NCBI RefSeq assembly: GCF_025150745.1
Contig: NZ_CP102282.1
Location: 124,001 to 188,000, forward strand
Origin: Eubacterium ventriosum
GTDB lineage: Bacteria; Bacillota; Clostridia; Lachnospirales; Lachnospiraceae
Direction of reading: 5' to 3'
Length of the DNA: 64,000 nucleotides
Shown: piece by piece, positions 1 to 64,000 of the stretch
Layout: every line of letters begins with the position of its first letter
How positions within the stretch are numbered: position 1 is the stretch's first letter
The notes under the pieces: model-generated
Told to the model about the DNA's origin: nothing
Database searches by the model: none
The model's input: the letters and a program-made list of their open reading frames with translations, nothing else
Translations under genes and position numbers: made by a program

Positions 1-2
1 CC

Positions 3-362
3 TTAAACTCCTGAAACTTTTTTCCATTTTATTTTAATAGATTTCTTTCCACTATTAACACTTTTAATTGCTGTTGCATTTACGTATGTATTGTTAATAG
101 CTGTATTCGAAATATCTTTATTTGTATTGTTGATTATATGTTTTATATCTGGTTCTGTTGACTTCTGTAACGCATCCGTATAACTATCCTTATATGAATA
201 TCCACATTCTTTACATTTATGTAATGTATATCCACTTTCACTTTCGGTTGGTTTAATTACTGTATCGACATATTTATGTCCTAACGCATCTATTGTTTCT
301 GTATACGACTCATCACATTCAGTACATATATATTTTTTAACTCCTAACTTTGAGGCATCCAT
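3..362 (-). pseudogene. Fragment of a large repeat-containing surface protein
   Basis: The 119-residue frame carries two CxxC pairs (CTEC and CKEC) around a segment with LGHKY and KPTESESGY. Modules of this kind occur repeatedly in long clostridial cell-surface proteins. The C-terminus, SIKIKWKKVSGV, looks like the first strand of a fibronectin type III domain, which normally continues DGY, but a TAA at 3-5 stops it there. The first ATG has no ribosome binding site and there is no signal peptide. I read it as a decayed piece of a much longer gene that has lost both ends. What is seen: motifs, early stop and missing start signals. What is inferred: that the parent was a secreted adhesin-like protein. 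Confidence 0.5.
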
Positions 363-367
363 CTTAA

Positions 368-475
368 ACGTCGGATCACTTGAAACGCGGTGACAATGTT
401 AATATTTCTACCCTGGCATATTTGTGTAAGATTTTAGAATGTTCAATAGAAGATGTTGTTAGCATAAAATATTAG
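368..475 (+). pseudogene. C-terminal remnant of an XRE/Cro-CI regulator
   Basis: Reading forward from 368, about 35 codons end at TAG (473-475). They contain LKRGDNVNISTLAYLC followed by KILECSIEDVV. This is the recognition-helix and tail pattern of small Cro/CI-type regulators, whose usual form is LxRGENVxxxxLxKICxxLxCxIEDI. An in-frame TAA (365-367) lies just upstream and no start codon is available, so the N-terminal half is missing. It meets the surface-protein fragment head-to-head at about 362-368. It is too short to fold as a DNA-binding domain. Confidence 0.55.
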
Positions 476-504
476 TAGAAATTCCAAAGACTTTTCTACT
501 TAAC

Positions 505-555
505 AAAAAATACTACTTTATCAGATGTAATCTCATTTGATAAAGTAGTATTTTT
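505..555. terminator. Bidirectional intrinsic terminator
   Basis: A 15-bp stem pairs AATACTACTTTATCA with its complement ending at 550. It is flanked by an A-run on the left and a T-run on the right, so it can stop transcription from dapL on the minus strand and from the left side. Confidence 0.85.
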
Positions 556-578
556 ATGTTCTAAAATATTTCTAATCC

Positions 579-1793
579 CTACAGATTCTTGATTCTCTCA
601 ATTGCCTTTAATGTATTCTCATGTGTTCCAAATGCTGTCAGTCTGAAGTATCCTTCACCACTTGGACCAAATCCTGAACCAGGTGTTCCTACGATGTTGG
701 CATTGTTAAGAAGATAATCAAAGAATTCCCATGAAGTCATATCCTTTGGTGTTTCAAGCCATACATAAGGTGCGTTAACACCACCGCTTACTGAAAAGCC
801 TGCATTTTTAAGTCCGTCCATAATAACCTTAGCATTGTTCATGTAGTAAGCAACCTGTGCCTTTGTCTGCTTCTTTCCTTCTTCTGAATATACAGCTTCG
901 CCGGCTCTCTGGATAATGTATGGAGCACCATTAAACTTTGTTCCATGTCTTCTAGCCCAAAGTGCATTAAGCTTTGTTCCGTTAGATTCTAATTCTTTAG
1001 GAATTACTGTAAATCCAAGACGTGTACCTGTGAAACCTGCGTTCTTTGAGAAACTTCTTAGTTCAATGGCACAAGTCTTTGCACCGTCACATTCATAAAT
1101 TGTGTGAGGTACGTTGTCTTCTGAAATATATGCTTCATATGCAGCATCGTAAATAATAACTGCACCAACTTTGTTAGCATAATCAACCCATTCCTGTAAC
1201 TGATCCTTAGTAATTGTTGAACCTGTTGGGTTGTTAGGGAAACATAAATAAATAATGTCAGGTGTTTCCTTTGGAATCTCTGGTGCAAAATTAGTAGCCT
1301 TTGTACATGGCATATAGATTACATTGCTCCAGCTTTCAGTTTTCTTAATAAATTCTCCTGTTCTTCCTGCCATAACGTTTGTGTCAACATATACAGGGTA
1401 GACAGGATCACATACAGCGATTCTGTTATTTTCTGCAAAAATATCACCAATATTACCTGAATCTGATTTTGCTCCGTCACTAATAAAGATTTCATCTAAA
1501 GCAATATCAACACCTCTTGCTTTGTAATCATTCTCTCTGATGGCACTTCTCAAAAATTCGTAGCCCAAATCAGGTGCATATCCGTGAAATGTTTCTGCTA
1601 CTGCCATTTCATCAACTGCCTTATGTAAAGCTTCAATAACTGCAGGTGCCAATGGCTGTGTAACGTCCCCAATACCTAAACTGATTACATCTCTGTCAGG
1701 ATTAGCTTCTTTGTAAGCTGCAACTTTTTTTCCAATAGTTGAAAACAAATAACTACCCTGTAACTTTAAATAATTCTCATTAATCTTATACAT
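579..1793 (-). CDS. dapL: LL-diaminopimelate aminotransferase
   Basis: This 404-residue fold-type I PLP enzyme converts tetrahydrodipicolinate plus glutamate directly to LL-2,6-diaminopimelate, the short DapL route to lysine and peptidoglycan. The N-terminus has the DapL-like NENYLKLQGSYLF, the middle has CFPNNPTGS, and the PLP lysine lies in SFSKNAGFTGTRLGF at about residue 250. The length is normal for the family. The start ATG has AAGAAGGACAG six bases upstream. It lies 22 bp downstream of the ANTAR gene on the same strand and ends at the terminator at 505-555, so it is probably the last gene of a glnA-ANTAR-dapL operon. That arrangement links nitrogen supply to amino-donor use. Confidence 0.95.
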   Translation of the reverse strand: MYKINENYLKLQGSYLFSTIGKKVAAYKEANPDRDVISLGIGDVTQPLAPAVIEALHKAVDEMAVAETFHGYAPDLGYEFLRSAIRENDYKARGVDIALDEIFISDGAKSDSGNIGDIFAENNRIAVCDPVYPVYVDTNVMAGRTGEFIKKTESWSNVIYMPCTKATNFAPEIPKETPDIIYLCFPNNPTGSTITKDQLQEWVDYANKVGAVIIYDAAYEAYISEDNVPHTIYECDGAKTCAIELRSFSKNAGFTGTRLGFTVIPKELESNGTKLNALWARRHGTKFNGAPYIIQRAGEAVYSEEGKKQTKAQVAYYMNNAKVIMDGLKNAGFSVSGGVNAPYVWLETPKDMTSWEFFDYLLNNANIVGTPGSGFGPSGEGYFRLTAFGTHENTLKAIERIKNL

Positions 1794-1815
1794 CTTTTTC
1801 TGTCCTTCTTTCTTT

Positions 1816-2364
1816 TTATTCTTTATACATAATTGCCAGAATCATTTCGGCTGTTTCAACCATAGTTCTTCCACTGTCCATGGCTGATTTTTGTATGTAC
1901 CTGTGTGCCTCATTTTCCGACATATTATTTTTGTCCATTAGAACTTCTTTGGCCTGATTAATCACTGCCTGTTCTTCTTTTGTACGCTGTCCCGGCTTTC
2001 TCTTTTTCTTTCGGGTTCTCTCAAATAAGTTATTCTCCATCATTTCGATGGAATTAAGGAAATCCCTTACCTTGATTGGCATCTCCAGCATTGCAATGCC
2101 GGTTTCGTCTTCAAGCAATCTCTGTTTTGATGCTACAAGAAGCATCTCGAATCTGCCTTCAACATTCTCCAATATTCCGGTATACAACATATCCGGGAGT
2201 CTGTACCCGCTTATTATAATTCCTTCACCTAAATTATCCGCCAGGTTTATGGCCTGCGCCCCGGTTGTGCAACTTGATACAACATCGTATCCGTTTCTAA
2301 CCAAAAGGTTCTTTATGGCCGTTCCATCTTGGGCTTTAGGAAATGCTACTATTATTCCTGACAA
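1816..2364 (-). CDS. ANTAR-domain antiterminator with pseudo-receiver (AmiR/NasT type)
   Basis: The 182-residue protein has an N-terminal receiver-like domain (about 1-115) and a C-terminal ANTAR RNA-binding domain (about 125-180; EEQAVINQAKEVLMD, then NEAHRYIQKSAMDSGRT). ANTAR proteins bind paired hairpins in nascent mRNA and prevent termination, often for nitrogen genes. Where a true receiver has its phospho-acceptor Asp at the end of strand 3, this one reads IIISGYRLPD, with Ser in that position, so it is unlikely to be phosphorylated in the normal way. The start is TTG at 2364 with GGAGGG seven bases upstream. It sits 37 bp after glnA and 22 bp before dapL. The likely role is control of glutamine synthetase or related operons; its RNA target was not identified here. 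Confidence 0.85.
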   Translation of the reverse strand: MSGIIVAFPKAQDGTAIKNLLVRNGYDVVSSCTTGAQAINLADNLGEGIIISGYRLPDMLYTGILENVEGRFEMLLVASKQRLLEDETGIAMLEMPIKVRDFLNSIEMMENNLFERTRKKKRKPGQRTKEEQAVINQAKEVLMDKNNMSENEAHRYIQKSAMDSGRTMVETAEMILAIMYKE

Positions 2365-2401
2365 TGTTTTCCCTCCGAATTTTGTTCAATCTTAATGATT
2401 C

Positions 2402-3733
2402 TTAGATTCGTCCTAAATACCTGTCAATTTCCCAATCAGTAACCTGTGATGTGTATTCCATCCATTCTTCTTCCTTAGCCTTAATGTATTTCTTGAATAC
2501 TTCCTTGCCAAGAACTCCCTTAACAAAATCTGATTTTCTCATTTCCTGAATTGCTTCGTAAAGATTCTTTGGAAGATTTTCAATTCCTGCTTCATCTCTT
2601 TCCTCATCAGTCATTGAGTAAATATCTCTCTGAATGCTGTCAACAGGCTGAAGGTTATTCTTAATTCCGTCAAGTCCTGCTGCTAAACATACTGCAATTG
2701 CAAGATATGGGTTAGTAGCACAGTCAGGGCTTCTAAGTTCAACTCTTGTACCAAGTCCTCTTGCTGCCGGCACTCTAATAAGGGGGCTTCTGTTTGTTGC
2801 TGACCATGCAATGTATGTTGGAGCTTCGTATCCCGGAACTAATCTCTTATATGAATTTACAATAGGATTAATAATAGCTGTCATTGAACGCATATGCTTC
2901 ATTAATCCTGCTATAAAGTTGTAGGCTTCTTTACTAAGTCCGTTTTTGTCATTTTCATCAACGAAAATATTCTGTCCTTCTTTGTTAAATAAAGACATAT
3001 TAATATGCATTCCTGAACCGCACATTCCGTATTTTGGCTTTGGCATAAATGATGCATATAATCCATGACGTTTTGCAATAGTCTTTACTGTAAGTTTGTA
3101 TGTCATAATCTTATCAGCAGTTTCTAATGCTTCACCGTATTTAAAATCAATCTCATGCTGTGCAGGTGCAACTTCATGATGTGATGCTTCCACTTCAAAT
3201 CCCATTTCTTCAAGGTTAAGAACCATATCTCTACGGGCATTTTCGCCTAAGTCTGTTGGTCCCAAATCGAAATAACTGCCTTTCTCATGGCTGATTGTTG
3301 TTGGGTTTCCGTAATCGTCAGTATGGAAAAGGAAGAATTCACATTCCGGTCCTACGTTAAATTCGTATCCCATATCTTCTGCTTCTTTCAGAACCTTCTT
3401 TAATATGTATCTTGGATCATTTTCAAGTTGTGTGCCGTCAGGTTTGTAAACATCACAAATCATTCTGGCAACTTTACCCTGATGTGGTCTAAAAGGTAAA
3501 ATTTCAAAAGTGTCATAATCAGGATATAAATACATATCTGATTCTTCAATTCTGGCAAAACCTTCAATAGAAGATCCGTCGAACATAATCTTGTTGTCTA
3601 ATGCCTTAGCTAACTGGCTCTTTGTAATTGCAACATTCTTTAATGTTCCGAAAAGGTCAGTAAACTGCAGACGGATAAATTCTACATCCTCTGTCTCTGC
3701 CATATTTAATATTTTCTGTTTTGTGTATCCCAT
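2402..3733 (-). CDS. glnA: Glutamine synthetase, type I
   Basis: The 443-residue protein joins ammonia and glutamate to glutamine using ATP. Characteristic pieces include [17 protein letters not shown] near the N-terminus, [10 protein letters not shown], the metal-binding [10 protein letters not shown] and [13 protein letters not shown], and [20 protein letters not shown]. The length fits the GSI-alpha subgroup, and the tail lacks the adenylylation-type NLYDLP, reading KNLYEA. A longer frame to 3814 exists, but ATG 3733 has GGAAGGAG at the right distance, and a strong promoter at 3796-3824 would start transcription downstream of the earlier ATG. A small hairpin in the leader (TTCCA pairing with TGGAA) overlaps the SD region. 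First gene of the operon with the ANTAR regulator and dapL. Confidence 0.97.
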
Positions 3734-3795
3734 TTTGTTCTCCTTCCAAAAATGAAATTTTCTGTGGAATCTATATTTTTTCCTACTAATAACAA

Positions 3796-3824
3796 ATTTT
3801 ATCAAATCCCACAATTCACGTCAA
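3796..3824 (-). promoter_or_regulatory. Sigma-A promoter of glnA
   Basis: On the minus strand TTGACG (3819-3824) and TAAAAT (3796-3801) are separated by exactly 17 bp. The start of transcription would fall near 3789, about 55 nt before the glnA ATG at 3733. Confidence 0.8.
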
Positions 3825-3970
3825 CAAAATAGGACTTTCATTAATAATGTTTTTTTATCAATATTCCTATTTTTTCTATTGCAATTAGTTTATTAAAAAT
3901 ATAGAATATGCGTAGACTATTTTTTTAGTCGCACTAATTGATAAAAATATATGAAGTATGGAGACACTAA

Positions 3971-5083
3971 ATGATAAAAAATAAGATTCACAAATGCTGG
4001 CGTCTTGGTGCCGGCATTTTATTACTAAATATTGCTATTTTTACCGTAGGCTGTTCAAGCAAGAGCGTTGATTCTAAGGAAACAACAACTAATTCCGAAA
4101 CGACTGTGGCACAGACTACCGTTCCGGAAACTACAATTGTTAATTATAAGAAGCTGATTAATTTTAAGGCTGAGCATCCTTTCTATATAAAAGTTAACAA
4201 GAAAGAGAACTTTGCCATTGTTTACGGCATTGACAAGAAAGGTAAATATTCAGTTCCTTACAAGGCTTTCGTTTGTTCAACCGGTCGCGAGGACGATTTT
4301 ACACCTAATGGTACTTTTACCGTTTCAGAAAAATATCGTTGGCGATTAATGGTTGATAACACATATGCCCAGTACGCTGTAAGAATTCAGGGACAAATTA
4401 TGTTGCATTCAGTGCCTTACACATCACCTGAAAGTGATGCCCTTGAATACTGGGAATACAACAAACTTGGCAATGTTGCCTCTTTAGGCTGCGTAAGATT
4501 TCAGGTTGCTGACATAAAATGGATTTACGACAACTGCCCTGAAGGCACAAAAGTCAAAATCTACTCAAAGGCTAACGAAAAATCTGTGCTTCCTTTACCT
4601 GAAATGCAGAAGCTAAACGAATCCGATCCACGTTCCTCATGGGACCCGTCAGATCCTGACGAAAATAACCCATGGAACACCGATTCAAAAACTTCTAAGA
4701 AGAAACGTAAAAAGAAGAAAAAAGAAACAGAAACAACAACTTCTTACAGCAACACAGACAGCGAAGAAGAAACAATTGGCAGAGAAACAATCGGTCGTGA
4801 AACAACAGCAAAATCAAGCTATACAAACAACAAAACCACAACCCAAAAAACAACAACAAAGAAAAACTCAAAACCAAAGACAACTAAAAAAACTACGAAA
4901 AAAGAAAACACAACAAAGAAAAACAATACAAAAGAAACAACCAAGAAAAATACTACAAAAAAGAAGACTGAAAAACAAACTGAGAAGAAAACAGAAAAAA
5001 TAACAAAGGCTCCAACAAAGCCAACAGCCAAAGCAACCGAAAAAGTTACGGAGGCTGTTAAAGAAACAAATTCTCAGGAATAA
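3971..5083 (+). CDS. L,D-transpeptidase (YkuD-fold) lipoprotein with Lys/Thr-rich tail
   Basis: The 370-residue protein begins with a signal peptide ending in lipobox FTVGC (Cys28), so it is probably a membrane-anchored lipoprotein outside the cell. The YkuD domain (about 60-195) has LHSVPY (His146) and SLGCVRF (catalytic Cys174); such enzymes make 3-3 crosslinks in peptidoglycan or attach proteins to it. The usual His of the SHGC motif is Leu here. From about residue 220 the protein is low-complexity: Thr, Lys and Glu, with runs such as KKRKKKKK and many TTK units. This strongly basic tail could bind teichoic acid or glycan (inference). It is divergent from glnA and is transcribed alone. Confidence 0.85.
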   Translation: MIKNKIHKCWRLGAGILLLNIAIFTVGCSSKSVDSKETTTNSETTVAQTTVPETTIVNYKKLINFKAEHPFYIKVNKKENFAIVYGIDKKGKYSVPYKAFVCSTGREDDFTPNGTFTVSEKYRWRLMVDNTYAQYAVRIQGQIMLHSVPYTSPESDALEYWEYNKLGNVASLGCVRFQVADIKWIYDNCPEGTKVKIYSKANEKSVLPLPEMQKLNESDPRSSWDPSDPDENNPWNTDSKTSKKKRKKKKKETETTTSYSNTDSEEETIGRETIGRETTAKSSYTNNKTTTQKTTTKKNSKPKTTKKTTKKENTTKKNNTKETTKKNTTKKKTEKQTEKKTEKITKAPTKPTAKATEKVTEAVKETNSQE

Positions 5084-5116
5084 ATTTAATCAAATAATTA
5101 CGAAACACTATTTAAT

Positions 5117-5174
5117 CTCCTAGCAGTCAAAATTTGTATAAGCAAACAATAGGCAGATTTTTGACGGCTAGGAG
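5117..5174. repeat. 16-bp inverted repeat upstream of RNase H gene
   Basis: CTCCTAGCAGTCAAAA (5117-5132) pairs with TTTTGACGGCTAGGAG (5159-5174) with one mismatch and a 26-nt loop. No T-run follows on either side, so it is not a typical terminator. It lies 52 bp before the next ATG, so it may be an operator or an mRNA leader structure. Confidence 0.55.
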
Positions 5175-5225
5175 TATACACAAAATAATTTTGCAATTAT
5201 TTGATTTATGTACAGGAGGTTCTTT

Positions 5226-5852
5226 ATGGCAAAAAAATTTTATGCTGTTAAAAATGGTAAGACTCCCGGAATTTTTGAAACGTGGGACGAATGTAAGAAA
5301 AGCGTTGACGGCTATTCCGGCGCAGTTTTCAAAAGCTTTAAAACTAAAGATGAAGCTCTTGCTTTTTTAGGCATTGAAAGTTCTTCCAATTCAGAAATCC
5401 CTATTGACGTTGATGGCAGCATTACCTCTGATTCTTCCTGCGCCACCGCCTATGTTGACGGAAGCTACAATATTGCCACCAAGGAATTCGGCTACGGCGT
5501 CGTAATGTTTCACAATGGCGAAGAACTTCATATGTCAAAATCTTTCTCCGATGCGGAAATGGCTTCAATGCGTAATGTTGCAGGCGAGATTTTTGGTTCA
5601 ATGGCAGCAATGGAATATGCCGTAAACCACGGCATCACCAATCTTTCAATTTATTATGATTATATGGGAATCTCAAAATGGTGTACCGGAGAATGGAAAG
5701 CCAACAAGAAAGGCACAATAGCCTACAGAGATTATTACAATAAAATCAAAACCAAAGTAAACGTACAGTTTGAAAAAGTCAAAGGTCATTCCGGTGACAA
5801 ATACAATGATATGGCTGATATGCTGGCAAAGAAAGCCTGCGGAGTGCTGTAG
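5226..5852 (+). CDS. Ribonuclease H with N-terminal hybrid-binding (viroplasmin-like) domain
   Basis: This 208-residue protein pairs an N-terminal caulimovirus-viroplasmin/HBD domain (about 1-48: KKFYAVKNGKTPGIFETWDE, then FKSFKTKDEALAFL) with a type 1 RNase H domain. The catalytic carboxylates are visible as AYVDGSY, GEIFGSMAAMEYA and YYDYMGISKW, with VKGHSGDKYND near the end. It cuts the RNA strand of RNA-DNA hybrids such as primers and R-loops. The start is ATG 5226, with GGAGG spaced correctly; the in-frame ATG at 5208 overlaps that site and is not used. A strong terminator follows at 5878. Confidence 0.92.
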   Translation: MAKKFYAVKNGKTPGIFETWDECKKSVDGYSGAVFKSFKTKDEALAFLGIESSSNSEIPIDVDGSITSDSSCATAYVDGSYNIATKEFGYGVVMFHNGEELHMSKSFSDAEMASMRNVAGEIFGSMAAMEYAVNHGITNLSIYYDYMGISKWCTGEWKANKKGTIAYRDYYNKIKTKVNVQFEKVKGHSGDKYNDMADMLAKKACGVL

Positions 5853-5877
5853 ATTATAATTATTATATTTTTAAAAT

Positions 5878-5927
5878 AAAAATCCTCCAAGTAGAATGTA
5901 TTCTCATTCTTCCCGGAGGATTTTTTT
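5878..5927 (+). terminator. Intrinsic terminator after RNase H gene
   Basis: AAAAATCCTCC pairs with GGAGGATTTTT. An inner AGAATG/CATTCT stem extends the hairpin, and a T7 run follows. Confidence 0.85.
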
Positions 5928-6212
5928 ATAAGGATCGTTCCATCCCTTGCACTTCCGCAATTAACATGAACACAAATGACATTATAAAGATATGAATAAT
6001 TTGTTTTATAACCCATCTGCTCTTTCCTTCTCTTATTACACAGTACATTTCTGAATATTTTAAAAATGGAACTCCTGAAAAATAGTAAATAACCTATATT
6101 ATATTGTCTACATATGACATATTTATCATTTGCGCTTTGATTTTTCCTTCTTTTAATGTTTTACATATTTTATGTATCATGTCTTTTTTATATGTAGAAC
6201 ATTCCTTTAACT
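5928..6212. other. AT-rich intergenic stretch, nothing recognisable
   Basis: This is AT-rich sequence between the RNase H terminator and the convergent lipoprotein gene. A short minus-strand frame begins at 6016 after AAGGAAAG, but it reads straight through the terminator stem and resembles nothing. I see no RNA gene or repeat. Confidence 0.4.
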
Positions 6213-6599
6213 TTAATATCCCTCATTGACAACTTTCCATTTACCATTTTGCAGTTTTAAATATATAAATCTTGTTGCCTCATTTGTCTCATCATATATT
6301 TGGAACATCACTTTTTTTCCTTTAATCTTCTTAAATTTTAAATCTTTTACTTTATGTGCAAAATTTTTATAATAATCACTTGCAACTTTTTCAGCCTCAC
6401 TAATCTGCTCATCTGTATAAATTTGATTTTTTGTCTCTACATTTTTCTTAGCAACTGTGGTGTCAACTTCTTTTGTTTCAGTTATAGCAATCACCTTTGA
6501 TTCAGTTGCTGAATCATTTACACCCTTCTCTTTTTTACACGAAAAAATAATGCAAGACATTGCCAACAATGCTGTACATAATAAGATTCTCTTTTTCAT
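6213..6599 (-). CDS. Small lipoprotein of unknown function
   Basis: The 128-residue protein has a signal peptide with lipobox IIFSC followed by KKEKG, and a Thr/Lys/Val-rich linker of about 40 residues. A C-terminal domain (EQISEAEKVASDYYKNFAHK, then FIYLKLQNGKWKVVNEGY) has the look of small NTF2- or DUF4829-like domains often found behind lipoprotein signals. ATG 6599 is chosen because GGAGG lies six bases upstream; an in-frame TTG at 6605 would have no spacing. It stands alone with no obvious partner. The membrane location is well supported, but the function is unknown. Confidence 0.7.
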   Translation of the reverse strand: MKKRILLCTALLAMSCIIFSCKKEKGVNDSATESKVIAITETKEVDTTVAKKNVETKNQIYTDEQISEAEKVASDYYKNFAHKVKDLKFKKIKGKKVMFQIYDETNEATRFIYLKLQNGKWKVVNEGY

Positions 6600-6740
6600 C
6601 TTCAACCTCCGAGTCTTTTATAAATATGTTTTCTGTTTTTTATCTTCACATAACTTATCATTTTTATGTATCAAATTTGTATAATAAATTTGGCGAATTT
6701 TTGCTTAATAAAAACTCCAAAGGATTATCTTATTAAGTAA

Positions 6741-6782
6741 AAAAAGAAACCACCATGCTCCTCACACAGTGGTTTCTTTATT
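6741..6782 (-). terminator. Intrinsic terminator of the aspS-phosphatase unit
   Basis: AAAGAAACCAC (6743-6753) pairs with GTGGTTTCTTT (6769-6779), and the minus strand then runs into CTTTTTTTAC. Confidence 0.85.
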
Positions 6783-6809
6783 TTACACTTTTATTTTCTA
6801 TTTACTTGT

Positions 6810-7469
6810 CTAGCCTTCTAATACTTCTATAAGTTCTTCCGGCTTCGCAATTATGCTCTTTGGCTTCAGGCTTTCCAGCAATTCTAAGTCTCTAAAACCC
6901 CACTGGCATAGTACACAGTCAAGCTGTGAGTTGTCTGCTGTGGCTTTGTCTACGTCGGAGTCTCCCACGTATATTGACTCAGCCTTTGTGCTGTCAAGTT
7001 GTTCAAGTGCTAAGTTTACTTCATCAGGTGCCGGTTTCTTGCCAATGCCACCGGCTTCGTTTTCACCAATTGCCACGTCAATATATTTCTTAAAATATAT
7101 TTCATTTAACTCTGACACTGCACACTGAGCCTTGTTTGAAACAATTGCCATCTTGTAGCCCTTGTCCTTTAGGCTTTTTAACAAATCCAATATCCCGGGA
7201 TATGCGTCAGTCTTTATCTGGCAATGTGCCTGATAGTATTCCATAAAAGTTTCATAGGCTTCCTCAAACTTAGGATTGTTCAAGCCATCAGGTACGGAAC
7301 GCTCCACAAGCTTCTTAATTCCATTTCCAACATCCATTCTAACTCTGTCTATTGTATGTTCTTCCCAGCCAAACTTTCTAAGCACATAGTTAACTGCATC
7401 TGCCAAGTCTTCTAATGTGTTTAACAATGTTCCATCCAAATCAAAAACTACTGTACTGTACTTTTTCAT
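6810..7469 (-). CDS. HAD-family phosphatase, phosphoglycolate phosphatase-like
   Basis: This is a 219-residue cytoplasmic HAD hydrolase. Motif I is VVFDLDGTLLNTL, a four-helix cap follows, motif II is IVSNK, the motif III lysine is in IGKKPAPD, and motif IV is YVGDSDVDKATA. The family (Gph/PpaX/YfnB-like) dephosphorylates 2-phosphoglycolate, pyrophosphate or sugar phosphates; the exact substrate cannot be read from sequence. ATG 7469 is preferred because AAGGAG lies nine bases upstream; two further in-frame ATG codons lie a few residues earlier. It follows aspS on the same strand, and the spacer is a triplicated 35-bp repeat that also supplies its ribosome binding site. Confidence 0.85.
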   Translation of the reverse strand: MKKYSTVVFDLDGTLLNTLEDLADAVNYVLRKFGWEEHTIDRVRMDVGNGIKKLVERSVPDGLNNPKFEEAYETFMEYYQAHCQIKTDAYPGILDLLKSLKDKGYKMAIVSNKAQCAVSELNEIYFKKYIDVAIGENEAGGIGKKPAPDEVNLALEQLDSTKAESIYVGDSDVDKATADNSQLDCVLCQWGFRDLELLESLKPKSIIAKPEELIEVLEG

Positions 7470-7483
7470 TTCAACCATCTCCT

Positions 7484-7584
7484 TGCTAAACAATATTACT
7501 GTCTTTCTTTAACCTCTCTGCTAAACAATATTATTGTCTTTCTTTAATCTATCTGCTAAACAATACTACTGTCTTACTTTAATG
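7484..7584. repeat. Three tandem copies of a 35-bp repeat between aspS and the phosphatase gene
   Basis: Units begin at 7484, 7519 and 7554 with TGCTAAACAATA, then TACTGTCTTTCTTTAA. The third copy is shorter and contains the aspS stop codon (7566-7568) and its last codons. The copies differ at a few positions, and the AAGGAG used by the phosphatase gene sits next to the first copy. Confidence 0.85.
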
Positions 7585-9323
7585 TGAACTTCTCTTAACT
7601 GCTGTTCGGTTACTTCTCCAGGTGCTCCACACATAAGATCCTGTGCATTACCATTCATTGGGAATGGAATAACTTCACGAATGTTTTCTTCATCACGAAG
7701 AAGCATAATCATACGGTCAACACCAGGTGCCATTCCTGCGTGTGGTGGTGCACCAAACTGGAATGCATTGTATAAAGCTCCGAATTTTTCCTTTAAGTCT
7801 TCTTCTGTATAGCCTGCAATTTCAAATGCCTTAACCATAATCTTCATATCATGGTTTCTAACAGCACCTGATGAAAGTTCTACACCATTACATACAATAT
7901 CGTACTGGTATGCAAGAATTTCTTCAGGATCCATTGTTTCAAGAGCTTCCAGTCCACCCTGTGGCATTGAGAATGGGTTATGAGTAAATTCCATCTTCTT
8001 TGTTTCCTTGTCATATTCATACATTGGGAAATCATTGATATAACAGAACTTAAATGAGTTCTTTTCAATAAGGTCGAGTCTTTCGCCTAATGCTGTACGA
8101 ATCTGACCTGCATATAAAGCAGCATTCTTTTCATTGTCAGCAATAAAGAAGATTGTGTCTCCAACTTCAAGACCAGCTGTTTCTCTGATTTCTTCCTTCA
8201 TGTCATCAGGAATAAACTTATCGATTGGTCCCTTGTATGATTTGTCTTCCATTACTTCTAAGTAACCAAGTCCACCCATGCCAATACTCTGTGCAAACTT
8301 AAGTAATTTCTCGTGGAATCCCTTAGACATATCTGCGTGAACCTTAATAGCTCTTACTGTCTTTCCGTGGAATGGCTTAAATGTACATCTCTGGAAAAAG
8401 TCTGTAAGGTCAATGATTCTTAATGGGTTTCTAAGGTCAGGCTTATCTGAACCAAATTCGAGCATAGCCTGTTTATAACTGATAATAGGGAATGGAGCCT
8501 GAGTAACTTCATATCCTTCAGGTGCAAACTTATTAAATGTGTCCGCTAAAACTTTTTCACCTACTCTAAAAACATCTTCCTGAGTTGCAAAACTCATTTC
8601 AAAGTCTAACTGGTAGAATTCTCCAGGTGAACGGTCTGCTCTTGCATCTTCATCTCTAAAACATGGTGCAATCTGGAAATACTTATCAAAACCTGACACC
8701 ATTAATAACTGCTTATACTGCTGTGGTGCCTGTGGTAATGCATAAAACTTTCCTTTAAACTTTCTTGAAGGAACGATATAATCTCTAGCTCCTTCAGGTG
8801 ATGATGCACAAAGGATAGGTGTCTGGATTTCTAAGAATCCCATTTCTACCATTTTTTCTCTTAAATATGAAATAACCTTTGAACGAAAAATCATATTGTC
8901 TTTAACCTTTGCATTTCTAAGATCTAAATAACGATATTTAAGTCTTACATCTTCACGTGTTTCCTTTGAAGTCATAATTTCAAAAGGTAACTGTTTATAT
9001 ACTTTTCCTAAAATATCTACGCTTTTTGCTTCTAATTCAATTGTTCCTGTTGGAATCTTTGGATTGTATGTTTCTTCGTCTCTGTGTTCAATTGGTCCCT
9101 CTACTGAAATACAATCTTCCTTGTTTAATCCTTCAAGAAGAGAAGTGTCACGCATTACAACTTGCATAACTCCATACATATCTCTAAGGTCAATAAAAGA
9201 AACTCCACCGTGGTCTCTGATATTCTCAATCCAACCGGCAATTCTTACTGTTTCGCCAACATTCTTTTCTGAAATGTTGTCCATTGTTACGTCACGATAA
9301 ATGTTATTTGTGTTCGTGTTCAT
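7566..9323 (-). CDS. aspS: Aspartyl-tRNA synthetase
   Basis: This is a 585-residue class IIb synthetase of bacterial type. It has an N-terminal OB-fold anticodon-binding domain (VRIAGWIENIRDHGGVSFID), catalytic motif 2 (CFRDEDARADRSPGEFYQLD), a central GAD insertion, and motif 3 (GMAPGVDRMIMLL). It charges tRNA-Asp. In organisms that make Asn-tRNA by transamidation, the enzyme is non-discriminating and also puts Asp on tRNA-Asn. ATG 9323 has GAAGGGAG seven bases upstream; a longer frame to 9362 lacks this. A T-box leader and a consensus promoter lie directly upstream. The T-box specifier appears to be AAC (Asn), which supports a non-discriminating enzyme by inference. Confidence 0.96.
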   Translation of the reverse strand: MNTNTNNIYRDVTMDNISEKNVGETVRIAGWIENIRDHGGVSFIDLRDMYGVMQVVMRDTSLLEGLNKEDCISVEGPIEHRDEETYNPKIPTGTIELEAKSVDILGKVYKQLPFEIMTSKETREDVRLKYRYLDLRNAKVKDNMIFRSKVISYLREKMVEMGFLEIQTPILCASSPEGARDYIVPSRKFKGKFYALPQAPQQYKQLLMVSGFDKYFQIAPCFRDEDARADRSPGEFYQLDFEMSFATQEDVFRVGEKVLADTFNKFAPEGYEVTQAPFPIISYKQAMLEFGSDKPDLRNPLRIIDLTDFFQRCTFKPFHGKTVRAIKVHADMSKGFHEKLLKFAQSIGMGGLGYLEVMEDKSYKGPIDKFIPDDMKEEIRETAGLEVGDTIFFIADNEKNAALYAGQIRTALGERLDLIEKNSFKFCYINDFPMYEYDKETKKMEFTHNPFSMPQGGLEALETMDPEEILAYQYDIVCNGVELSSGAVRNHDMKIMVKAFEIAGYTEEDLKEKFGALYNAFQFGAPPHAGMAPGVDRMIMLLRDEENIREVIPFPMNGNAQDLMCGAPGEVTEQQLREVHIKVRQ

Positions 9324-9421
9324 TAGTTTTCTCCCTTCAAAAATACGAGTATCCGATTTCAATCAGGACTTAAACTCAAAAAGAGTTCATTTGCGAATTC
9401 TCTCACTAAGACTTAAGCAAC

Positions 9422-9753
9422 AAAAAAGGCCCGTCCCAAAACGAAATCGTTTCAGGACGAACCATAAATATCTTTAAGTCCGCGGTACCACCTGATTTAC
9501 TGCTCTGCAGCCACTCATCGGTTTAAAAACCTGCTGTTTATCGTTCAGCTACGGCTCACCTACTAATCAAATATCAACTCTTCTAATATTACTACCTATC
9601 AAAAGTACTATCTAAACAACTATTAAATTCAACTTTCGGATTGCAGCTCTAAAGTGTTATTCACATTAATTCATTCTACAGTACTTCCACCTACGCCTGC
9701 TCTCTGAAAGCGATAATTAATGCTACTTCTCTTCGTCGTCGCCATTAAAACTG
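9422..9753 (-). promoter_or_regulatory. T-box riboswitch of aspS (specifier reads AAC, Asn)
   Basis: The leader holds the conserved T-box sequence AGGTGGTACCGCGG (9480-9493) and a strong terminator at 9422-9463 (GGTTCGTCC pairing with GGGACGGGCC, then a T6 run). Stem I has AGUA at 9724-9727, a 9-bp helix GCAUUAAUU/AAUUAAUGU directly above it, and GAA at 9660-9662, which together are the loop E of the specifier loop. By analogy with the known glyQS leader (GAA, one base, then the codon), the specifier is AAC at 9656-9658. Uncharged tRNA should stabilise the antiterminator and allow aspS transcription. The family call is certain; the specifier assignment is an inference from alignment by eye. 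Confidence 0.9.
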
Positions 9754-9782
9754 ATTATATTATAAGAAAAAACACTTGTCAA
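9754..9782 (-). promoter_or_regulatory. Consensus promoter of the T-box/aspS transcript
   Basis: TTGACA (9777-9782) and TATAAT (9754-9759) are separated by 17 bp on the minus strand. The -35 box lies only 6 bp beyond the feoB stop codon. Confidence 0.92.
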
Positions 9783-9788
9783 GCAAAC

Positions 9789-12143
9789 TTAAACACCTGC
9801 AACTATAAGAATCAGATTAACCAGAAAAGCTATTATCCAAGCCATTCCACACTGTAATGCCACAACTCCAATAGCCCATTTTCCACCCAGTTCTCTTTTT
9901 ACTGAAGTAATGGCTGCAACACACGGAGTATACAAAAGTGTAAATACTAAAAATACTATTGCATTATGTGTGTTAAACATTGTTGCCACAGGACTTCCTC
10001 CTAAAAGCACTGTCATAGTACTTACAACACTTTCCTTTGCTGTAAATCCTGTTATAAGGGCTGTTGATGCTCTCCAGTCTCCAAATCCCAGTGGTGCAAA
10101 TATTGGTGCTATTACACCGCCTATTAATGCAAGAATACTATCTTTAGAATCAGACACTATATTAAATGTAATGCTAAATGTCTGAAGGAACCATATAATA
10201 AGAGAAGCAATAAATATTACCGTAAATGCTCTGGTAATAAAGTCTTTTGCTTTATCCCATATAAGTCTTAACACACTTTTAGCTCCCGGCATTCTGTAGT
10301 TTGGAAGTTCCATAACAAAAGGAACCGGTTCACCTTTAAACTTAGTTTTGTCTAATACTAATGCGTACAATATTGCAACTATTATTCCCGTAAAATAAAG
10401 ACCAATCATTACCATTGTTCCATTTTGTGGGAAGAATGCTGCAGTAAAAAACGCATAAATTGGAATCTTTGCCGAACAACTCATAAACGGTGTCAGCATA
10501 ATAGTCATCTTTCTGTCTCGCTCTGAAGGTAAAGTTCTTGTTGCCATAATAGCAGGAACTGAACAACCAAAACCTATAATCATAGGTACAAAACTTCTTC
10601 CTGATAAACCTATTTTTCTTAAAAGCTTATCCATTACAAAGGCAATTCTTGCCATATATCCACTGTCTTCCAACAATGATAGGAAGAAAAACAAAACAAC
10701 TATGATAGGTAAAAAACTTAAAACACTACCTACGCCTACGAAAATTCCGTTAATAACTAGTGACTGCAAAACTTCATTAACATTGGCACCGACCATTGCA
10801 CTGCTGCATAAATCACTTAAATAACTTATTCCCATATCCATAAGTGCCTGAAGTCTGTTTCCTATAACACCAAATGTTAACCAGAAAATCAATGCCATTA
10901 TTACTGCAAAAGCAGGAATTGCTGTATATTTTCCTGTAAGGATTTTGTCTATTTTTTGACTTCTTAAATGCTCTTTACTCTCCCTTGGTTTTACAACAGT
11001 TGACTTGCATACCTTGTCTATAAATGTAAAACGCATTTTTGCAAGGGCTGAAAGTCTATCCATTCCACTTTCATTTTCCATCTGAACAATAATATGTTCA
11101 ATCATTTCTTTTTCATTTTGCTCAAGCTTTAAACGATCAATTATATCTGTATCACCTTCTATTATTTTGCTTGCTGCAAATCTAATAGGCACCAAATTGC
11201 TATGTGCATGATCATCAATAAGATGCATAATAGAATGAATGCATCTATGAACTGCACCATGGTCTTCTCCATCAGCATCACAAAAATCCATTCGTCCCGG
11301 TCTTTCTCTATGAACTGCCACATGCATAGCGTGTTCAATTAATTCATCTACACCTTCATTCTTTGCTGCAGAAATAGGTATAACCGGAATTCCAAGTGTT
11401 GCCTCTAGCTTATTAACATCAATTGTTCCACCGTTAGCAGTTACCTCATCCATCATATTAAGAGCAAGAACCATTGGTATATCAAGCTCTATTAACTGCA
11501 TTGTAAGATACATATTTCGTTCTATATTAGTTGCATCTACTATATTAATTATTCCACGTGGTCGCTCATTTAAGAAATATTCCCTTGATACAATTTCTTC
11601 GCTTGTATAAGGTGACATGGAATAAATTCCCGGCAAATCCACAACCATTGTGTTTTCCTGGCCTCTTATCTGACCATCTTTTCTGTCTACCGTAACTCCC
11701 GGAAAATTTCCAACGTGCTGGTTAGAGCCTGTAAGCTGATTAAACAAAGTAGTCTTTCCACAGTTCTGATTTCCTGCCAATCCGAAAGTTATTAACTGTC
11801 CTTTTTCTATTGTTTCCCCACGCTGTTTTACGTGGTAAATTCCTGATTCACCAATATGAGGATGGTTAGTAAAATTAGAAGATTTATGTTCTCCTGTTTC
11901 TTTTTTACCTTCTCTTTTTTCCACTAATTCTACTTCAATCTTCGCCCCATCATCTTTTCGAAGAGTTAATTCATATCCCCAAATTCTATATTCTATAGGG
12001 TCACCCATAGGTGCAGCCTTAATATATGTAATCTCAGTTCCCTGTATTAATCCCATATCAAGGAAATGTTGACGTAATTGACCGCCTCCACCTACCTGAC
12101 GTATTATTCCCGTCTGTCCCTGTTTCAAATCTGAAAGTCTCAT
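9789..12143 (-). CDS. feoB: FeoA-FeoB fusion, ferrous iron transporter
   Basis: The 784-residue protein starts with a complete FeoA SH3-like domain (about 1-75; LSDLKQGQTGIIRQVGGGG and MGLIQGTEI). A linker leads to the FeoB G domain (GNQNCGKTTLFNQLTG, G2/G3 VGNFPGVTVDRK and DLPGIY, G4-like NMMDE), a helical GDI region and a membrane domain with two GATE repeats. It imports Fe(II) across the cytoplasmic membrane under anaerobic conditions, coupled to GTP binding. FeoA is usually a separate gene; here it is fused in frame. The gene stands alone with its own promoter at 12294-12323 and a structured 150-nt leader. No clear Fur or DtxR box was recognised. Confidence 0.96.
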   Translation of the reverse strand: MRLSDLKQGQTGIIRQVGGGGQLRQHFLDMGLIQGTEITYIKAAPMGDPIEYRIWGYELTLRKDDGAKIEVELVEKREGKKETGEHKSSNFTNHPHIGESGIYHVKQRGETIEKGQLITFGLAGNQNCGKTTLFNQLTGSNQHVGNFPGVTVDRKDGQIRGQENTMVVDLPGIYSMSPYTSEEIVSREYFLNERPRGIINIVDATNIERNMYLTMQLIELDIPMVLALNMMDEVTANGGTIDVNKLEATLGIPVIPISAAKNEGVDELIEHAMHVAVHRERPGRMDFCDADGEDHGAVHRCIHSIMHLIDDHAHSNLVPIRFAASKIIEGDTDIIDRLKLEQNEKEMIEHIIVQMENESGMDRLSALAKMRFTFIDKVCKSTVVKPRESKEHLRSQKIDKILTGKYTAIPAFAVIMALIFWLTFGVIGNRLQALMDMGISYLSDLCSSAMVGANVNEVLQSLVINGIFVGVGSVLSFLPIIVVLFFFLSLLEDSGYMARIAFVMDKLLRKIGLSGRSFVPMIIGFGCSVPAIMATRTLPSERDRKMTIMLTPFMSCSAKIPIYAFFTAAFFPQNGTMVMIGLYFTGIIVAILYALVLDKTKFKGEPVPFVMELPNYRMPGAKSVLRLIWDKAKDFITRAFTVIFIASLIIWFLQTFSITFNIVSDSKDSILALIGGVIAPIFAPLGFGDWRASTALITGFTAKESVVSTMTVLLGGSPVATMFNTHNAIVFLVFTLLYTPCVAAITSVKRELGGKWAIGVVALQCGMAWIIAFLVNLILIVAGV

Positions 12144-12246
12144 AATGTAATATGCCTCCTAGCCCTGTAACCTTAATGCGTTTCTATGGCTACTTGCTTT
12201 TTCCTACACTAGTTATATGTAAATACATTCCAATTAGGATTATGCT

Positions 12247-12276
12247 GATTGTGACCTGATTTGCACTCTCACAATC
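12247..12276. repeat. 30-nt palindromic element in the feoB leader
   Basis: GATTGTGA and TCACAATC are 8-bp inverted arms around a 14-nt centre. On the minus strand the first 14 nt, GATTGTGAGAGTGC, are identical to the element at 44523-44552 upstream of the Na/Pi transporter; both are 30 nt long and end in ACAATC. It lies in the transcribed leader, between the promoter and the start codon. Confidence 0.7.
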
Positions 12277-12293
12277 TCTCACGCATATTATTC

Positions 12294-12323
12294 ATTATAG
12301 ACCATATCGAGAATTTTTATCAA
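12294..12323 (-). promoter_or_regulatory. Probable promoter of feoB
   Basis: TTGATA (12318-12323), an 18-bp spacer and TATAAT (12294-12299) on the minus strand. Transcription would start near 12287, giving a leader of about 145 nt. Confidence 0.65.
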
Positions 12324-12370
12324 TAAGTTTCTTGTTTATTCGACAATAATTTTTCCATCACTGTACTTTA

Positions 12371-12661
12371 TTATTCCGCATTCATTCTTGAATTAAATGC
12401 CTCATCCCATTTATCTTTATCGTCAATGTATTTCTGATTAAGCCAGTCAATGCACTGGTCCACGCCTTCGTGAGTATAAGGAAACTCCACTTTCTCCTTA
12501 TTTTCATCCTTAGTATTTTCAAAATTATATGGCTCAGGATAAACGAATACGCTAATATTTTCTTTGTCATAAGTTTTCATAAAAAATCTCATTCCCTTAT
12601 AACTTCCTGAAAAACCTGCTCCTGCCAAACCATTAAAAGGTACACCCATCTTTGTAATCAT
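12371..12661 (-). CDS. Small conserved-looking protein coupled to the amidase gene
   Basis: This is a 96-residue soluble protein with no signal peptide or membrane segment. It starts MITKMGVPFNGLAGAGFSG, has a Tyr/Pro-rich middle (FVYPEPYNF) and an acidic, aromatic C-terminus (CIDWLNQKY, then KDKWDEAF). Its ATG overlaps the TAA of the upstream amidase gene by one base (TAATG), so translation is probably coupled. I do not recognise the family. The context suggests a partner of, or modifier for, the cell-wall amidase, but this is inference only. It is the last gene before the feoB promoter region. Confidence 0.65.
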   Translation of the reverse strand: MITKMGVPFNGLAGAGFSGSYKGMRFFMKTYDKENISVFVYPEPYNFENTKDENKEKVEFPYTHEGVDQCIDWLNQKYIDDKDKWDEAFNSRMNAE

Positions 12662-13299
12662 TACTGTTCATCCTTTCTATAATCTGCCACATCCTGCTTA
12701 AACTTCTTCCACGCATCCTCATGGGTTACAAAATATCTTGGACACTCTTTTCCTGTAATGTCATAATGCCTTATAACGTCCCCATCTTCCAGTCCACACT
12801 GTTCCTCTAACCAAGCCACAAGCTTAACCAATGACTTGTATGTCTTCTTGTTAAATTTTCCCGTATCATCAGGATGACAAACCTCTATTGAAATAGTGTC
12901 ATTGTTTCGCCAATTACTTGCTGCAGACATTTCAGACAAAGGAATACATTGAATAATCTCTCCCTTTAAGCCCACAACAAAATGGGAACTGACATTAGAC
13001 TGATCCCCTGCATAAAAATTTCTATTTTGTTCTGCCGTACTTCCCGGATTGCCAACATAGTGAACCACAATATCCTTTACGGAACTTAGCTTTTCACCGC
13101 TTCTTGAAGTGCCGTCCACCTCAATAATTTCCGACTTAATCCAGTCCGGCATTTCAATCTCATCCAGTTTTACAACTTTCTGTCTGTTAATAAAGTACCT
13201 TGCCCCTATAAGTGCCACTGCGGCAACTGCCACAATTAAAAGAAAAATAAATATTCTCTTTAATAAGCTTTTCTTCTTTTTTCTTCTTCTGTTTTTCAT
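12661..13299 (-). CDS. Membrane-anchored N-acetylmuramoyl-L-alanine amidase
   Basis: This 212-residue protein has a very basic N-terminus (RRRKKKKS), one membrane segment (about 15-36) and an extracellular amidase_2 domain. Zinc-binding positions are visible as IVVHYVGNPG (first His) and VIRHYDITGKECPRYF (His and Cys). It cleaves the lactyl-L-alanine bond of peptidoglycan, releasing stem peptides. It lacks choline-binding or SH3 repeats. It is translationally coupled to the 96-residue gene behind it and lies 18 bp after the agrC-like kinase gene, so it may be read from the agr promoter; that would place a wall hydrolase under quorum control (inference). Confidence 0.88.
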   Translation of the reverse strand: MKNRRRKKKKSLLKRIFIFLLIVAVAAVALIGARYFINRQKVVKLDEIEMPDWIKSEIIEVDGTSRSGEKLSSVKDIVVHYVGNPGSTAEQNRNFYAGDQSNVSSHFVVGLKGEIIQCIPLSEMSAASNWRNNDTISIEVCHPDDTGKFNKKTYKSLVKLVAWLEEQCGLEDGDVIRHYDITGKECPRYFVTHEDAWKKFKQDVADYRKDEQ

Positions 13300-13317
13300 T
13301 TTAATCTCCGTTGTTAT

Positions 13318-14634
13318 TTACACAACATAAGAATTATTAAGTACTAACATTGTCCTAAAACTTTTATTGCCCCATGATGTAGAAACCCAACCATCATATT
13401 TTTCTGCAACTTTTTCAACGCTTTCAATTCCTACGCCGTGAATATTTCCGTCTTTCTTTGTTGTAAGCAACCTGTCACCCTGACTTACTATCTCCCCACT
13501 AAATGAATTTTCTATCTTTATTATAATAAAACTTCCGTCATTTTGCATATACATTTGAACTTTTATTTTCTTCTCGTCACTTTTCAGTGCTGCTTCATAT
13601 GCATTTGAAATCAAATTACTAACCATTGCTACAAGATCCATGGACTCAACACACTCAATATTAAATCCCGGTTCAACGAAAATGTTAAATTCTATATGAT
13701 TGGTTTTAGACTTATCATAATATTCGCTTAAAATAGTATTAAGTATAGAATTCGTACTATATTCAATAAGCTCACCCTCTTCATATTCGGTCAAAACAGA
13801 ATCCATAATGTTTATTGCTTCATCTTTATTATCCTGTTCTAACAATCCATACACAGTCCTCATATAATGATTTGAATTATGTAATAATTCCATATACTTA
13901 TCATTTGCCTGATTAATCTTCTTATAATTTTCAAGCTCCATTTCCTGCATAAGAACTGTACGCTTATTAATTTCTCTTTCCATACAAAGTTTTGCATATC
14001 TGTTATAGGCATAAAATGCTGTTCCATTTCCTGCCATAAGCAGAATACAAAATATTGCAAGACAGTATTTTGCTAAAGTTACATTTCCAAAATCAATATT
14101 GCAAAAAGCTATGGAAAACATAATTCCAATACTCGACAACGGCAAAACCATATAGAGCATAAATGTTGCCCCATCCATATTTGTTCCTTCTTTTGCCACA
14201 AACTGTTTAATAACGGCAAACACCATAAGGGTAACTATTTTTACAATTACAGTTAACATTATGGCTGAAGGTTCATACATCATACTGCTTTCAATTAACT
14301 GCTGGGATGTTACACTTAATGCTCCCACAACAATTAATTCTGTTCCCATAAGAACTACCGTGCCTATGAAAGTTCCAAATATTTTTTTGTATATGTTTCC
14401 ACTAAAACCTACTACAGCTAACAAAAAATACATAAACGGCACAACTGACAGATTTAATACTGTATTATTAAAGCTATTAATTGCAAAAATAATTAATGCA
14501 AAACATAATACTATAAATATATTTCTCTTTTTTCCTTTATTTTTATAGCCTAAAAAGGCATCATAAAAATCAGATAGCATCCATATTTCAAATATACACA
14601 CTAATAAATGGAAAATCAAAATCAACGTTTTCAT
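13318..14634 (-). CDS. AgrC-like sensor histidine kinase
   Basis: The 438-residue protein has about six membrane-spanning helices in residues 1-205, then a cytoplasmic kinase region. The likely phospho-acceptor His is in ELLHNSNHYMRTVYGLL. It is followed by a GHKL ATPase domain with N-box LVAMVSNLISNAYEAAL and G-box GNIHGVGIESVEKV. This is the HPK10 subfamily, which senses cyclic autoinducing peptides at the membrane. It begins 12 bp after the LytTR regulator, preceded by GGGGAG. Together with agrD, agrB and the regulator it forms a complete Agr-type circuit. The peptide partner is inferred from position. Confidence 0.88.
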   Translation of the reverse strand: MKTLILIFHLLVCIFEIWMLSDFYDAFLGYKNKGKKRNIFIVLCFALIIFAINSFNNTVLNLSVVPFMYFLLAVVGFSGNIYKKIFGTFIGTVVLMGTELIVVGALSVTSQQLIESSMMYEPSAIMLTVIVKIVTLMVFAVIKQFVAKEGTNMDGATFMLYMVLPLSSIGIMFSIAFCNIDFGNVTLAKYCLAIFCILLMAGNGTAFYAYNRYAKLCMEREINKRTVLMQEMELENYKKINQANDKYMELLHNSNHYMRTVYGLLEQDNKDEAINIMDSVLTEYEEGELIEYSTNSILNTILSEYYDKSKTNHIEFNIFVEPGFNIECVESMDLVAMVSNLISNAYEAALKSDEKKIKVQMYMQNDGSFIIIKIENSFSGEIVSQGDRLLTTKKDGNIHGVGIESVEKVAEKYDGWVSTSWGNKSFRTMLVLNNSYVV

Positions 14635-14645
14635 TCTATTCTCCC

Positions 14646-15380
14646 CTACCTATATTTTCTCTCAAAATACTCTGTAACCTGTTTTCTTAAATTCTTAATC
14701 TTCGTTCTTGAAACTGATAAAACCTGACCATCAACTAATTTTAGTTCCTCAGAGTAAAGCTTTTTTACATATTTCAAATTAACAATATAACTGTTATGTG
14801 CATAAGCGAAATTACTTTCCTTAAACAATTCGTACAAAAAATCTAAACTCTTTTTACAGGAATACACTTTTTCTACCAGACCACCTTTGTTTAATGTATG
14901 TACTTTTGTTCCTCTCTTAGAAATTTCAATATACATAATTTCATTAGCATACACCTGGACCTGACTTCTTTCTCCCCGACATACAATCGAAGGCTCATCT
15001 TTATTGTTCATTAAATATTCAAAAATTTCTTTAAACTCACTTACCATTCTCTCTCTTGAATATTCCTTTAATAAAAATCTAAAAGGCGAAACTTTAATAT
15101 TCTCCGGAGATGGTTTAAAATATCCTGAACAGAAAACTAAAGTTGTACTTTTATATCTTTTTCTAAGTTCAACAGAAACCTGATTTCCGTCTGTTTCACC
15201 CATTTGAATATCCAAAACAACTAAGTCCAAATCCCCACGTTCATCTATGTCAAAAAGAAATTCCTCACCTGACAGATATTCAAAAAACTTTACATCTTCC
15301 GCATATCCTAATTCCTTAATTATATCTTCAACGTACTGTATAAAATTTTTGTCATCATCACATATTGCAACATTAAACAT
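14646..15380 (-). CDS. AgrA-like LytTR response regulator
   Basis: This 244-residue regulator has a receiver domain (MFNVAICDDDKNF; phospho-Asp in VVLDIQMGETDG) and a C-terminal LytTR DNA-binding domain (IMYIEISKRGTKVHTLN and FAYAHNSYIVNLKYVKKLY). LytTR proteins bind paired direct repeats next to the -35 region. The frame is open to 15539, but that extension overlaps agrB and has no domain sense; ATG 15380 has only a weak site (GTGGAATAAG). It lies 20 bp after agrB and 12 bp before the kinase gene. Confidence 0.88.
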   Translation of the reverse strand: MFNVAICDDDKNFIQYVEDIIKELGYAEDVKFFEYLSGEEFLFDIDERGDLDLVVLDIQMGETDGNQVSVELRKRYKSTTLVFCSGYFKPSPENIKVSPFRFLLKEYSRERMVSEFKEIFEYLMNNKDEPSIVCRGERSQVQVYANEIMYIEISKRGTKVHTLNKGGLVEKVYSCKKSLDFLYELFKESNFAYAHNSYIVNLKYVKKLYSEELKLVDGQVLSVSRTKIKNLRKQVTEYFERKYR

Positions 15381-15400
15381 TATCTTATTCCACTCTTTAT

Positions 15401-15979
15401 CTATCTGTTTTTTATTTCGCTCATAGTCTGAGCTACCGCTGCGATTACTATAACAATATGAGTATACAACATTATAGTGGAAAATTGATAACTTTTGTAA
15501 ACAAAAAATACAACTAACAAACAACATTGTACTAACCATATAATAAATGAAACTTTTTTATATTTTTTTAATTCATTTTGCGACAATTTTTTGTTAGGAT
15601 TCTGTGTTGGTATTATAAAAATAAGTGCTAAAAGTGTTATTACTTCAAAAATTACATATACTATTTCTTTGGTTATACATAATTTTTCAATACAAATTAG
15701 CATTATGACTATCATCAAATTAGATAAAATCACACATTGCCAAAACTCTTTTGCATGCCAGCCTCCTGCAAAACTTCTAAACGGAATAACTGCAAGAAGA
15801 AAAAGTCCTACCGCAAGCCACTTACCTGTTATTAAACAAATTATTAAAGCTATGGCTATATTGATTAATTTTTCAAAAAATAGCGTGTATCCGTATCGAT
15901 ACACGCTACCTTCTTCCTCTTTGATTTTTCCGGAAGCAATTTGGCAATCCACAATATAATTGGTTAACTTTTCAATCAT
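15401..15979 (-). CDS. AgrB-like peptide processing protease
   Basis: The 192-residue polytopic membrane protein has the AgrB active-site pair in PFRSFAGGWHAKEFWQC (His75, Cys82), and the start and spacing are normal for the family. AgrB trims the AgrD precursor at its C-terminal side and forms the thiolactone ring of the signal peptide. Its ATG follows the agrD stop by one base (TAATATG), and the ribosome site AAAAAGG lies inside agrD, so the two are coupled. Five or six membrane helices are visible. Confidence 0.93.
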   Translation of the reverse strand: MIEKLTNYIVDCQIASGKIKEEEGSVYRYGYTLFFEKLINIAIALIICLITGKWLAVGLFLLAVIPFRSFAGGWHAKEFWQCVILSNLMIVIMLICIEKLCITKEIVYVIFEVITLLALIFIIPTQNPNKKLSQNELKKYKKVSFIIWLVQCCLLVVFFVYKSYQFSTIMLYTHIVIVIAAVAQTMSEIKNR

Positions 15980-15980
15980 A

Positions 15981-16127
15981 TTATTTTACCTTTTTAAACT
16001 TGCTTGCCTGTTCTGGAAATTCAGGCTGATGAACAATCCATGCGCAAGCTGTGTTAGCACTCTGAATAACTAACATTAAAGCCATACAGTTTGCTAAAAC
16101 TCCTAATTTAGAAATTAATTTCTTCAT
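15981..16127 (-). CDS. AgrD-like autoinducing peptide precursor
   Basis: This 48-residue gene is too short to be called by length. It starts at ATG 16127 after AAGGAGG. The N-terminal half is an amphipathic, hydrophobic leader (MKKLISKLGVLANCMALMLV). The core is ANTACAWIV with Cys28, and the tail, HQPEFPEQ, has the proline-acidic pattern that AgrB recognises in other AgrD proteins. The predicted signal is a five-residue thiolactone, Cys-Ala-Trp-Ile-Val, closed between Cys28 and Val32, with a short N-terminal extension of unknown length. The ring size and cleavage site are inferred from staphylococcal and clostridial AgrD. It is the first gene of the agrDBAC cluster. Confidence 0.88.
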   Translation of the reverse strand: MKKLISKLGVLANCMALMLVIQSANTACAWIVHQPEFPEQASKFKKVK

Positions 16128-16839
16128 AATCTTTGTTCCTCCTTCTTATTTATTTACAACCCCTTATCTTTAAAAGAATTGGATGTATTGACTTTTCTAT
16201 ATATTTAAGTTTTTCCGAAAAGTACTGTCAGATGTGTTCTTCTTTTGTAATCTGTATTCTTCCCCATATATACAGATGAGTCCGATTTCTCCATATACCT
16301 TTTAAGTGCGTCATAGTTTTGCATCTTATATTTTTTCCATTATATTTGAGTCATTTTTTGGCATTTTCTAATTCCTTATTCCTAATTATTTAAATTAATA
16401 TCTTATAAATACCTTTACTACCTTAAACACTGATTTAGTACTTTCCGCTATTTCATTTTTACCCCTACTTCAGTTGCAGTGCCTTCCCGACGTTCTAATT
16501 TAATTTTCCGCTCCATTGAACGCCCAGTACTTTTTTAATGTATTTTCAAACATTTCCTGCACAGAACTGTTAGTCATTTTTATAGCACTAAGTTTCCTAT
16601 TTGTACGCAAAGTGGCAAAAATTGTATGTTTTTTGGGCGATTTTTGCAGTTTTGGCGCACTTAACCATATTTGAAAAGTATGCCGAGAAAAGATTTAAGG
16701 TAAATATGTGAATCAGTTACAGGGTGATTTAGGTCGTAAAATTATTGATGTTTTTTAATCTGCTTTTATTTTGAATAATCTTTTTCATATTATCATTATT
16801 TCCGCATAAACTATAGTAATTATCTTGGAAAGTATGCTT
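16128..16839. other. Intergenic control region between agr and the deacetylase gene
   Basis: About 710 bp without an intact gene. Near agrD, two copies of ACNCATCTG (minus-strand sense) start 44 bp apart (16229-16237 and 16273-16281), a spacing of about four helical turns. They could be regulator-binding repeats for the LytTR protein, but this is weak. At 16448-16577 two overlapping short minus-strand frames of 25 and 22 codons look like a frameshifted remnant of an unrecognised gene. Divergent promoters must lie here, but no clear -35/-10 pair was found for either side. Confidence 0.4.
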
Positions 16840-17634
16840 ATGTCATCTTCAGAACGAATCCCACTTATGAAAAGAAGTATTTTATGGCTTGTTATTCTTA
16901 TTATGATAGCCGGTGCTACATATATTTACGAAAAAGATTTATTTAGCAACGGACTTGAAGCCATTACCGTTTCTACTAATGGCAAGAAGCTTCCCATTTA
17001 TCGCGTTAACACTGACAAACCTATGGTTGCACTGTCTTTTGACGCTGCATGGGGAAATGAAGATACTCAGAAAATCCTTGATATTTTAAAGAAATATAAG
17101 ATTAATGTAACTTTCTTTATGACCGGTGGTTGGGTCGAAAGCTACCCTGATGATGTAAAAGCCATAAAAGCAGCCGGACACGATTTGGGAAATCACAGCG
17201 AACACCACAAGCACATGCCACAGCTTAGCAACTCTTCCATTTGTGACGAATTAAACTCCGTAACCGAGAAAGTTGAAAAGCTTACTAACACTAAAATGTG
17301 TCTTTTCCGTCCACCTTACGGTGACTACAACAATGCCCTTATTGAACAGGCGAAAAATTGTGGCTACTACACAATCCAATGGGATGTTGACTCTCTTGAC
17401 TGGAAAAATTATGGCGTTGAACCAATTGTAAACACAGTTTTAAACCACAAATCACTAAGAAACGGCTCCATCATCCTTATGCATAACGGTGCCAAATACA
17501 CCGCCCAAGCTCTGCCTAAAGTAATAGAAGGACTGCAGGAAAAAGGCTTTCAGATTGTGCCGATTTCTAAATTAATCTATAAGGACAATTATCATATGGA
17601 ACCTGACGGAAGCCAGGTAAAAGATGGGGAATAG
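16840..17634 (+). CDS. Membrane-anchored polysaccharide deacetylase (PdaB-like)
   Basis: The 264-residue protein has one N-terminal membrane segment and a NodB-homology domain. Motif 1 is ALSFDAAWGNED, with the FDAAWG variant typical of PdaB; motif 2 is LGNHSEHHKHM, motif 3 FRPPYGDYN, motif 4 WDVDSLDW and motif 5 ILMHN. It removes acetyl groups from cell-wall or other polysaccharides outside the membrane; PdaB homologues act in spore cortex or vegetative wall maturation. ATG 16840 is chosen because GGAAAG lies seven bases upstream; an in-frame TTG at 16825 has no site. Confidence 0.88.
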   Translation: MSSSERIPLMKRSILWLVILIMIAGATYIYEKDLFSNGLEAITVSTNGKKLPIYRVNTDKPMVALSFDAAWGNEDTQKILDILKKYKINVTFFMTGGWVESYPDDVKAIKAAGHDLGNHSEHHKHMPQLSNSSICDELNSVTEKVEKLTNTKMCLFRPPYGDYNNALIEQAKNCGYYTIQWDVDSLDWKNYGVEPIVNTVLNHKSLRNGSIILMHNGAKYTAQALPKVIEGLQEKGFQIVPISKLIYKDNYHMEPDGSQVKDGE

Positions 17635-17635
17635 A

Positions 17636-17686
17636 TAGAAAAAGAGGCTGTGCTTTAATGATTGTAAAATCATTAAAGCAACAGCC
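17636..17686 (-). terminator. Terminator of the aldose epimerase gene
   Basis: A long stem (GGCTGT plus GCTTTAATGATT against their complements) at 17646-17686 is followed on the minus strand by CTCTTTTTC. It lies just beyond the convergent deacetylase gene and may serve both. Confidence 0.75.
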
Positions 17687-17749
17687 ACAACACATTAGGA
17701 TAATTGGCAAGTTTCCTAATTATCTAAAAGGAGAAATTCAAATTATTCC

Positions 17750-18790
17750 TTAATCTCTTATTACCTTAAAAGAATATATGGTTTCTGAAATTAATTGTTC
17801 ACCTTTTCTAAACACAGGCAAACTAAATCCCTTGCAATTAATTGCATTAGGAACAAACTGAGTTTCCATACAAAATCCACAATATCCTTTGTATATTATA
17901 TTATTCTTTTGAGGACTATCATTTTCTGCTATTCCGTTAAATATTATCAATGCTTCCGCATCTGTATAAACATCAACTTCTCTACCTGTAATGTCATCAT
18001 ATAAACTTGCTACTTTCTTATTTACATTCTTAGACAATACATATACTTCATCAAATCTTTTAGGTGTTCTTTCAAAATAAGTTCCATCGTCAGAATCCAT
18101 TGCTTCCATTATTGTTCTCATTTTGGTAAAATCTGCCGGAGTTCCTATAACTGAATGAGTGCCACTTGTTACAAGCCCTTCCTCTTTTCTGTTAACTATT
18201 TTATCAGAATTTATCTGTAATTTCAGTTTTCTCACATCTCCTCCATTCAGGTTGAAATATGTGTGGTTTGTAGGACATAATATTGTAGTCCCATAAGGAA
18301 TCATTTTATAACTTATTTTCAAATTTGAATCATTATCAAATTTAAATGTTATCTCTGCATCTACATTACAATTAAAGCCACCTTCTCCTTTATCCTGTAA
18401 ATAGAAAGATACACTATTTTCCTCTTCATTTATCTTTCCTTCAAAATGTCTAAATCCGTAGTTTCCACTTGCACCGTGCAAAAAATGTTTTCCAAATAAA
18501 TTTCTTTCCAATTGAATTTCTTTTCCATCAATCACACATTTTCCATATTCAATTCTATTAGCGCACCTTCCTATGGTTATTCCTGCGAATGAATTTTTTT
18601 CAAGGTCACTGGCTTTATTTATTCCTAAAACAACATCTCCAATGTTTCCTTTTTTATCTAGAACATTAATACTATGAATTGTTGCGCCAAAATCCAATAA
18701 CTCTACATATTCTTCTTTTTTGTTTTTTATAGTATATTTTTTAACCTGTTGTCCGTTACTTAACATTCCAAAATTTTCTATACTTACCAT
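17750..18790 (-). CDS. galM: Aldose 1-epimerase
   Basis: This 346-residue beta-sandwich enzyme interconverts alpha and beta anomers of galactose or glucose in the cytoplasm. It shows ELLDFGATIHSINVLDKKG near the N-terminus, GRCANRIEYGKC, the substrate-binding HFLHGASGNYGFR, the catalytic His in PTNHTYFNL and a C-terminal FCMETQFVPNA with the catalytic Glu. ATG 18790 has GGGAG nine bases upstream; the ATG three codons earlier overlaps it. It is monocistronic, with its own terminator. Its sugar pathway genes are not in the window. Confidence 0.93.
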   Translation of the reverse strand: MVSIENFGMLSNGQQVKKYTIKNKKEEYVELLDFGATIHSINVLDKKGNIGDVVLGINKASDLEKNSFAGITIGRCANRIEYGKCVIDGKEIQLERNLFGKHFLHGASGNYGFRHFEGKINEEENSVSFYLQDKGEGGFNCNVDAEITFKFDNDSNLKISYKMIPYGTTILCPTNHTYFNLNGGDVRKLKLQINSDKIVNRKEEGLVTSGTHSVIGTPADFTKMRTIMEAMDSDDGTYFERTPKRFDEVYVLSKNVNKKVASLYDDITGREVDVYTDAEALIIFNGIAENDSPQKNNIIYKGYCGFCMETQFVPNAINCKGFSLPVFRKGEQLISETIYSFKVIRD

Positions 18791-18958
18791 CCTGCTCATC
18801 TCCCTTACTATGTATTAATTATATATTTCCGTGTTTTAAATCATAATTATATATATTCTAGAATATGTGGATAATTTAAAGGTATCTATGTGTAAATATT
18901 TACTAAGAAAATTGTCTTTGTTAAAATATGTTTATCAAAACTTGATTAGGAGGTTTAC

Positions 18959-19510
18959 ATGCCAAACGAAAAGGAAAAATATTTTAAAAATTATAAATTA
19001 GAAAACATACCTGATGATTCACGAAAAGGATACAAACGTATATACAAATATATTGGCAATTATTATTCATTTGATATTTCTGCCACTGATATTAAAAAAA
19101 CTAAATTTCTTTTTCTGTTTTTGGAAATTGTCAGTACTTTAGTTTTTATATTCACAGCATTGCAAAAAAATCCCATAAACACAAACAGACTTTGTATTAT
19201 ACCTGCTCTCATCACCATATGTCTATGGATATTCGAATATGTTGCAGTTGGATTTTTTTGTTTTGTTAAATTTCCTTTAAAAGAAGAAGATTATAAAAGA
19301 ATAAATAGTACTTTTTACATTACTTTTATTTGCCGCTTCTTATTATTGTTAATTACATCTATTGTTTCATTTATATTGAGCATTAATTTTTCTTTAGGGG
19401 TAAACGGTATTTTAATTTTCTTTGGATATTTACTTTGTTCTATTATTGCTTTATTTTTAAAAATACAATATAAACTTTTAAATTCCAAACTAAAAATTTC
19501 AAGTAATTAA
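18959..19510 (+). CDS. Four-helix membrane protein of unknown function
   Basis: This 183-residue protein has a charged N-terminus (about 1-45) with KGYKRIYKYIGNYYSFDIS, then four membrane segments at about 48-65, 78-100, 115-140 and 145-165, and a short basic tail. AGGAGG is placed five bases before ATG 18959. I do not recognise the family. It is transcribed alone, away from galM, and ends at a strong terminator. The protein is rich in Phe, Ile and Lys, in line with the local base composition. Confidence 0.65.
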   Translation: MPNEKEKYFKNYKLENIPDDSRKGYKRIYKYIGNYYSFDISATDIKKTKFLFLFLEIVSTLVFIFTALQKNPINTNRLCIIPALITICLWIFEYVAVGFFCFVKFPLKEEDYKRINSTFYITFICRFLLLLITSIVSFILSINFSLGVNGILIFFGYLLCSIIALFLKIQYKLLNSKLKISSN

Positions 19511-19537
19511 TCTTACTATATGGGGTCACATCACTCT

Positions 19538-19581
19538 AAAAAAGGAAGTAGCTTTTTCTTATATCTGCTACTTCCTTTTTT
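19538..19581. terminator. Bidirectional terminator
   Basis: AAAAAAGGAAGTAGC pairs with GCTACTTCCTTTTTT. It serves the membrane protein gene and the convergent SDR gene, whose stop codon directly follows. Confidence 0.88.
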
Positions 19582-20286
19582 CTACCATGGCATTTTATTT
19601 CTTCTGTGATCTATAAACATCTCTTTTCTTGATATTGTGTCAATATCACTTGCAATTTTCATTAAGTCTTTTGCACTATCACTAGGATTTACCTCTGCTA
19701 TGTTTCCACCACCCATAGTTGTTTTTAACCATCCGGGATGAAGACATACCACCCTTGCTCCAGGTATTTTTTCATCAAAATATTTTTGTAAAATAACACA
19801 TGCCATATTCTCAGCGCACTTAGACATTGCATAACTATATTCCTGACTTCTGTGATTTGCTCCTATGCTTCCTGCCTCAGAAGTTACACAAATTATTTTC
19901 GTTTGTGCATTTATTAATGGCAACAATTCTTTTATGATTCTTAAAAAACCAACAGCATTAATATCCACAACTTTTGCTATTGCATCCAAATCTGTTTCTT
20001 CAAGGGGAACTCTATCCTGTGGTCTTATAAATCCTGCACAATTGTATATTTCGTCAATTTCAGTTATACAATTTTTTAATACTTTTAATTTATTAGCAAC
20101 ATCCTCCGTAGAAGAAATATCGCATTCAAAAAAATGCAAATTATCTGAATATTCTGAATCTTCCAATTCTTCAATTTTTAAGTTCTTCTTAATATCAAAT
20201 GCCCAAACATTATCATTTCTTTCTAATGTCTGTTTTGCAATTTCTATTCCTAAGCCTCCTGCTGCCCCGGTAATAACTACATTCAT
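19582..20286 (-). CDS. Short-chain dehydrogenase/reductase
   Basis: The 234-residue protein is a classical SDR: nucleotide motif TGAAGGLG at the N-terminus, cofactor-determining AFDIKKN, NCAGFIRPQDR in the NNAG position, catalytic YSYAMSKCAEN (YxxxK), and LHPGWLKTTMGG after it. It reduces or oxidises a carbonyl/alcohol with NAD(P)H; the Asp after strand 2 favours NAD(H). The substrate is unknown. It is the last gene of the esterase-MFS-SDR unit on the minus strand, 20 bp after the MFS gene, and ends at the shared terminator. Confidence 0.9.
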   Translation of the reverse strand: MNVVITGAAGGLGIEIAKQTLERNDNVWAFDIKKNLKIEELEDSEYSDNLHFFECDISSTEDVANKLKVLKNCITEIDEIYNCAGFIRPQDRVPLEETDLDAIAKVVDINAVGFLRIIKELLPLINAQTKIICVTSEAGSIGANHRSQEYSYAMSKCAENMACVILQKYFDEKIPGARVVCLHPGWLKTTMGGGNIAEVNPSDSAKDLMKIASDIDTISRKEMFIDHRRNKMPW

Positions 20287-20306
20287 TCATCTTCCTTTCC
20301 CCAATA

Positions 20307-21485
20307 TTATTGGTTTCTAAAATTTTTTTCTATGATATTTATTCTGCCTTTAAAAACAATAAGTAAAACAAATGCCACAACCATAGGTATTATCATTATT
20401 CTCCACATAAGTCTGTAGCCAAAAGCTTCAATTACATATCCTGCAACCAATGGTCCTGCCATGTTTCCAAGGTCATTTCCAATGTAAGCTGTGTTACTGC
20501 CTGCTCCTCTTCTTTCTTTAGGTACACTTTTCATACATAATGTCTGAATTGCCGGCTGAGCAGCCCCATAACCAAAAGCTGATACAAAAGCTGCCACAAG
20601 AAACATAAAGAGATTTTCCGCTATACTAATTATATAAAATGATAATGCAAAACATATTAGTGCAGGTATAACCACCTTAACTAATCCATATTTATCACTT
20701 AATTTTCCAATAATAGGTCTTGAAATTAACATTACTCCGGCATAAACCGTAAAGAAAAATCCAATATTCATTACTCCCATATTAGTTCCGTATATTGCCA
20801 AAAATGAATTAACCGTAAAAAATGTTCCTGATAATAAGAACAATAGCAATGCCGGTACTGTTGCTTCAGGAGCTGCTATACTTGAAATGCTTATTTTAAA
20901 TTTCTTGGTATTTTTCTTTTCCTCCAACTTCATATTTGCTGTAGCGATGGCACCTAATACAACACATGCTGCTCCAAGTAAAAATGTTTTGTTATATCCA
21001 ATATATCTATATAATGTTAATCCTATTGTTGGACCTACCGCCTGACATGCTGCCTGTGCCAATGAGAAAATTCCTATACCTGAGCCAAATTTTTCAGTCG
21101 GTAAAGTATCCGATGCTATTGCTAAACAACACGTTGCCGTAAATGCTCTTGCACTTCCTTCAAGTAATCTAAATCCTATTAACATTGGTACACTATCTGA
21201 AATTCCATAACCTACATACGAAATGATCATAACAATCATAGACAATACCAAAATTTTCTTTCTGCTAAAACTATCTATAGCCGGTCCTGAAAATATTTTA
21301 AAAATCAGCGCTGTAGCTGCAAATAATCCTGACAAAAACCCAACTAATGTTGCTGCCGCACCTAAATAATCCGCATATTTTGCTACTAACGAATTTACCA
21401 TTTGTTGTCCCAAATTCATTAAAGCATTAGCAACAAATATGCTTATAAATGCTGCGTTCCAAATTTTGTTATTTTCTTTTTCCAT
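20307..21485 (-). CDS. MFS transporter
   Basis: The 392-residue protein has twelve predicted membrane helices and MFS loop motifs, with FSRKKILVLSMI between helices 2 and 3 and GKLSDKYGLVKVV in the second half. The type resembles drug/H+ antiporters and sugar-efflux-like carriers, and the substrate cannot be assigned. ATG 21485 is used: GGAAAGG lies nine bases upstream, while the earlier TTG is the site itself. It sits between the esterase-fold gene (18 bp) and the SDR gene, so it probably moves the compound handled by them. Confidence 0.9.
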   Translation of the reverse strand: MEKENNKIWNAAFISIFVANALMNLGQQMVNSLVAKYADYLGAAATLVGFLSGLFAATALIFKIFSGPAIDSFSRKKILVLSMIVMIISYVGYGISDSVPMLIGFRLLEGSARAFTATCCLAIASDTLPTEKFGSGIGIFSLAQAACQAVGPTIGLTLYRYIGYNKTFLLGAACVVLGAIATANMKLEEKKNTKKFKISISSIAAPEATVPALLLFLLSGTFFTVNSFLAIYGTNMGVMNIGFFFTVYAGVMLISRPIIGKLSDKYGLVKVVIPALICFALSFYIISIAENLFMFLVAAFVSAFGYGAAQPAIQTLCMKSVPKERRGAGSNTAYIGNDLGNMAGPLVAGYVIEAFGYRLMWRIMIIPMVVAFVLLIVFKGRINIIEKNFRNQ

Positions 21486-21503
21486 ATTTTTTAGCCTTTC
21501 CAA

Positions 21504-22655
21504 TTATTTGAAAATAAGCTGTGCGTAATAATACAAACCCAGCCTCCAGCTTTTCCATCTGCTTGTTCCTTCCGGATAAACTTTCCTAACGTAACATGGC
21601 AGTTTTTCTACGCCGGCATTTTCATATATTCTGTCATCCTCTTCAAAAAACTCAAAATGATCTTCATTTGGTGTTGTTGATCTGAAAAATACTTTATAAT
21701 TCTTTTCGAACTCTTTTGGATTTGAAATTGCCTCTTTATATTTTCTCTCATAAGTCCACTTATTTGGATCCTGAGTTATTCCTGCTGTAAACTGTCCCAT
21801 ATATTCAAAAAGTTCCGGATGTCTGAAACCAATATCATTTGTTTGATACGATCCCATTGAAAGCCCACCAATTGCTCTGTATTTCTTTTCTGTTTTTACT
21901 CTATAATGACTCTCTATATAAGGAATAAGACTTCCTATAAGCATATCTTCCAAACCTAAATCCCATTTTCCTTTTTCCTGAAGCTTAATATCATACCTAA
22001 GCATTCCATTAGTCATTACAACAATAAATTCCTCGCATTTTTTATCGGCTATAAGATTATCCATTATCTGAGACATATTGGCTCCATATTCCCATGCAAT
22101 TTCATTATCCATTCCACCATGCAAAAGATACAATACAGGATATTCCTTATCATTTTTCATATATCCCGGTGGAGTGTACACAAATGCCCTTTGATATTCC
22201 TTAAAATTATCTGCATAAAAAATTTCTCTTGTAAAAGATCCATGTTCCACATTATGCATCATTGCAAACTCCATATCATAATCAGGGATTTCAATATAAT
22301 TACATGGTCTGTCTAATGTCCAATATATTGGAATAAATGGTGACAATACCAATGCTCCGTCTATATAAATTGAAACACCAACCTGTCCTGTCAGATAGTC
22401 CTTATATGGGTATATTCCATAAAAAAAACCATCATCCTTTTTTTCTAATACAAGTGGACTATCATTCCAACTTAATTCCACTTCAACATTTTCAGCCTTT
22501 GGAGCATATATTTTAAATAAATAATCACCATTAGGTTGCAATATAGCTCCACTTTTAAATCTTGTTTCACCAATTTTCTCATCTAATGGTGGATTAAAAC
22601 CCAATGCCTGATTTCTAAAAAATTTATTTTTTAAAAATTCTTTTGAAAATTCCAC
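21504..22655 (-). CDS. Esterase-fold protein (CE1/esterase D type) lacking the catalytic His
   Basis: The 383-residue protein has an N-terminal Ig-like E-set domain (about 35-112; YLFKIYAPKAENVEVEL) and an alpha/beta-hydrolase domain of the CE1 group (YTPPGYM, VLYLLHGG, nucleophile elbow GGLSMGS with Ser266). Active CE1 feruloyl or acetylxylan esterases end with GGHxWxxW. Here residues 361-370 are PEGTSRWKSW, with no His at that place. So either another residue serves or the protein is not a hydrolase. There is no signal peptide, so it acts inside the cell. The start is GTG 22655 after AAAGGAGG. It is the first gene of its operon, under the shared operator at 22737-22759. Confidence 0.82.
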   Translation of the reverse strand: MEFSKEFLKNKFFRNQALGFNPPLDEKIGETRFKSGAILQPNGDYLFKIYAPKAENVEVELSWNDSPLVLEKKDDGFFYGIYPYKDYLTGQVGVSIYIDGALVLSPFIPIYWTLDRPCNYIEIPDYDMEFAMMHNVEHGSFTREIFYADNFKEYQRAFVYTPPGYMKNDKEYPVLYLLHGGMDNEIAWEYGANMSQIMDNLIADKKCEEFIVVMTNGMLRYDIKLQEKGKWDLGLEDMLIGSLIPYIESHYRVKTEKKYRAIGGLSMGSYQTNDIGFRHPELFEYMGQFTAGITQDPNKWTYERKYKEAISNPKEFEKNYKVFFRSTTPNEDHFEFFEEDDRIYENAGVEKLPCYVRKVYPEGTSRWKSWRLGLYYYAQLIFK

Positions 22656-22736
22656 TTTTACCTCCTTTGCTACATTTTGTTTTTATATAATCTCTATATC
22701 TAAATTTTATTATTTTCAGACTTTTCTTTGTACGTG

Positions 22737-22759
22737 CCTATTTCAAGAAAATGTGTATT
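22737..22759 (-). promoter_or_regulatory. Shared operator-like motif, copy 1 (esterase-MFS-SDR unit)
   Basis: The minus strand reads AATACACATTTTCTTGAAAT. It matches the copy upstream of oppA at 19 of 22 positions. It lies about 80 bp before the GTG start. It may be bound by the nearby AraC-type regulator (inference). Confidence 0.65.
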
Positions 22760-22810
22760 ATTTTATTTTTAATGCATTTAGTAATTAAAAATATACACAC
22801 ACATTTAAAT

Positions 22811-22832
22811 ATTCCACATTTTCTTCAATACC
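22811..22832 (+). promoter_or_regulatory. Shared operator-like motif, copy 2 (lactonase gene)
   Basis: The plus strand reads ATTCCACATTTTCTTCAATA. The core CACATTTTCTT is identical to copy 1 and points towards the lactonase gene, 70 bp upstream of its start. Copies 1 and 2 are divergent, one for each gene of the divergent pair. Confidence 0.5.
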
Positions 22833-22902
22833 TCTCATTGTTAATTAATTGTATAAATTATAAGATTAACCCATATAACAACGGAAATGAGGTGGATATA
22901 AT

Positions 22903-24009
22903 ATGAATTTATTGATTGGAAACTGGTCTCCGGAAAAAGGTCGAAAAGGACTTTCCATATATGAATATAACTGGTCAAACGGAGAAATTTCATTTATCAA
23001 AAATATTGAATCTGATGTTGGCATTAGCTATTTAGTGGCCTCTTCATCAAAGGAGGTCTTTTACGCAACAAATGAAACTGATACTGTAGAGAACGGAATA
23101 TTTTACAATCAAATACTTACTTTTAATTGTAATGAATCCATATCTGTTTTGAATCGTGTTTCTTCACTTGGACCTAATCCAACATGGATTTGTGAAGATG
23201 ACAAAGGTAAATATATTCTGGTCAGTCATCACGGTGGATTTTCTCACACTTGTACTGTTGCCAAAAACATTAACGGTCGACTGGAAGAAAAACTGGTCTA
23301 CGATGAACCTCACGTAATATTAATAAAACTAAATTCAGACGGTTCCTGTTGTGAAGCTACTGATGCTTTTCTTCCAAAAACAAATAAACCTAATGCTTCC
23401 GGTTTAATGTCAAGAACACACAGTATTAACAAAGCTATCGGTAAAAATATTTTCTTTGTTTGCGACAAAGGGTTAGATGCTATTTTTTCTATATCAATCG
23501 ATTATAAAAATAATAAAATAATTGAATTAGACAAAATATCTGTTGGTATAAATGAATCACCACGTTACGGTGTAGTTCATCCTGACAAGCCTATTGTTTA
23601 CGTAAATATGGAAGGTAGTACAAATATATATGCATTAAATTATGATTCCAAGGGACATATGTCCATAAATCAGTGTTTAGACATTTGCTCTGATAAGAAT
23701 ACCAATATAATGCCATCTGACATTATTTTTAATAACTCTCATGACTATATTTATGTTGGCTTAAGAGGAATAAAATCAATTGCCATTATAAGACTTGATA
23801 ATGCGGGATTAATGCATTTAGTAAAACTAGTGGAGAATCCTGACGGCAATCCTAATCAACTTCGTTTTTCACCCGATGGAAAATATTTATTTGTCACTAA
23901 TATTTTTGAGGGTAAAATAACCCGTTTTACTGTAAAAGATAATTATGATCTAGTTTATGACGGCATTGTTGCTGAAGATAATTGTCCTGCTTCAATGCTA
24001 TTTATATAA
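22903..24009 (+). CDS. Beta-propeller lactonase (YbhE/6-phosphogluconolactonase family)
   Basis: The 368-residue protein is a seven-bladed propeller of the lactonase family. Blade repeats are visible as YLVASSSKEVFYATNE, YGVVHPDKPIVYVNMEG, SHDYIYVGLRGIKSIAI and LRFSPDGKYLFVTN, and the family signature PNQLRFSPDG is near the end. Members open sugar or other lactone rings or act as muconate-type cycloisomerases. No signal peptide is present. ATG 22903 has GAGGTGG at proper spacing. It is divergent from the esterase-MFS-SDR unit, with a copy of the shared operator on its side, so a lactone intermediate in the same pathway is plausible. Confidence 0.85.
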   Translation: MNLLIGNWSPEKGRKGLSIYEYNWSNGEISFIKNIESDVGISYLVASSSKEVFYATNETDTVENGIFYNQILTFNCNESISVLNRVSSLGPNPTWICEDDKGKYILVSHHGGFSHTCTVAKNINGRLEEKLVYDEPHVILIKLNSDGSCCEATDAFLPKTNKPNASGLMSRTHSINKAIGKNIFFVCDKGLDAIFSISIDYKNNKIIELDKISVGINESPRYGVVHPDKPIVYVNMEGSTNIYALNYDSKGHMSINQCLDICSDKNTNIMPSDIIFNNSHDYIYVGLRGIKSIAIIRLDNAGLMHLVKLVENPDGNPNQLRFSPDGKYLFVTNIFEGKITRFTVKDNYDLVYDGIVAEDNCPASMLFI

Positions 24010-24043
24010 TAAAACTATTAATTTCTTTCTCACTATTGTGTTA

Positions 24044-24087
24044 AAAAAAGAGGATATATGAAACTAATCATCATATATCCTTTTTTG
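24044..24087. terminator. Terminator between lactonase and regulator genes
   Basis: AGGATATATGA (24051-24061) pairs with TCATATATCCT (24071-24081), with an A-run before and T6 after. It serves both convergent genes. Confidence 0.85.
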
Positions 24088-25689
24088 CTATTTTAATTTT
24101 CTATATTCACTTGGAGTTTTTCCAACAATCTGTTTAAATCTTTTGCTAAAATATCTTTGGTCTTGAAATCCCACAGCTACTGCAATTTCAAATATTGTCT
24201 TGTCTGTATCAAACAACATTTTCTTAGCAATTTCCATTCTATATTCAGTTATGTAATCAGTCATATTCTTTCCTGTTTGTTTCTTAAATAAATGCGAAAA
24301 GTAAACCGGACTTAAATTTACAACTTCTGCTAAAGTTTCCGCTGTTATCTGCTTATCATAGTTTTCTTTTATATATTTAATGGCTTTTCTTAATGGCCTA
24401 AAATTCTGTTTTTCTGCATCATCAGCAAGAATTTTAAACATCTGATCAAATTTATGTTCTAAATTCTTCTGATAATCCTCCAGCGTTCTTGAATAATTTA
24501 AAATCTTTTTTATGTATTCTTTTTCCACTTCAACATTCATGTGTTCTGCTAAAACTTTACCATTTATTTCAAAAAATGTATCTACAAAATTCATTAAATA
24601 ATTTCGAGAATTGTACTCTGTCAAAACATAATCCGGTAAGTCAAATAACTGCTTTATCATATTATGAAATTCATCAACATTTAGCGTATCTGCTGTAGAT
24701 TTTAACTGTTCTACTATTCTCTCTAATTTTTGCTTATAACTTACATGTATATCAAATGTCTTTTTATAATATAAAACTTTACGTGTTCCCTGCTTCATTC
24801 TTGCCCATGCCGAACTATAAGCTTCCTCTCTTGAATTTGGAACTTTTGTATGATCCTCATATCCGTTTCCTACGCAAAGAGTCAGACTCATTCCATAGTG
24901 TCTTATTGCATATTCTTCTGAATCTCTTCTAATATCTTCAAATTTGCTTTTTATAATTTCATCATACTGCTTATCATAATTTATTATTGCCAATACTCCA
25001 TTAAATCTAAAGTCAAAAATCATTTCATAGCAATACTCATAAATATAATTATTAGTATTCATTTTTATTTGTTGCTGAATATATGACAAGTCTGTATAAA
25101 ACTGATTCTCCTTAAAATTAGGCATCTCCCCATGCATTTCATCTAATCTGAATAACAATGCTCTAAACATTCCTTTTTTAAATCCAGATTTCATTATGGA
25201 ATTGAGAAAATTTAAATCTAATGCCATATCACTTTTTTCAAACATTAATTTCCAAAAATATAAAGACTGCATTGATAAGCTGGCATCATATTGTATTTGC
25301 TCAATATTTATTCTTCTTATATCTCTTGATATTCTTTCTAATTCATTGTTAATTTTTTCAATATCAATAGGTTTGGACACATAACCATATACCTGTATTT
25401 CTAATAATCTATACATAAAATCTGCATCATCTTTTCCACCGATAACAAGCACTTTACATTTCTTCTTTATTGAATAAATTCTTCTAATACATGTAATGGC
25501 ATCCAACCCATCCAAATCTTTATCAATTATTACAAGTCTTGGATTAATTTCTTCAAATCTTTGAAATATTTCTTCTCCTGATGTTACCCATGATAATACT
25601 TCCATTTTATTTTCATTAAATTTTGCCTGTGTCGTAATCTGCTTAATAAAACCTGAATCGTTTGATGCTAACATTACCTTTATTCTCAT
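24088..25689 (-). CDS. YesN-type response regulator with AraC DNA-binding domain
   Basis: The 533-residue protein has an N-terminal receiver (about 1-120; phospho-Asp in LVIIDKDLDGLDA, conserved Lys in YVSKPID), a helical middle region of about 280 residues, and a C-terminal AraC double helix-turn-helix (about 430-530; AETLAEVVNLSPVYFSHLFK and EIAVAVGFQDQRYFSKRFKQ). Such regulators usually pair with a 7TM/HAMP kinase that senses sugars, but no kinase gene is in this block, so it is an orphan here. It is central in the ester block and is the best candidate to bind the repeated ~22-bp motif. It is monocistronic, 100 bp after oppF on the same strand. Confidence 0.9.
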   Translation of the reverse strand: MRIKVMLASNDSGFIKQITTQAKFNENKMEVLSWVTSGEEIFQRFEEINPRLVIIDKDLDGLDAITCIRRIYSIKKKCKVLVIGGKDDADFMYRLLEIQVYGYVSKPIDIEKINNELERISRDIRRINIEQIQYDASLSMQSLYFWKLMFEKSDMALDLNFLNSIMKSGFKKGMFRALLFRLDEMHGEMPNFKENQFYTDLSYIQQQIKMNTNNYIYEYCYEMIFDFRFNGVLAIINYDKQYDEIIKSKFEDIRRDSEEYAIRHYGMSLTLCVGNGYEDHTKVPNSREEAYSSAWARMKQGTRKVLYYKKTFDIHVSYKQKLERIVEQLKSTADTLNVDEFHNMIKQLFDLPDYVLTEYNSRNYLMNFVDTFFEINGKVLAEHMNVEVEKEYIKKILNYSRTLEDYQKNLEHKFDQMFKILADDAEKQNFRPLRKAIKYIKENYDKQITAETLAEVVNLSPVYFSHLFKKQTGKNMTDYITEYRMEIAKKMLFDTDKTIFEIAVAVGFQDQRYFSKRFKQIVGKTPSEYRKLK

Positions 25690-25788
25690 AAATAACCTCC
25701 GGTTTTGAACTTGTAACTATATTGTACATCATTATGTAAAATAAAGAAATCAGGCAGATAATATTGTATCTACCTAATTTCTTTATTT

Positions 25789-26745
25789 TTATAAATTATT
25801 TATTTCCCTTACTTTGCAACATGATACAAAATGTCCAGGTAAAACTTCTTCCAATATCTGAGGTTTATTACACTCTTCTGTTGCATATGGACATCTTGCT
25901 GCAAATCTGCATCCTGGTTTAGGATCAATTGGCGAAACTATCTCACCCTTTAAAGGTATCCTTTTCTTTTCCGCATGGATATCAACCGTTGGTATTGCAG
26001 AAAGCAAAGCTTTTGAATATGGATGAAGTGTATTTTCAAATAATTCATCTGACTTACATGTTTCAATCAGTTGTCCTAAATACATTACACATATATTATC
26101 AGAAATATGTTTTACTACTGACATATCGTGTGTTATGAACATATAAGTAAGTCCTTCCGACTCCTGTAGGTCCATTAGTAAATTAAGAACCTGAGCCTGT
26201 ATGGAAACATCTAATGCGGATACCGGTTCATCACAAACTATAAATTTAGGATGTAGCGCCAATGCTCTTGCAATTCCAACTCTTTGACGTCTTCCACCGT
26301 CTAATTCTCTTGGATATGCTAAAGCCAATCTGTCTTCTATTCCAACCAGTTTCATCAATCTTTCCGTTTCCGCTTCCAATTCTTCACCTTTATACTTTCC
26401 TGACAGTTTTAAAGGTTCCTGAATTGTTTCTTTTATGGTCATTCTGGGATTTAAAGATGAATACGGATCCTGAAATATAATCTGCATATCATTTCTTAAA
26501 TCTGCAAGCCCGTTTTTATCAACTTTTGTTACATCTTTTCCATCAAAGATTATCTGCCCATCTGTACTGTCCTGCAAATGAATTATTGTTCGTCCTAATG
26601 TTGATTTGCCACATCCTGACTCTCCAACAACTCCCATTGTCTTTCCTTCTTCAATTTTAAATGTAACATCATCTACTGCATGTACCTTACCTTTTGGTGA
26701 ATTAAAATATTTTTTGAGGTGTTTTACTTCAAGTAATGTTCCCAT
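25789..26745 (-). CDS. Oligopeptide-type ABC transporter ATPase, OppF-like
   Basis: This 318-residue ABC ATPase has Walker A GESGCGKSTLGR, Q-loop IFQDPYSSLNP, Walker B FIVCDEPVSALD and H-loop ITHDMSV. The signature reads LDGGRRQRVG instead of LSGGQ, a variation seen in many OppF proteins. The C-terminal oligopeptide extension (CRFAARCPYATEECNK) contains the four-Cys pattern that can hold an iron-sulfur cluster in this family. It energises import together with OppD. The TAA of oppD abuts its ATG directly (TAAATG). It is the last gene of oppABCDF. The substrate may not be a peptide, since the operon shares an operator with ester-hydrolase genes. Confidence 0.93.
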   Translation of the reverse strand: MGTLLEVKHLKKYFNSPKGKVHAVDDVTFKIEEGKTMGVVGESGCGKSTLGRTIIHLQDSTDGQIIFDGKDVTKVDKNGLADLRNDMQIIFQDPYSSLNPRMTIKETIQEPLKLSGKYKGEELEAETERLMKLVGIEDRLALAYPRELDGGRRQRVGIARALALHPKFIVCDEPVSALDVSIQAQVLNLLMDLQESEGLTYMFITHDMSVVKHISDNICVMYLGQLIETCKSDELFENTLHPYSKALLSAIPTVDIHAEKKRIPLKGEIVSPIDPKPGCRFAARCPYATEECNKPQILEEVLPGHFVSCCKVREINNL

Positions 26746-27738
26746 TTATTTTTCACCTCCTCTTATTTTGTCCAACTGACAACATTTGCAAATATGACTT
26801 CCACCTACATTTACTGTTTCAATATTACCATTTCTACATGCTTCCGTTGCATATTTACATCTTGGATTAAAGCTGCAACCCTTAGGTAAATCAGACGGAT
26901 CCGGTGGTAATCCATTAATAGGTGATAATCTCTTTACATGTGAATTTATATCCGGAATTGCACCAAACAATCCCTTTGTATATGGATGTGTAGGGTTGTC
27001 AAATACTTCTTCTTTTGTTCCACATTCTATTATTTCTCCTGCATAAACAACCGCTACATCATCACATACTTCCGCAACTACTCCCAAATCATGAGTAATC
27101 ATAATCATTGCCGTATTGTAATCTTCCTTTAGCTGATTTATCATATCCAAAACCTGTGCCTGTATTGTTACATCAAGGGCTGTTGTAGGCTCATCTGCTA
27201 AAAGTAAATCCGGATTGCATGCTAATGCCATCGCTATAACTACTCTTTGTTTCATTCCACCTGAAAACTGATGTGGGTACTCTCTTGCCCTGTTTTCCGC
27301 AATTCCTACCTTCCCTAACATCTTAATTGCTTCAGCTGTTGCCTCAGCCATACTCATTTTCTTGTTATGTGTTTTTATTACCTCTGCGATTTGGTCTACA
27401 ACTTTTTTTACCGGATTCAGACTTGTCATTGGATCCTGGAATATCATAGATATTTTTCTTCCACGAAGTTTTCTCATTCCTCTTTCACTTCGCTTTAAAA
27501 TATCTTCCCCTTCCAAATAAACTTCTCCATCTGAAATCTTACCTCCCGGATTTGGAAGGATTCTTAAAATTGCTTTTGCAATTGATGTTTTTCCTGCACC
27601 TGTTTCTCCTACCAATCCAACAGTTCTTCCTCTGTCCAGATGAAAAGTTACTCCATTTACTGCATGAACTATTTTCCCTTCGGAGGTATATTCTACTTTT
27701 AAATTTTTTACTTCAAGAAATTTTTTATCTTCGCTCAT
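26746..27738 (-). CDS. Oligopeptide-type ABC transporter ATPase, OppD-like
   Basis: The 330-residue protein has Walker A GETGAGKTSIAK, Q-loop IFQDPMTSLNP, a normal signature FSGGMKQR, Walker B LLLADEPTTALD and H-loop ITHDLGV. It carries the C-terminal Opp extension with CSFNPRCKYATEAC. It forms the heterodimeric motor with OppF on the cytoplasmic side. GGGAGG lies at the oppC stop, 9 bases before its ATG. Confidence 0.94.
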   Translation of the reverse strand: MSEDKKFLEVKNLKVEYTSEGKIVHAVNGVTFHLDRGRTVGLVGETGAGKTSIAKAILRILPNPGGKISDGEVYLEGEDILKRSERGMRKLRGRKISMIFQDPMTSLNPVKKVVDQIAEVIKTHNKKMSMAEATAEAIKMLGKVGIAENRAREYPHQFSGGMKQRVVIAMALACNPDLLLADEPTTALDVTIQAQVLDMINQLKEDYNTAMIMITHDLGVVAEVCDDVAVVYAGEIIECGTKEEVFDNPTHPYTKGLFGAIPDINSHVKRLSPINGLPPDPSDLPKGCSFNPRCKYATEACRNGNIETVNVGGSHICKCCQLDKIRGGEK

Positions 27739-27751
27739 TTATATGCCTCCC

Positions 27752-28624
27752 TTAATGTTTAAGTGTTGGATCAAGTGCATCTCTTAGTGCATCTCCAAAT
27801 AAGTTAAATCCCATTGTGAAAAGACAAATAAATACTCCTGGGAATAATACCATATGTGGAGATGTTGTTATAAAGTTTCTTCCAGCAGTTAACATTGCTC
27901 CCCATTCAGGGGTTGGTGGCTGAACTCCTAATCCAATATAACTTAAACCTGTTGCCATCAAAATATTTGATGATATCTGGTTAGCTGTTGTTACAATCAT
28001 TGGAGATAAAGCATTTGGTATTACATGTTTCATAATTATTCTTGCATTTGAACACTTTATTGATTTTGCTGCTTCGATATATTCCATATCTCTTACAGAC
28101 AATATATTTGCTCTCATCATTCTTGCCATTCCCGGTATGGATGCAACACTTAAAGCTACAATTGTCTGAACAAATCCTGCTCCTAATACTGCTGAAATAA
28201 TAATTGCAAAAAGCATTGATGGCATAGACTGTATTACATCTAATATTCTCATTATGATATTATCAACCTGTCCGCCAAAGTAACCTGATATGGAGCCTAT
28301 AAATATACCTATAATCAATGCTCCTGCCGTTGATGCCACGCCTAATAGTATTGAATATCTGCTTCCATAAAGTAATCTTGTAAATATATCTCTTCCTAAA
28401 TCATCTGTTCCTGCAAAATGTTTTAAAGAAGGTGTTAAAAAAGCATCTGAAACCGTAACCTTTGTTGGTGAATACTGTGTAAGTATTGGTGCAAAAACTG
28501 CTGCAAAACAAAGTATAATTACAAGAAGTATTCCTACAATTGCCATTGGATTTTTAAAAATTCGGATAGCTACAGCTTTAGAAGCACTATTCTTTTTTAT
28601 TTTTTCAGTACCTTTACTGCTCAT
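27752..28624 (-). CDS. Oligopeptide-type ABC transporter permease, OppC-like
   Basis: The 290-residue permease has an N-terminal helix before the transmembrane domain and five further helices. The DppC/OppC signature GTDDLGRDIFTRLLYGSRYS lies after the first helix, and the EAA loop reads EAAKSIKCSNARIIMKHVIPN. It forms half of the membrane channel. Its ATG overlaps the oppB stop by four bases (ATGA), so translation is coupled. Confidence 0.94.
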   Translation of the reverse strand: MSSKGTEKIKKNSASKAVAIRIFKNPMAIVGILLVIILCFAAVFAPILTQYSPTKVTVSDAFLTPSLKHFAGTDDLGRDIFTRLLYGSRYSILLGVASTAGALIIGIFIGSISGYFGGQVDNIIMRILDVIQSMPSMLFAIIISAVLGAGFVQTIVALSVASIPGMARMMRANILSVRDMEYIEAAKSIKCSNARIIMKHVIPNALSPMIVTTANQISSNILMATGLSYIGLGVQPPTPEWGAMLTAGRNFITTSPHMVLFPGVFICLFTMGFNLFGDALRDALDPTLKH

Positions 28625-29574
28625 GCTTTCTTCCTCCTTTTCTTTTGTCCTTCATATTGAGATTTAATTCTTGGATCAACAAAGGCATAAAGTAAATCAA
28701 CTAATAACATACAAATACTAAATAAAACTGCAATAAAAATAACTGATCCCTGAACCGCATTGTAATCTCTGTTTGAAATAGCTGTTGTCATATACATTCC
28801 AATTCCCGGTATTGAGAAAACACTTTCAATTACCATTGTACCGCCAATCATAAATCCAAAGCATGAACCTGCAGAAGTTATAATTGGTATAAGTGCATTA
28901 GGCAATGCATGATTTAATATTACCTTTCTTTCTGATACACCCTTTGCTCTTGCTGTTGTTACATAATCAGATCTTATTACTTCCAGCATACTTGACCTTG
29001 CAAGTCTTGCGTTTGATGCAAAACCTCCTACACCATTTGCTATAATAGGTAGAATATAATACTGCGCACCACCTATTCCAAATGGTGGAAGCCAACCAAG
29101 CTTTAATGCAAATAAGATAACTAGCATTAATCCTAACCAGAAACTAGGCATTGATGCACCTACCAGTGAGATAATAAGAATTAATCTGTCTGCTATTGAA
29201 TCCTGCTTAATTGCTGCCCATATTCCAAAAGGGACACCAACAACTACTCCAATAATAACCGTTCCAATTGCTATAATAAATGTTCTCGGAAATCTAGTAA
29301 GCAAATCTGACATTACAGATGTGCTATAAATATATGATGTTCCAAAATCTCCATGTAATAATGAACCTAAATATGATACAAGTCTTGATATGTATGGAGC
29401 ATTCAAGCCATGTAATTCTCTATATTGTTCCAACTGTTCCGGTGTTGCTGAGCTTCCTAAAACTATTTGTGCAGTGTCACCTGGCACAAAGTACATCATT
29501 GTAAATACAAGTATTGCAACACAAATCAATATTGGAATCATCCATAATATTCTTTTTATAATATATCTGCCCAT
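28621..29574 (-). CDS. Oligopeptide-type ABC transporter permease, OppB-like
   Basis: The 317-residue permease begins MGRYIIKRILWMIPILI, the standard DppB/OppB start, with AGAGAG upstream; the frame is open to 29628 but those codons overlap the intergenic hairpin and have no family match. It has six membrane helices, with EAA loop TTARAKGVSERKVILNHALPN and the conserved PFGIWAAIK segment. It is separated from oppA by 114 bp that contain a strong stem-loop, which should set a lower level for the membrane and ATPase genes than for the binding protein. Confidence 0.94.
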   Translation of the reverse strand: MGRYIIKRILWMIPILICVAILVFTMMYFVPGDTAQIVLGSSATPEQLEQYRELHGLNAPYISRLVSYLGSLLHGDFGTSYIYSTSVMSDLLTRFPRTFIIAIGTVIIGVVVGVPFGIWAAIKQDSIADRLILIISLVGASMPSFWLGLMLVILFALKLGWLPPFGIGGAQYYILPIIANGVGGFASNARLARSSMLEVIRSDYVTTARAKGVSERKVILNHALPNALIPIITSAGSCFGFMIGGTMVIESVFSIPGIGMYMTTAISNRDYNAVQGSVIFIAVLFSICMLLVDLLYAFVDPRIKSQYEGQKKRRKKA

Positions 29575-29595
29575 ATTTTTCTCTCTTTCAACATT

Positions 29596-29640
29596 AGTGC
29601 CATATAATTTTTTTATTTTACACATCAATTATATGGCACT
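29596..29640 (-). promoter_or_regulatory. Intergenic stem-loop between oppA and oppB
   Basis: AGTGCCATATAATT (29596-29609) and its exact complement (29627-29640) form a 14-bp perfect stem with a 17-nt loop. No T-run follows on the minus strand. Structures of this sort between a binding-protein gene and permease genes stabilise the upstream mRNA or act as leaky stops. Confidence 0.7.
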
Positions 29641-29688
29641 TTTATGTTTCTTATCTGTCTGTATGCATCTATTACAGGTTATATCTTT

Positions 29689-31200
29689 TTAATATTCACA
29701 ACTTCCAGGAAGAATATATGTTCCTGAGAAGTATGCAAATTTACTTACTTTGCCTGATTTTGCAACTATGTAATTTGCTCTTGTAAATAAACCATATGCA
29801 TACGCATTTTCATCTAAGTATGTTTCAAATTCATTTACTGAATCTTCATTATGTGTGTCTGTTGATAAGGATTTTTCCATTAATTCCTGTAATTTATCAT
29901 CTTTAATAAAGTTAGCTGTCTGTCCATCAAAGCTTCTGTTATCAAATAATAAGCTCCATGGGAATGTACAATAATCATCTGTTCCCTTAATATCAAGAAT
30001 TAAGTCAAACTGTTTTGAATCTGTCTTATATGTCTGATATAATGCATCTTCCACATTCACAATCTTTGAATTAATACCAATTTCCTGTAATGCCGCCTGA
30101 ATAACTTCAGCTACTTTGTCAAGGTTAAATGCCGGCTGTGTTAAAATCTTTAATGTCTTTCCTGATACATCTACACCTGAATCTTTTAATTTCTGTTTTG
30201 CTGTTTCAATGTTGTAATTATAATAATCTCTATCTTTCCAGCTTTCAACATAGTCACCTGAAAGTGGGTTAGCCATGGCTGATAATGTTTCTCCATATCC
30301 ACCACATGATGCTTTCAAACAGTCTTCTGCATTAATAGCATAATATATTGCTTCTCTTAACTCTTTACTTGTTGAAAGAATACTGTCTTTTGACATATTG
30401 GGAAGTACTGTAAACATCATATTTGAGTTAAGCTGTTCAACCTGATATCCATTTGTTGCTTTTCCATTAGCATAAAAAGGATCAATTGCTGTTGTATCCA
30501 TATACTGAGCAACATCAATGTCGCCTGTCTGAATTGCTGTAGCCATCTGTGATGCCTCTGTTACTACCTTGTACACTATAGTGTCTACATTAGTTGTTGA
30601 CACTGAACTTCTTTTTGAGTCATCTGTCTGCCAATAGTCTTTATTTTTTTCTAATGTAATTGTTGAACCTGCTATCATTTCTTTAACCTGATAAGCTGCT
30701 GTTGTAACAGGTTTTGTTGTCATTCCATCACCACTATCTTCATAAGCCTTTTTTGAAATAACAGGAACAATATTTAAAATATATTCAATTGTTCCTAAAG
30801 GATTATCTGATAATTTGATTTCTGCTGTAATTTCGTTTCCTGCCGCATCTTTAATGTTATCATAGAAAACTACATCATATGTTAAATCATCTACTTTATT
30901 TATTTCTTTGGCACATTCAAGTTCCATATCCTCTAATGAGCATCCAAAATCTTTTCTTACAGCTGCATATTCATAAAAATTGTACATAATCGCTGTTCTC
31001 ATTGCACTCATTGTTCCAAATGGTGAAATATCGTTCCAGTTATCGTTAAGACCAATAGTAACTTTGTCGACTGTTCCTCCTGATGAACTGCCTGCTCCTT
31101 TGTCTGATGAAGATCCTCCTGAAGATCCACATCCTGATAATAATCCTACACTCATTGCAACAGTTAAGCCTATTGCCACAATCTTTCTAAATTTTTTCAT
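29689..31200 (-). CDS. ABC transporter substrate-binding lipoprotein (SBP_bac_5 family)
   Basis: The 503-residue protein has a signal peptide ending in lipobox LLSGC and a Gly/Ser linker. The family-5 binding-protein fold follows (VTIGLNDNWNDISPF, LSDNPLGTIEYILN, KNKDYWQTDDSKRSS, REAIYYAINAEDC). It is tethered outside the membrane and delivers its ligand to OppBC. Family-5 proteins bind peptides, but also nickel, glycosides, opines and other organic compounds. ATG 31200 follows GGAAAGGAA; the longer frame to 31281 has no sense as a signal. A shared operator-like motif lies about 100 bp upstream. The pairing with hydrolases rather than peptidases points to an ester or glycoconjugate (inference). 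Confidence 0.92.
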   Translation of the reverse strand: MKKFRKIVAIGLTVAMSVGLLSGCGSSGGSSSDKGAGSSSGGTVDKVTIGLNDNWNDISPFGTMSAMRTAIMYNFYEYAAVRKDFGCSLEDMELECAKEINKVDDLTYDVVFYDNIKDAAGNEITAEIKLSDNPLGTIEYILNIVPVISKKAYEDSGDGMTTKPVTTAAYQVKEMIAGSTITLEKNKDYWQTDDSKRSSVSTTNVDTIVYKVVTEASQMATAIQTGDIDVAQYMDTTAIDPFYANGKATNGYQVEQLNSNMMFTVLPNMSKDSILSTSKELREAIYYAINAEDCLKASCGGYGETLSAMANPLSGDYVESWKDRDYYNYNIETAKQKLKDSGVDVSGKTLKILTQPAFNLDKVAEVIQAALQEIGINSKIVNVEDALYQTYKTDSKQFDLILDIKGTDDYCTFPWSLLFDNRSFDGQTANFIKDDKLQELMEKSLSTDTHNEDSVNEFETYLDENAYAYGLFTRANYIVAKSGKVSKFAYFSGTYILPGSCEY

Positions 31201-31300
31201 AGTACTTATTCCTTTCCTTTTTTTGAGATTATCTAAAAACATCCTGCACTGTTTTCTTGTGATTTTATAATAACATAGCACTTTTTTGCCTTTAATATCT

Positions 31301-31322
31301 CAATTTCAAGATTATGTGTATT
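31301..31322 (-). promoter_or_regulatory. Shared operator-like motif, copy 3 (opp operon)
   Basis: The minus strand reads AATACACATAATCTTGAAAT, followed by TG. It differs from copy 1 at only three of 22 positions. A partial second site, ACACATTGAAA, lies just upstream, as expected for an AraC-type dimer. Confidence 0.65.
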
Positions 31323-31423
31323 TTTTCAATGTGTTTGTTTAAAATGTAGACAATATTTATTCTTTTTACATTTTACTAGGTATTTTTTACCAAATCAATT
31401 TTCTTTTTGCTGTATTTTGTTAG

Positions 31424-32788
<1,365 letters not shown>

Positions 32789-34360
32789 TTATTTATCTGC
32801 TTTTTTTAATAGTTCTCTTAGTTTTATATCGTGATTTTTTTCCACTTTACATTTTTCATCAAAAATCATTGTATATATGTTATCTTTTTGCATTTTGTTC
32901 CATTCAGGCACACACCCTCCATTTGGATTTCCACTGTATGCCATGTTAACCCATGCCTGACACATTATATCTTCTAATTGGTCACTTATTCCAGGTTCAA
33001 AGCTTGCTTCTATAAATGAAACATTATGGAAAACAAATGGTATTTCCGAACAATGCCACGCCACTGTTCCTCCATTGAAGTCTGACTCTTTTTTAAATAG
33101 CCAATTCCATACATCTCCACCTATTTCAAGTCTTTTTTTCACTAAATTAAGCTGACCATCTCTTTCTTTATAATCCATAAACAATACGTCTGCAGGATTG
33201 TTATCCGGATATACTTTTTTAAATTCTTCTAGTATTGTTTCGTACTCATTACCCCATTTTTCCTTGCAGAAAGTCTGAATCTGCAAGTCACTCCAATGAT
33301 TCTTATATCCGTCTCCAAGTTTATTATTTGGAATCAAATTAGAATTAGCTTCTCCAAAAACGTTTCCTATAATCATAGGTATTTTAGAAGTCTCTTTTCT
33401 AAATCCATTCTTTAACGTACTTCCAATAATTAATTCTCCATCTTCTATTGGCTCCCATCTCCATGAAAAATCCCTGCCTAATTCTTCTTTTAATTTTTCT
33501 TCTGCCTGATTAGCTGCTTCAACCAAATCCCAATATGGAAATTCTTCTATTTTTTTTATGGTTTGTTTGGAAAGTCCTAACTTTTCTACAGTTAATCTTG
33601 CAAGTTTTTGTGCAATCTGTTTCTTAGTGTAACCTTCCGGAATTATTTGTTCTTTTATTCCACCACTATCTATTGCAACTTTATGATATAGTCCATCACA
33701 TTCCGGACATTGCATAGTATATAAAATTTTTGCCACACCACCAGATTGTCCAAACAACATTACATTTTCAGGATTTCCGCCAAAACAGCTAATATTTTCC
33801 TTTATCCATTTAAGGCACTCTATTATATCTCCCATTGCACAATAAGATGATTTCGCATATTCTTCACCATATTCTGACAAATCCAAGCTTCCTAACACAT
33901 TATGTCTATGATTAAAGGATACTACTACAACATTTCCAAACTTAGACAGTTCTTCCCCGTCATATGCATATTGTTCCACACTTGAACCACTATTCCATCC
34001 TCCTCCATGCATCCAAACCATTACCGGTTTTTTTTCATTCCTGTCTAATGACTGTGTCCATATATTTAAATATTGGCAATTTTCATCCTGTGGCATATAA
34101 TAATGTGGACAAACCTGTGCATCATATCCTATAGGAGTAGTTCTTTCAGGACATACATATCCATATGATACTGCCGGTTTTGAATTTTCCCATGGTCCAA
34201 CTTTAGACGGCATATGAAATCTTTCTGCGTTAGCATATTTTATTCCTCTAAAAATATATGTACTACTCTTTTTTATGCCTGCTATATTTCCATTTTTTGT
34301 TTTTGCCAAAGGATTATCACTTAAAACTATTGCTTTTTCCGTTAATTTATCACAAAACAT
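32789..34360 (-). CDS. Type-B carboxylesterase (first of two)
   Basis: This 523-residue member of the carboxylesterase type B family has oxyanion HGGGWNSGS, nucleophile elbow MLFGQSGGVAK, a Glu in GNVFGEANSN as acid, and the His in VAWHCSEIPFVFHN; the triad is complete. It hydrolyses carboxylic esters. No signal peptide, so it acts in the cytoplasm on imported compounds. It is 18 bp after its paralogue, with AAAGGAAGG before ATG 34360. The two proteins share the same layout through the whole length but are diverged, so it is an old duplication or two substrates. Confidence 0.9.
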   Translation of the reverse strand: MFCDKLTEKAIVLSDNPLAKTKNGNIAGIKKSSTYIFRGIKYANAERFHMPSKVGPWENSKPAVSYGYVCPERTTPIGYDAQVCPHYYMPQDENCQYLNIWTQSLDRNEKKPVMVWMHGGGWNSGSSVEQYAYDGEELSKFGNVVVVSFNHRHNVLGSLDLSEYGEEYAKSSYCAMGDIIECLKWIKENISCFGGNPENVMLFGQSGGVAKILYTMQCPECDGLYHKVAIDSGGIKEQIIPEGYTKKQIAQKLARLTVEKLGLSKQTIKKIEEFPYWDLVEAANQAEEKLKEELGRDFSWRWEPIEDGELIIGSTLKNGFRKETSKIPMIIGNVFGEANSNLIPNNKLGDGYKNHWSDLQIQTFCKEKWGNEYETILEEFKKVYPDNNPADVLFMDYKERDGQLNLVKKRLEIGGDVWNWLFKKESDFNGGTVAWHCSEIPFVFHNVSFIEASFEPGISDQLEDIMCQAWVNMAYSGNPNGGCVPEWNKMQKDNIYTMIFDEKCKVEKNHDIKLRELLKKADK

Positions 34361-34378
34361 ATCTTTCTTATCCTTCCT

Positions 34379-35992
34379 TTATATGTGAAGTCTTGTGCCT
34401 CCACCATATAATCTTTCTGGTCCCTTATCGCCTGGTCCTAAAGCTCCTGCTTTTTCCACCAGTTCTATTAATTTATCGTCATAATTAATTTTTTCTTCAG
34501 TTTCTTTATCAAATATCATTGTAGGAATTACATCTTTCTCTGCTACATTCCACTTTGGTAGTCCCTTATGATTTGGGTTTCCCGTATAAGCAAATGAAAC
34601 TAAAGCACCTGCCATTTCATCCTGTAACTTTTCTGAAATGCCGGGAATATATTCTGATTCAAAAAACTCTGCATGATGGAAAATATATGCCTCATCTGCG
34701 TTATGCCAAGGTGTTGTTCCTCCGTAACACGGCATATCTAAAGATAACATCCAATTGTATGTATCTGCACAGTTTTGTTCAACTCTCATTTTGCATAAAT
34801 CTTTATGAGGTTTTCTCATAAAAACATCAACATATAAAGCTTTTGCCGGATCTTTTTTTGGATACGCTTTTCCAAATTCCCGTATAATGTCATCAGTATA
34901 CTTCCCATATCTTTCAATAAGCTGATCTATTGTTTGTTTTGACTTCCATTGATTAATATCTCCTATACCCCCATTATGTTTTGCCGATGATACAAATTCT
35001 CCCAAAACACTACCCGTAATCATAGGGATACTTTTTGTTTCCTCCCTAAATTTCATTCCAGCCATTTGAGGATTTCCGAAATAATTTTTATAGTCTACAG
35101 GAGGTGTCCACTGTAATCTTTCTCCATGACGCTTCATAAAATTGTCATATGCATAATTAATTGCCTTTGCCAGCTTGTAATATGGAATTGTCTCTATTTC
35201 TGAAATATTTTCTTTCTTTATGTTAAGAAACTTAACTATATCTCTTGCAACTTCTTTGTTGTTTTCATGGGTAAATGTAGAATCTCTTCCTGTGCCGCTA
35301 TGTATAGACACTTTATGATACAAACCATCTGCTGCAGGCATTTGCATAAGTTCTATTATTTTAAATCCACCACCGGACTGTCCAAAAAGCATTACATTAT
35401 CCGGATCTCCACCAAATTCTGAAATGTTTTCTTTAACCCATTTCAATGATGCTACCAGATCCATCATTCCTACATACCCTGACTCTTCATATTCCTTGCC
35501 ATATTCATATAAATCTAAATACCCTAAAGCATTTAATCTATGGTTAACAGAAACTACTACTACCTTTCCCCATGTTGCCAATTCCTCACCATCATAAGCT
35601 GTTATTTCAATTGCTGAACCATGTTCCTGACCACCACCATGAATCCAAACCATAACCGGAAGTTTTTCATTTTTTTCTATGCTTGGTGTCCATATATTTA
35701 AATTTTGACAGAATTCACTTTGTGGATACCAAAAATGTGGTTCTGTAAAAGAGTCTCCCGGTATACGTGTACTTATTTCATCCGGTACAGGACCATATGC
35801 CACTGCATCCTTTATTCCTTCCCACTTATCCGGTTCTGTAGGCAAGTGAAATCTCTTCGCCTTCGCATATTCTATACCTTTAAAAACAAAACAATCATCT
35901 CTCCATGTTCCTCTTAATTTCCCATATTTCGTATTAACAACAGGATAATCCGGATTGCTAATAGCTTTATTTTTCAACTTTTTTATATACAT
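34379..35992 (-). CDS. Type-B carboxylesterase (second of two)
   Basis: The 537-residue protein is a paralogue of the neighbouring gene. It has HGGGQEHGS, MLFGQSGGGFKI, the acid in GSVLGEFVSS and the His in TPWHNADEAYIFHH. The N-terminal segment YGKLRGTWRDDCFVFKGIEY matches the type-B start. No export signal. It is followed by the other carboxylesterase gene and preceded, 9 bp away, by the SnoaL-like gene. It ends with a Gly-rich tail (GPGDKGPERLYGGGT) absent from its paralogue. Confidence 0.9.
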   Translation of the reverse strand: MYIKKLKNKAISNPDYPVVNTKYGKLRGTWRDDCFVFKGIEYAKAKRFHLPTEPDKWEGIKDAVAYGPVPDEISTRIPGDSFTEPHFWYPQSEFCQNLNIWTPSIEKNEKLPVMVWIHGGGQEHGSAIEITAYDGEELATWGKVVVVSVNHRLNALGYLDLYEYGKEYEESGYVGMMDLVASLKWVKENISEFGGDPDNVMLFGQSGGGFKIIELMQMPAADGLYHKVSIHSGTGRDSTFTHENNKEVARDIVKFLNIKKENISEIETIPYYKLAKAINYAYDNFMKRHGERLQWTPPVDYKNYFGNPQMAGMKFREETKSIPMITGSVLGEFVSSAKHNGGIGDINQWKSKQTIDQLIERYGKYTDDIIREFGKAYPKKDPAKALYVDVFMRKPHKDLCKMRVEQNCADTYNWMLSLDMPCYGGTTPWHNADEAYIFHHAEFFESEYIPGISEKLQDEMAGALVSFAYTGNPNHKGLPKWNVAEKDVIPTMIFDKETEEKINYDDKLIELVEKAGALGPGDKGPERLYGGGTRLHI

Positions 35993-36001
35993 TTTTTACT
36001 C

Positions 36002-36646
36002 CTAATTAAAAATCCAATTACTACTATCATCATATAATTTCTTAATTGTTTCCGGTTTATCTTTACCTGCCCATTGTTCTGAATACTTTAGTCCACCTTC
36101 ATACAAATCTCTTCTTGCAGCCATATTAAAATTATTACTTCTATATTTTTCTAATTGTTCCTTTTTTATATAAAACGGTTCATCCCCAAAAACAGAATCC
36201 ATTCTATCCTTTTCATATATTCCTTCCATGTATACAATTCCCCATACTCCATCCCGCTTTTCCACTCTGTAATGCATTCTGCTGTTGCATTGTATATCTA
36301 CCCATTTTCCATCCAAGCAGGTTCTAAATGTTAATGTACAAATTATTTCAGCAATAGCTTTTTTGTCCTTCAACCATACAACTGTGTTATTAATTTTGTG
36401 TCCATGACTTTCTTTTTCATCCGGTTTATTTTCTCTTTTTGTAGGCTTTGCATTAAAGTAATCTGTAACTTTCCCCTTAAACCATGTGGTAAATATTTCT
36501 CCGTCCTTAAACCAACATTTTTCTCTCTGTTCCTTTAGTCCATAATCAGTACAATATCTTTCATACTCTACAAGTTCTCTTATTTTTTGTTTTTCAATTA
36601 TTTCTTTATTTTCTATGTTCCCCATTGGCAATTCATAAAATTTCAT
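36002..36646 (-). CDS. SnoaL/NTF2-like protein
   Basis: The 214-residue soluble protein has the cone-shaped NTF2 fold pattern: helices with IRELVEYERYCTDYGLKEQ, then WFKDGEIFTTWFKGKV, a mid strand pair around NTVVWLKDKKAIAEIIC, and a last strand set with MHYRVEKRDGVWGIVYMEG. Members of this SnoaL_4-type group include dehydratases, isomerases and cyclases for aromatic or steroid-like compounds, as well as non-enzymatic forms. The catalytic residues cannot be assigned. It is 9 bp after the HSL-esterase gene in the hydrolase operon, with AGGAG before ATG. Confidence 0.75.
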   Translation of the reverse strand: MKFYELPMGNIENKEIIEKQKIRELVEYERYCTDYGLKEQREKCWFKDGEIFTTWFKGKVTDYFNAKPTKRENKPDEKESHGHKINNTVVWLKDKKAIAEIICTLTFRTCLDGKWVDIQCNSRMHYRVEKRDGVWGIVYMEGIYEKDRMDSVFGDEPFYIKKEQLEKYRSNNFNMAARRDLYEGGLKYSEQWAGKDKPETIKKLYDDSSNWIFN

Positions 36647-36655
36647 GTTTTTCTC

Positions 36656-37759
36656 CTATAGTTCATTAATAATATTAACGGTTTCATTTACAATATCTTC
36701 CGCCTGTGGCACATGTCCCAGTCTATCAATAATTGCATGAGAAATTCCTCCATATCTGATACATTTAGCCTTGTTTCCTGCTTTTCTTAATTGCATCACA
36801 TAAAATTCATCCTGCTGTCTCAATCCATCATACTCGCAACTAATCATTAGTGTATACGGCATATTGCTTTTATCCGGATCCATCATTGGACTATATATTG
36901 GGTTATATACATCCTGTGGATTTTTCATTGTCATTAGTTCTATAGGATCTTCTCCATATTTAACCATATGGCCTAAATTAATTAATTTCTTCTCCATATC
37001 TCCCTGTTCTTCTGAAAAATCATACACGTCTTCACTCCACACATATCCATCCATTGTAGCATCGCATTTTACTGTGCAAGGATATGCCAAAACTAATGCC
37101 TTAATCCAATTTAATCCGGAATTTCTTGCTTTAATAGCTGTAGATAAAGCAAGATTTCCTCCTGCACTATCTCCTCCCACTGCTATTCTGTTTTTATCAA
37201 TTCCATACTTTTCATAATTTTCATAAATATGTTTTAGGCAGTTAAAACAATCATTCTGAGCATTAGGGAATGGTTTTTCAGGTCCTTTGTTATACTCAAT
37301 GCTGAAAACTACTGCATCGGCTCTTTCTGCCACTAATTTGCAATAGTTTTCTAATACACTTACAGATCCTCCTATCCATCCACCTCCATGAATCATTACT
37401 AATGCAGGTCTCTCTTTTTTTTCAGTTCTTCTTTTGTAATATCTCCATATTTCAACATTATTTTTCTCTAAAACTAAACTTTCGCACTTTGTAATAATTT
37501 CTGTCTCGTTAAGATTTAAATTAGGATATCCCATTGAGTCTCTCATTCTTTGGGCTAACTTTTCCAAACTGATTTCGTTGCATTTTTCTTCCCCAACATG
37601 TTCCTGTTGATTTTCTAACGCTTTTATTTCATACGGATCCATGTATCCTTTTCTTCCATCTACCGGACTTTCCTTAAAAATAACTTCCGTTCCATAGGAT
37701 TGTATAATTTCTTTTTCTTCTCCTAATTTTTTTACTAACTCATCGCTATATCGTTTCAT
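36656..37759 (-). CDS. HSL-family alpha/beta hydrolase (esterase)
   Basis: The 367-residue protein belongs to alpha/beta hydrolase fold-3: oxyanion motif MIHGGGWIGGS, nucleophile GGDSAGGNLAL, acid in CEYDGLRQQ, and His in GGISHAII. An N-terminal cap of about 100 residues precedes the core. It cleaves short-chain esters inside the cell. ATG 37759 has GGAG seven bases upstream; the annotated-looking GTG two codons earlier overlaps the spacer. It is the first gene of the operon HSL-SnoaL-CE-CE-ceramidase-like. A weaker fourth copy of the shared motif lies 109 bp upstream. Confidence 0.9.
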   Translation of the reverse strand: MKRYSDELVKKLGEEKEIIQSYGTEVIFKESPVDGRKGYMDPYEIKALENQQEHVGEEKCNEISLEKLAQRMRDSMGYPNLNLNETEIITKCESLVLEKNNVEIWRYYKRRTEKKERPALVMIHGGGWIGGSVSVLENYCKLVAERADAVVFSIEYNKGPEKPFPNAQNDCFNCLKHIYENYEKYGIDKNRIAVGGDSAGGNLALSTAIKARNSGLNWIKALVLAYPCTVKCDATMDGYVWSEDVYDFSEEQGDMEKKLINLGHMVKYGEDPIELMTMKNPQDVYNPIYSPMMDPDKSNMPYTLMISCEYDGLRQQDEFYVMQLRKAGNKAKCIRYGGISHAIIDRLGHVPQAEDIVNETVNIINEL

Positions 37760-37867
37760 ATACACTCTCCTCTTATTTGTATTTGTAATTCAATCCTCCT
37801 TTAAATTACACTAGTATCCGACCTTATCTGTATTTATACTATCATTTGGCTATTGTACTTTCTGTAG

Positions 37868-37890
37868 TTTATTTTTTGAATTTGTGTACT
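37868..37890 (-). promoter_or_regulatory. Shared operator-like motif, copy 4 (hydrolase operon, weak)
   Basis: The minus strand reads AGTACACAAATTCAAAAAAT. It keeps TACACA and the AAAT end and matches copy 1 at about 15 of 23 positions. In this AT-rich setting the match could be chance. Confidence 0.35.
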
Positions 37891-38029
37891 ATTTAAATAT
37901 TTATTGTCTATTTTTTACATTACAATGTGTAATATATTATTTTTTATTATGCTTTATTAATATAAACTGTTTTTTTTTACTACTTATATGATATAATATT
38001 TTAAATTATCAATTTTTCAGGAGGACAAT

Positions 38030-38710
38030 ATGAAGTATTCGATTCAGGGAGATACTCTTCCGGTTGTTATTTGTGAACTTGACGCCGGAGAAAAAATTAT
38101 TACAGAAGGTGGTGGCATGGCTTGGATGTCACCTAATATGAAAATGGAAACTACCGGTGGTGGTATTGGAAAAATGTTCGGAAGAGCCTTATCCGGTGAT
38201 ACTCTTTTTCAGAATATTTACACTGCAGAACGTACTAACGGAATGATTTCCATTGCTTCAAGCTTTCCAGGTTCTATTAAAGCTTTTGAAATCACTCCGG
38301 GGAATGAAATTATTCTTCAAAAATCTGCCTTTCTTGCTTCTGAAGCAGGTGTTGAATTATCAATGCATTTTAGAAAAAAACTTGGCTCAGGTCTTTTCGG
38401 TGGTGAAGGCTTTATTTTACAGAAGCTTTCAGGTAATGGTATTGCTTTTGCAGAATTTGATGGCCATGTCATTGAATACGAATTACAGCCTGGTCAGCAG
38501 ATTGTTATAGACACCGGACATCTTGCCGCTATGTCAGTAACATGCCAGATGGATATTCAGACCGTTCCCGGTATAAAAAACATGTTCCTCGGTGGTGAAG
38601 GATTGTTTAACACTGTTGTTACAGGTCCGGGCCATGTATGGTTACAGACAATGCCTATTTCCAATATGGCAGGAGCTCTTCTACCATATCTGCCAACGTC
38701 AAATAAATAA
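38030..38710 (+). CDS. AIM24/TIGR00266-family protein
   Basis: The 226-residue protein is a beta-rich AIM24 family member: MKYSIQGDTLPVVICELDAG at the start, EGGGMAWMSPNMKMETTGGG, GGEGFILQKLSGNG and a last part with GGEGLFNTVVTGPGHVWLQT. Bacterial members are small trimeric beta-barrel-like proteins of unknown role. Length is normal. AGGAGG precedes ATG 38030. It is transcribed alone towards the repeat region and ends at the terminator at 38786. Confidence 0.9.
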   Translation: MKYSIQGDTLPVVICELDAGEKIITEGGGMAWMSPNMKMETTGGGIGKMFGRALSGDTLFQNIYTAERTNGMISIASSFPGSIKAFEITPGNEIILQKSAFLASEAGVELSMHFRKKLGSGLFGGEGFILQKLSGNGIAFAEFDGHVIEYELQPGQQIVIDTGHLAAMSVTCQMDIQTVPGIKNMFLGGEGLFNTVVTGPGHVWLQTMPISNMAGALLPYLPTSNK

Positions 38711-38785
38711 TTGAAGTATTAGTATTCTATTATTCAAGTATGTTTAATTAATAATAACTTGCGACTTTGATTACATTAATATGAT

Positions 38786-38835
38786 AAAAAATCCCCCAGT
38801 ATAATGATTTCAACCACTATGCTAGGGGATTTTCT
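38786..38835 (+). terminator. Terminator after the AIM24-family gene
   Basis: AAAAAATCCCC pairs with GGGGATTTT around a 30-nt loop with weak inner pairing. It sits directly before the repeat arrays. Confidence 0.7.
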
Positions 38836-38846
38836 TATTTTATTAG

Positions 38847-39177
38847 TATTTGTACCATATATGAATATTCTTCTCTATATGGTACAGATTTTAAGTCTGC
38901 TACAGCTCAATTTGCTTATATTTGTACCATATTTGCAATTTTTTCTCTGTATGGTACAGATTTCAAGTTTCTTGCATTTCAACTTGCTTATATTTGTACC
39001 ATATACACATTTTCTTCTCCGTATGGTACAGATTCCAAGTTTCTTGCTCTTCAACTTGCCTATATTTGTACCATATACACATTTTCTTCTCCGTATGGTA
39101 CAGATTTCAAGTTTCTTGCTCATCAATTTGCTTATATCTGTACCATCTATACACTTTCTTGCCTATATGGTACAAAT
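38847..39177. repeat. Repeat family A: five hairpin units with a 72-bp period
   Basis: GTACCAT starts at 38852, 38924, 38996, 39068 and 39140, exactly 72 bp apart. Each is followed after exactly 20 nt by ATGGTAC. The whole 72-bp unit is conserved (for example TTCTCCGTATGGTACAG, then TTCAAGTTTCTTGCT). Copies 3 and 4 are almost identical, while copies 1 and 5 are the most diverged. Because 72 is a multiple of three, long frames exist on both strands, but none has a ribosome site. Confidence 0.9.
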
Positions 39178-39204
39178 TCAAGGTTTTCACGATAATTATT
39201 CCGC

Positions 39205-39440
39205 ATACACCACAACATTTTCAATTATTCGATAATTTTGTGGTATATTTTTAATTTATGTCAACCAGTTTCTTGTCTCTTTTTATATGAATCAACAATT
39301 TTATACCACAACAATTGCAATATTCATACTAATTTGTGGTGTAAATTGTTTTATGCAAACCATATAATCACATATTTTGTTTAAAATTTGCCTTTACACA
39401 CCACAACAATATTGAATTATCTAATAAGTTGTGGTGTTTC
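39205..39440. repeat. Repeat family B: three hairpin units with a 95-96-bp period
   Basis: ACCACAA starts at 39209, 39305 and 39400. Each is followed after exactly 22 nt by TTGTGGT (39238, 39334 and 39429). Spacers between units are less alike than the hairpins. It directly follows family A. Confidence 0.85.
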
Positions 39441-39449
39441 TTGTTTTTC

Positions 39450-39590
39450 CAGTTTACATAACTTTTATTCTAATCGTTATCAACTTACATAACTTCCATT
39501 CTAATTATCATTGGTTTACATAACTTTGATTTCTATTATCCAAGTTTGTATAAATCTCAATTTTAACCGCTACTAGTTTACATAACTCCA
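39450..39590. repeat. Repeat family C: five direct repeats of about 31 bp
   Basis: Units carry GTTTACATAACTT, starting at 39452, 39483, 39514, 39544 and 39576. The rest of each unit is AT-rich and variable (TTATTCTAATCGTTATC or similar). There is no inverted repeat inside the unit. It follows family B without a gap and reaches to about 90 bp from the nhaC stop. Confidence 0.8.
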
Positions 39591-39680
39591 AAGCTCAACT
39601 TTCCCAAATCTTAACAGCTCTCCAAGTCTCAATTTCAGATAAAATTGTCTTTCAATCATTTGCATAATTTCATCTCGCAT

Positions 39681-41309
39681 CTACTCTGCCACTTCTTTTC
39701 CTGCTGTAAGCACTTTTATTCCCACAACTGTTCCTATCATAAGAACAATTCCAATTGGAAGTGCCAACCACCCAAGCCCTGCTGCCTTCTGCAACGCACC
39801 TGCGATAATGTATGTGATAAATGAAATAACTGCAACTGTTGCAGCGTAAGGTATCTGTGTTGATACGTGGTTTGTATGTTCGCACTGCGCTCCCGCTGAT
39901 GACATAATTGTTGTATCTGAAATTGGTGAGCAGTGGTCACCGCATACTGCACCTGCCATACATGCTGAAATAGCAATAATCATCATTGCAGGATCAGTTT
40001 TCTGGAACGCCTGAACAACAATAGGAATAAGGATACCAAATGTTCCCCATGAAGTACCTGTTGCAAAAGCAAGTCCACAACCTACAACAAATATAACTGC
40101 AGGAAGGAATATTGCAAAACCTGTTGCACTATGTTTCATAATTCCACCAACATATTCTGCTGCACCAAGGCTGCTTGTCATATTCTTCAATGTCCATGCA
40201 AAAGTAAGAATAAGAATTGCAGGTACCATAGCCTTAAATCCTTCAGGCAAACAATCCATACACTTCTTGAAGCTTAAAATTCTTCTTACAACATAGAATA
40301 CAATAGTAATCATTAATGCAAAAATACTTCCGATAGCAAGTCCAACTGAAGCATCACTTTCAGAAAAAGCCTTAACAAAGCTTGTTCCTTTAAAGAATCC
40401 ACCTGTATAAATCATACCAATAATACAACAAATAATAAGAGTAACTACAGGAACTACAAGGTCACAAACCTTGCCTCTCTTTTCTTCAGCCTGTTCTTCC
40501 TCTTTGTAAGTCTTCTGACCTGTTGTAAACAAGTCTCCTTTTGCTGCATTGGCTTCATGCTTAGCCATTGAGCCAAAATCAACTTTTAACAATACTATTG
40601 AAATCATCATAACAATAGTAAGCAAAGCATAATAGTTGTATGGAATTGACTTAATAAATACTACAAATCCATCCTGTCCTTTTACGAAACCTGTTACCGC
40701 TGCAGCCCATGAAGAAATAGGTGCAATAATACAAACAGGTGCTGCTGTTGCATCAATCAGATATGCAAGTTTTGCTCTTGAAACATTATGCTTATCTGTT
40801 ACAGGTCGCATGACACTACCAACTGTAAGGCAGTTAAAATAGTCATCTACGAAAATAAGACAACCAAGCGCAATAGTTGCAAGCTGAGCACCAATTCTTG
40901 TTTTGATATGTTTAGATGCCCAATCACCAAAAGCTGCTGAACCACCTGCTGTATTCATAAGTGCAACTATTGTTCCAAGAACAACAAGGAATACTAATAT
41001 TCCCACATTATATTCATCAGATAGTGAACCGATTATTCCGTCCTCTAATACATGTTCAATTGTTCCCTCAAATGAGCCTCCTGAATAAAAAATTCCACCA
41101 ATTACAATTCCAATAAATAATGAACTGTAAACTTCCTTTGTAATAAGTGCTAATGCTATGGCTACCAGTGGTGGAACCAGTGCCCAAAATGTTCCAAAGA
41201 ACTGTGGAACATACTTAGCCTCTTCGTCGGCACCAAAAACTGTTGTTCCAATAAGAACAACAAACATTAAAGTAAGTACCGCGATAATTCTTTTGTTTCC
41301 TCGTTTCAT
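39681..41309 (-). CDS. NhaC-family Na+/H+ antiporter
   Basis: The 542-residue polytopic membrane protein has about eleven helices. Family features are PLVAIALALITKEVYSSLFIG near the start, IFVDDYFNCLTVGSVMRP in the middle, and GDHCSPISDTTIMSSAGAQC near the end. Relatives exchange Na+ for H+, or malate/lactate or arginine/ornithine-type substrates, so the ion is not certain. The predicted N-terminus looks like a signal-anchor ending around VFGADEEAKYV. AAGGGAG precedes ATG. It is transcribed alone; its end faces the repeat arrays, and no terminator was seen there. Confidence 0.92.
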   Translation of the reverse strand: MKRGNKRIIAVLTLMFVVLIGTTVFGADEEAKYVPQFFGTFWALVPPLVAIALALITKEVYSSLFIGIVIGGIFYSGGSFEGTIEHVLEDGIIGSLSDEYNVGILVFLVVLGTIVALMNTAGGSAAFGDWASKHIKTRIGAQLATIALGCLIFVDDYFNCLTVGSVMRPVTDKHNVSRAKLAYLIDATAAPVCIIAPISSWAAAVTGFVKGQDGFVVFIKSIPYNYYALLTIVMMISIVLLKVDFGSMAKHEANAAKGDLFTTGQKTYKEEEQAEEKRGKVCDLVVPVVTLIICCIIGMIYTGGFFKGTSFVKAFSESDASVGLAIGSIFALMITIVFYVVRRILSFKKCMDCLPEGFKAMVPAILILTFAWTLKNMTSSLGAAEYVGGIMKHSATGFAIFLPAVIFVVGCGLAFATGTSWGTFGILIPIVVQAFQKTDPAMMIIAISACMAGAVCGDHCSPISDTTIMSSAGAQCEHTNHVSTQIPYAATVAVISFITYIIAGALQKAAGLGWLALPIGIVLMIGTVVGIKVLTAGKEVAE

Positions 41310-41409
41310 TTTTTCTCCCTTTCCTTATATTTAATTACAGTGTCTCAAAATCTCATCCCACCTGTGCTTTCACAATAGTCGTACTTTTTAACACTTTAAT
41401 ATTTTTGTT

Positions 41410-42219
41410 TTATTTTTCAAGAATAAACTTCTCGATAACGTGAGCTATTCCATCTTCATTATTAGATTTTGTAATGTAATCTGCGTTCTCCTTAACCACG
41501 TCTGTAGCATTGGCCATAGCAACACCAACGTGTGCGTACTTAATCATTGTAAGATCATTAAATCCGTCACCACAGGCAATGGTATTCTCTTTTGGAATTC
41601 CAAGATGATTAATAAGAACTTCTATTGAATGTGCTTTATCAATTCCCATTGGCAATGCTTCTATAAAGAATGGCTCTGAACGATATATGCTTATTCTTCC
41701 CTCAAACTTCTTTGAGAGAATCTTTTCATGTTCTGCTGCAATCTCGCCCGGTGCCGTTAACAGACATTTGTTAGGATTGTAATCAACATACTCAACAAGA
41801 TTTTTCTCTTTAAGAGGCAACTTGTTAATAAATGATTCCAATTCAATATATTCATCTATTGGAGTTCCAACAACAATGCTATCGTCATCATAAGTAATAA
41901 GACCGATTTTGTTCCCTGTTGCATAATCAACTAATTCAGGAATATATTCTTTTGATAATGCATTCTCATAAATAACTTCCTTTGTTTTCCAGTTGATTAC
42001 TTTTCCTCCATTAAAAGAAAGAACATATCCACCGTACTTATCAAGCTCAAGTGTTTTTGCAACCTGTGCTACTCCCGGCGTTGGGCGTCCTGATGCAAGC
42101 GCCACAATATGTCCTTCTTCCATTATTTGCTTCAATGCCTTTAATGTTTTAGGTGTAACTTTTTTGTCATCATTTGTAAGAGTTCCATCCAAATCTAAAA
42201 ATAATACTTTTCTATCCAT
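41410..42219 (-). CDS. Cof-type HAD phosphatase
   Basis: The 269-residue Cof-subfamily HAD hydrolase has motif I LFLDLDGTLTNDD, motif II ALASGRPTPG, a large C2B cap, and motifs III/IV GIDKAHSIEVLI and CGDGFNDLTMIKYA. It dephosphorylates sugar phosphates or flavin and pyridoxal-type phosphates; the real substrate is not predictable. AGGAG lies before ATG 42219. It is 100 bp upstream of nhaC in transcription order on the same strand, with no terminator between, so the two may share a transcript. Confidence 0.9.
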   Translation of the reverse strand: MDRKVLFLDLDGTLTNDDKKVTPKTLKALKQIMEEGHIVALASGRPTPGVAQVAKTLELDKYGGYVLSFNGGKVINWKTKEVIYENALSKEYIPELVDYATGNKIGLITYDDDSIVVGTPIDEYIELESFINKLPLKEKNLVEYVDYNPNKCLLTAPGEIAAEHEKILSKKFEGRISIYRSEPFFIEALPMGIDKAHSIEVLINHLGIPKENTIACGDGFNDLTMIKYAHVGVAMANATDVVKENADYITKSNNEDGIAHVIEKFILEK

Positions 42220-42421
42220 GCTTTATCTCCTGTTTTGTAAAATTTATTAAAGGTTTGGCCACCCATAATTTTACCATAAAAATTAAAACATACAAATAGT
42301 TTTATATAGTTAGTTTTTGGCATTAAAATATTTAATTTTTTTAGTTTATATTCCGTAATAATTATTTATATTAACAATAGTTAATTATCCCATATATTTA
42401 TTTAATTTTCATTCACTGTAT

Positions 42422-42685
42422 TCACTCAACATCCTTAGGTGTTGTATTTCTGTATATGTACATGACTGCTCCGAAATATCCCGGTATAACAGCTACGTAA
42501 CCAATAATTACAGCCAATGTTATATAAGATATTTTACAAAAAATTTCCAATACAACACAAACTATTGTTGCCACAAGTATCCAAAACATAACACTTATAG
42601 CCATATATAAACTTTTTTTGTTTACCTTTGTTAAATGGTTTAGTTCTGAAGATATAAGCCACAATTTTTCATAAATTGTATGCAT
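42422..42685 (-). CDS. Small two-helix membrane protein
   Basis: The 87-residue protein has an N-terminal amphipathic helix (IYEKLWLISSELNHLTKVNK) and two membrane segments at about 28-48 and 53-75, then a short polar tail. AGAAGG lies nine bases before ATG 42685. It starts 45 bp after the Na/Pi transporter gene on the same strand, so it may be cotranscribed. The family is not recognised. Confidence 0.6.
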   Translation of the reverse strand: MHTIYEKLWLISSELNHLTKVNKKSLYMAISVMFWILVATIVCVVLEIFCKISYITLAVIIGYVAVIPGYFGAVMYIYRNTTPKDVE

Positions 42686-42730
42686 AAAATCAACCTTCTT
42701 TCTTTAATCTGCAATAAACCTAACTTAATT

Positions 42731-44479
42731 CTAGTCAATTGCATATTTATCTTTGTTCTGTGTATAAACCTGATAGAATTTACTTCCCGGATTTTTATCT
42801 ATTTCACTGCTGTATGCATGAAGTCCAAGACTGTCATGGTCAATTTCCTCAACACATCCTGCAATGTTAGAACAATGGTCTGATATTCTTTCCAAAGAAG
42901 TAAGAATGTCTGTCATTATAAATCCCTGCTCAATTGTGCACTTACCATTTTTTAATCTGTCAATATGTCTCTTCTTCAACTGGTGTTTCAAATGGTCTAT
43001 TACTTCTTCCAATGCCTCAACAGTTAATGAAGCATCCATATCATTATTTTCAAAAGCTGTCTGTGACTGATTCAAAATATCTTTTGCTGCATTAATTAAA
43101 ACTTTTAATTCTTTTCTTGCATTTTCTGAGAAATGTAATTTTTTATCATGAATTTCTTCTGCTGACTTTGCTATTCCTACTGAGTGGTCTGAAATTCTTT
43201 CAATGTCTCCGATGATGTGTAATAACTCACTTACGCTCTTACTGTCACTTTCACTTAAGTCTCTTGTACTGATTCTTACAAGATAGGTTCCTATCTTATC
43301 CTCGTACTTGTCCACTTCTTCTTCGTACTCTTTAACCTTGTCTATTACTTTTGAATCGTACTCACTTAAAATGTCACAGGCACAGCTTACTCCTTCAATT
43401 GTTTTCTCAAACATTTCCATTACAACTTTTTTACATCTGTCAATTGCAATTGCAGGTGTTGTCATAAGACGTTCATCAAGTAACTGTAATGATTCTTTCT
43501 TTTCTGCATCCTTTATAATGATACATGCAAGTTTTTCCAACTGGTTTGCAAATGGGAATAATAATAATGTACATAAAATATTAAATGTTGTATGAACAAT
43601 TGCTATTCCAAGCTGATTGGCTGAATCACTTATAAATGGAAACTGTATAATTGAATTTAATAAGCAAAATACTGCAAGCCATACCGTTGTTCCGATTATG
43701 TTAAATGACAAATGAACAATTGCTGTTCTTTTTGCGTTTTTGTTTGCTCCAAATGATGAAATAATTGCTGTTACACAAGTTCCGATATTCTGTCCCATAA
43801 TGATAGGAATTGCACTTCCGTATGTTACTGCTCCTGTTGAAGCCAATGCCTGAAGTATACCTACTGAAGCTGATGAACTCTGGATTACTGCTGTTAAGAA
43901 TGCACCTGCCAATACACCTAATACCGGATTGCTAAACATTACTAATATGTTTCTAAATTCAGGAACATCTCTTAATCCGCTAACAGAACCTGACATCTGT
44001 TCCATTCCAAACATTAAAACTGCAAATCCTAAAAGAATCATTCCTGTATCTGCACGTTTTGAGTTTTTCTTTGACATAATCATTATCAAACCAATCATTG
44101 CAAGAATTGGTGTAAATGATGTTGGCTTTAAAAGACTAACCCAAATGTTTGAGCTTTCAATCCCTGTTAAACTAAGAATCCAAGATGTAATGGTTGTTCC
44201 AACGTTTGCCCCCATAATAATTCCTATTGCCTGCTTAAGACTCATAATTCCTGAGTTAACAAAACCCACAACCATAACTGTTGTTGCTGAAGAACTCTGA
44301 ATAATTGCTGTTACTCCTGCCCCAAGCAAAAATCCCTTAAATCTGTTAGATGTTAATTTTTCAAGAATGTTTTTCAACTGATTCCCAGCTCTTTTTTCAA
44401 GAGCATCACCCATAATATTCATTCCAAAAAGGAATAATGCTAAACCTCCAATAAGAGATAATACGTCAAAAATGTTCAT
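42731..44479 (-). CDS. Na+/phosphate cotransporter with PhoU-like domain
   Basis: The 582-residue protein has two inverted NptA/PNaS membrane repeats with the QSSSATTVMVVGFVNSG and QSSSASVGILQALASTG signatures, about nine helices in total, then a cytoplasmic PhoU-like helical domain (about 345-560). Proteins of this type import phosphate with Na+. Its leader has the 30-nt palindrome at 44523-44552 and a candidate Pho box at 44616-44635, so it probably belongs to the same regulon as pst. AGGAGG is five bases before ATG. Confidence 0.92.
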   Translation of the reverse strand: MNIFDVLSLIGGLALFLFGMNIMGDALEKRAGNQLKNILEKLTSNRFKGFLLGAGVTAIIQSSSATTVMVVGFVNSGIMSLKQAIGIIMGANVGTTITSWILSLTGIESSNIWVSLLKPTSFTPILAMIGLIMIMSKKNSKRADTGMILLGFAVLMFGMEQMSGSVSGLRDVPEFRNILVMFSNPVLGVLAGAFLTAVIQSSSASVGILQALASTGAVTYGSAIPIIMGQNIGTCVTAIISSFGANKNAKRTAIVHLSFNIIGTTVWLAVFCLLNSIIQFPFISDSANQLGIAIVHTTFNILCTLLLFPFANQLEKLACIIIKDAEKKESLQLLDERLMTTPAIAIDRCKKVVMEMFEKTIEGVSCACDILSEYDSKVIDKVKEYEEEVDKYEDKIGTYLVRISTRDLSESDSKSVSELLHIIGDIERISDHSVGIAKSAEEIHDKKLHFSENARKELKVLINAAKDILNQSQTAFENNDMDASLTVEALEEVIDHLKHQLKKRHIDRLKNGKCTIEQGFIMTDILTSLERISDHCSNIAGCVEEIDHDSLGLHAYSSEIDKNPGSKFYQVYTQNKDKYAID

Positions 44480-44522
44480 TTTTTCCTCCTAAAACTTTTC
44501 TAAATGTCAAATATTGGGGTAA

Positions 44523-44552
44523 GATTGTGAGAGTGCGAAGCACGTAACAATC
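44523..44552. repeat. 30-nt palindromic element upstream of the Na/Pi transporter gene
   Basis: GATTGT and ACAATC arms enclose AGTGC/GCAC, giving a hairpin with a short loop. The first 14 nt, GATTGTGAGAGTGC, match the feoB leader element at 12247-12276 (which is in the opposite orientation to this copy). Confidence 0.7.
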
Positions 44553-44615
44553 CGTGTAATTTCTTCCCTGTCTACATATTCATAGTATAGTGGGAGTGTA
44601 AATTGTAACTATTCT

Positions 44616-44635
44616 CTTTGTTAAATCTAAGTAAA
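44616..44635 (-). promoter_or_regulatory. Candidate Pho box of the Na/Pi transporter gene
   Basis: The minus strand reads TTTACTTAGATTTAACAAAG, two TTTAAC-like units 10 bp apart. A TATACT -10-like element follows at about 30 bp. It matches the boxes before phoB and pstS. Confidence 0.55.
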
Positions 44636-44709
44636 ATTTATTAAATATATTAAGTTTCTTAAATTTAGATTTAATAATTACCACAAGTCACTTATTTCTA
44701 TTATCACAA

Positions 44710-45378
44710 TTAAGCCGAGATTTTATAACCAACTCCACGGATAGTTTTTATAACATCTCCTGCCGTTCCAAGTTTCTGCCTAAGAGTTCTTACATGAACA
44801 TCCACTGTTCTACTTTCTCCGTCAAAAGAGTATCCCCAAATCTTGTTAAGAAGCTGTTCTCTTGACAAAACAATACCTCTATTCTTTAAAAGAAGGCATA
44901 ACATTTCATATTCTTTTAATGTTAAGACAACTTCCCTGTCGTCAACTTTTACAAGATGCTTTATTGGGCAAACATAAAGATTATTAATTGTATAATCCTT
45001 TTCTTCATGCTTGTACTCAGATCTTCTGATTAACGCTTTAACTCTTGCAACCATTTCCATCATGCTAAATGGTTTTGAAATATAATCATCTGCACCACTT
45101 TCAAGTCCGTTTATTCTGTCATACTCACTTGTTTTTGCTGTTTCCATAATTACCGGAAGCTTCTCAATTGCAGGATTGCTTCTTATTTTCTTTAAAACAT
45201 CAATTCCACTTTCCTCAGGAAGCATTACATCAAGTATTACAAGACTTGGCTCTTCTTCCTCAACTGCCTTCCAAAATTCTGAAGGTTTCTCAAAGCCTTT
45301 TGCCTCAAGACCTGTACTGTTTAATGCATATATTACTAATTCTCTAATACTGCTATCGTCTTCTACCAAATAAATCAT
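44710..45378 (-). CDS. PhoB-like OmpR-family response regulator
   Basis: The 222-residue protein has a receiver domain (MIYLVEDDSSIRE, phospho-Asp in LVILDVMLPEESG, Lys in YISKPFS) and a winged-helix DNA-binding domain (LTLKEYEMLCLLL and SREQLLNKIWGYSFDGESR, then VDVHVRTLRQKLG). It is placed between phoU and a phosphate transporter gene, so it is probably the phosphate regulator. No histidine kinase gene is next to it. ATG 45378 has GGAGG five bases upstream. A candidate Pho box at 45464-45485 in its own leader suggests autoregulation. Confidence 0.88.
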   Translation of the reverse strand: MIYLVEDDSSIRELVIYALNSTGLEAKGFEKPSEFWKAVEEEEPSLVILDVMLPEESGIDVLKKIRSNPAIEKLPVIMETAKTSEYDRINGLESGADDYISKPFSMMEMVARVKALIRRSEYKHEEKDYTINNLYVCPIKHLVKVDDREVVLTLKEYEMLCLLLKNRGIVLSREQLLNKIWGYSFDGESRTVDVHVRTLRQKLGTAGDVIKTIRGVGYKISA

Positions 45379-45421
45379 ATATACCTCCAAATAATTAAAT
45401 TCTAACTAACATATTATTAAC

Positions 45422-45463
45422 CTTACTTTCCAGGTTAAATTAACTTTAGCCCCGGAAAGTAAG
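45422..45463. repeat. 10-bp inverted repeat in the phoB leader
   Basis: CTTACTTTCC (45422-45431) pairs with GGAAAGTAAG (45454-45463) around 22 nt that contain a smaller GGTTAAATTAAC repeat. There is no T-run. It touches the Pho box at 45464. Confidence 0.6.
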
Positions 45464-45485
45464 ATTTATGTTAAATGCAGGTAAA
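45464..45485 (-). promoter_or_regulatory. Candidate Pho box of the phoB-like gene
   Basis: The minus strand reads TTTACCTGCATTTAACATAA (45466-45485), then AT. Two TTTAAC-like units lie 10 bp apart. ATTTAACATAAAT is identical in the pstS upstream region. Confidence 0.6.
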
Positions 45486-45547
45486 AATTGGGAGATATTT
45501 GAATTTTTTACAATATATTTTTGAAAAGTTTTAGGTTTTATTTTGAT

Positions 45548-46192
45548 TTACTCTGCGTGATAGCCTAGAATTGAGTACTCAACCCATTCTGCAATATTAG
45601 TTGCATGGTCGCCTATTCTTTCAAGATATTTGGCAATCATAAGAATATCAATAAATTCTTCACCATCACTTTCTCCTGAAGAAATTATTCTTATTAACTC
45701 TTTCTTTATCTCTTCAAAATAGTTATCAACAACATCATCATAGACAATAACATTTCTTGCCATTTCAATATCTTTCTTTACAAAAGACTTAATGCTCTTT
45801 GTTACCATTTTTATAACTTCGTTTGCCATGTCACTTAAATGTGTTTTGTATTTTACATCACTTTTTTTAATATACTGAGCCAATTCAACAATATCTGATG
45901 CCTGGTCGCCTATACGCTCCATGTCTGATATCATCTTAAGTGCTGAGGAAATAACTCTTAAATCCCTTGCTACCGGCTGCTGTCTAAGCAAAAGTTTCAT
46001 ACAAATAGATTCAATATCTCTTTCTTTTTTGTCAATTTCGCTGTCTGTTTCCAATACTTCTCTTTTTAATTCTTCATGGTCATCTTCCATTGTAATTTTG
46101 ATGGCTCCTGAAATAGCCTGCTCACAAAGTTTACCCATTTTAATTAATTCATTATTTAGATTGTCAAGCTGTTCATCAAACTTATTTCTCAT
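45548..46192 (-). CDS. phoU: Phosphate signalling protein PhoU
   Basis: The 214-residue all-helical protein has two PhoU repeats: MRNKFDEQLDNLNNELIKMG at the start, RVISSALKMISDMERIGDQA in the first, and MIAKYLERIGDHATNIAEW in the second, with the conserved metal-binding ERIGDxxxxI motifs. It links PstSCAB activity to the phosphate sensor and represses the regulon when phosphate is high. ATG 46192 follows the pstB stop (TGATGATATG) with GGAAGG upstream; the longer frame into pstB is not used. Last gene of pstSCAB-phoU. Confidence 0.95.
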   Translation of the reverse strand: MRNKFDEQLDNLNNELIKMGKLCEQAISGAIKITMEDDHEELKREVLETDSEIDKKERDIESICMKLLLRQQPVARDLRVISSALKMISDMERIGDQASDIVELAQYIKKSDVKYKTHLSDMANEVIKMVTKSIKSFVKKDIEMARNVIVYDDVVDNYFEEIKKELIRIISSGESDGEEFIDILMIAKYLERIGDHATNIAEWVEYSILGYHAE

Positions 46193-46196
46193 ATCA

Positions 46197-46946
46197 TCAA
46201 CCAAACCTTCCTGTAATATAATCCTCAGTTCTCTTGTCTCTAGGCATTGAGAACATTTGCTCTGTGTCACTATATTCAACAACCTCTCCCAACAAGAAGA
46301 AAGCTGTATTGTCTGATATTCTGGCTGCCTGCTGCATGTTATGAGTTACCATAACAATTGTGTAATCCTTCTTTAATTCTGTTGCCAAATCTTCAATCTT
46401 TGATGTAGAAATAGGATCAAGTGCTGATGTTGGTTCATCCATTAATAACACTTCTGGTTCAACTGCTAAAGCTCTTGCAATACAAAGTCTCTGCTGCTGG
46501 CCACCTGACATTGCAAGGGCATTTTTCTTTAATGAATCTTTTACTTCATCCCAAATTGCTGCCTGTTTTAATGTTCGCTCAACAATTTCGTCAAGTTTTG
46601 CCTTTGAACGGATACCGTGAGTTCTTGGTCCATATGCAATGTTATCGTATATGCTCATTGGAAAAAGATTAGCTTTCTGGAATACCATTCCCACTCTTTT
46701 TCTTAAGTCATTTACGTCCATGTCTTTATATATATCAACACCATCAAGTGTTATTTTTCCCTGTATTTTACAATCCACTACAAGATCATTCATTCTGTTA
46801 AGTGATTTAAGTACTGTTGACTTACCACATCCTGAAGGTCCTATAAATGCTGTAATCTGGTTCTTTGGAATTGATAAATTTACATCCTTTATGGCATGAA
46901 AATCTCCGTAAAAAAGGTCCATGTCCTTTATATCTATTTTTCCCAT
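46197..46946 (-). CDS. pstB: Phosphate ABC transporter ATPase PstB
   Basis: This 249-residue ABC ATPase has Walker [17 protein letters not shown], the PstB-type Q-loop [15 protein letters not shown], signature [12 protein letters not shown], Walker [14 protein letters not shown] and H-loop VTHNMQQA. It drives high-affinity phosphate import. The pstA TAA directly precedes its ATG (TAAATG), so the genes are tightly coupled. Confidence 0.97.
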
Positions 46947-47855
46947 TTATTTATTTTCCTTTCCAATCTTGTTTGCAAGTATGCCCGATAAACCATTAAT
47001 AATTAAAATAATTATCAAAAGTATTACCGCTGTTGCATAAGCCTGATTTGTGTAAAGTCCTTCTGACAATAAGCAGTACATATGAACTGCCAAAGTTCTT
47101 GTTGAAGATAAGAAAAACTTGCCCGAGCCCCAAGGCACTGCCGCCACTGAACCTGCCGTAAAAATAAGTGCTGCACTTTCACCAACAATTCTTCCTATTG
47201 CAAGAATAACCCCTGACAAAATTCCCGGAACTGCTGCCGGCAAAACAATAACAAATATTGTTCTAAGTTTTCCTGCACCTAAACCAAAACTGCCTTCTCT
47301 AAATGAGTCTGGCACAGCAATAAGCGCTTCCTCTGTTGTTCTTATAATTGTTGGCAAAACCATTATTGCCAGTGTTAAAACTCCGGCTATTAATGAATAT
47401 CCCCAATGTAAGGCAAGAACAAATGCAAGGAAACCGAACAAACCGAAAACAATTGAAGGTATGCCTGCCAATGTTTCAGTTGTAACTCTTATGATTTTTA
47501 CAAGTTTTGAACCTCTCTTTGCATACTCAACAAGATAAATTGCTGCTGCCACTCCAATAGGTACTGAAATAATCAGTGTCATTGCAACTATTATAATTGT
47601 GTTAATAATAGCCGGTGTCATTGAAACATTATCTGAATTGTATTTCCATGCAAACAAGTCTGCATTAATATAGGGAACACCTCTTATAACTATGTAAGCA
47701 ACAAGATAAACCATTATTCCAACTGTAATTGCCGCTGCAAGCATTATAAGAATCAGCATAATAAGTGAGCCCGGTTTTCTTAAATATTCTTTTAACTTGC
47801 TGTTTGTTTTTACTATAGGAGCTTTTCTGCCTACTGCTTTTACTTCTTTTTCCAT
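46947..47855 (-). CDS. pstA: Phosphate ABC transporter permease PstA
   Basis: The 302-residue permease has six membrane helices, with the PstA-type LAGIPSIVFGLFGFLAFV and the EAA loop REGSFGLGAGKLRTIFVIVLP. An extra N-terminal cytoplasmic stretch of about 30 residues is basic. Its ATG overlaps the pstC stop by one base (TAATG). Confidence 0.96.
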   Translation of the reverse strand: MEKEVKAVGRKAPIVKTNSKLKEYLRKPGSLIMLILIMLAAAITVGIMVYLVAYIVIRGVPYINADLFAWKYNSDNVSMTPAIINTIIIVAMTLIISVPIGVAAAIYLVEYAKRGSKLVKIIRVTTETLAGIPSIVFGLFGFLAFVLALHWGYSLIAGVLTLAIMVLPTIIRTTEEALIAVPDSFREGSFGLGAGKLRTIFVIVLPAAVPGILSGVILAIGRIVGESAALIFTAGSVAAVPWGSGKFFLSSTRTLAVHMYCLLSEGLYTNQAYATAVILLIIILIINGLSGILANKIGKENK

Positions 47856-48703
47856 TATTCAGACCTCCTATTAATTATTGAAAAACATACATTTATAATT
47901 AATACAAATACAAACAATACTACTGCTGTAGCAATTAATGCTCTTCTATGTAATCCTGTGGCATAAGCCATTTCAAGTACGATATTGGCTGTAAGTGTTC
48001 TGACACCACTTGTAATGCTGTCCGGTATAATTGCCTGGTTCCCGGCAACCATTACAACTGCCATTGTTTCACCTATGGCTCTACCCATTCCAAGAATAAT
48101 TCCTGACATAACACCTGACTTTGCCGCCGGTATTACCGTCTTAAAAATACTTCTTTCCTTTGTTGCACCAAGGGCAAGCGCTCCTTCATAATATGCTTCC
48201 GGTACTGCCACAATTGATGATTCTGCTGTGTTAATAATTGTTGGAAGTATCATCATTCCAAGAAGAATTGATGCTGCAAGTATACCGTCACCTGCTGTTC
48301 CAAACATTTCCTGAATAATTGGAATAATAACAACCAGTCCGAAGAATCCGTATATAATAGAAGGAATCCCTGCCATAAGGTTAATTATTGGTTTGATAAA
48401 TTTATATAATTTTTTGGGACAGTATTTTGCAAGAAATACTGCTGTTAAAAGTCCAATTGGAACACCAATTATCATTGCCCCTGCTGTTACATAAATACTG
48501 CCTACAATCATTGGCCATATTCCAAAAAGATTTTGTGACACACGCCATTGTGTTCCAAAAAGGAACTTTGTTATTCCTATTTCTTTAATTGCCGGCACAC
48601 CATTTGCAAACATAAATAAACAAATTGTTATAACTGCTGCAATAGATATACATGCGCATACAAGAAATACTATTTTCATTAAAAAATCTAATACTTTATT
48701 CAA
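47855..48703 (-). CDS. pstC: Phosphate ABC transporter permease PstC
   Basis: The 282-residue permease has six helices, with MAGIPSIIYGFFGLVVIIPI and the EAA loop YEGALALGATKERSIFKTVIP. The best start is TTG 48703: GAAGGAG lies eight bases upstream. The open frame begins at GTG 48724, but that codon overlaps this ribosome site. A hairpin at 48730-48753 separates it from pstS. Confidence 0.95.
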   Translation of the reverse strand: MNKVLDFLMKIVFLVCACISIAAVITICLFMFANGVPAIKEIGITKFLFGTQWRVSQNLFGIWPMIVGSIYVTAGAMIIGVPIGLLTAVFLAKYCPKKLYKFIKPIINLMAGIPSIIYGFFGLVVIIPIIQEMFGTAGDGILAASILLGMMILPTIINTAESSIVAVPEAYYEGALALGATKERSIFKTVIPAAKSGVMSGIILGMGRAIGETMAVVMVAGNQAIIPDSITSGVRTLTANIVLEMAYATGLHRRALIATAVVLFVFVLIINVCFSIINRRSE

Positions 48704-48729
48704 AATATTTTCTCCTTCATTCACTAAAA

Positions 48730-48753
48730 GCAGAGGAATTTTAATCCCTCTGC
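48730..48753 (-). terminator. Leaky hairpin between pstS and pstC
   Basis: GCAGAGG (48730-48736) pairs with CCTCTGC (48747-48753), followed on the minus strand by TTTTAG. It probably lets most transcripts stop after pstS, giving an excess of binding protein. Confidence 0.65.
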
Positions 48754-48777
48754 CTGTACCCTTATATGCAGATTTTA

Positions 48778-49662
48778 TTACTGAACATCAGCCCAGTCTG
48801 TTAAGTCACCTGTGTAGATTTTCTTAATCTGATCTGATGTAAGGTTTGTTACCTGATTTTCTGTGTTAACAATTACAGCGATACCATCTAATGCAATTTT
48901 CTGAACCTGTAATTCTTTTGCTTCTTCATCTTTTAATTCTCTTGATGACATACCGATTTCTGTTGCACCTTCGATTGCTGACTGAATACCTGCTGAAGAA
49001 CCTGATTCCTGAATTTCAATTGAAGCGTCTGCGTTTAGTTTTACATATTCATCTTTTAACTTATCCATTAATGGCGCAACTGATGTTGAACCTGCTAAAG
49101 TGATTTTTCCTTTCTTACCACTTGCCTTGTATGATTCTGTTGCTTCAACTCCGATGTAACCGTTGTCGTTTACAATCTGCTGTCCTTCTTTGCTCATAAT
49201 GAATGAGATGAAGTCTTTGTCAATGTCTGATAACTTATCTTCTTTGTAACAAATGTTAAATGGTCTTGATACTTTGTAATCACCTGATTTAACGTTTTCT
49301 GCTGTTGCGTCAACACCGTCAACCTGAACTGCCTTAACGTCTGTTGATAAAGAACCAAGTGAAACATAACCGATTGCACTCTTTGTCTGTGCTACCTTCT
49401 GGAGCATTACTGATGTGCTGTTTGTAATCTGTGCTGAACTTACTGTAATGTCATTTTCGTTTTCATCTACAACTCCAAGAAGTTCTACGAAAGCTCCTCT
49501 AGTTCCTGAACCTTCTTCTCTTGAAACTACTGTGATTGCCTGTGACTTAGCTCCTGAATCAGAACCATTGTCACTGCTTGCACTCTTGTTGTTGCCGCAT
49601 CCTGTGAATGCTAATGTTGTAATAACCAATGCAGATACTACTGCTAAAACTTTCTTTCTCAT
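48778..49662 (-). CDS. pstS: Phosphate-binding lipoprotein PstS, circularly permuted
   Basis: The 294-residue protein has a lipoprotein signal (lipobox FTGC, Cys22) and the PstS phosphate-binding fold. The order of its halves is reversed relative to classical PstS. Here the second-lobe segment comes first (ITVVSREEGSGTRGAF at 43-58, RPFNICYKEDKL at 133-144, FISFIMSKEGQQIV at 151-164). The classical N-terminal lobe follows (KITLAGSTSVAPL at 186-198, IEIQESGSSAGI, and NLTSDQIKKIYTGDLTDW up to the end). In classical PstS the last segment leads directly into ITV/ISV, so the break lies at the hinge. ATG 49662 has GAGGAG ten bases upstream. Its leader has a small hairpin (49706-49733), and candidate Pho boxes lie upstream. 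Confidence 0.93.
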   Translation of the reverse strand: MRKKVLAVVSALVITTLAFTGCGNNKSASSDNGSDSGAKSQAITVVSREEGSGTRGAFVELLGVVDENENDITVSSAQITNSTSVMLQKVAQTKSAIGYVSLGSLSTDVKAVQVDGVDATAENVKSGDYKVSRPFNICYKEDKLSDIDKDFISFIMSKEGQQIVNDNGYIGVEATESYKASGKKGKITLAGSTSVAPLMDKLKDEYVKLNADASIEIQESGSSAGIQSAIEGATEIGMSSRELKDEEAKELQVQKIALDGIAVIVNTENQVTNLTSDQIKKIYTGDLTDWADVQ

Positions 49663-49747
49663 TTTCAATTTTCTCCTCGTTTTCAAGTAAATTTTTAATA
49701 TGTTTTGAAGGAACTTATTTTTTGTTTCCTTCAGGGTACACATATAT

Positions 49748-49800
49748 ACTATTTAAATTTCGTTAAATGCAATAGCGCATTTATGTTAAATCTATTTAAA
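49748..49800 (-). promoter_or_regulatory. Candidate Pho boxes of the pst operon
   Basis: The minus strand holds TTTAAATAGATTTAACATAA (49781-49800) and TTTAACGAAATTTAAATAGT (49748-49767). Each is a pair of TTTAAC-like units 10 bp apart, 13 bp between pairs. TATATATG follows as a possible -10. Confidence 0.6.
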
Positions 49801-49834
49801 ATATTCGGGAAAAATGTAAAAATGTCGAAAGTTG

Positions 49835-49892
49835 TATACAGTCAGAGATGGGAATGGCAAACACGTTTGCCATTCCCATCTCTGACTGTATA
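49835..49892. repeat. 28-bp perfect palindrome
   Basis: The arm starts TATACAGTCAGAGATGGGAA (49835 onward), continues TGGCAAAC, and is repeated exactly in inverse (49865-49892) with only AC between. No T-run follows directly. It is between the pst promoter and the hairpin array. Confidence 0.9.
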
Positions 49893-49914
49893 TAAAATCA
49901 AGAAGAATTTGGAG

Positions 49915-50238
49915 AATGTACCCCGAAATTTGGATGATTTAAAATATCGGGGTACATTTTCGTTGCATTTATATATTATGTTGTATTTTCAAGTAACAGA
50001 TTTAATGAAATGTACCCCGATTTTGAGAATTTTTTATATATCGGGGTACTTTTATTATTGATATATACAATAAGTTATGTCTCAAGATGTAAAATTGCTA
50101 AATATGTACCCCAAAAATCAAGATAATTTCTATAGCGGGGTACAGCCAGGAAAAAATATCACTTATACGTGCTATGTTACATTTAAAATTGTAAAATTCG
50201 TACCCCGAAAATCAAGATAATTTCTATATCGGGGTACG
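49915..50238. repeat. Repeat family D: four hairpin units with an exact 94-bp period
   Basis: GTACCCC starts at 49918, 50012, 50106 and 50200, exactly 94 bp apart. Each is followed after exactly 24 nt by GGGGTAC. Outer pairs often extend to 9-12 bp (AATGTACCCCGA with TCGGGGTACATT in unit 1). The loops of units 3 and 4 share ATCAAGATAATTTCTATA. The stretches between hairpins are the same length but are not clearly alike. The array fills the gap between yqeY and pst. Confidence 0.9.
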
Positions 50239-50382
50239 GGTGCAAAACACCCTGGCCACAATCAATAACGAACGCAGCAAAATAACAAAATCAATCTGTT
50301 TGTAGACATATATCCTTGCCTACACGCAAAAAAATAAAGAAGAAACACATGTCTTGCATTTCTTCTCATTTGTTTCTATTAT

Positions 50383-50820
50383 TTACTGGCACATTTTTGC
50401 AACTATCTGGTTGATTACTTTGCCATCTGCTCTGCCTTTAAATGCAGGCATTACTGTTTTCATTATCTGGCCTTTGTTCTTTGTTGCAATTACGTCTGCA
50501 AATTTTTCTTTTAATTCTGCTTCAACTTCTTCTGCACTCATAAGCTTTGGTGCATATTCGTTGAATACATCATATCTTGCCTGGTATTCTTCTATTAAGT
50601 CTGTTCTGTCAGCAGGACATGAATCAATCTGTTCCTTTACAGTTTTTAATTCTTTAAGAATTACTTTGTTTACCATTTCTTCAGGAATATCATCTCTGCA
50701 GCCTGCATCAATTCCTGCTTTCTTTACTGCCTGAATCAATGCTGAAATTGATTCCTTTCTAGCTTTGTCTCTAGCTTTCATTGCAGCTATCATGTCTTTC
50801 TGTAATACTTTAATGTCCAT
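50383..50820 (-). CDS. yqeY: GatB/YqeY-domain protein
   Basis: The 145-residue helical protein starts MDIKVLQKDMIAAMKARDKA and has the typical GRADGKVINQIVAKMC ending, close to the tail domain of GatB. YqeY proteins are thought to bind tRNA or assist transamidation, but the role is not settled. Normal length; AGGAGG before ATG. It lies 87 bp after ygiQ on the same strand and may be cotranscribed. Its end faces the hairpin array. Confidence 0.92.
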   Translation of the reverse strand: MDIKVLQKDMIAAMKARDKARKESISALIQAVKKAGIDAGCRDDIPEEMVNKVILKELKTVKEQIDSCPADRTDLIEEYQARYDVFNEYAPKLMSAEEVEAELKEKFADVIATKNKGQIMKTVMPAFKGRADGKVINQIVAKMCQ

Positions 50821-50907
50821 TGTTTGCCTCCTATATTTTAATTATTAATTAACTATCTTCTACCTAACATAGTATACCACTCTAAATTTAGGATTCAAAT
50901 AGAAACT

Positions 50908-53073
50908 TTAACGTCTCTTGCTAGATTTCCTGCCGGACTTTCCGTTATGCACATTACCGGATTGTACTTTACCATTACGTGAATTGCCGGATTGCACTTT
51001 GCCATTATGTGAGTTACCTGTCTGCACCTTACCGCCACGGGCATTTTTGTCATTTGCAAAATTCTTACCACTGCGGGTATTTTTATTATTTACTGAATTT
51101 TTTCCTCCGCGGTTGTCTTTATCTGCGAAATTCTTACCACGACCATTCTTGTTATTTGAGGAATCTTTGCCTGAAAAATTCTTACCTCGCGCATCCTTAC
51201 GTGAATCCTTAGACTTTCCGTTACCTTTTCCGCCGTTTCCACCATAGTTTTTCTCATATTTAAACTGTCTGGGTTTAATAAGGCATTCCTTGCCAAAACC
51301 TATAAGGTCTTCTCTTCCTGCTATATGAAGTGCTTCTTTAACTAAGTCGTAGTTTGCAGGATTTCTGTACTGCATAAGGGCTCTTTGCATTGCCTTTTCG
51401 TGCGGATTTTTTGGAACATACACCGGCTTCATTGTTCGCGGATCAACTCCCGTATAGTACATTACAGTTGACATTGTTGACGGTGTAGGGTAAAAATCCT
51501 GAACCTGCTGGGGATTATAGCCAATATCTCTAAGGTACTCAGCCAACTTCACTGCCTCTGTCATATCAGAGCCCGGATGGGAACTCATAAGATATGGCAC
51601 AACAAACTGGTTCTTTCCTTCTTTTTCGTTAAGTTTCTTATATTTAGTGATAAAACTTTCATAAACACAATTCTGAGGTTTTCCCATATAAGACAAAACC
51701 TTATCAGAAATATGCTCAGGAGCTACCTTAAGCTGTCCACTAATATGATATTTAACCAGCTCTTTAAAGAAAGTATCATCTTTATCTTCCATAATATAGT
51801 CAAATCTAATACCTGAACGGACAAATACTTTTTTGACCTTAGGCAATTCTCTTAACTTTCTAAGAAGACTTAAATAATCCTTGTGGTCAACATTCAGATT
51901 CTTACAAGGATGTGGGAAAAGACATTGCTTATGCTTACACACACCTGATTTTAACTGCTTCTTACATGACGGATGATAAAAGTTAGCTGTAGGGCCACCA
52001 ACATCATGAATATATCCTTTAAAATTAGGCATATCAATAATTTTTTTTGCCTCATTTATGATTGATTCGTGGCTTCTTGACTGAATAATTCTTCCCTGAT
52101 GGAATGTTATGGCACAGAAACTACATGCCCCAAAACAACCACGACAACTTGCCAATGAAAACTGAACTTCCTGAATGGCAGGTATCCCACCTAAAGCCTC
52201 GTAACTTGGATGGTAAGTTCTCTCATATGGAAGGTCGTAAATATCATCCATTTCCTGTCTTGTTAAGGGCTCCTGGGGTGGATTCTGTACAACATAAACT
52301 CCGTTTGGATAAGGTTCCACCAAAGTTTTTCCATTAAAAGGATCAGTATTTTCAGACTGAACCCTAAAACTATTTGCATACTCTAATTTGTCTTCCTTCA
52401 TGGCATCATAAGACGGAAGAATTATTGGATCATAAGCAAGTTCTATATTTTTAGTCTTAAAAACAGTTCCCGGAATATAAGTAATATCCGTAACATCCAT
52501 ACCACTTGCCAAGGCATCTGCAATCTGAACTATACACTTTTCACCCATTCCATAAGTTAAAAGATTTGCCTGACTATCCAATAAAATTGAACGTTTAAAA
52601 CTATTGCTCCAATAATCATAATGCGCCATTCTTCTAAGACTTGCCTCAATACCACCTATTATAATCGGCTTTGTTTTGTTAGTTCTGCGAATAAGATTAC
52701 AATAAGCAACTACTGCATGATCCGGTCTTTTTCCAATTACTCCGCCCGGAGTGTAGGCATCACTATCTCTTCTTTTCTTTGAAACATAGTAATGATTAAC
52801 CATTGAATCCATATTTCCACCCATTACCAGAAATGCCAATCTTGGTTCTCCCAAAACATTAATGCTTTCATCGTCCTTCCAATCAGGCTGTGAAATAATA
52901 CCAACTGTATATCCATTAGCTTCCAAAACTCTACTTATAATAGCATGTCCAAAAGATGGATGGTCTACATAAGCATCCCCTATTACAAACACAAAATCTA
53001 ACTGCTCTATTCCTCTTTCCTTCATATCCTCTTTGGATATTGGTAAAAATGCCATATTTATTTTGTATGCCAT
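50908..53073 (-). CDS. YgiQ-family radical SAM protein
   Basis: The 721-residue protein has the UPF0313/YgiQ N-terminal domain ([36 protein letters not shown]) and a radical SAM cluster motif [11 protein letters not shown], with [14 protein letters not shown] and PYLMSSHPG further on. The substrate is unknown. From about residue 620 the tail is low-complexity, rich in Gly, Asn, Lys and Arg, with repeats of [10 protein letters not shown] type, and is strongly basic. The start ATG 53073 has no ribosome site of its own; a five-codon upstream frame with a good site ends one base before it (see 53075-53092). Confidence 0.9.
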
Positions 53074-53074
53074 A

Positions 53075-53092
53075 TTAAGAAAATATGGTCAT
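53075..53092 (-). CDS. Five-codon upstream frame before ygiQ
   Basis: ATG ACC ATA TTT TCT TAA (MTIFS) follows AAAGGAG at 3 bases and ends one base before the YgiQ ATG (TAATATG). The ribosome site is 22 bases from the YgiQ start, too far for direct use, so reinitiation after this frame is a likely route for translation. Confidence 0.45.
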
Positions 53093-53121
53093 ACGCTCCT
53101 TTCTCTTAACATTTACAAAAC

Positions 53122-55488
53122 TTATCTTATGCTACTTTCTGCAGCTTCCAATGTTGCATATCCCTGTAAATGTGCTGTATTTTCTATAGTCATATATGCA
53201 AGATTTTTTCCCTCTCTTGCCAGATTTACAATAAATTGTGCATAAAGTTTCAACAATTCTTCTGAATATGTTAATAACTCTCCCTTTAAATAAGTTTCAT
53301 AAGAAGTGTTATCAATCTGATCAGCATCACTTGTTATATCCCTTGCATTAGATGCAAGCTTTGGATAACTCTTAGCAAAATCCTTCATCCAGTCTACCTG
53401 AATCTGTGCAATCTGATTTACAATTGCTATTGTTCTCTCCGATTTTTCAGGAAAATTATCTTTAATCTTCTTATATTCTTCAGGTGAAGTATGTTCCATC
53501 ATTCTTCCATATTTCTCGGTAATCATATTCCAACCCTTAGCCTTGTTTTCTTCCCAAAGATTGCAAATGCACTCTAGCATTTCATCTGTCCAAGTCATAT
53601 ACTGACTCTTTCTCATAACATAGAAGAAAGGCCAATTATTCTGACAAGACGCTCTTCCACCAACATTCTGCACTTTATCAAAAGCTTCAAATTCAAGTTT
53701 TACTATTTTATCTATTGTTTTTTCTCTGTCAAACATTTCAACTTTCCCTTCTGCCAAATCCATAATTGGTCTCACATAGTCATTTAAAAAGTTTGAATTT
53801 CTATTCTTTATTAGTTTTAGTTCCAATAATTTATCAATTATAATTTTTGCTATTTCTTCCATAATAATGGCTTTTTCATCTTTTTCATTAAACTTAGTAT
53901 TGTCATACAAATAACCATCCCAAGCATTCTTCTGAGCAGGAAGCTGACTTAATTTTTCAAGCAATGAAACAATCTTCTCAGTTCCATCCAATCTACTAAC
54001 TCCCTTAAAAAGCCATTTGTAGTACGGTGCAAACTTATTATTTAAAATGTACACACATTTCATTGTCTCTTTCATAAAATCAGAAATGCAAATCTGTGCC
54101 GTTACATAATCTTTCCTTGCCATTGCTCTTTCATAATTGCTCTGACCTGTCTGAGCCATTGCCCCAAGCTGTCTTGCAAGCTTAACAAGTCTTGCCTGAA
54201 AAGGCTGATTTTCAAATTTTCTTCTTATCTTAGAAAAATATCCTAAATCGTCCCTAAAAACTTCACCGTTAGTAACTGTTGCAATTTTATAATCTTCAAG
54301 ATTAATCCATTGTTCTAATGTTAGATTTCCATCTCCAGAACCTGTATACTTTTTATAAAAATCTTCAACTACACAAACGCCCACTCTTCCTTCAGCCATA
54401 ATGGTGTCAACTCTTGTAATGCCCTTATAACTTTTTGGAAGTTTGTTATATTCATCCTGAAGTTTTTCACCGATTTTCTCATAAACATCTTCCGTAATCC
54501 ACATACAAAATCCCGGGCCGAAATCGTGGTCTCTTGAATAAACATCATCAAAGCCAAATCGCTCTGAACCTTCCCCAACGAATCCCACCGCTATTTTGTC
54601 CTCATATTCAGAAAAATTATTATGAATCATATCCTTGCCGTACTCTTCATAAAAACTTTTTGCCAGCTCTATACCTGTAAGTTCTTTCTTTTCTTCTTTT
54701 ATTTTGTCAAAAACCTTTGCCAGATTTTCTTTTGTAATATTATAAGCACTGCCACGTCCCATATTTGCTTCTATCTCCGGCAACGCCTTTTCGTATAATT
54801 TAGCTGCCTCTTCATACTGATTTAAGCTACACTTAACACTTGCCATGGCACAAAGGGCTCCGCTGTAATGAAAGTTTTTCACTTCATCTCTGTCAAATAT
54901 TTCCAAAGCCTTCTTAAGGTAGTCTTCCGCCTGACTTGCCTGATTAATTTCAATCAATGACGCTGCCAGATTTGTATAAGTTGTGGCAACTTCAATATCC
55001 ATTCCTTCTATTTTTTCTATAATGGACAGTGCCTTTTTAAGATGTTGGACTGCCATAGGAAAATCATTCATCTCCTGATACAAAAGAGCAATGTTATTGT
55101 TAAGACTTGCCATTCTATAATCATCACTTGGAATATTCTCATTATATATAGAAAAAACTTCTTTATAAACTTCTAAAGATTCCGCAAGTTTTCCTGCCGC
55201 TCTGTAAGCGTTTGCCACATTTTGAAGGGAAGTAGCATAATCCACAGTTCCTTCAATCCCCATTTTCTTCATTAATTCTATGCAATCATTACATGCCTTA
55301 ATAGACTTTTCAAACTGACTTGTATCCCTGAAAAATCCCATCATTTCATTAAGAATTGTAAACTGAGCTGCCAAGTCATTTTCTTTTTTTGCCTGTTCTA
55401 TGCTTTCATTGAAAAATGGCTCGACATCGTTAATTCTTCTTTCCGTATACAAACTATCCAACTCTTCTATAAAACCGTTAATATCCAT
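53122..55488 (-). CDS. TPR - DUF4037 - DUF4125 fusion protein
   Basis: The 788-residue cytoplasmic protein starts with about six TPR-like helical repeats (residues 5-260; ATSLQNVANAYRAAGKLAES, then YTNLAASLIEINQASQAEDY). A DUF4037 region follows (about 290-520) with a nucleotidyltransferase-like GEGSERFGFDD and YSRDHDFGPGF, where the acidic pair could bind metal. A DUF4125 region follows (about 560-720) with EFEAFDKVQNVGGRASCQNN and MRKSQYMTW. DUF4037 and DUF4125 are of unknown function. ATG 55488 has GGAGG five bases upstream. It is 48 bp upstream of ygiQ in transcription order. A nucleotide-transfer role steered by TPRs is possible, but this is inference. Confidence 0.85.
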   Translation of the reverse strand: MDINGFIEELDSLYTERRINDVEPFFNESIEQAKKENDLAAQFTILNEMMGFFRDTSQFEKSIKACNDCIELMKKMGIEGTVDYATSLQNVANAYRAAGKLAESLEVYKEVFSIYNENIPSDDYRMASLNNNIALLYQEMNDFPMAVQHLKKALSIIEKIEGMDIEVATTYTNLAASLIEINQASQAEDYLKKALEIFDRDEVKNFHYSGALCAMASVKCSLNQYEEAAKLYEKALPEIEANMGRGSAYNITKENLAKVFDKIKEEKKELTGIELAKSFYEEYGKDMIHNNFSEYEDKIAVGFVGEGSERFGFDDVYSRDHDFGPGFCMWITEDVYEKIGEKLQDEYNKLPKSYKGITRVDTIMAEGRVGVCVVEDFYKKYTGSGDGNLTLEQWINLEDYKIATVTNGEVFRDDLGYFSKIRRKFENQPFQARLVKLARQLGAMAQTGQSNYERAMARKDYVTAQICISDFMKETMKCVYILNNKFAPYYKWLFKGVSRLDGTEKIVSLLEKLSQLPAQKNAWDGYLYDNTKFNEKDEKAIIMEEIAKIIIDKLLELKLIKNRNSNFLNDYVRPIMDLAEGKVEMFDREKTIDKIVKLEFEAFDKVQNVGGRASCQNNWPFFYVMRKSQYMTWTDEMLECICNLWEENKAKGWNMITEKYGRMMEHTSPEEYKKIKDNFPEKSERTIAIVNQIAQIQVDWMKDFAKSYPKLASNARDITSDADQIDNTSYETYLKGELLTYSEELLKLYAQFIVNLAREGKNLAYMTIENTAHLQGYATLEAAESSIR

Positions 55489-55588
55489 TTTTCCTCCTAA
55501 CCTGTCACTGCCATAAATAAACATATTTTATGCATAATTATCTAATACACTTTGACAACATCTTTTAACATAACACTATTATACCTGA

Positions 55589-56407
55589 CTATTTTCTCTT
55601 TAGAAATGCCAAATTTCCAATAATGCAAAATATAATAAACATACACAAATTAGCAACAACAACGCTTGCTCCGGCAGGAATTGAAAAAGCGTATGAACAA
55701 AGCAAACCTGCCGTAAAATTTATTACCGCAAGAATTGCAGAACATATCGTTACACTTAAAAAGCTTTTAAAAACTCTCATTGAAGTAAGCGCCGGAAAAA
55801 TAATAAGACTTGAAATCAACATTGCTCCCATCATTTTTATTCCAAGTACAACAGTTACCGCCGTAAAAATAGAAATAAGTGTATTGTACATTCCAACTTT
55901 CACACCTGTTGCTTTCGAAAAACTTTCATCGAAAGTCACTGCGAAAATTCTATGATAGCAAAATCCAAACATTATAAGTACAACAACAGACAGTACAACA
56001 CTAAAAATAACATCATCTTTAGACATTGCCAAAATACTACCAAACATATAACTACACACATCTGTGCTAAGTCCTGTTGTTAACGATGTAACAATAACAC
56101 CAATTGCCAGTGATGAAGCTGACACCATAGCTATTGCCGCATCACTTTTCATCTTACCGTTTTCTGCCAATCTAAGTAAGAAAAAGGCTGCAATTATAAC
56201 AATTGGTATTGAAAACTTAATTGGTGCAAATCCCAAAGCTATTGCTATGGACAATGCTCCAAATGAAACGTGTGACAAACCGTCACCTATCATTGAATAT
56301 CTTTTTAAAACAAGGCTGACGCCTAAAAGAGCTGCGCAAAGTGATACCAATACTCCTCCGATAAAAGCCCTCTGTATAAATCCATGGGCAAACATTTCAC
56401 TAATCAT
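55589..56407 (-). CDS. znuB: Zinc ABC transporter permease
   Basis: The 272-residue ABC-3 permease has about eight helices, with RAFIGGVLVSLCAALLGVSL, GDGLSHVSFGALSIAIALG and the metal-path-like SLIIFPALTSMRVFKSF. It forms the zinc channel with ZnuC. ATG 56407 overlaps the znuC end (ATGATTAG) by eight bases, with GGAGG eight bases upstream; a longer frame to 56479 lies inside znuC and is not used. Last gene of the zinc operon. Confidence 0.93.
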   Translation of the reverse strand: MISEMFAHGFIQRAFIGGVLVSLCAALLGVSLVLKRYSMIGDGLSHVSFGALSIAIALGFAPIKFSIPIVIIAAFFLLRLAENGKMKSDAAIAMVSASSLAIGVIVTSLTTGLSTDVCSYMFGSILAMSKDDVIFSVVLSVVVLIMFGFCYHRIFAVTFDESFSKATGVKVGMYNTLISIFTAVTVVLGIKMMGAMLISSLIIFPALTSMRVFKSFLSVTICSAILAVINFTAGLLCSYAFSIPAGASVVVANLCMFIIFCIIGNLAFLKRK

Positions 56408-57110
56408 TTGCTGCACCTCCCAAAAACATATTTGAAACATTTGATTTCTTATATTCCTCAACTGTTCCAAAGAAATCATTTTCCTGTTCTAAATGCAAAA
56501 TATGTGTTGCATAATTTAAAGCATTCTTTATATCATGACTAACCATAATAATTGTTACATTCTCTTTCTTGTTTAAATCCTTTATAGTTTCATAAAGCTC
56601 CATTGAAGCTGCCGGATCAAGCCCTGTTACAGGTTCATCCAAAATCAAAACGCTGTCTGTTGCACAAAGTGCCCTTGCGAGAAGAACTCTTTGCTGCTGT
56701 CCTCCTGACAACTCTCTATAGCAACGCTTTTTCAAATCCAAAATATTAAGCTTCTCCATATTTTTTTCAGCCTCTGCCTTGTCTTTCTTATTATAAAATG
56801 GACATCTATGATCGTTATTTAGCACCCCTGACAAAACTACTTCCCAAACACTTGCCGGAAAATCTTTCTGTGCCTGTGTCTGCTGTGGCAAATATCCTAC
56901 TCCTTTGTGATTTTTTCCCTGCACATTGGCAATAACTTCGCCATTTAAAGGTTTAATCAACCCTAATAATGTCTTTATAAGTGTACTTTTTCCTGTACCA
57001 TTTTCACCAACAACACAAAGATAATCTCCTTGGTCGATTTTAAAATTCAAATTTTTTGCAACTACTTTATTTTCGTAACCTAACGTTACGTCTTTACATT
57101 CAAAAATCAT
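56400..57110 (-). CDS. znuC: Zinc ABC transporter ATPase
   Basis: The 236-residue ATPase has Walker A GENGTGKSTLIKTL, GVGYLPQQTQAQKDFPASVW as Q-loop, signature LSGGQQQRVLL, Walker B LILDEPVTGLDP and H-loop VSHDIK. ATG 57110 has AGGAG seven bases upstream; an ATG two codons earlier overlaps the znuA stop. Middle gene of znuACB. Confidence 0.94.
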   Translation of the reverse strand: MIFECKDVTLGYENKVVAKNLNFKIDQGDYLCVVGENGTGKSTLIKTLLGLIKPLNGEVIANVQGKNHKGVGYLPQQTQAQKDFPASVWEVVLSGVLNNDHRCPFYNKKDKAEAEKNMEKLNILDLKKRCYRELSGGQQQRVLLARALCATDSVLILDEPVTGLDPAASMELYETIKDLNKKENVTIIMVSHDIKNALNYATHILHLEQENDFFGTVEEYKKSNVSNMFLGGAAND

Positions 57111-57112
57111 TA

Positions 57113-58303
57113 TCATTCTCCTAATGCTATTTTTAAGTTATTAACATTTTCCTTCATTAAATCAACATAAGTTACTCCGCTGTCAAACTGTTTCTGCGTA
57201 ATATTATGACAGGAATTAAACTGAAGCGGTTTTGCTCCTGTGTCAGTTTCAATTGCGTCCGCCACAATATGACTGCTTAATTCCAAATAAAATACAGCCT
57301 TAATATTGTCTTCCTTAATCTTGTCCACAAGGAACCCAATAGTTTTGGCACTAGGCTCCATATCACTTCCACATCCCGGAAAAGCTGCATAATACTTTAA
57401 GCCATATTCCTTTGCAAAATACTGTAACGGAAACTTGTCCGCAAAAATAATTTCGTTAATCTTAGCATTTTCGACAATAGTTCTAAATTCATTATCCAGC
57501 TCTTTTAACTGACTTATATAGTTTTCAGCATTCTTCTGAAAATTTTCTTTTTCTTCTGGCAAAGCCTTACTTAATGTTTCACAGATTTTCTCTGTCATAA
57601 TTATTTCATTAACAGGTGAAGTCCATATATGTTCATCTGTTTCTTCGTGTTCCTCTTCTGAATCTTCATTATGAAACTCCGAATCATTTGAACTATCTTC
57701 ACTGTGATTATCTTCCTTATGATTTTCCTCGCTATGACTATCCTCTTTATGTTTTTCCTTGTTATGGTTGTCTTCTTTATGACTGTGCTCATCATGGTCG
57801 TGTTCTTCGAATCTTGTATCCATTCCTTCCACAATCTCTTCATTAAGAACGTCAACATAATCCATCATTTTCATCTGAATCTGATTCTTATTATTTAAGG
57901 AATCAAGCAACGTATCAATCCATGTTTCAAGTGAACCACCATTATATATAAGCACATCCGCATTTTCCATCTGAATAACATCGCTAGGTGTTGGTTCAAA
58001 AGAATGACTGTCCTGTCCCGGTGTAACAGTCATCTTTAAATCAATTCCCTTAACATCCCCTATAACCGCTCTTGCCATATCATAATATGGAAAAAGAGAA
58101 GTCACTATTTTCAATCTATAGTTATCTTCTTTTTCAGTAGTTTTGCCGCAACCAGTCATTCCCAAAATCATAGATATGGTCACAATAAAAACTACTGATT
58201 TTCTTAAAAATTCTGTTTTCCTGCTAAATTTGTTTTCTCGAATAAATTCTTTTTTCAAAATTTTATTTTTCGAAAATACTTTTATAACTCTATTACTTTT
58301 CAT
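57113..58303 (-). CDS. znuA: Zinc-binding lipoprotein with His-rich loop
   Basis: The 396-residue protein is a cluster A-I metal-binding protein. The lipobox LGMTGC lies near residue 52, after an unusually long basic start of about 30 residues that may be a misplaced start. ZnuA motifs are SLFPYYDMARAVIGDVKG, TPGQDSHSFEPTPSDV and LIYNGGSLETWIDTLL. The His/Glu/Asp-rich loop (about 165-220; HDHDEHSHKEDNHNKEKHKE and more) is a zinc-scavenging insert. It ends ...LGE, joined to znuC with ATGATAATG. It binds Zn(II) outside the cell. No zinc-unrelated role is indicated. Confidence 0.93.
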   Translation of the reverse strand: MKSNRVIKVFSKNKILKKEFIRENKFSRKTEFLRKSVVFIVTISMILGMTGCGKTTEKEDNYRLKIVTSLFPYYDMARAVIGDVKGIDLKMTVTPGQDSHSFEPTPSDVIQMENADVLIYNGGSLETWIDTLLDSLNNKNQIQMKMMDYVDVLNEEIVEGMDTRFEEHDHDEHSHKEDNHNKEKHKEDSHSEENHKEDNHSEDSSNDSEFHNEDSEEEHEETDEHIWTSPVNEIIMTEKICETLSKALPEEKENFQKNAENYISQLKELDNEFRTIVENAKINEIIFADKFPLQYFAKEYGLKYYAAFPGCGSDMEPSAKTIGFLVDKIKEDNIKAVFYLELSSHIVADAIETDTGAKPLQFNSCHNITQKQFDSGVTYVDLMKENVNNLKIALGE

Positions 58304-58334
58304 AATTTAATAAACACTTTCATAAATCATTATT

Positions 58335-58754
58335 TTATTTATTTTTTTCTCCACACTTTCCGCATTTCTCGCATTTTCCATAGAATATAGTTTTCTTAGG
58401 ATTAATACTAAAATGATGGTCTGCGTTCACGTGACTATATAACTCCGCCAAATGATGGCATTCCATCTTCGTCACTTCTCCGCACTCTTCACATTTAATA
58501 TAGAAACAATCCTGATTTTCACCCTGTTCTATGTACTGAAAGCAAGCGCCCGGCTGACCTTCCACGCTAAACTTCGTTACAATACCATCCTTCTCCATTT
58601 TTTCTAAATGTCTGTAAATAGTTGTTAGTCCCACTGAACAGTCATTCTCTTTCAAAAAATTTTCTATATCCATAACAGTAACATAGCCATCTTTGTGCAT
58701 TTCGAGACACTCCTTAATAGCTGACTGCTGTTTTGTTTTATACTTTCCTGCCAC
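58335..58754 (-). CDS. zur: Fur-family regulator, probably Zur
   Basis: The 139-residue protein has the Fur winged helix (KTKQQSAIKECLEMHKDGYV, SVGLTTIYRHLEKMEKDGIV), a metal site with VEGQPGACFQYIEQG, and two Cys pairs (CEECGEV and CEKCGKCG) for structural zinc. The C-terminus is Cys/Lys-rich with an extra CG repeat. It directly precedes znuA, so zinc control is the best call over iron or peroxide. The start is GTG 58754 after AGAGGAA. The two palindromes bracketing its promoter suggest autoregulation. Confidence 0.9.
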   Translation of the reverse strand: MAGKYKTKQQSAIKECLEMHKDGYVTVMDIENFLKENDCSVGLTTIYRHLEKMEKDGIVTKFSVEGQPGACFQYIEQGENQDCFYIKCEECGEVTKMECHHLAELYSHVNADHHFSINPKKTIFYGKCEKCGKCGEKNK

Positions 58755-58853
58755 AGTAATTCCTCTCTATACTTTCTTATATATTTTGCACAAAATATCC
58801 TTTATTTTAGGCATTAGTGCAATTCCTTATCTCCTTTGACAATAATTCCAATT

Positions 58854-58917
58854 TGAAAATCCTTTTCATTTTATACTTCTTCTGCTAAATTGTCAATTAA
58901 TTTGAAAACCTTTTTCA
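58854..58917 (-). promoter_or_regulatory. Promoter of the zur-znu operon with two palindromic operators
   Basis: TGAAAATCCTTTTCA (58854-58868) and TGAAAACCTTTTTCA (58903-58917) are two 15-bp palindromes 49 bp apart, part of a 23-bp near-identical repeat. The promoter between them is TTGACA (58891-58896) and TAAAAT (58868-58873) with 17 bp spacing. One operator overlaps the -10 end and the other lies just upstream of the -35. Confidence 0.75.
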
Positions 58918-58925
58918 TTTTTAAT

Positions 58926-58965
58926 AAAAAAAGAGCCTCTACAAATTGCTGTAGAATGCCCTTTT
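58926..58965 (-). terminator. Terminator of the 177-residue membrane protein gene
   Basis: TCTACA pairs with TGTAGA, extended by GGGC/GCTC pairing, and the minus strand runs into TTTTTTTATT. Confidence 0.75.
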
Positions 58966-58997
58966 ACTCCGAATATATTTATGCCTCTTTCTGCCAA

Positions 58998-59531
58998 TTA
59001 TGCAACATAATAGTACACGTAATGTCCGTCATCTCCTGACCTTCTTACATATACCATATCTCCTTCTTTAATATTATTAAAATCAGTCTTTCTATTTACA
59101 ATAACATAATCCTGCATCAAAGCTTCATCAGCCTCACAAATAATAAAAAATTTCTGTTGTCTAATAACCGTCAAATCATCAACATAAAGCTTTGTTTTCA
59201 CTTTCAGTTTAATAATTTGAGTCTTTTTGCTCTTATACTCAAGTCGCTCTTTTATCTTTAATATTACATAAGATAACAAATTAAATCCAACAAAAATTAT
59301 TGTCGCCACAATATATATCTTCTCATAATATCCCGGATTAGAATGTAACCATGGCGAAATCCTATGCGCAATTATTTGAAAAATAATCCCAATTATAACT
59401 AAAACGACGGATACTCCTAAAAACTTCAACCATGTTCTTCTATTTTTAACTTTATAGCCTCTTCTAATTTCCATATCTTCATCTTCTGTTGCAATATGAA
59501 AATTCTGTTCTCTAATATATGCCTTATCCAT
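58998..59531 (-). CDS. Membrane protein of unknown function with C-terminal soluble domain
   Basis: The 177-residue protein has a cytoplasmic start (about 1-33, acidic then RRGYKVKNRRTWLK), two membrane segments (about 35-55 and 70-90) and a basic coiled region (KIKERLEYKSKKTQIIKLKVK). A C-terminal beta-rich domain (about 110-177) has TKLYVDDLTVIRQQK and YVIVNRKTDFNNI. The last part ends in HYVYYYVA, an OB- or NfeD-like pattern (weak). GGGAG lies eight bases before ATG 59531. It stands alone between the tRNA terminator and the zur promoter. I do not recognise the family. Confidence 0.65.
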   Translation of the reverse strand: MDKAYIREQNFHIATEDEDMEIRRGYKVKNRRTWLKFLGVSVVLVIIGIIFQIIAHRISPWLHSNPGYYEKIYIVATIIFVGFNLLSYVILKIKERLEYKSKKTQIIKLKVKTKLYVDDLTVIRQQKFFIICEADEALMQDYVIVNRKTDFNNIKEGDMVYVRRSGDDGHYVYYYVA

Positions 59532-59667
59532 AATTCATACTCCCTTATTTAGCTTAAAATATTAAATAATATAGCATATGAAAATATTTTTCACAACAAT
59601 GGCGTAATTATTCCCAAAATGTCTGACAGACGGCAGTCCTTTACTTCACACCTTGAATGTTTATTAA

Positions 59668-59699
59668 TAAAAAAAATAACCCCTGATGATCATCAGGGG
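59668..59699 (-). terminator. Terminator of the rRNA-tRNA operon
   Basis: CCCCTGATGATCATCAGGGG (59680-59699) is a perfect palindrome, followed on the minus strand by TTATTTTTTTT. Confidence 0.9.
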
Positions 59700-59703
59700 C
59701 AAG

Positions 59704-59777
59704 TGTGCGTGACAGGATTCGAACCCACGACCTTCTGGTCCGTAGCCAGACGCTCTATCCAACTGAGCTACACGCAC
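59704..59777 (-). tRNA. tRNA-Arg (anticodon ACG)
   Basis: 74 nt. Acceptor GTGCGTG/CACGCAC, anticodon loop CTACGGA, GTTCGAATC T-arm, discriminator A. The CCA is not encoded. ACG is read as inosine-CG after editing. Confidence 0.97.
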
Positions 59778-59808
59778 ATAAGCACCTCTTTTGGAGATGC
59801 TTGCTTAA

Positions 59809-59892
59809 TGCCGGCGACCGGAATCGAACCGGTACTGTGTTGCCACAACAGGATTTTAAGTCCTGCGCGTCTGCCAGTTCCGCCACGCCGGC
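59809..59892 (-). tRNA. tRNA-Leu (anticodon TAA)
   Basis: 84 nt with a long variable arm, as expected for class II tRNA. Acceptor GCCGGCG/CGCCGGC, anticodon loop CTTAAAA, discriminator A. Confidence 0.97.
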
Positions 59893-59915
59893 ATTGTACT
59901 GTTTAATTGTACAAG

Positions 59916-59988
59916 TGGGACCTACAGGGCTCGAACCTGTGACCCCCTGCTTGTAAGGCAGATGCTCTCCCAGCTGAGCTAAGATCCC
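59916..59988 (-). tRNA. tRNA-Val (anticodon TAC)
   Basis: 73 nt. Acceptor GGGATCT/AGGTCCC with two G-U/U-G pairs, anticodon loop CTTACAA, discriminator A. Confidence 0.97.
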
Positions 59989-60112
59989 ATGCTTTAGGTT
60001 TGTTTTCTCCCGTCCTCACGGGCTGTGCTGGATTTGTTTTCATCAGGATTTCTCACAACCTTGTTGGTTTCATCCTCCTGATGTCATTGCAATCATGAAT
60101 AATCACAATAAG

Positions 60113-60186
60113 TGGACCTGCGGGGACTCGAACCCGGGACCGACCGGTTATGAGCCGGTTGCTCTAACCAACTGAGCTACAGGTCC
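60113..60186 (-). tRNA. tRNA-Met, elongator type (anticodon CAT)
   Basis: 74 nt. Acceptor GGACCTG/CAGGTCC is fully paired, so it is not the initiator. Anticodon loop CTCATAA. A lysidine-modified Ile tRNA cannot be excluded from sequence alone. A 124-bp spacer with two hairpins separates it from tRNA-Val. Confidence 0.92.
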
Positions 60187-60195
60187 TCACATGAA

Positions 60196-60268
60196 AGCCG
60201 ATGAACGGACTCGAACCGTTAACCTGCTGATTACAAATCAGCTGCTCTGCCAATTGAGCCACATCGGC
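60196..60268 (-). tRNA. tRNA-Thr (anticodon TGT)
   Basis: 73 nt. Acceptor GCCGATG/CATCGGC, anticodon loop TTTGTAA, discriminator U. Confidence 0.97.
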
Positions 60269-60283
60269 GTATGAATTTCTTAG

Positions 60284-60355
60284 TGACTCCAAGGGGATTT
60301 GAACCCCTGTTACCGCCGTGAAAGGGCGGTGTCTTAACCGCTTGACCATGGAGCC
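60284..60355 (-). tRNA. tRNA-Glu (anticodon TTC)
   Basis: 72 nt. Acceptor GGCTCCA/TGGAGTC (one G-U pair), anticodon loop CTTTCAC, discriminator A. Confidence 0.97.
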
Positions 60356-60444
60356 TTGTTTCTTTTCTCTGTCCCTGTTCTTTTTTTTCCTGTCTTTTCT
60401 TTCCTCTTCCCCGTCTTTCGCACCTGTTTTTTAATGCAAAAAAG

Positions 60445-60516
60445 CTCCCCGAGTAGGGCTCGAACCTACAACCCCTCGGTTAACAGCCGAGTGCTCTACC
60501 ATTGAGCTATCGAGGA
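60445..60516 (-). tRNA. tRNA-Asn (anticodon GTT)
   Basis: 72 nt. Acceptor TCCTCGA/TCGGGGA with a G-U pair, anticodon loop CTGTTAA, discriminator G. It is the likely ligand of the aspS T-box if the AAC specifier is right. Confidence 0.97.
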
Positions 60517-60623
60517 TTATTCCTTCAGCCTTCGCTGAAACTGTTATTCTTTTTGATTATACGCTCAAAACCACACACTGAAATCCTTCATCCGGGGAGA
60601 TAACTCCTCTTTCCTTCCTTCAT

Positions 60624-63512
<2,889 letters not shown>

Positions 63513-63837
63513 ATTACCCTGTTGCATAGCGTTGCAACAGTTGGTCGGTCTGAGTTGTTCTCAGTTTGTAACTTGCGTTACTTGTGTTTACTCTTGAATG
63601 ATTTCTCATTCTTTCTTCGCATCTTTCGATGCGCCTCGGATGTCTTGAAATTGGCATGTTCGTTTTTATACAAACATTTATTTCTAGATATTTCAGTATG
63701 TAGTTTTCAATGTACAATCTTTTATTCTTGTTGACTGTTTTTAATCAGTCATTACATGCTAAAATTTCTTTTAACATCTAATCACTGGTCAAACCAGCAT
63801 CTATGTAAAACATTCTCATGAATGATTTCTTTTTAAA
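63513..63837 (-). other. Spacer between 5S and 23S rRNA
   Basis: About 325 bp, AT-rich, with no tRNA. Near the 23S end the minus strand has GTTGCAACGCTATGCAAC (inverted repeat). Short frames here have no support. It probably holds RNase processing stems. Confidence 0.6.
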
Positions 63838-63954
63838 TCCGGCAGCCACCTGCTCTCCCATGCCGTCTCCAGCATAGTACCATGGGCCGCTTGGGTCTTA
63901 ACCATCGTGTTCGGGATGTGGACGGGTGTTTCCCCCAGGCGCATCGCCACCGGA
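63838..63954 (-). rRNA. 5S ribosomal RNA
   Basis: 117 nt on the minus strand. The ends TCCGG/CCGGA pair. Conserved parts are GGGGGAAACACCCGTCCACA and CCCGAACACGATGG, with GGTACTATGCTGGAGACGGC. It lies upstream of 23S in transcription order, so the order here is 5S-23S-tRNAs. 46 bp of unassigned sequence follow to the window end; 16S was not seen. Confidence 0.95.
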
Positions 63955-64000
63955 AGTTTCTTTGTTCCTTTTAGGAACATTCATAATTGAACAGCATCAT

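Follow-up and report, generated by a model that had tools for sequence, protein, structure and literature searches.

What order do the two lobes of this phosphate-binding protein follow along the chain, and how did that order arise? The question stems from an earlier reading of the window (the whole 64,000-nucleotide stretch of DNA analyzed here), made from the letters alone and called the sequence-only reading below, which proposed that the pstS gene at 48778..49662 encodes a circularly permuted PstS. The gene lies on the minus strand.

Segment order and predicted fold of the window PstS

The ORF, together with its profile and PDB matches, specifies a permuted phosphate-binding lipoprotein of 294 aa, and a plausible AGGAG ribosome site, identified by eye, lies 10 nt 5′ of the ATG at 49662. 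Residues 1-40 (49543..49662, minus strand) read as a signal peptide, a lipobox Cys at residue 22 and a flexible linker. Segment II (residues 41-172; 49147..49542, minus strand) carries ITVVSREEGSGTRG and corresponds to the C-terminal half of classical PstS, here placed first. Following the join of the old C- and N-termini, delimited by the gap between profile matches (residues 173-183; 49114..49146, minus strand), segment I (residues 184-293; 48784..49113, minus strand) carries AGSTSVAPL and NLTSDQIKKIYTG and corresponds to the classical N-terminal half. The AGSTSVAPL lobe comes last and the other lobe first, as the sequence-only reading had described.

The proposed permutation was borne out by profile and structure databases. 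TIGR02136, the NCBIfam profile for PstS, matches both of its halves to the window protein in two stretches that are not in profile order (whole-protein E 1.3e-59); residues 175-293 align with profile positions 29-155, which puts the profile's front at the back of the protein. The whole-protein score of 201.9 bits lies 4.7 bits below the curated cut-off of 206.6, a shortfall that we ascribe to the permutation. Pfam PBP_like_2, whose cut-off is passed (121 versus 27), also matches in two stretches, with residues 183-292 on profile positions 8-125. Using phmmer, the classical PstS structures 4q8r and 4gd5 yielded two stretches in swapped order (for 4q8r, chain 114-243 on window residues 37-170 and chain 5-112 on residues 186-292), with per-stretch E values of 1e-23 to 1e-26 that rule out chance. 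In contrast, 4H1X aligned as one colinear stretch (window residues 38-292 on chain 6-263, E 6.7e-62), and it alone among 25 matched PDB sequences spans both halves in one stretch. As judged from these alignments, the chain order of the window PstS is swapped relative to classical PstS.

Structure prediction and topology comparison, suggested earlier as a check, gave the same picture. An AlphaFold2 model built from an alignment of 50 rows (mean pLDDT 89.7, pTM 0.79; pLDDT ~50, and hence low confidence, for residues 1-40) matched the permuted 4H1X at Foldseek rank 1, with a target TM of 0.96 and an rmsd of 1.1 over 258 columns at 44% identity; for the PstS entries 4gd5, 4q8r and 1twy, the alignment extends over just 130-140 columns. 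By prediction, the window PstS is a single two-lobed fold that superposes on 4H1X. In the model, a new N-terminal strand spans residues 44-48, and the chain closes with a long strand (252-266), a helix (276-284) and, beyond it, the C-terminus; the claim that the protein ends at the hinge was therefore imprecise. We take strand 252-266 to be the hinge crossing, judging from the fold, and from the usual topology of this fold and the predicted secondary structure we presume both new termini to lie in lobe II, past the hinge. They would open in a loop where most of the classical proteins compared carry V(or L)GG plus a few residues. The old termini are, we assume, close together in lobe I. Of 136 distinct permuted proteins, 135 have a gap of 10-16 residues between the two profile matches, and one has a gap of 29. 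The chain ends within 5 residues of the segment I match in 144 of 149 distinct permuted ORFs.

Retention of the ligand motifs had also been claimed, and R48, S52, G53, S192, S222 and D259 are indeed identical in 29/29 permuted tree rows outside a second permuted clade described below (locus L039 included). The first five are likewise identical in 6/6 rows of that second clade, and in 40 classical rows R48, S52, G53 and S192 are invariant while S222 differs once. By analogy with classical PstS structures, these five residues presumably line the phosphate site. Where the segment II match is strong, 134 of 136 permuted proteins have a lipobox-like motif ahead of that segment, as do 13/13 whose match is weak (12 from the second clade plus L113). 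In classical proteins the motif stands ahead of segment I (89 of 95); the lipid tether has thus switched lobes.

The gene heads a pstS-pstC-pstA-pstB-phoU operon; genes for a response regulator and a Na+/Pi cotransporter come next, and all lie on the minus strand. The permeases PstC (47855..48724; TIGR02138, 280.4 bits against a cut-off of 196.45) and PstA (46947..47855; TIGR00974, 270.6 against 193.45), the ATPase PstB (46197..46946; TIGR00972, 416.5 against 343.2) and PhoU (45548..46282; TIGR02135, 198.4 against 130.25) were each assigned by profile; the phoU start codon is uncertain, and as listed the gene overlaps pstB. The PhoB/PhoP-like response regulator (44710..45390) carries Pfam Response_reg and Trans_reg_C, and the cotransporter (42731..44479) carries Na_Pi_cotrans and a PhoU domain. 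Inspection by eye of the ORFs from 38000 to 56000 revealed no histidine kinase gene beside the regulator. Upstream of pstS, a promoter scan returned 2 promoter-like sites versus a shuffle mean of 5.5, and a terminator scan, which included the inverted-repeat site, found none. That site is a near-perfect inverted repeat with 31-nt arms and a 2-nt spacer (49832-49895), whose 20-nt core lacks a second genomic copy at up to 2 mismatches. Between pstS and the upstream gene, 49918-50237 holds three copies of a palindromic element of ~38 nt, GTACCCCGA...TCGGGGTAC.

Overall, we are highly confident that the window gene encodes the functional phosphate-binding lipoprotein that serves a PstSCAB-PhoU importer, a circularly permuted PstS of the PstS 2 (4H1X) type. 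Phosphate would be bound between the lobes and delivered to PstC/PstA as in classical PstS. The permutation would alter the connection only: the old termini in lobe I would be joined by ~11 residues, the new ones opened in the loop that VGG-x-x fills in classical proteins, and the lipid tether placed on lobe II, not lobe I.

Distribution of the permuted order

How widely the swapped order occurs bears both on its authenticity and on its age. Match rows that cross the join, counted by hand, set lower bounds on its frequency. In the window's class, 158 of 291 genomes gave a match at 1e-10, and no fewer than 58 of the 291 encode a permuted PstS, two of them as partial genes. The corresponding minimum is 10 in a phylum sample of 299 genomes (172 matching at 1e-12) and 10 among 60 relatives (26 matching at 1e-8); each count includes the window genome. 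Frames carrying a single half (L176, L180, L268-L270, L273 and L288) were excluded. Of these, L176, L269/L288 and L270 are located at the ends of contigs, and L180 consists of two overlapping frames in classical order. The search for the same order in other clostridia, as had been proposed, thus succeeded down to the genus: among 22 other genomes of the window's genus, 4 encode permuted proteins (68-73% identity), one (G304) is classical and 17 lack a match. In a scan of named genomes, the best 80 of 515 encoding stretches, a choice that favors the query's own order, all carry a permuted PstS, and three carry two. Their titles include clostridia, a Streptococcus, Collinsella, Paraeggerthella and Parvibacter. 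The permuted order is thus common, and a rare event of the window's lineage is not supported.

The same data bear on whether a chimeric assembly or a frameshift joined two gene halves, an origin that the sequence-only reading had itself raised. The order recurs in the 4 of 22 congeneric genomes, in the best 80 of 515 loci and in a crystal structure, 4H1X, and the window genome is one contig, 99.97% complete. These independent genomes and the 4H1X structure refute such an origin, whose probability we regard as negligible. The gene is also the sole PstS gene detected in the window genome; the other match (E 0.004) covers residues 1-38 only.

A one-piece permuted match of 48.8% identity on a plasmid of the spirochaete Treponema saccharophilum (NZ_AP025290.1, 32221-32991) suggests transfer between phyla, and horizontal spread of the permuted PstS is likely. 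Annotation hides segment order: the two best-matching permuted relatives on plasmids are labelled no more precisely than 'substrate-binding domain-containing protein', and the window PstS falls just under the TIGR02136 cut-off.

Number of origins and a proposed tandem route

A search with the L035 protein (genome G221), a 33% match to the window PstS, retrieved eleven further colinear homologues spanning >300 residues (families f28 and f215), together with a triple array. To place these proteins, the two PstS segments were aligned separately and then set in one order. The first PstS tree held 66 of 261 rows after clustering; the larger one held 75 of 293, with L038 also dropped for long branches. 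A quick PstC+PstA tree, with SH-aLRT support only, covered 64 of the 183 operons that have long enough PstC and PstA (247 were found). Joint PstS+PstC+PstA sets comprised 40 rows without L038, and 38 after L039 and L242 were dropped as well.

Two permuted clades emerged. In the 75-row PstS tree, the main clade (28 rows, 99/100) contains the window PstS and the Streptococcus row L117; 4H1X itself is absent from the tree. The second clade (6 rows, 100/100) lies inside a 95/83 group with four classical rows. We consider it likely that these clades reflect two independent permutations at the same loop, one in the main clade (the window and 4H1X type) and one in the second (the L035 type), whose operons otherwise group with classical ones. 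The permease genes favor this reading, as in the PstC+PstA tree the second clade falls together with four classical operons (SH-aLRT 99), apart from the main clade (19 rows, 99). Furthermore, an insert of ~100 residues at one place in PstA, after the first hydrophobic stretch and ahead of the conserved permease part, occurs in 12/12 second-clade operons (L035 and L275-L285) and in 8 classical ones (L192, L201, L205, L217, L241, L036, L200 and L238). It is absent from the other 220 of 240, including the main permuted type, and alignment confirms that the window PstA is without it. A model of the insert was built from nine of the twenty carriers, of both kinds; models from one kind, however, find the other only weakly (best E 0.011), so homology of the insert rests more on place and length than on sequence. 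A resemblance of the insert to a PDZ domain, noticed by eye, was set aside because Pfam E values of 0.11-0.17 in two of five fall below the cut-off, and the long PstA frames of L016, L106 and L064 proved to be N-terminal read-through of the stop-to-stop frame rather than inserts.

The alternative is a single ancient permutation, with the second-clade PstS acquired by replacement or transfer, or with classical order restored in several lineages through tandem arrays. Topology tests cut both ways. An AU test on the joint 40 rows rejects one permuted clade (p 0.009), but the test does not reject it for PstS alone (p 0.398, in a set with one second-clade row), for PstC+PstA alone (p 0.362) or for the joint data without L039 and L242 (38 rows, p 0.063). 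L039, permuted and long-branched, shifts between trees, and together with the classical L242 it stands beside the main permuted clade in the PstC+PstA and joint trees. The second clade itself sits on a long branch (1.4-1.9). One permuted clade appeared in 0 of 200 bootstrap trees for both PstS trees and for the 38-row joint set, although the PstS bootstraps are unsettled. For a single origin it can also be said that the fused array described below holds classical-order units across its joints, which makes reversal mechanically easy. Weighing these points, we regard a single origin as rather unlikely; two origins are likely, not proven.

How could such a protein form? Locus L275 (G648:C82, 5693-8614, minus strand) holds one ORF with three permuted PstS units in the order II-I-II-I-II-I, 973 aa from a GTG and 990 from stop to stop, directly preceding pstC, pstA, pstB and phoU. 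Units recur with a period of 286 residues. Any two of them share 91-94% DNA identity and differ by 38-51 synonymous and 14-22 non-synonymous codon changes; such divergence argues against a simple assembly error, while the copy number is less certain. L264 is the same place, shortened. Across its joints the array contains two classical-order units, and residues 282-529 of the 973 align with TIGR02136 positions 40-281 as the best stretch. L275 is the kind of array that a duplication route predicts, yet it belongs to the second clade and is not ancestral to the window gene. The sequence-only reading had feared that a tandem-duplicated ancestor still giving the classical order might undo its claim; the relative's fused array is built of permuted units, and the permutation stands. 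A search for 1.5-copy intermediates (I-II-I or II-I-II) among ORFs of at least 60 aa in the window and 294 loci returned only the three-unit array.

Separate tandem copies also occur. At L032 (G117, 4224-6217) and L033 (G227, 5377-7252), two adjacent permuted pstS genes head one pst operon each, and the second copy in G117 has diverged to 38% identity with the query. In the light of the fused array and the separate tandem genes, a route by tandem fusion and subsequent loss of the outer halves is plausible, and it could run in either direction. For the window gene, the likely course would be tandem duplication and in-frame fusion of pstS, after which the outer halves were lost. On balance, we favor the broader proposal that PstS underwent two or more independent permutations, all at the same surface loop and by in-frame tandem fusion, with the triple-unit PstS as a living snapshot of the intermediate kind; as a composite claim, this is held with somewhat less assurance than two origins as such.

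Comparison with known systems

A permuted PstS is already embodied in the solved structure 4H1X and is common. The evolutionary pattern around the window protein is of more interest than the permutation itself. In close relatives, either form, permuted or classical, can stand first in an importer operon of the same kind. The two forms thereby offer a natural experiment on what the lipid tether and the connectivity of the chain mean for capture and docking, and on the origin of permutations. Among open-licence PMC papers, the best-ranked matches gave no account of a permuted PstS. The wordings 'circular permut' and 'PstS' met in one paper, a lake virome study, and no word starting with 'permut' occurs in the retrieved portions of PMC4913102, on the two pneumococcal Pst systems, or of PMC12096839 and PMC5439949.

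The closest known system is PstS 2 of S. pneumoniae (4H1X, SP_2084), which shares the full-length order of the window PstS; no structural difference between the two was found, and only the organism differs. Classical PstS, as in 4gd5 and 4q8r from Clostridium perfringens and 4exl, PstS 1 of S. pneumoniae, has the same segments, pocket motifs and operon kind, but the opposite segment order, with the signal peptide and lipobox ahead of segment I. The earlier use of S. pneumoniae PstS as the classical reference therefore applies to PstS 1, which aligns to the window protein in two stretches, and fails for PstS 2, which is permuted.

Natural circular permutation is on record in the accessible part of the CPSARST paper (PMC2395249) for glycine betaine-binding proteins including OpuAC (2B4L), for molybdate-binding proteins and for CysB. 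These families share their class of two-lobed binding fold with PstS. OpuAC chains, weak hits as they are, took Foldseek ranks 2, 4 and 5 against our model; within the best 50 rows, only 4H1X exceeds them in query TM. They differ from the window model in substrates, with 12% identity and an rmsd of 6.4. Whereas the permutation in OpuAC, molybdate-binding proteins and CysB separates distant families, that of PstS occurs within one function, and even within one genus.
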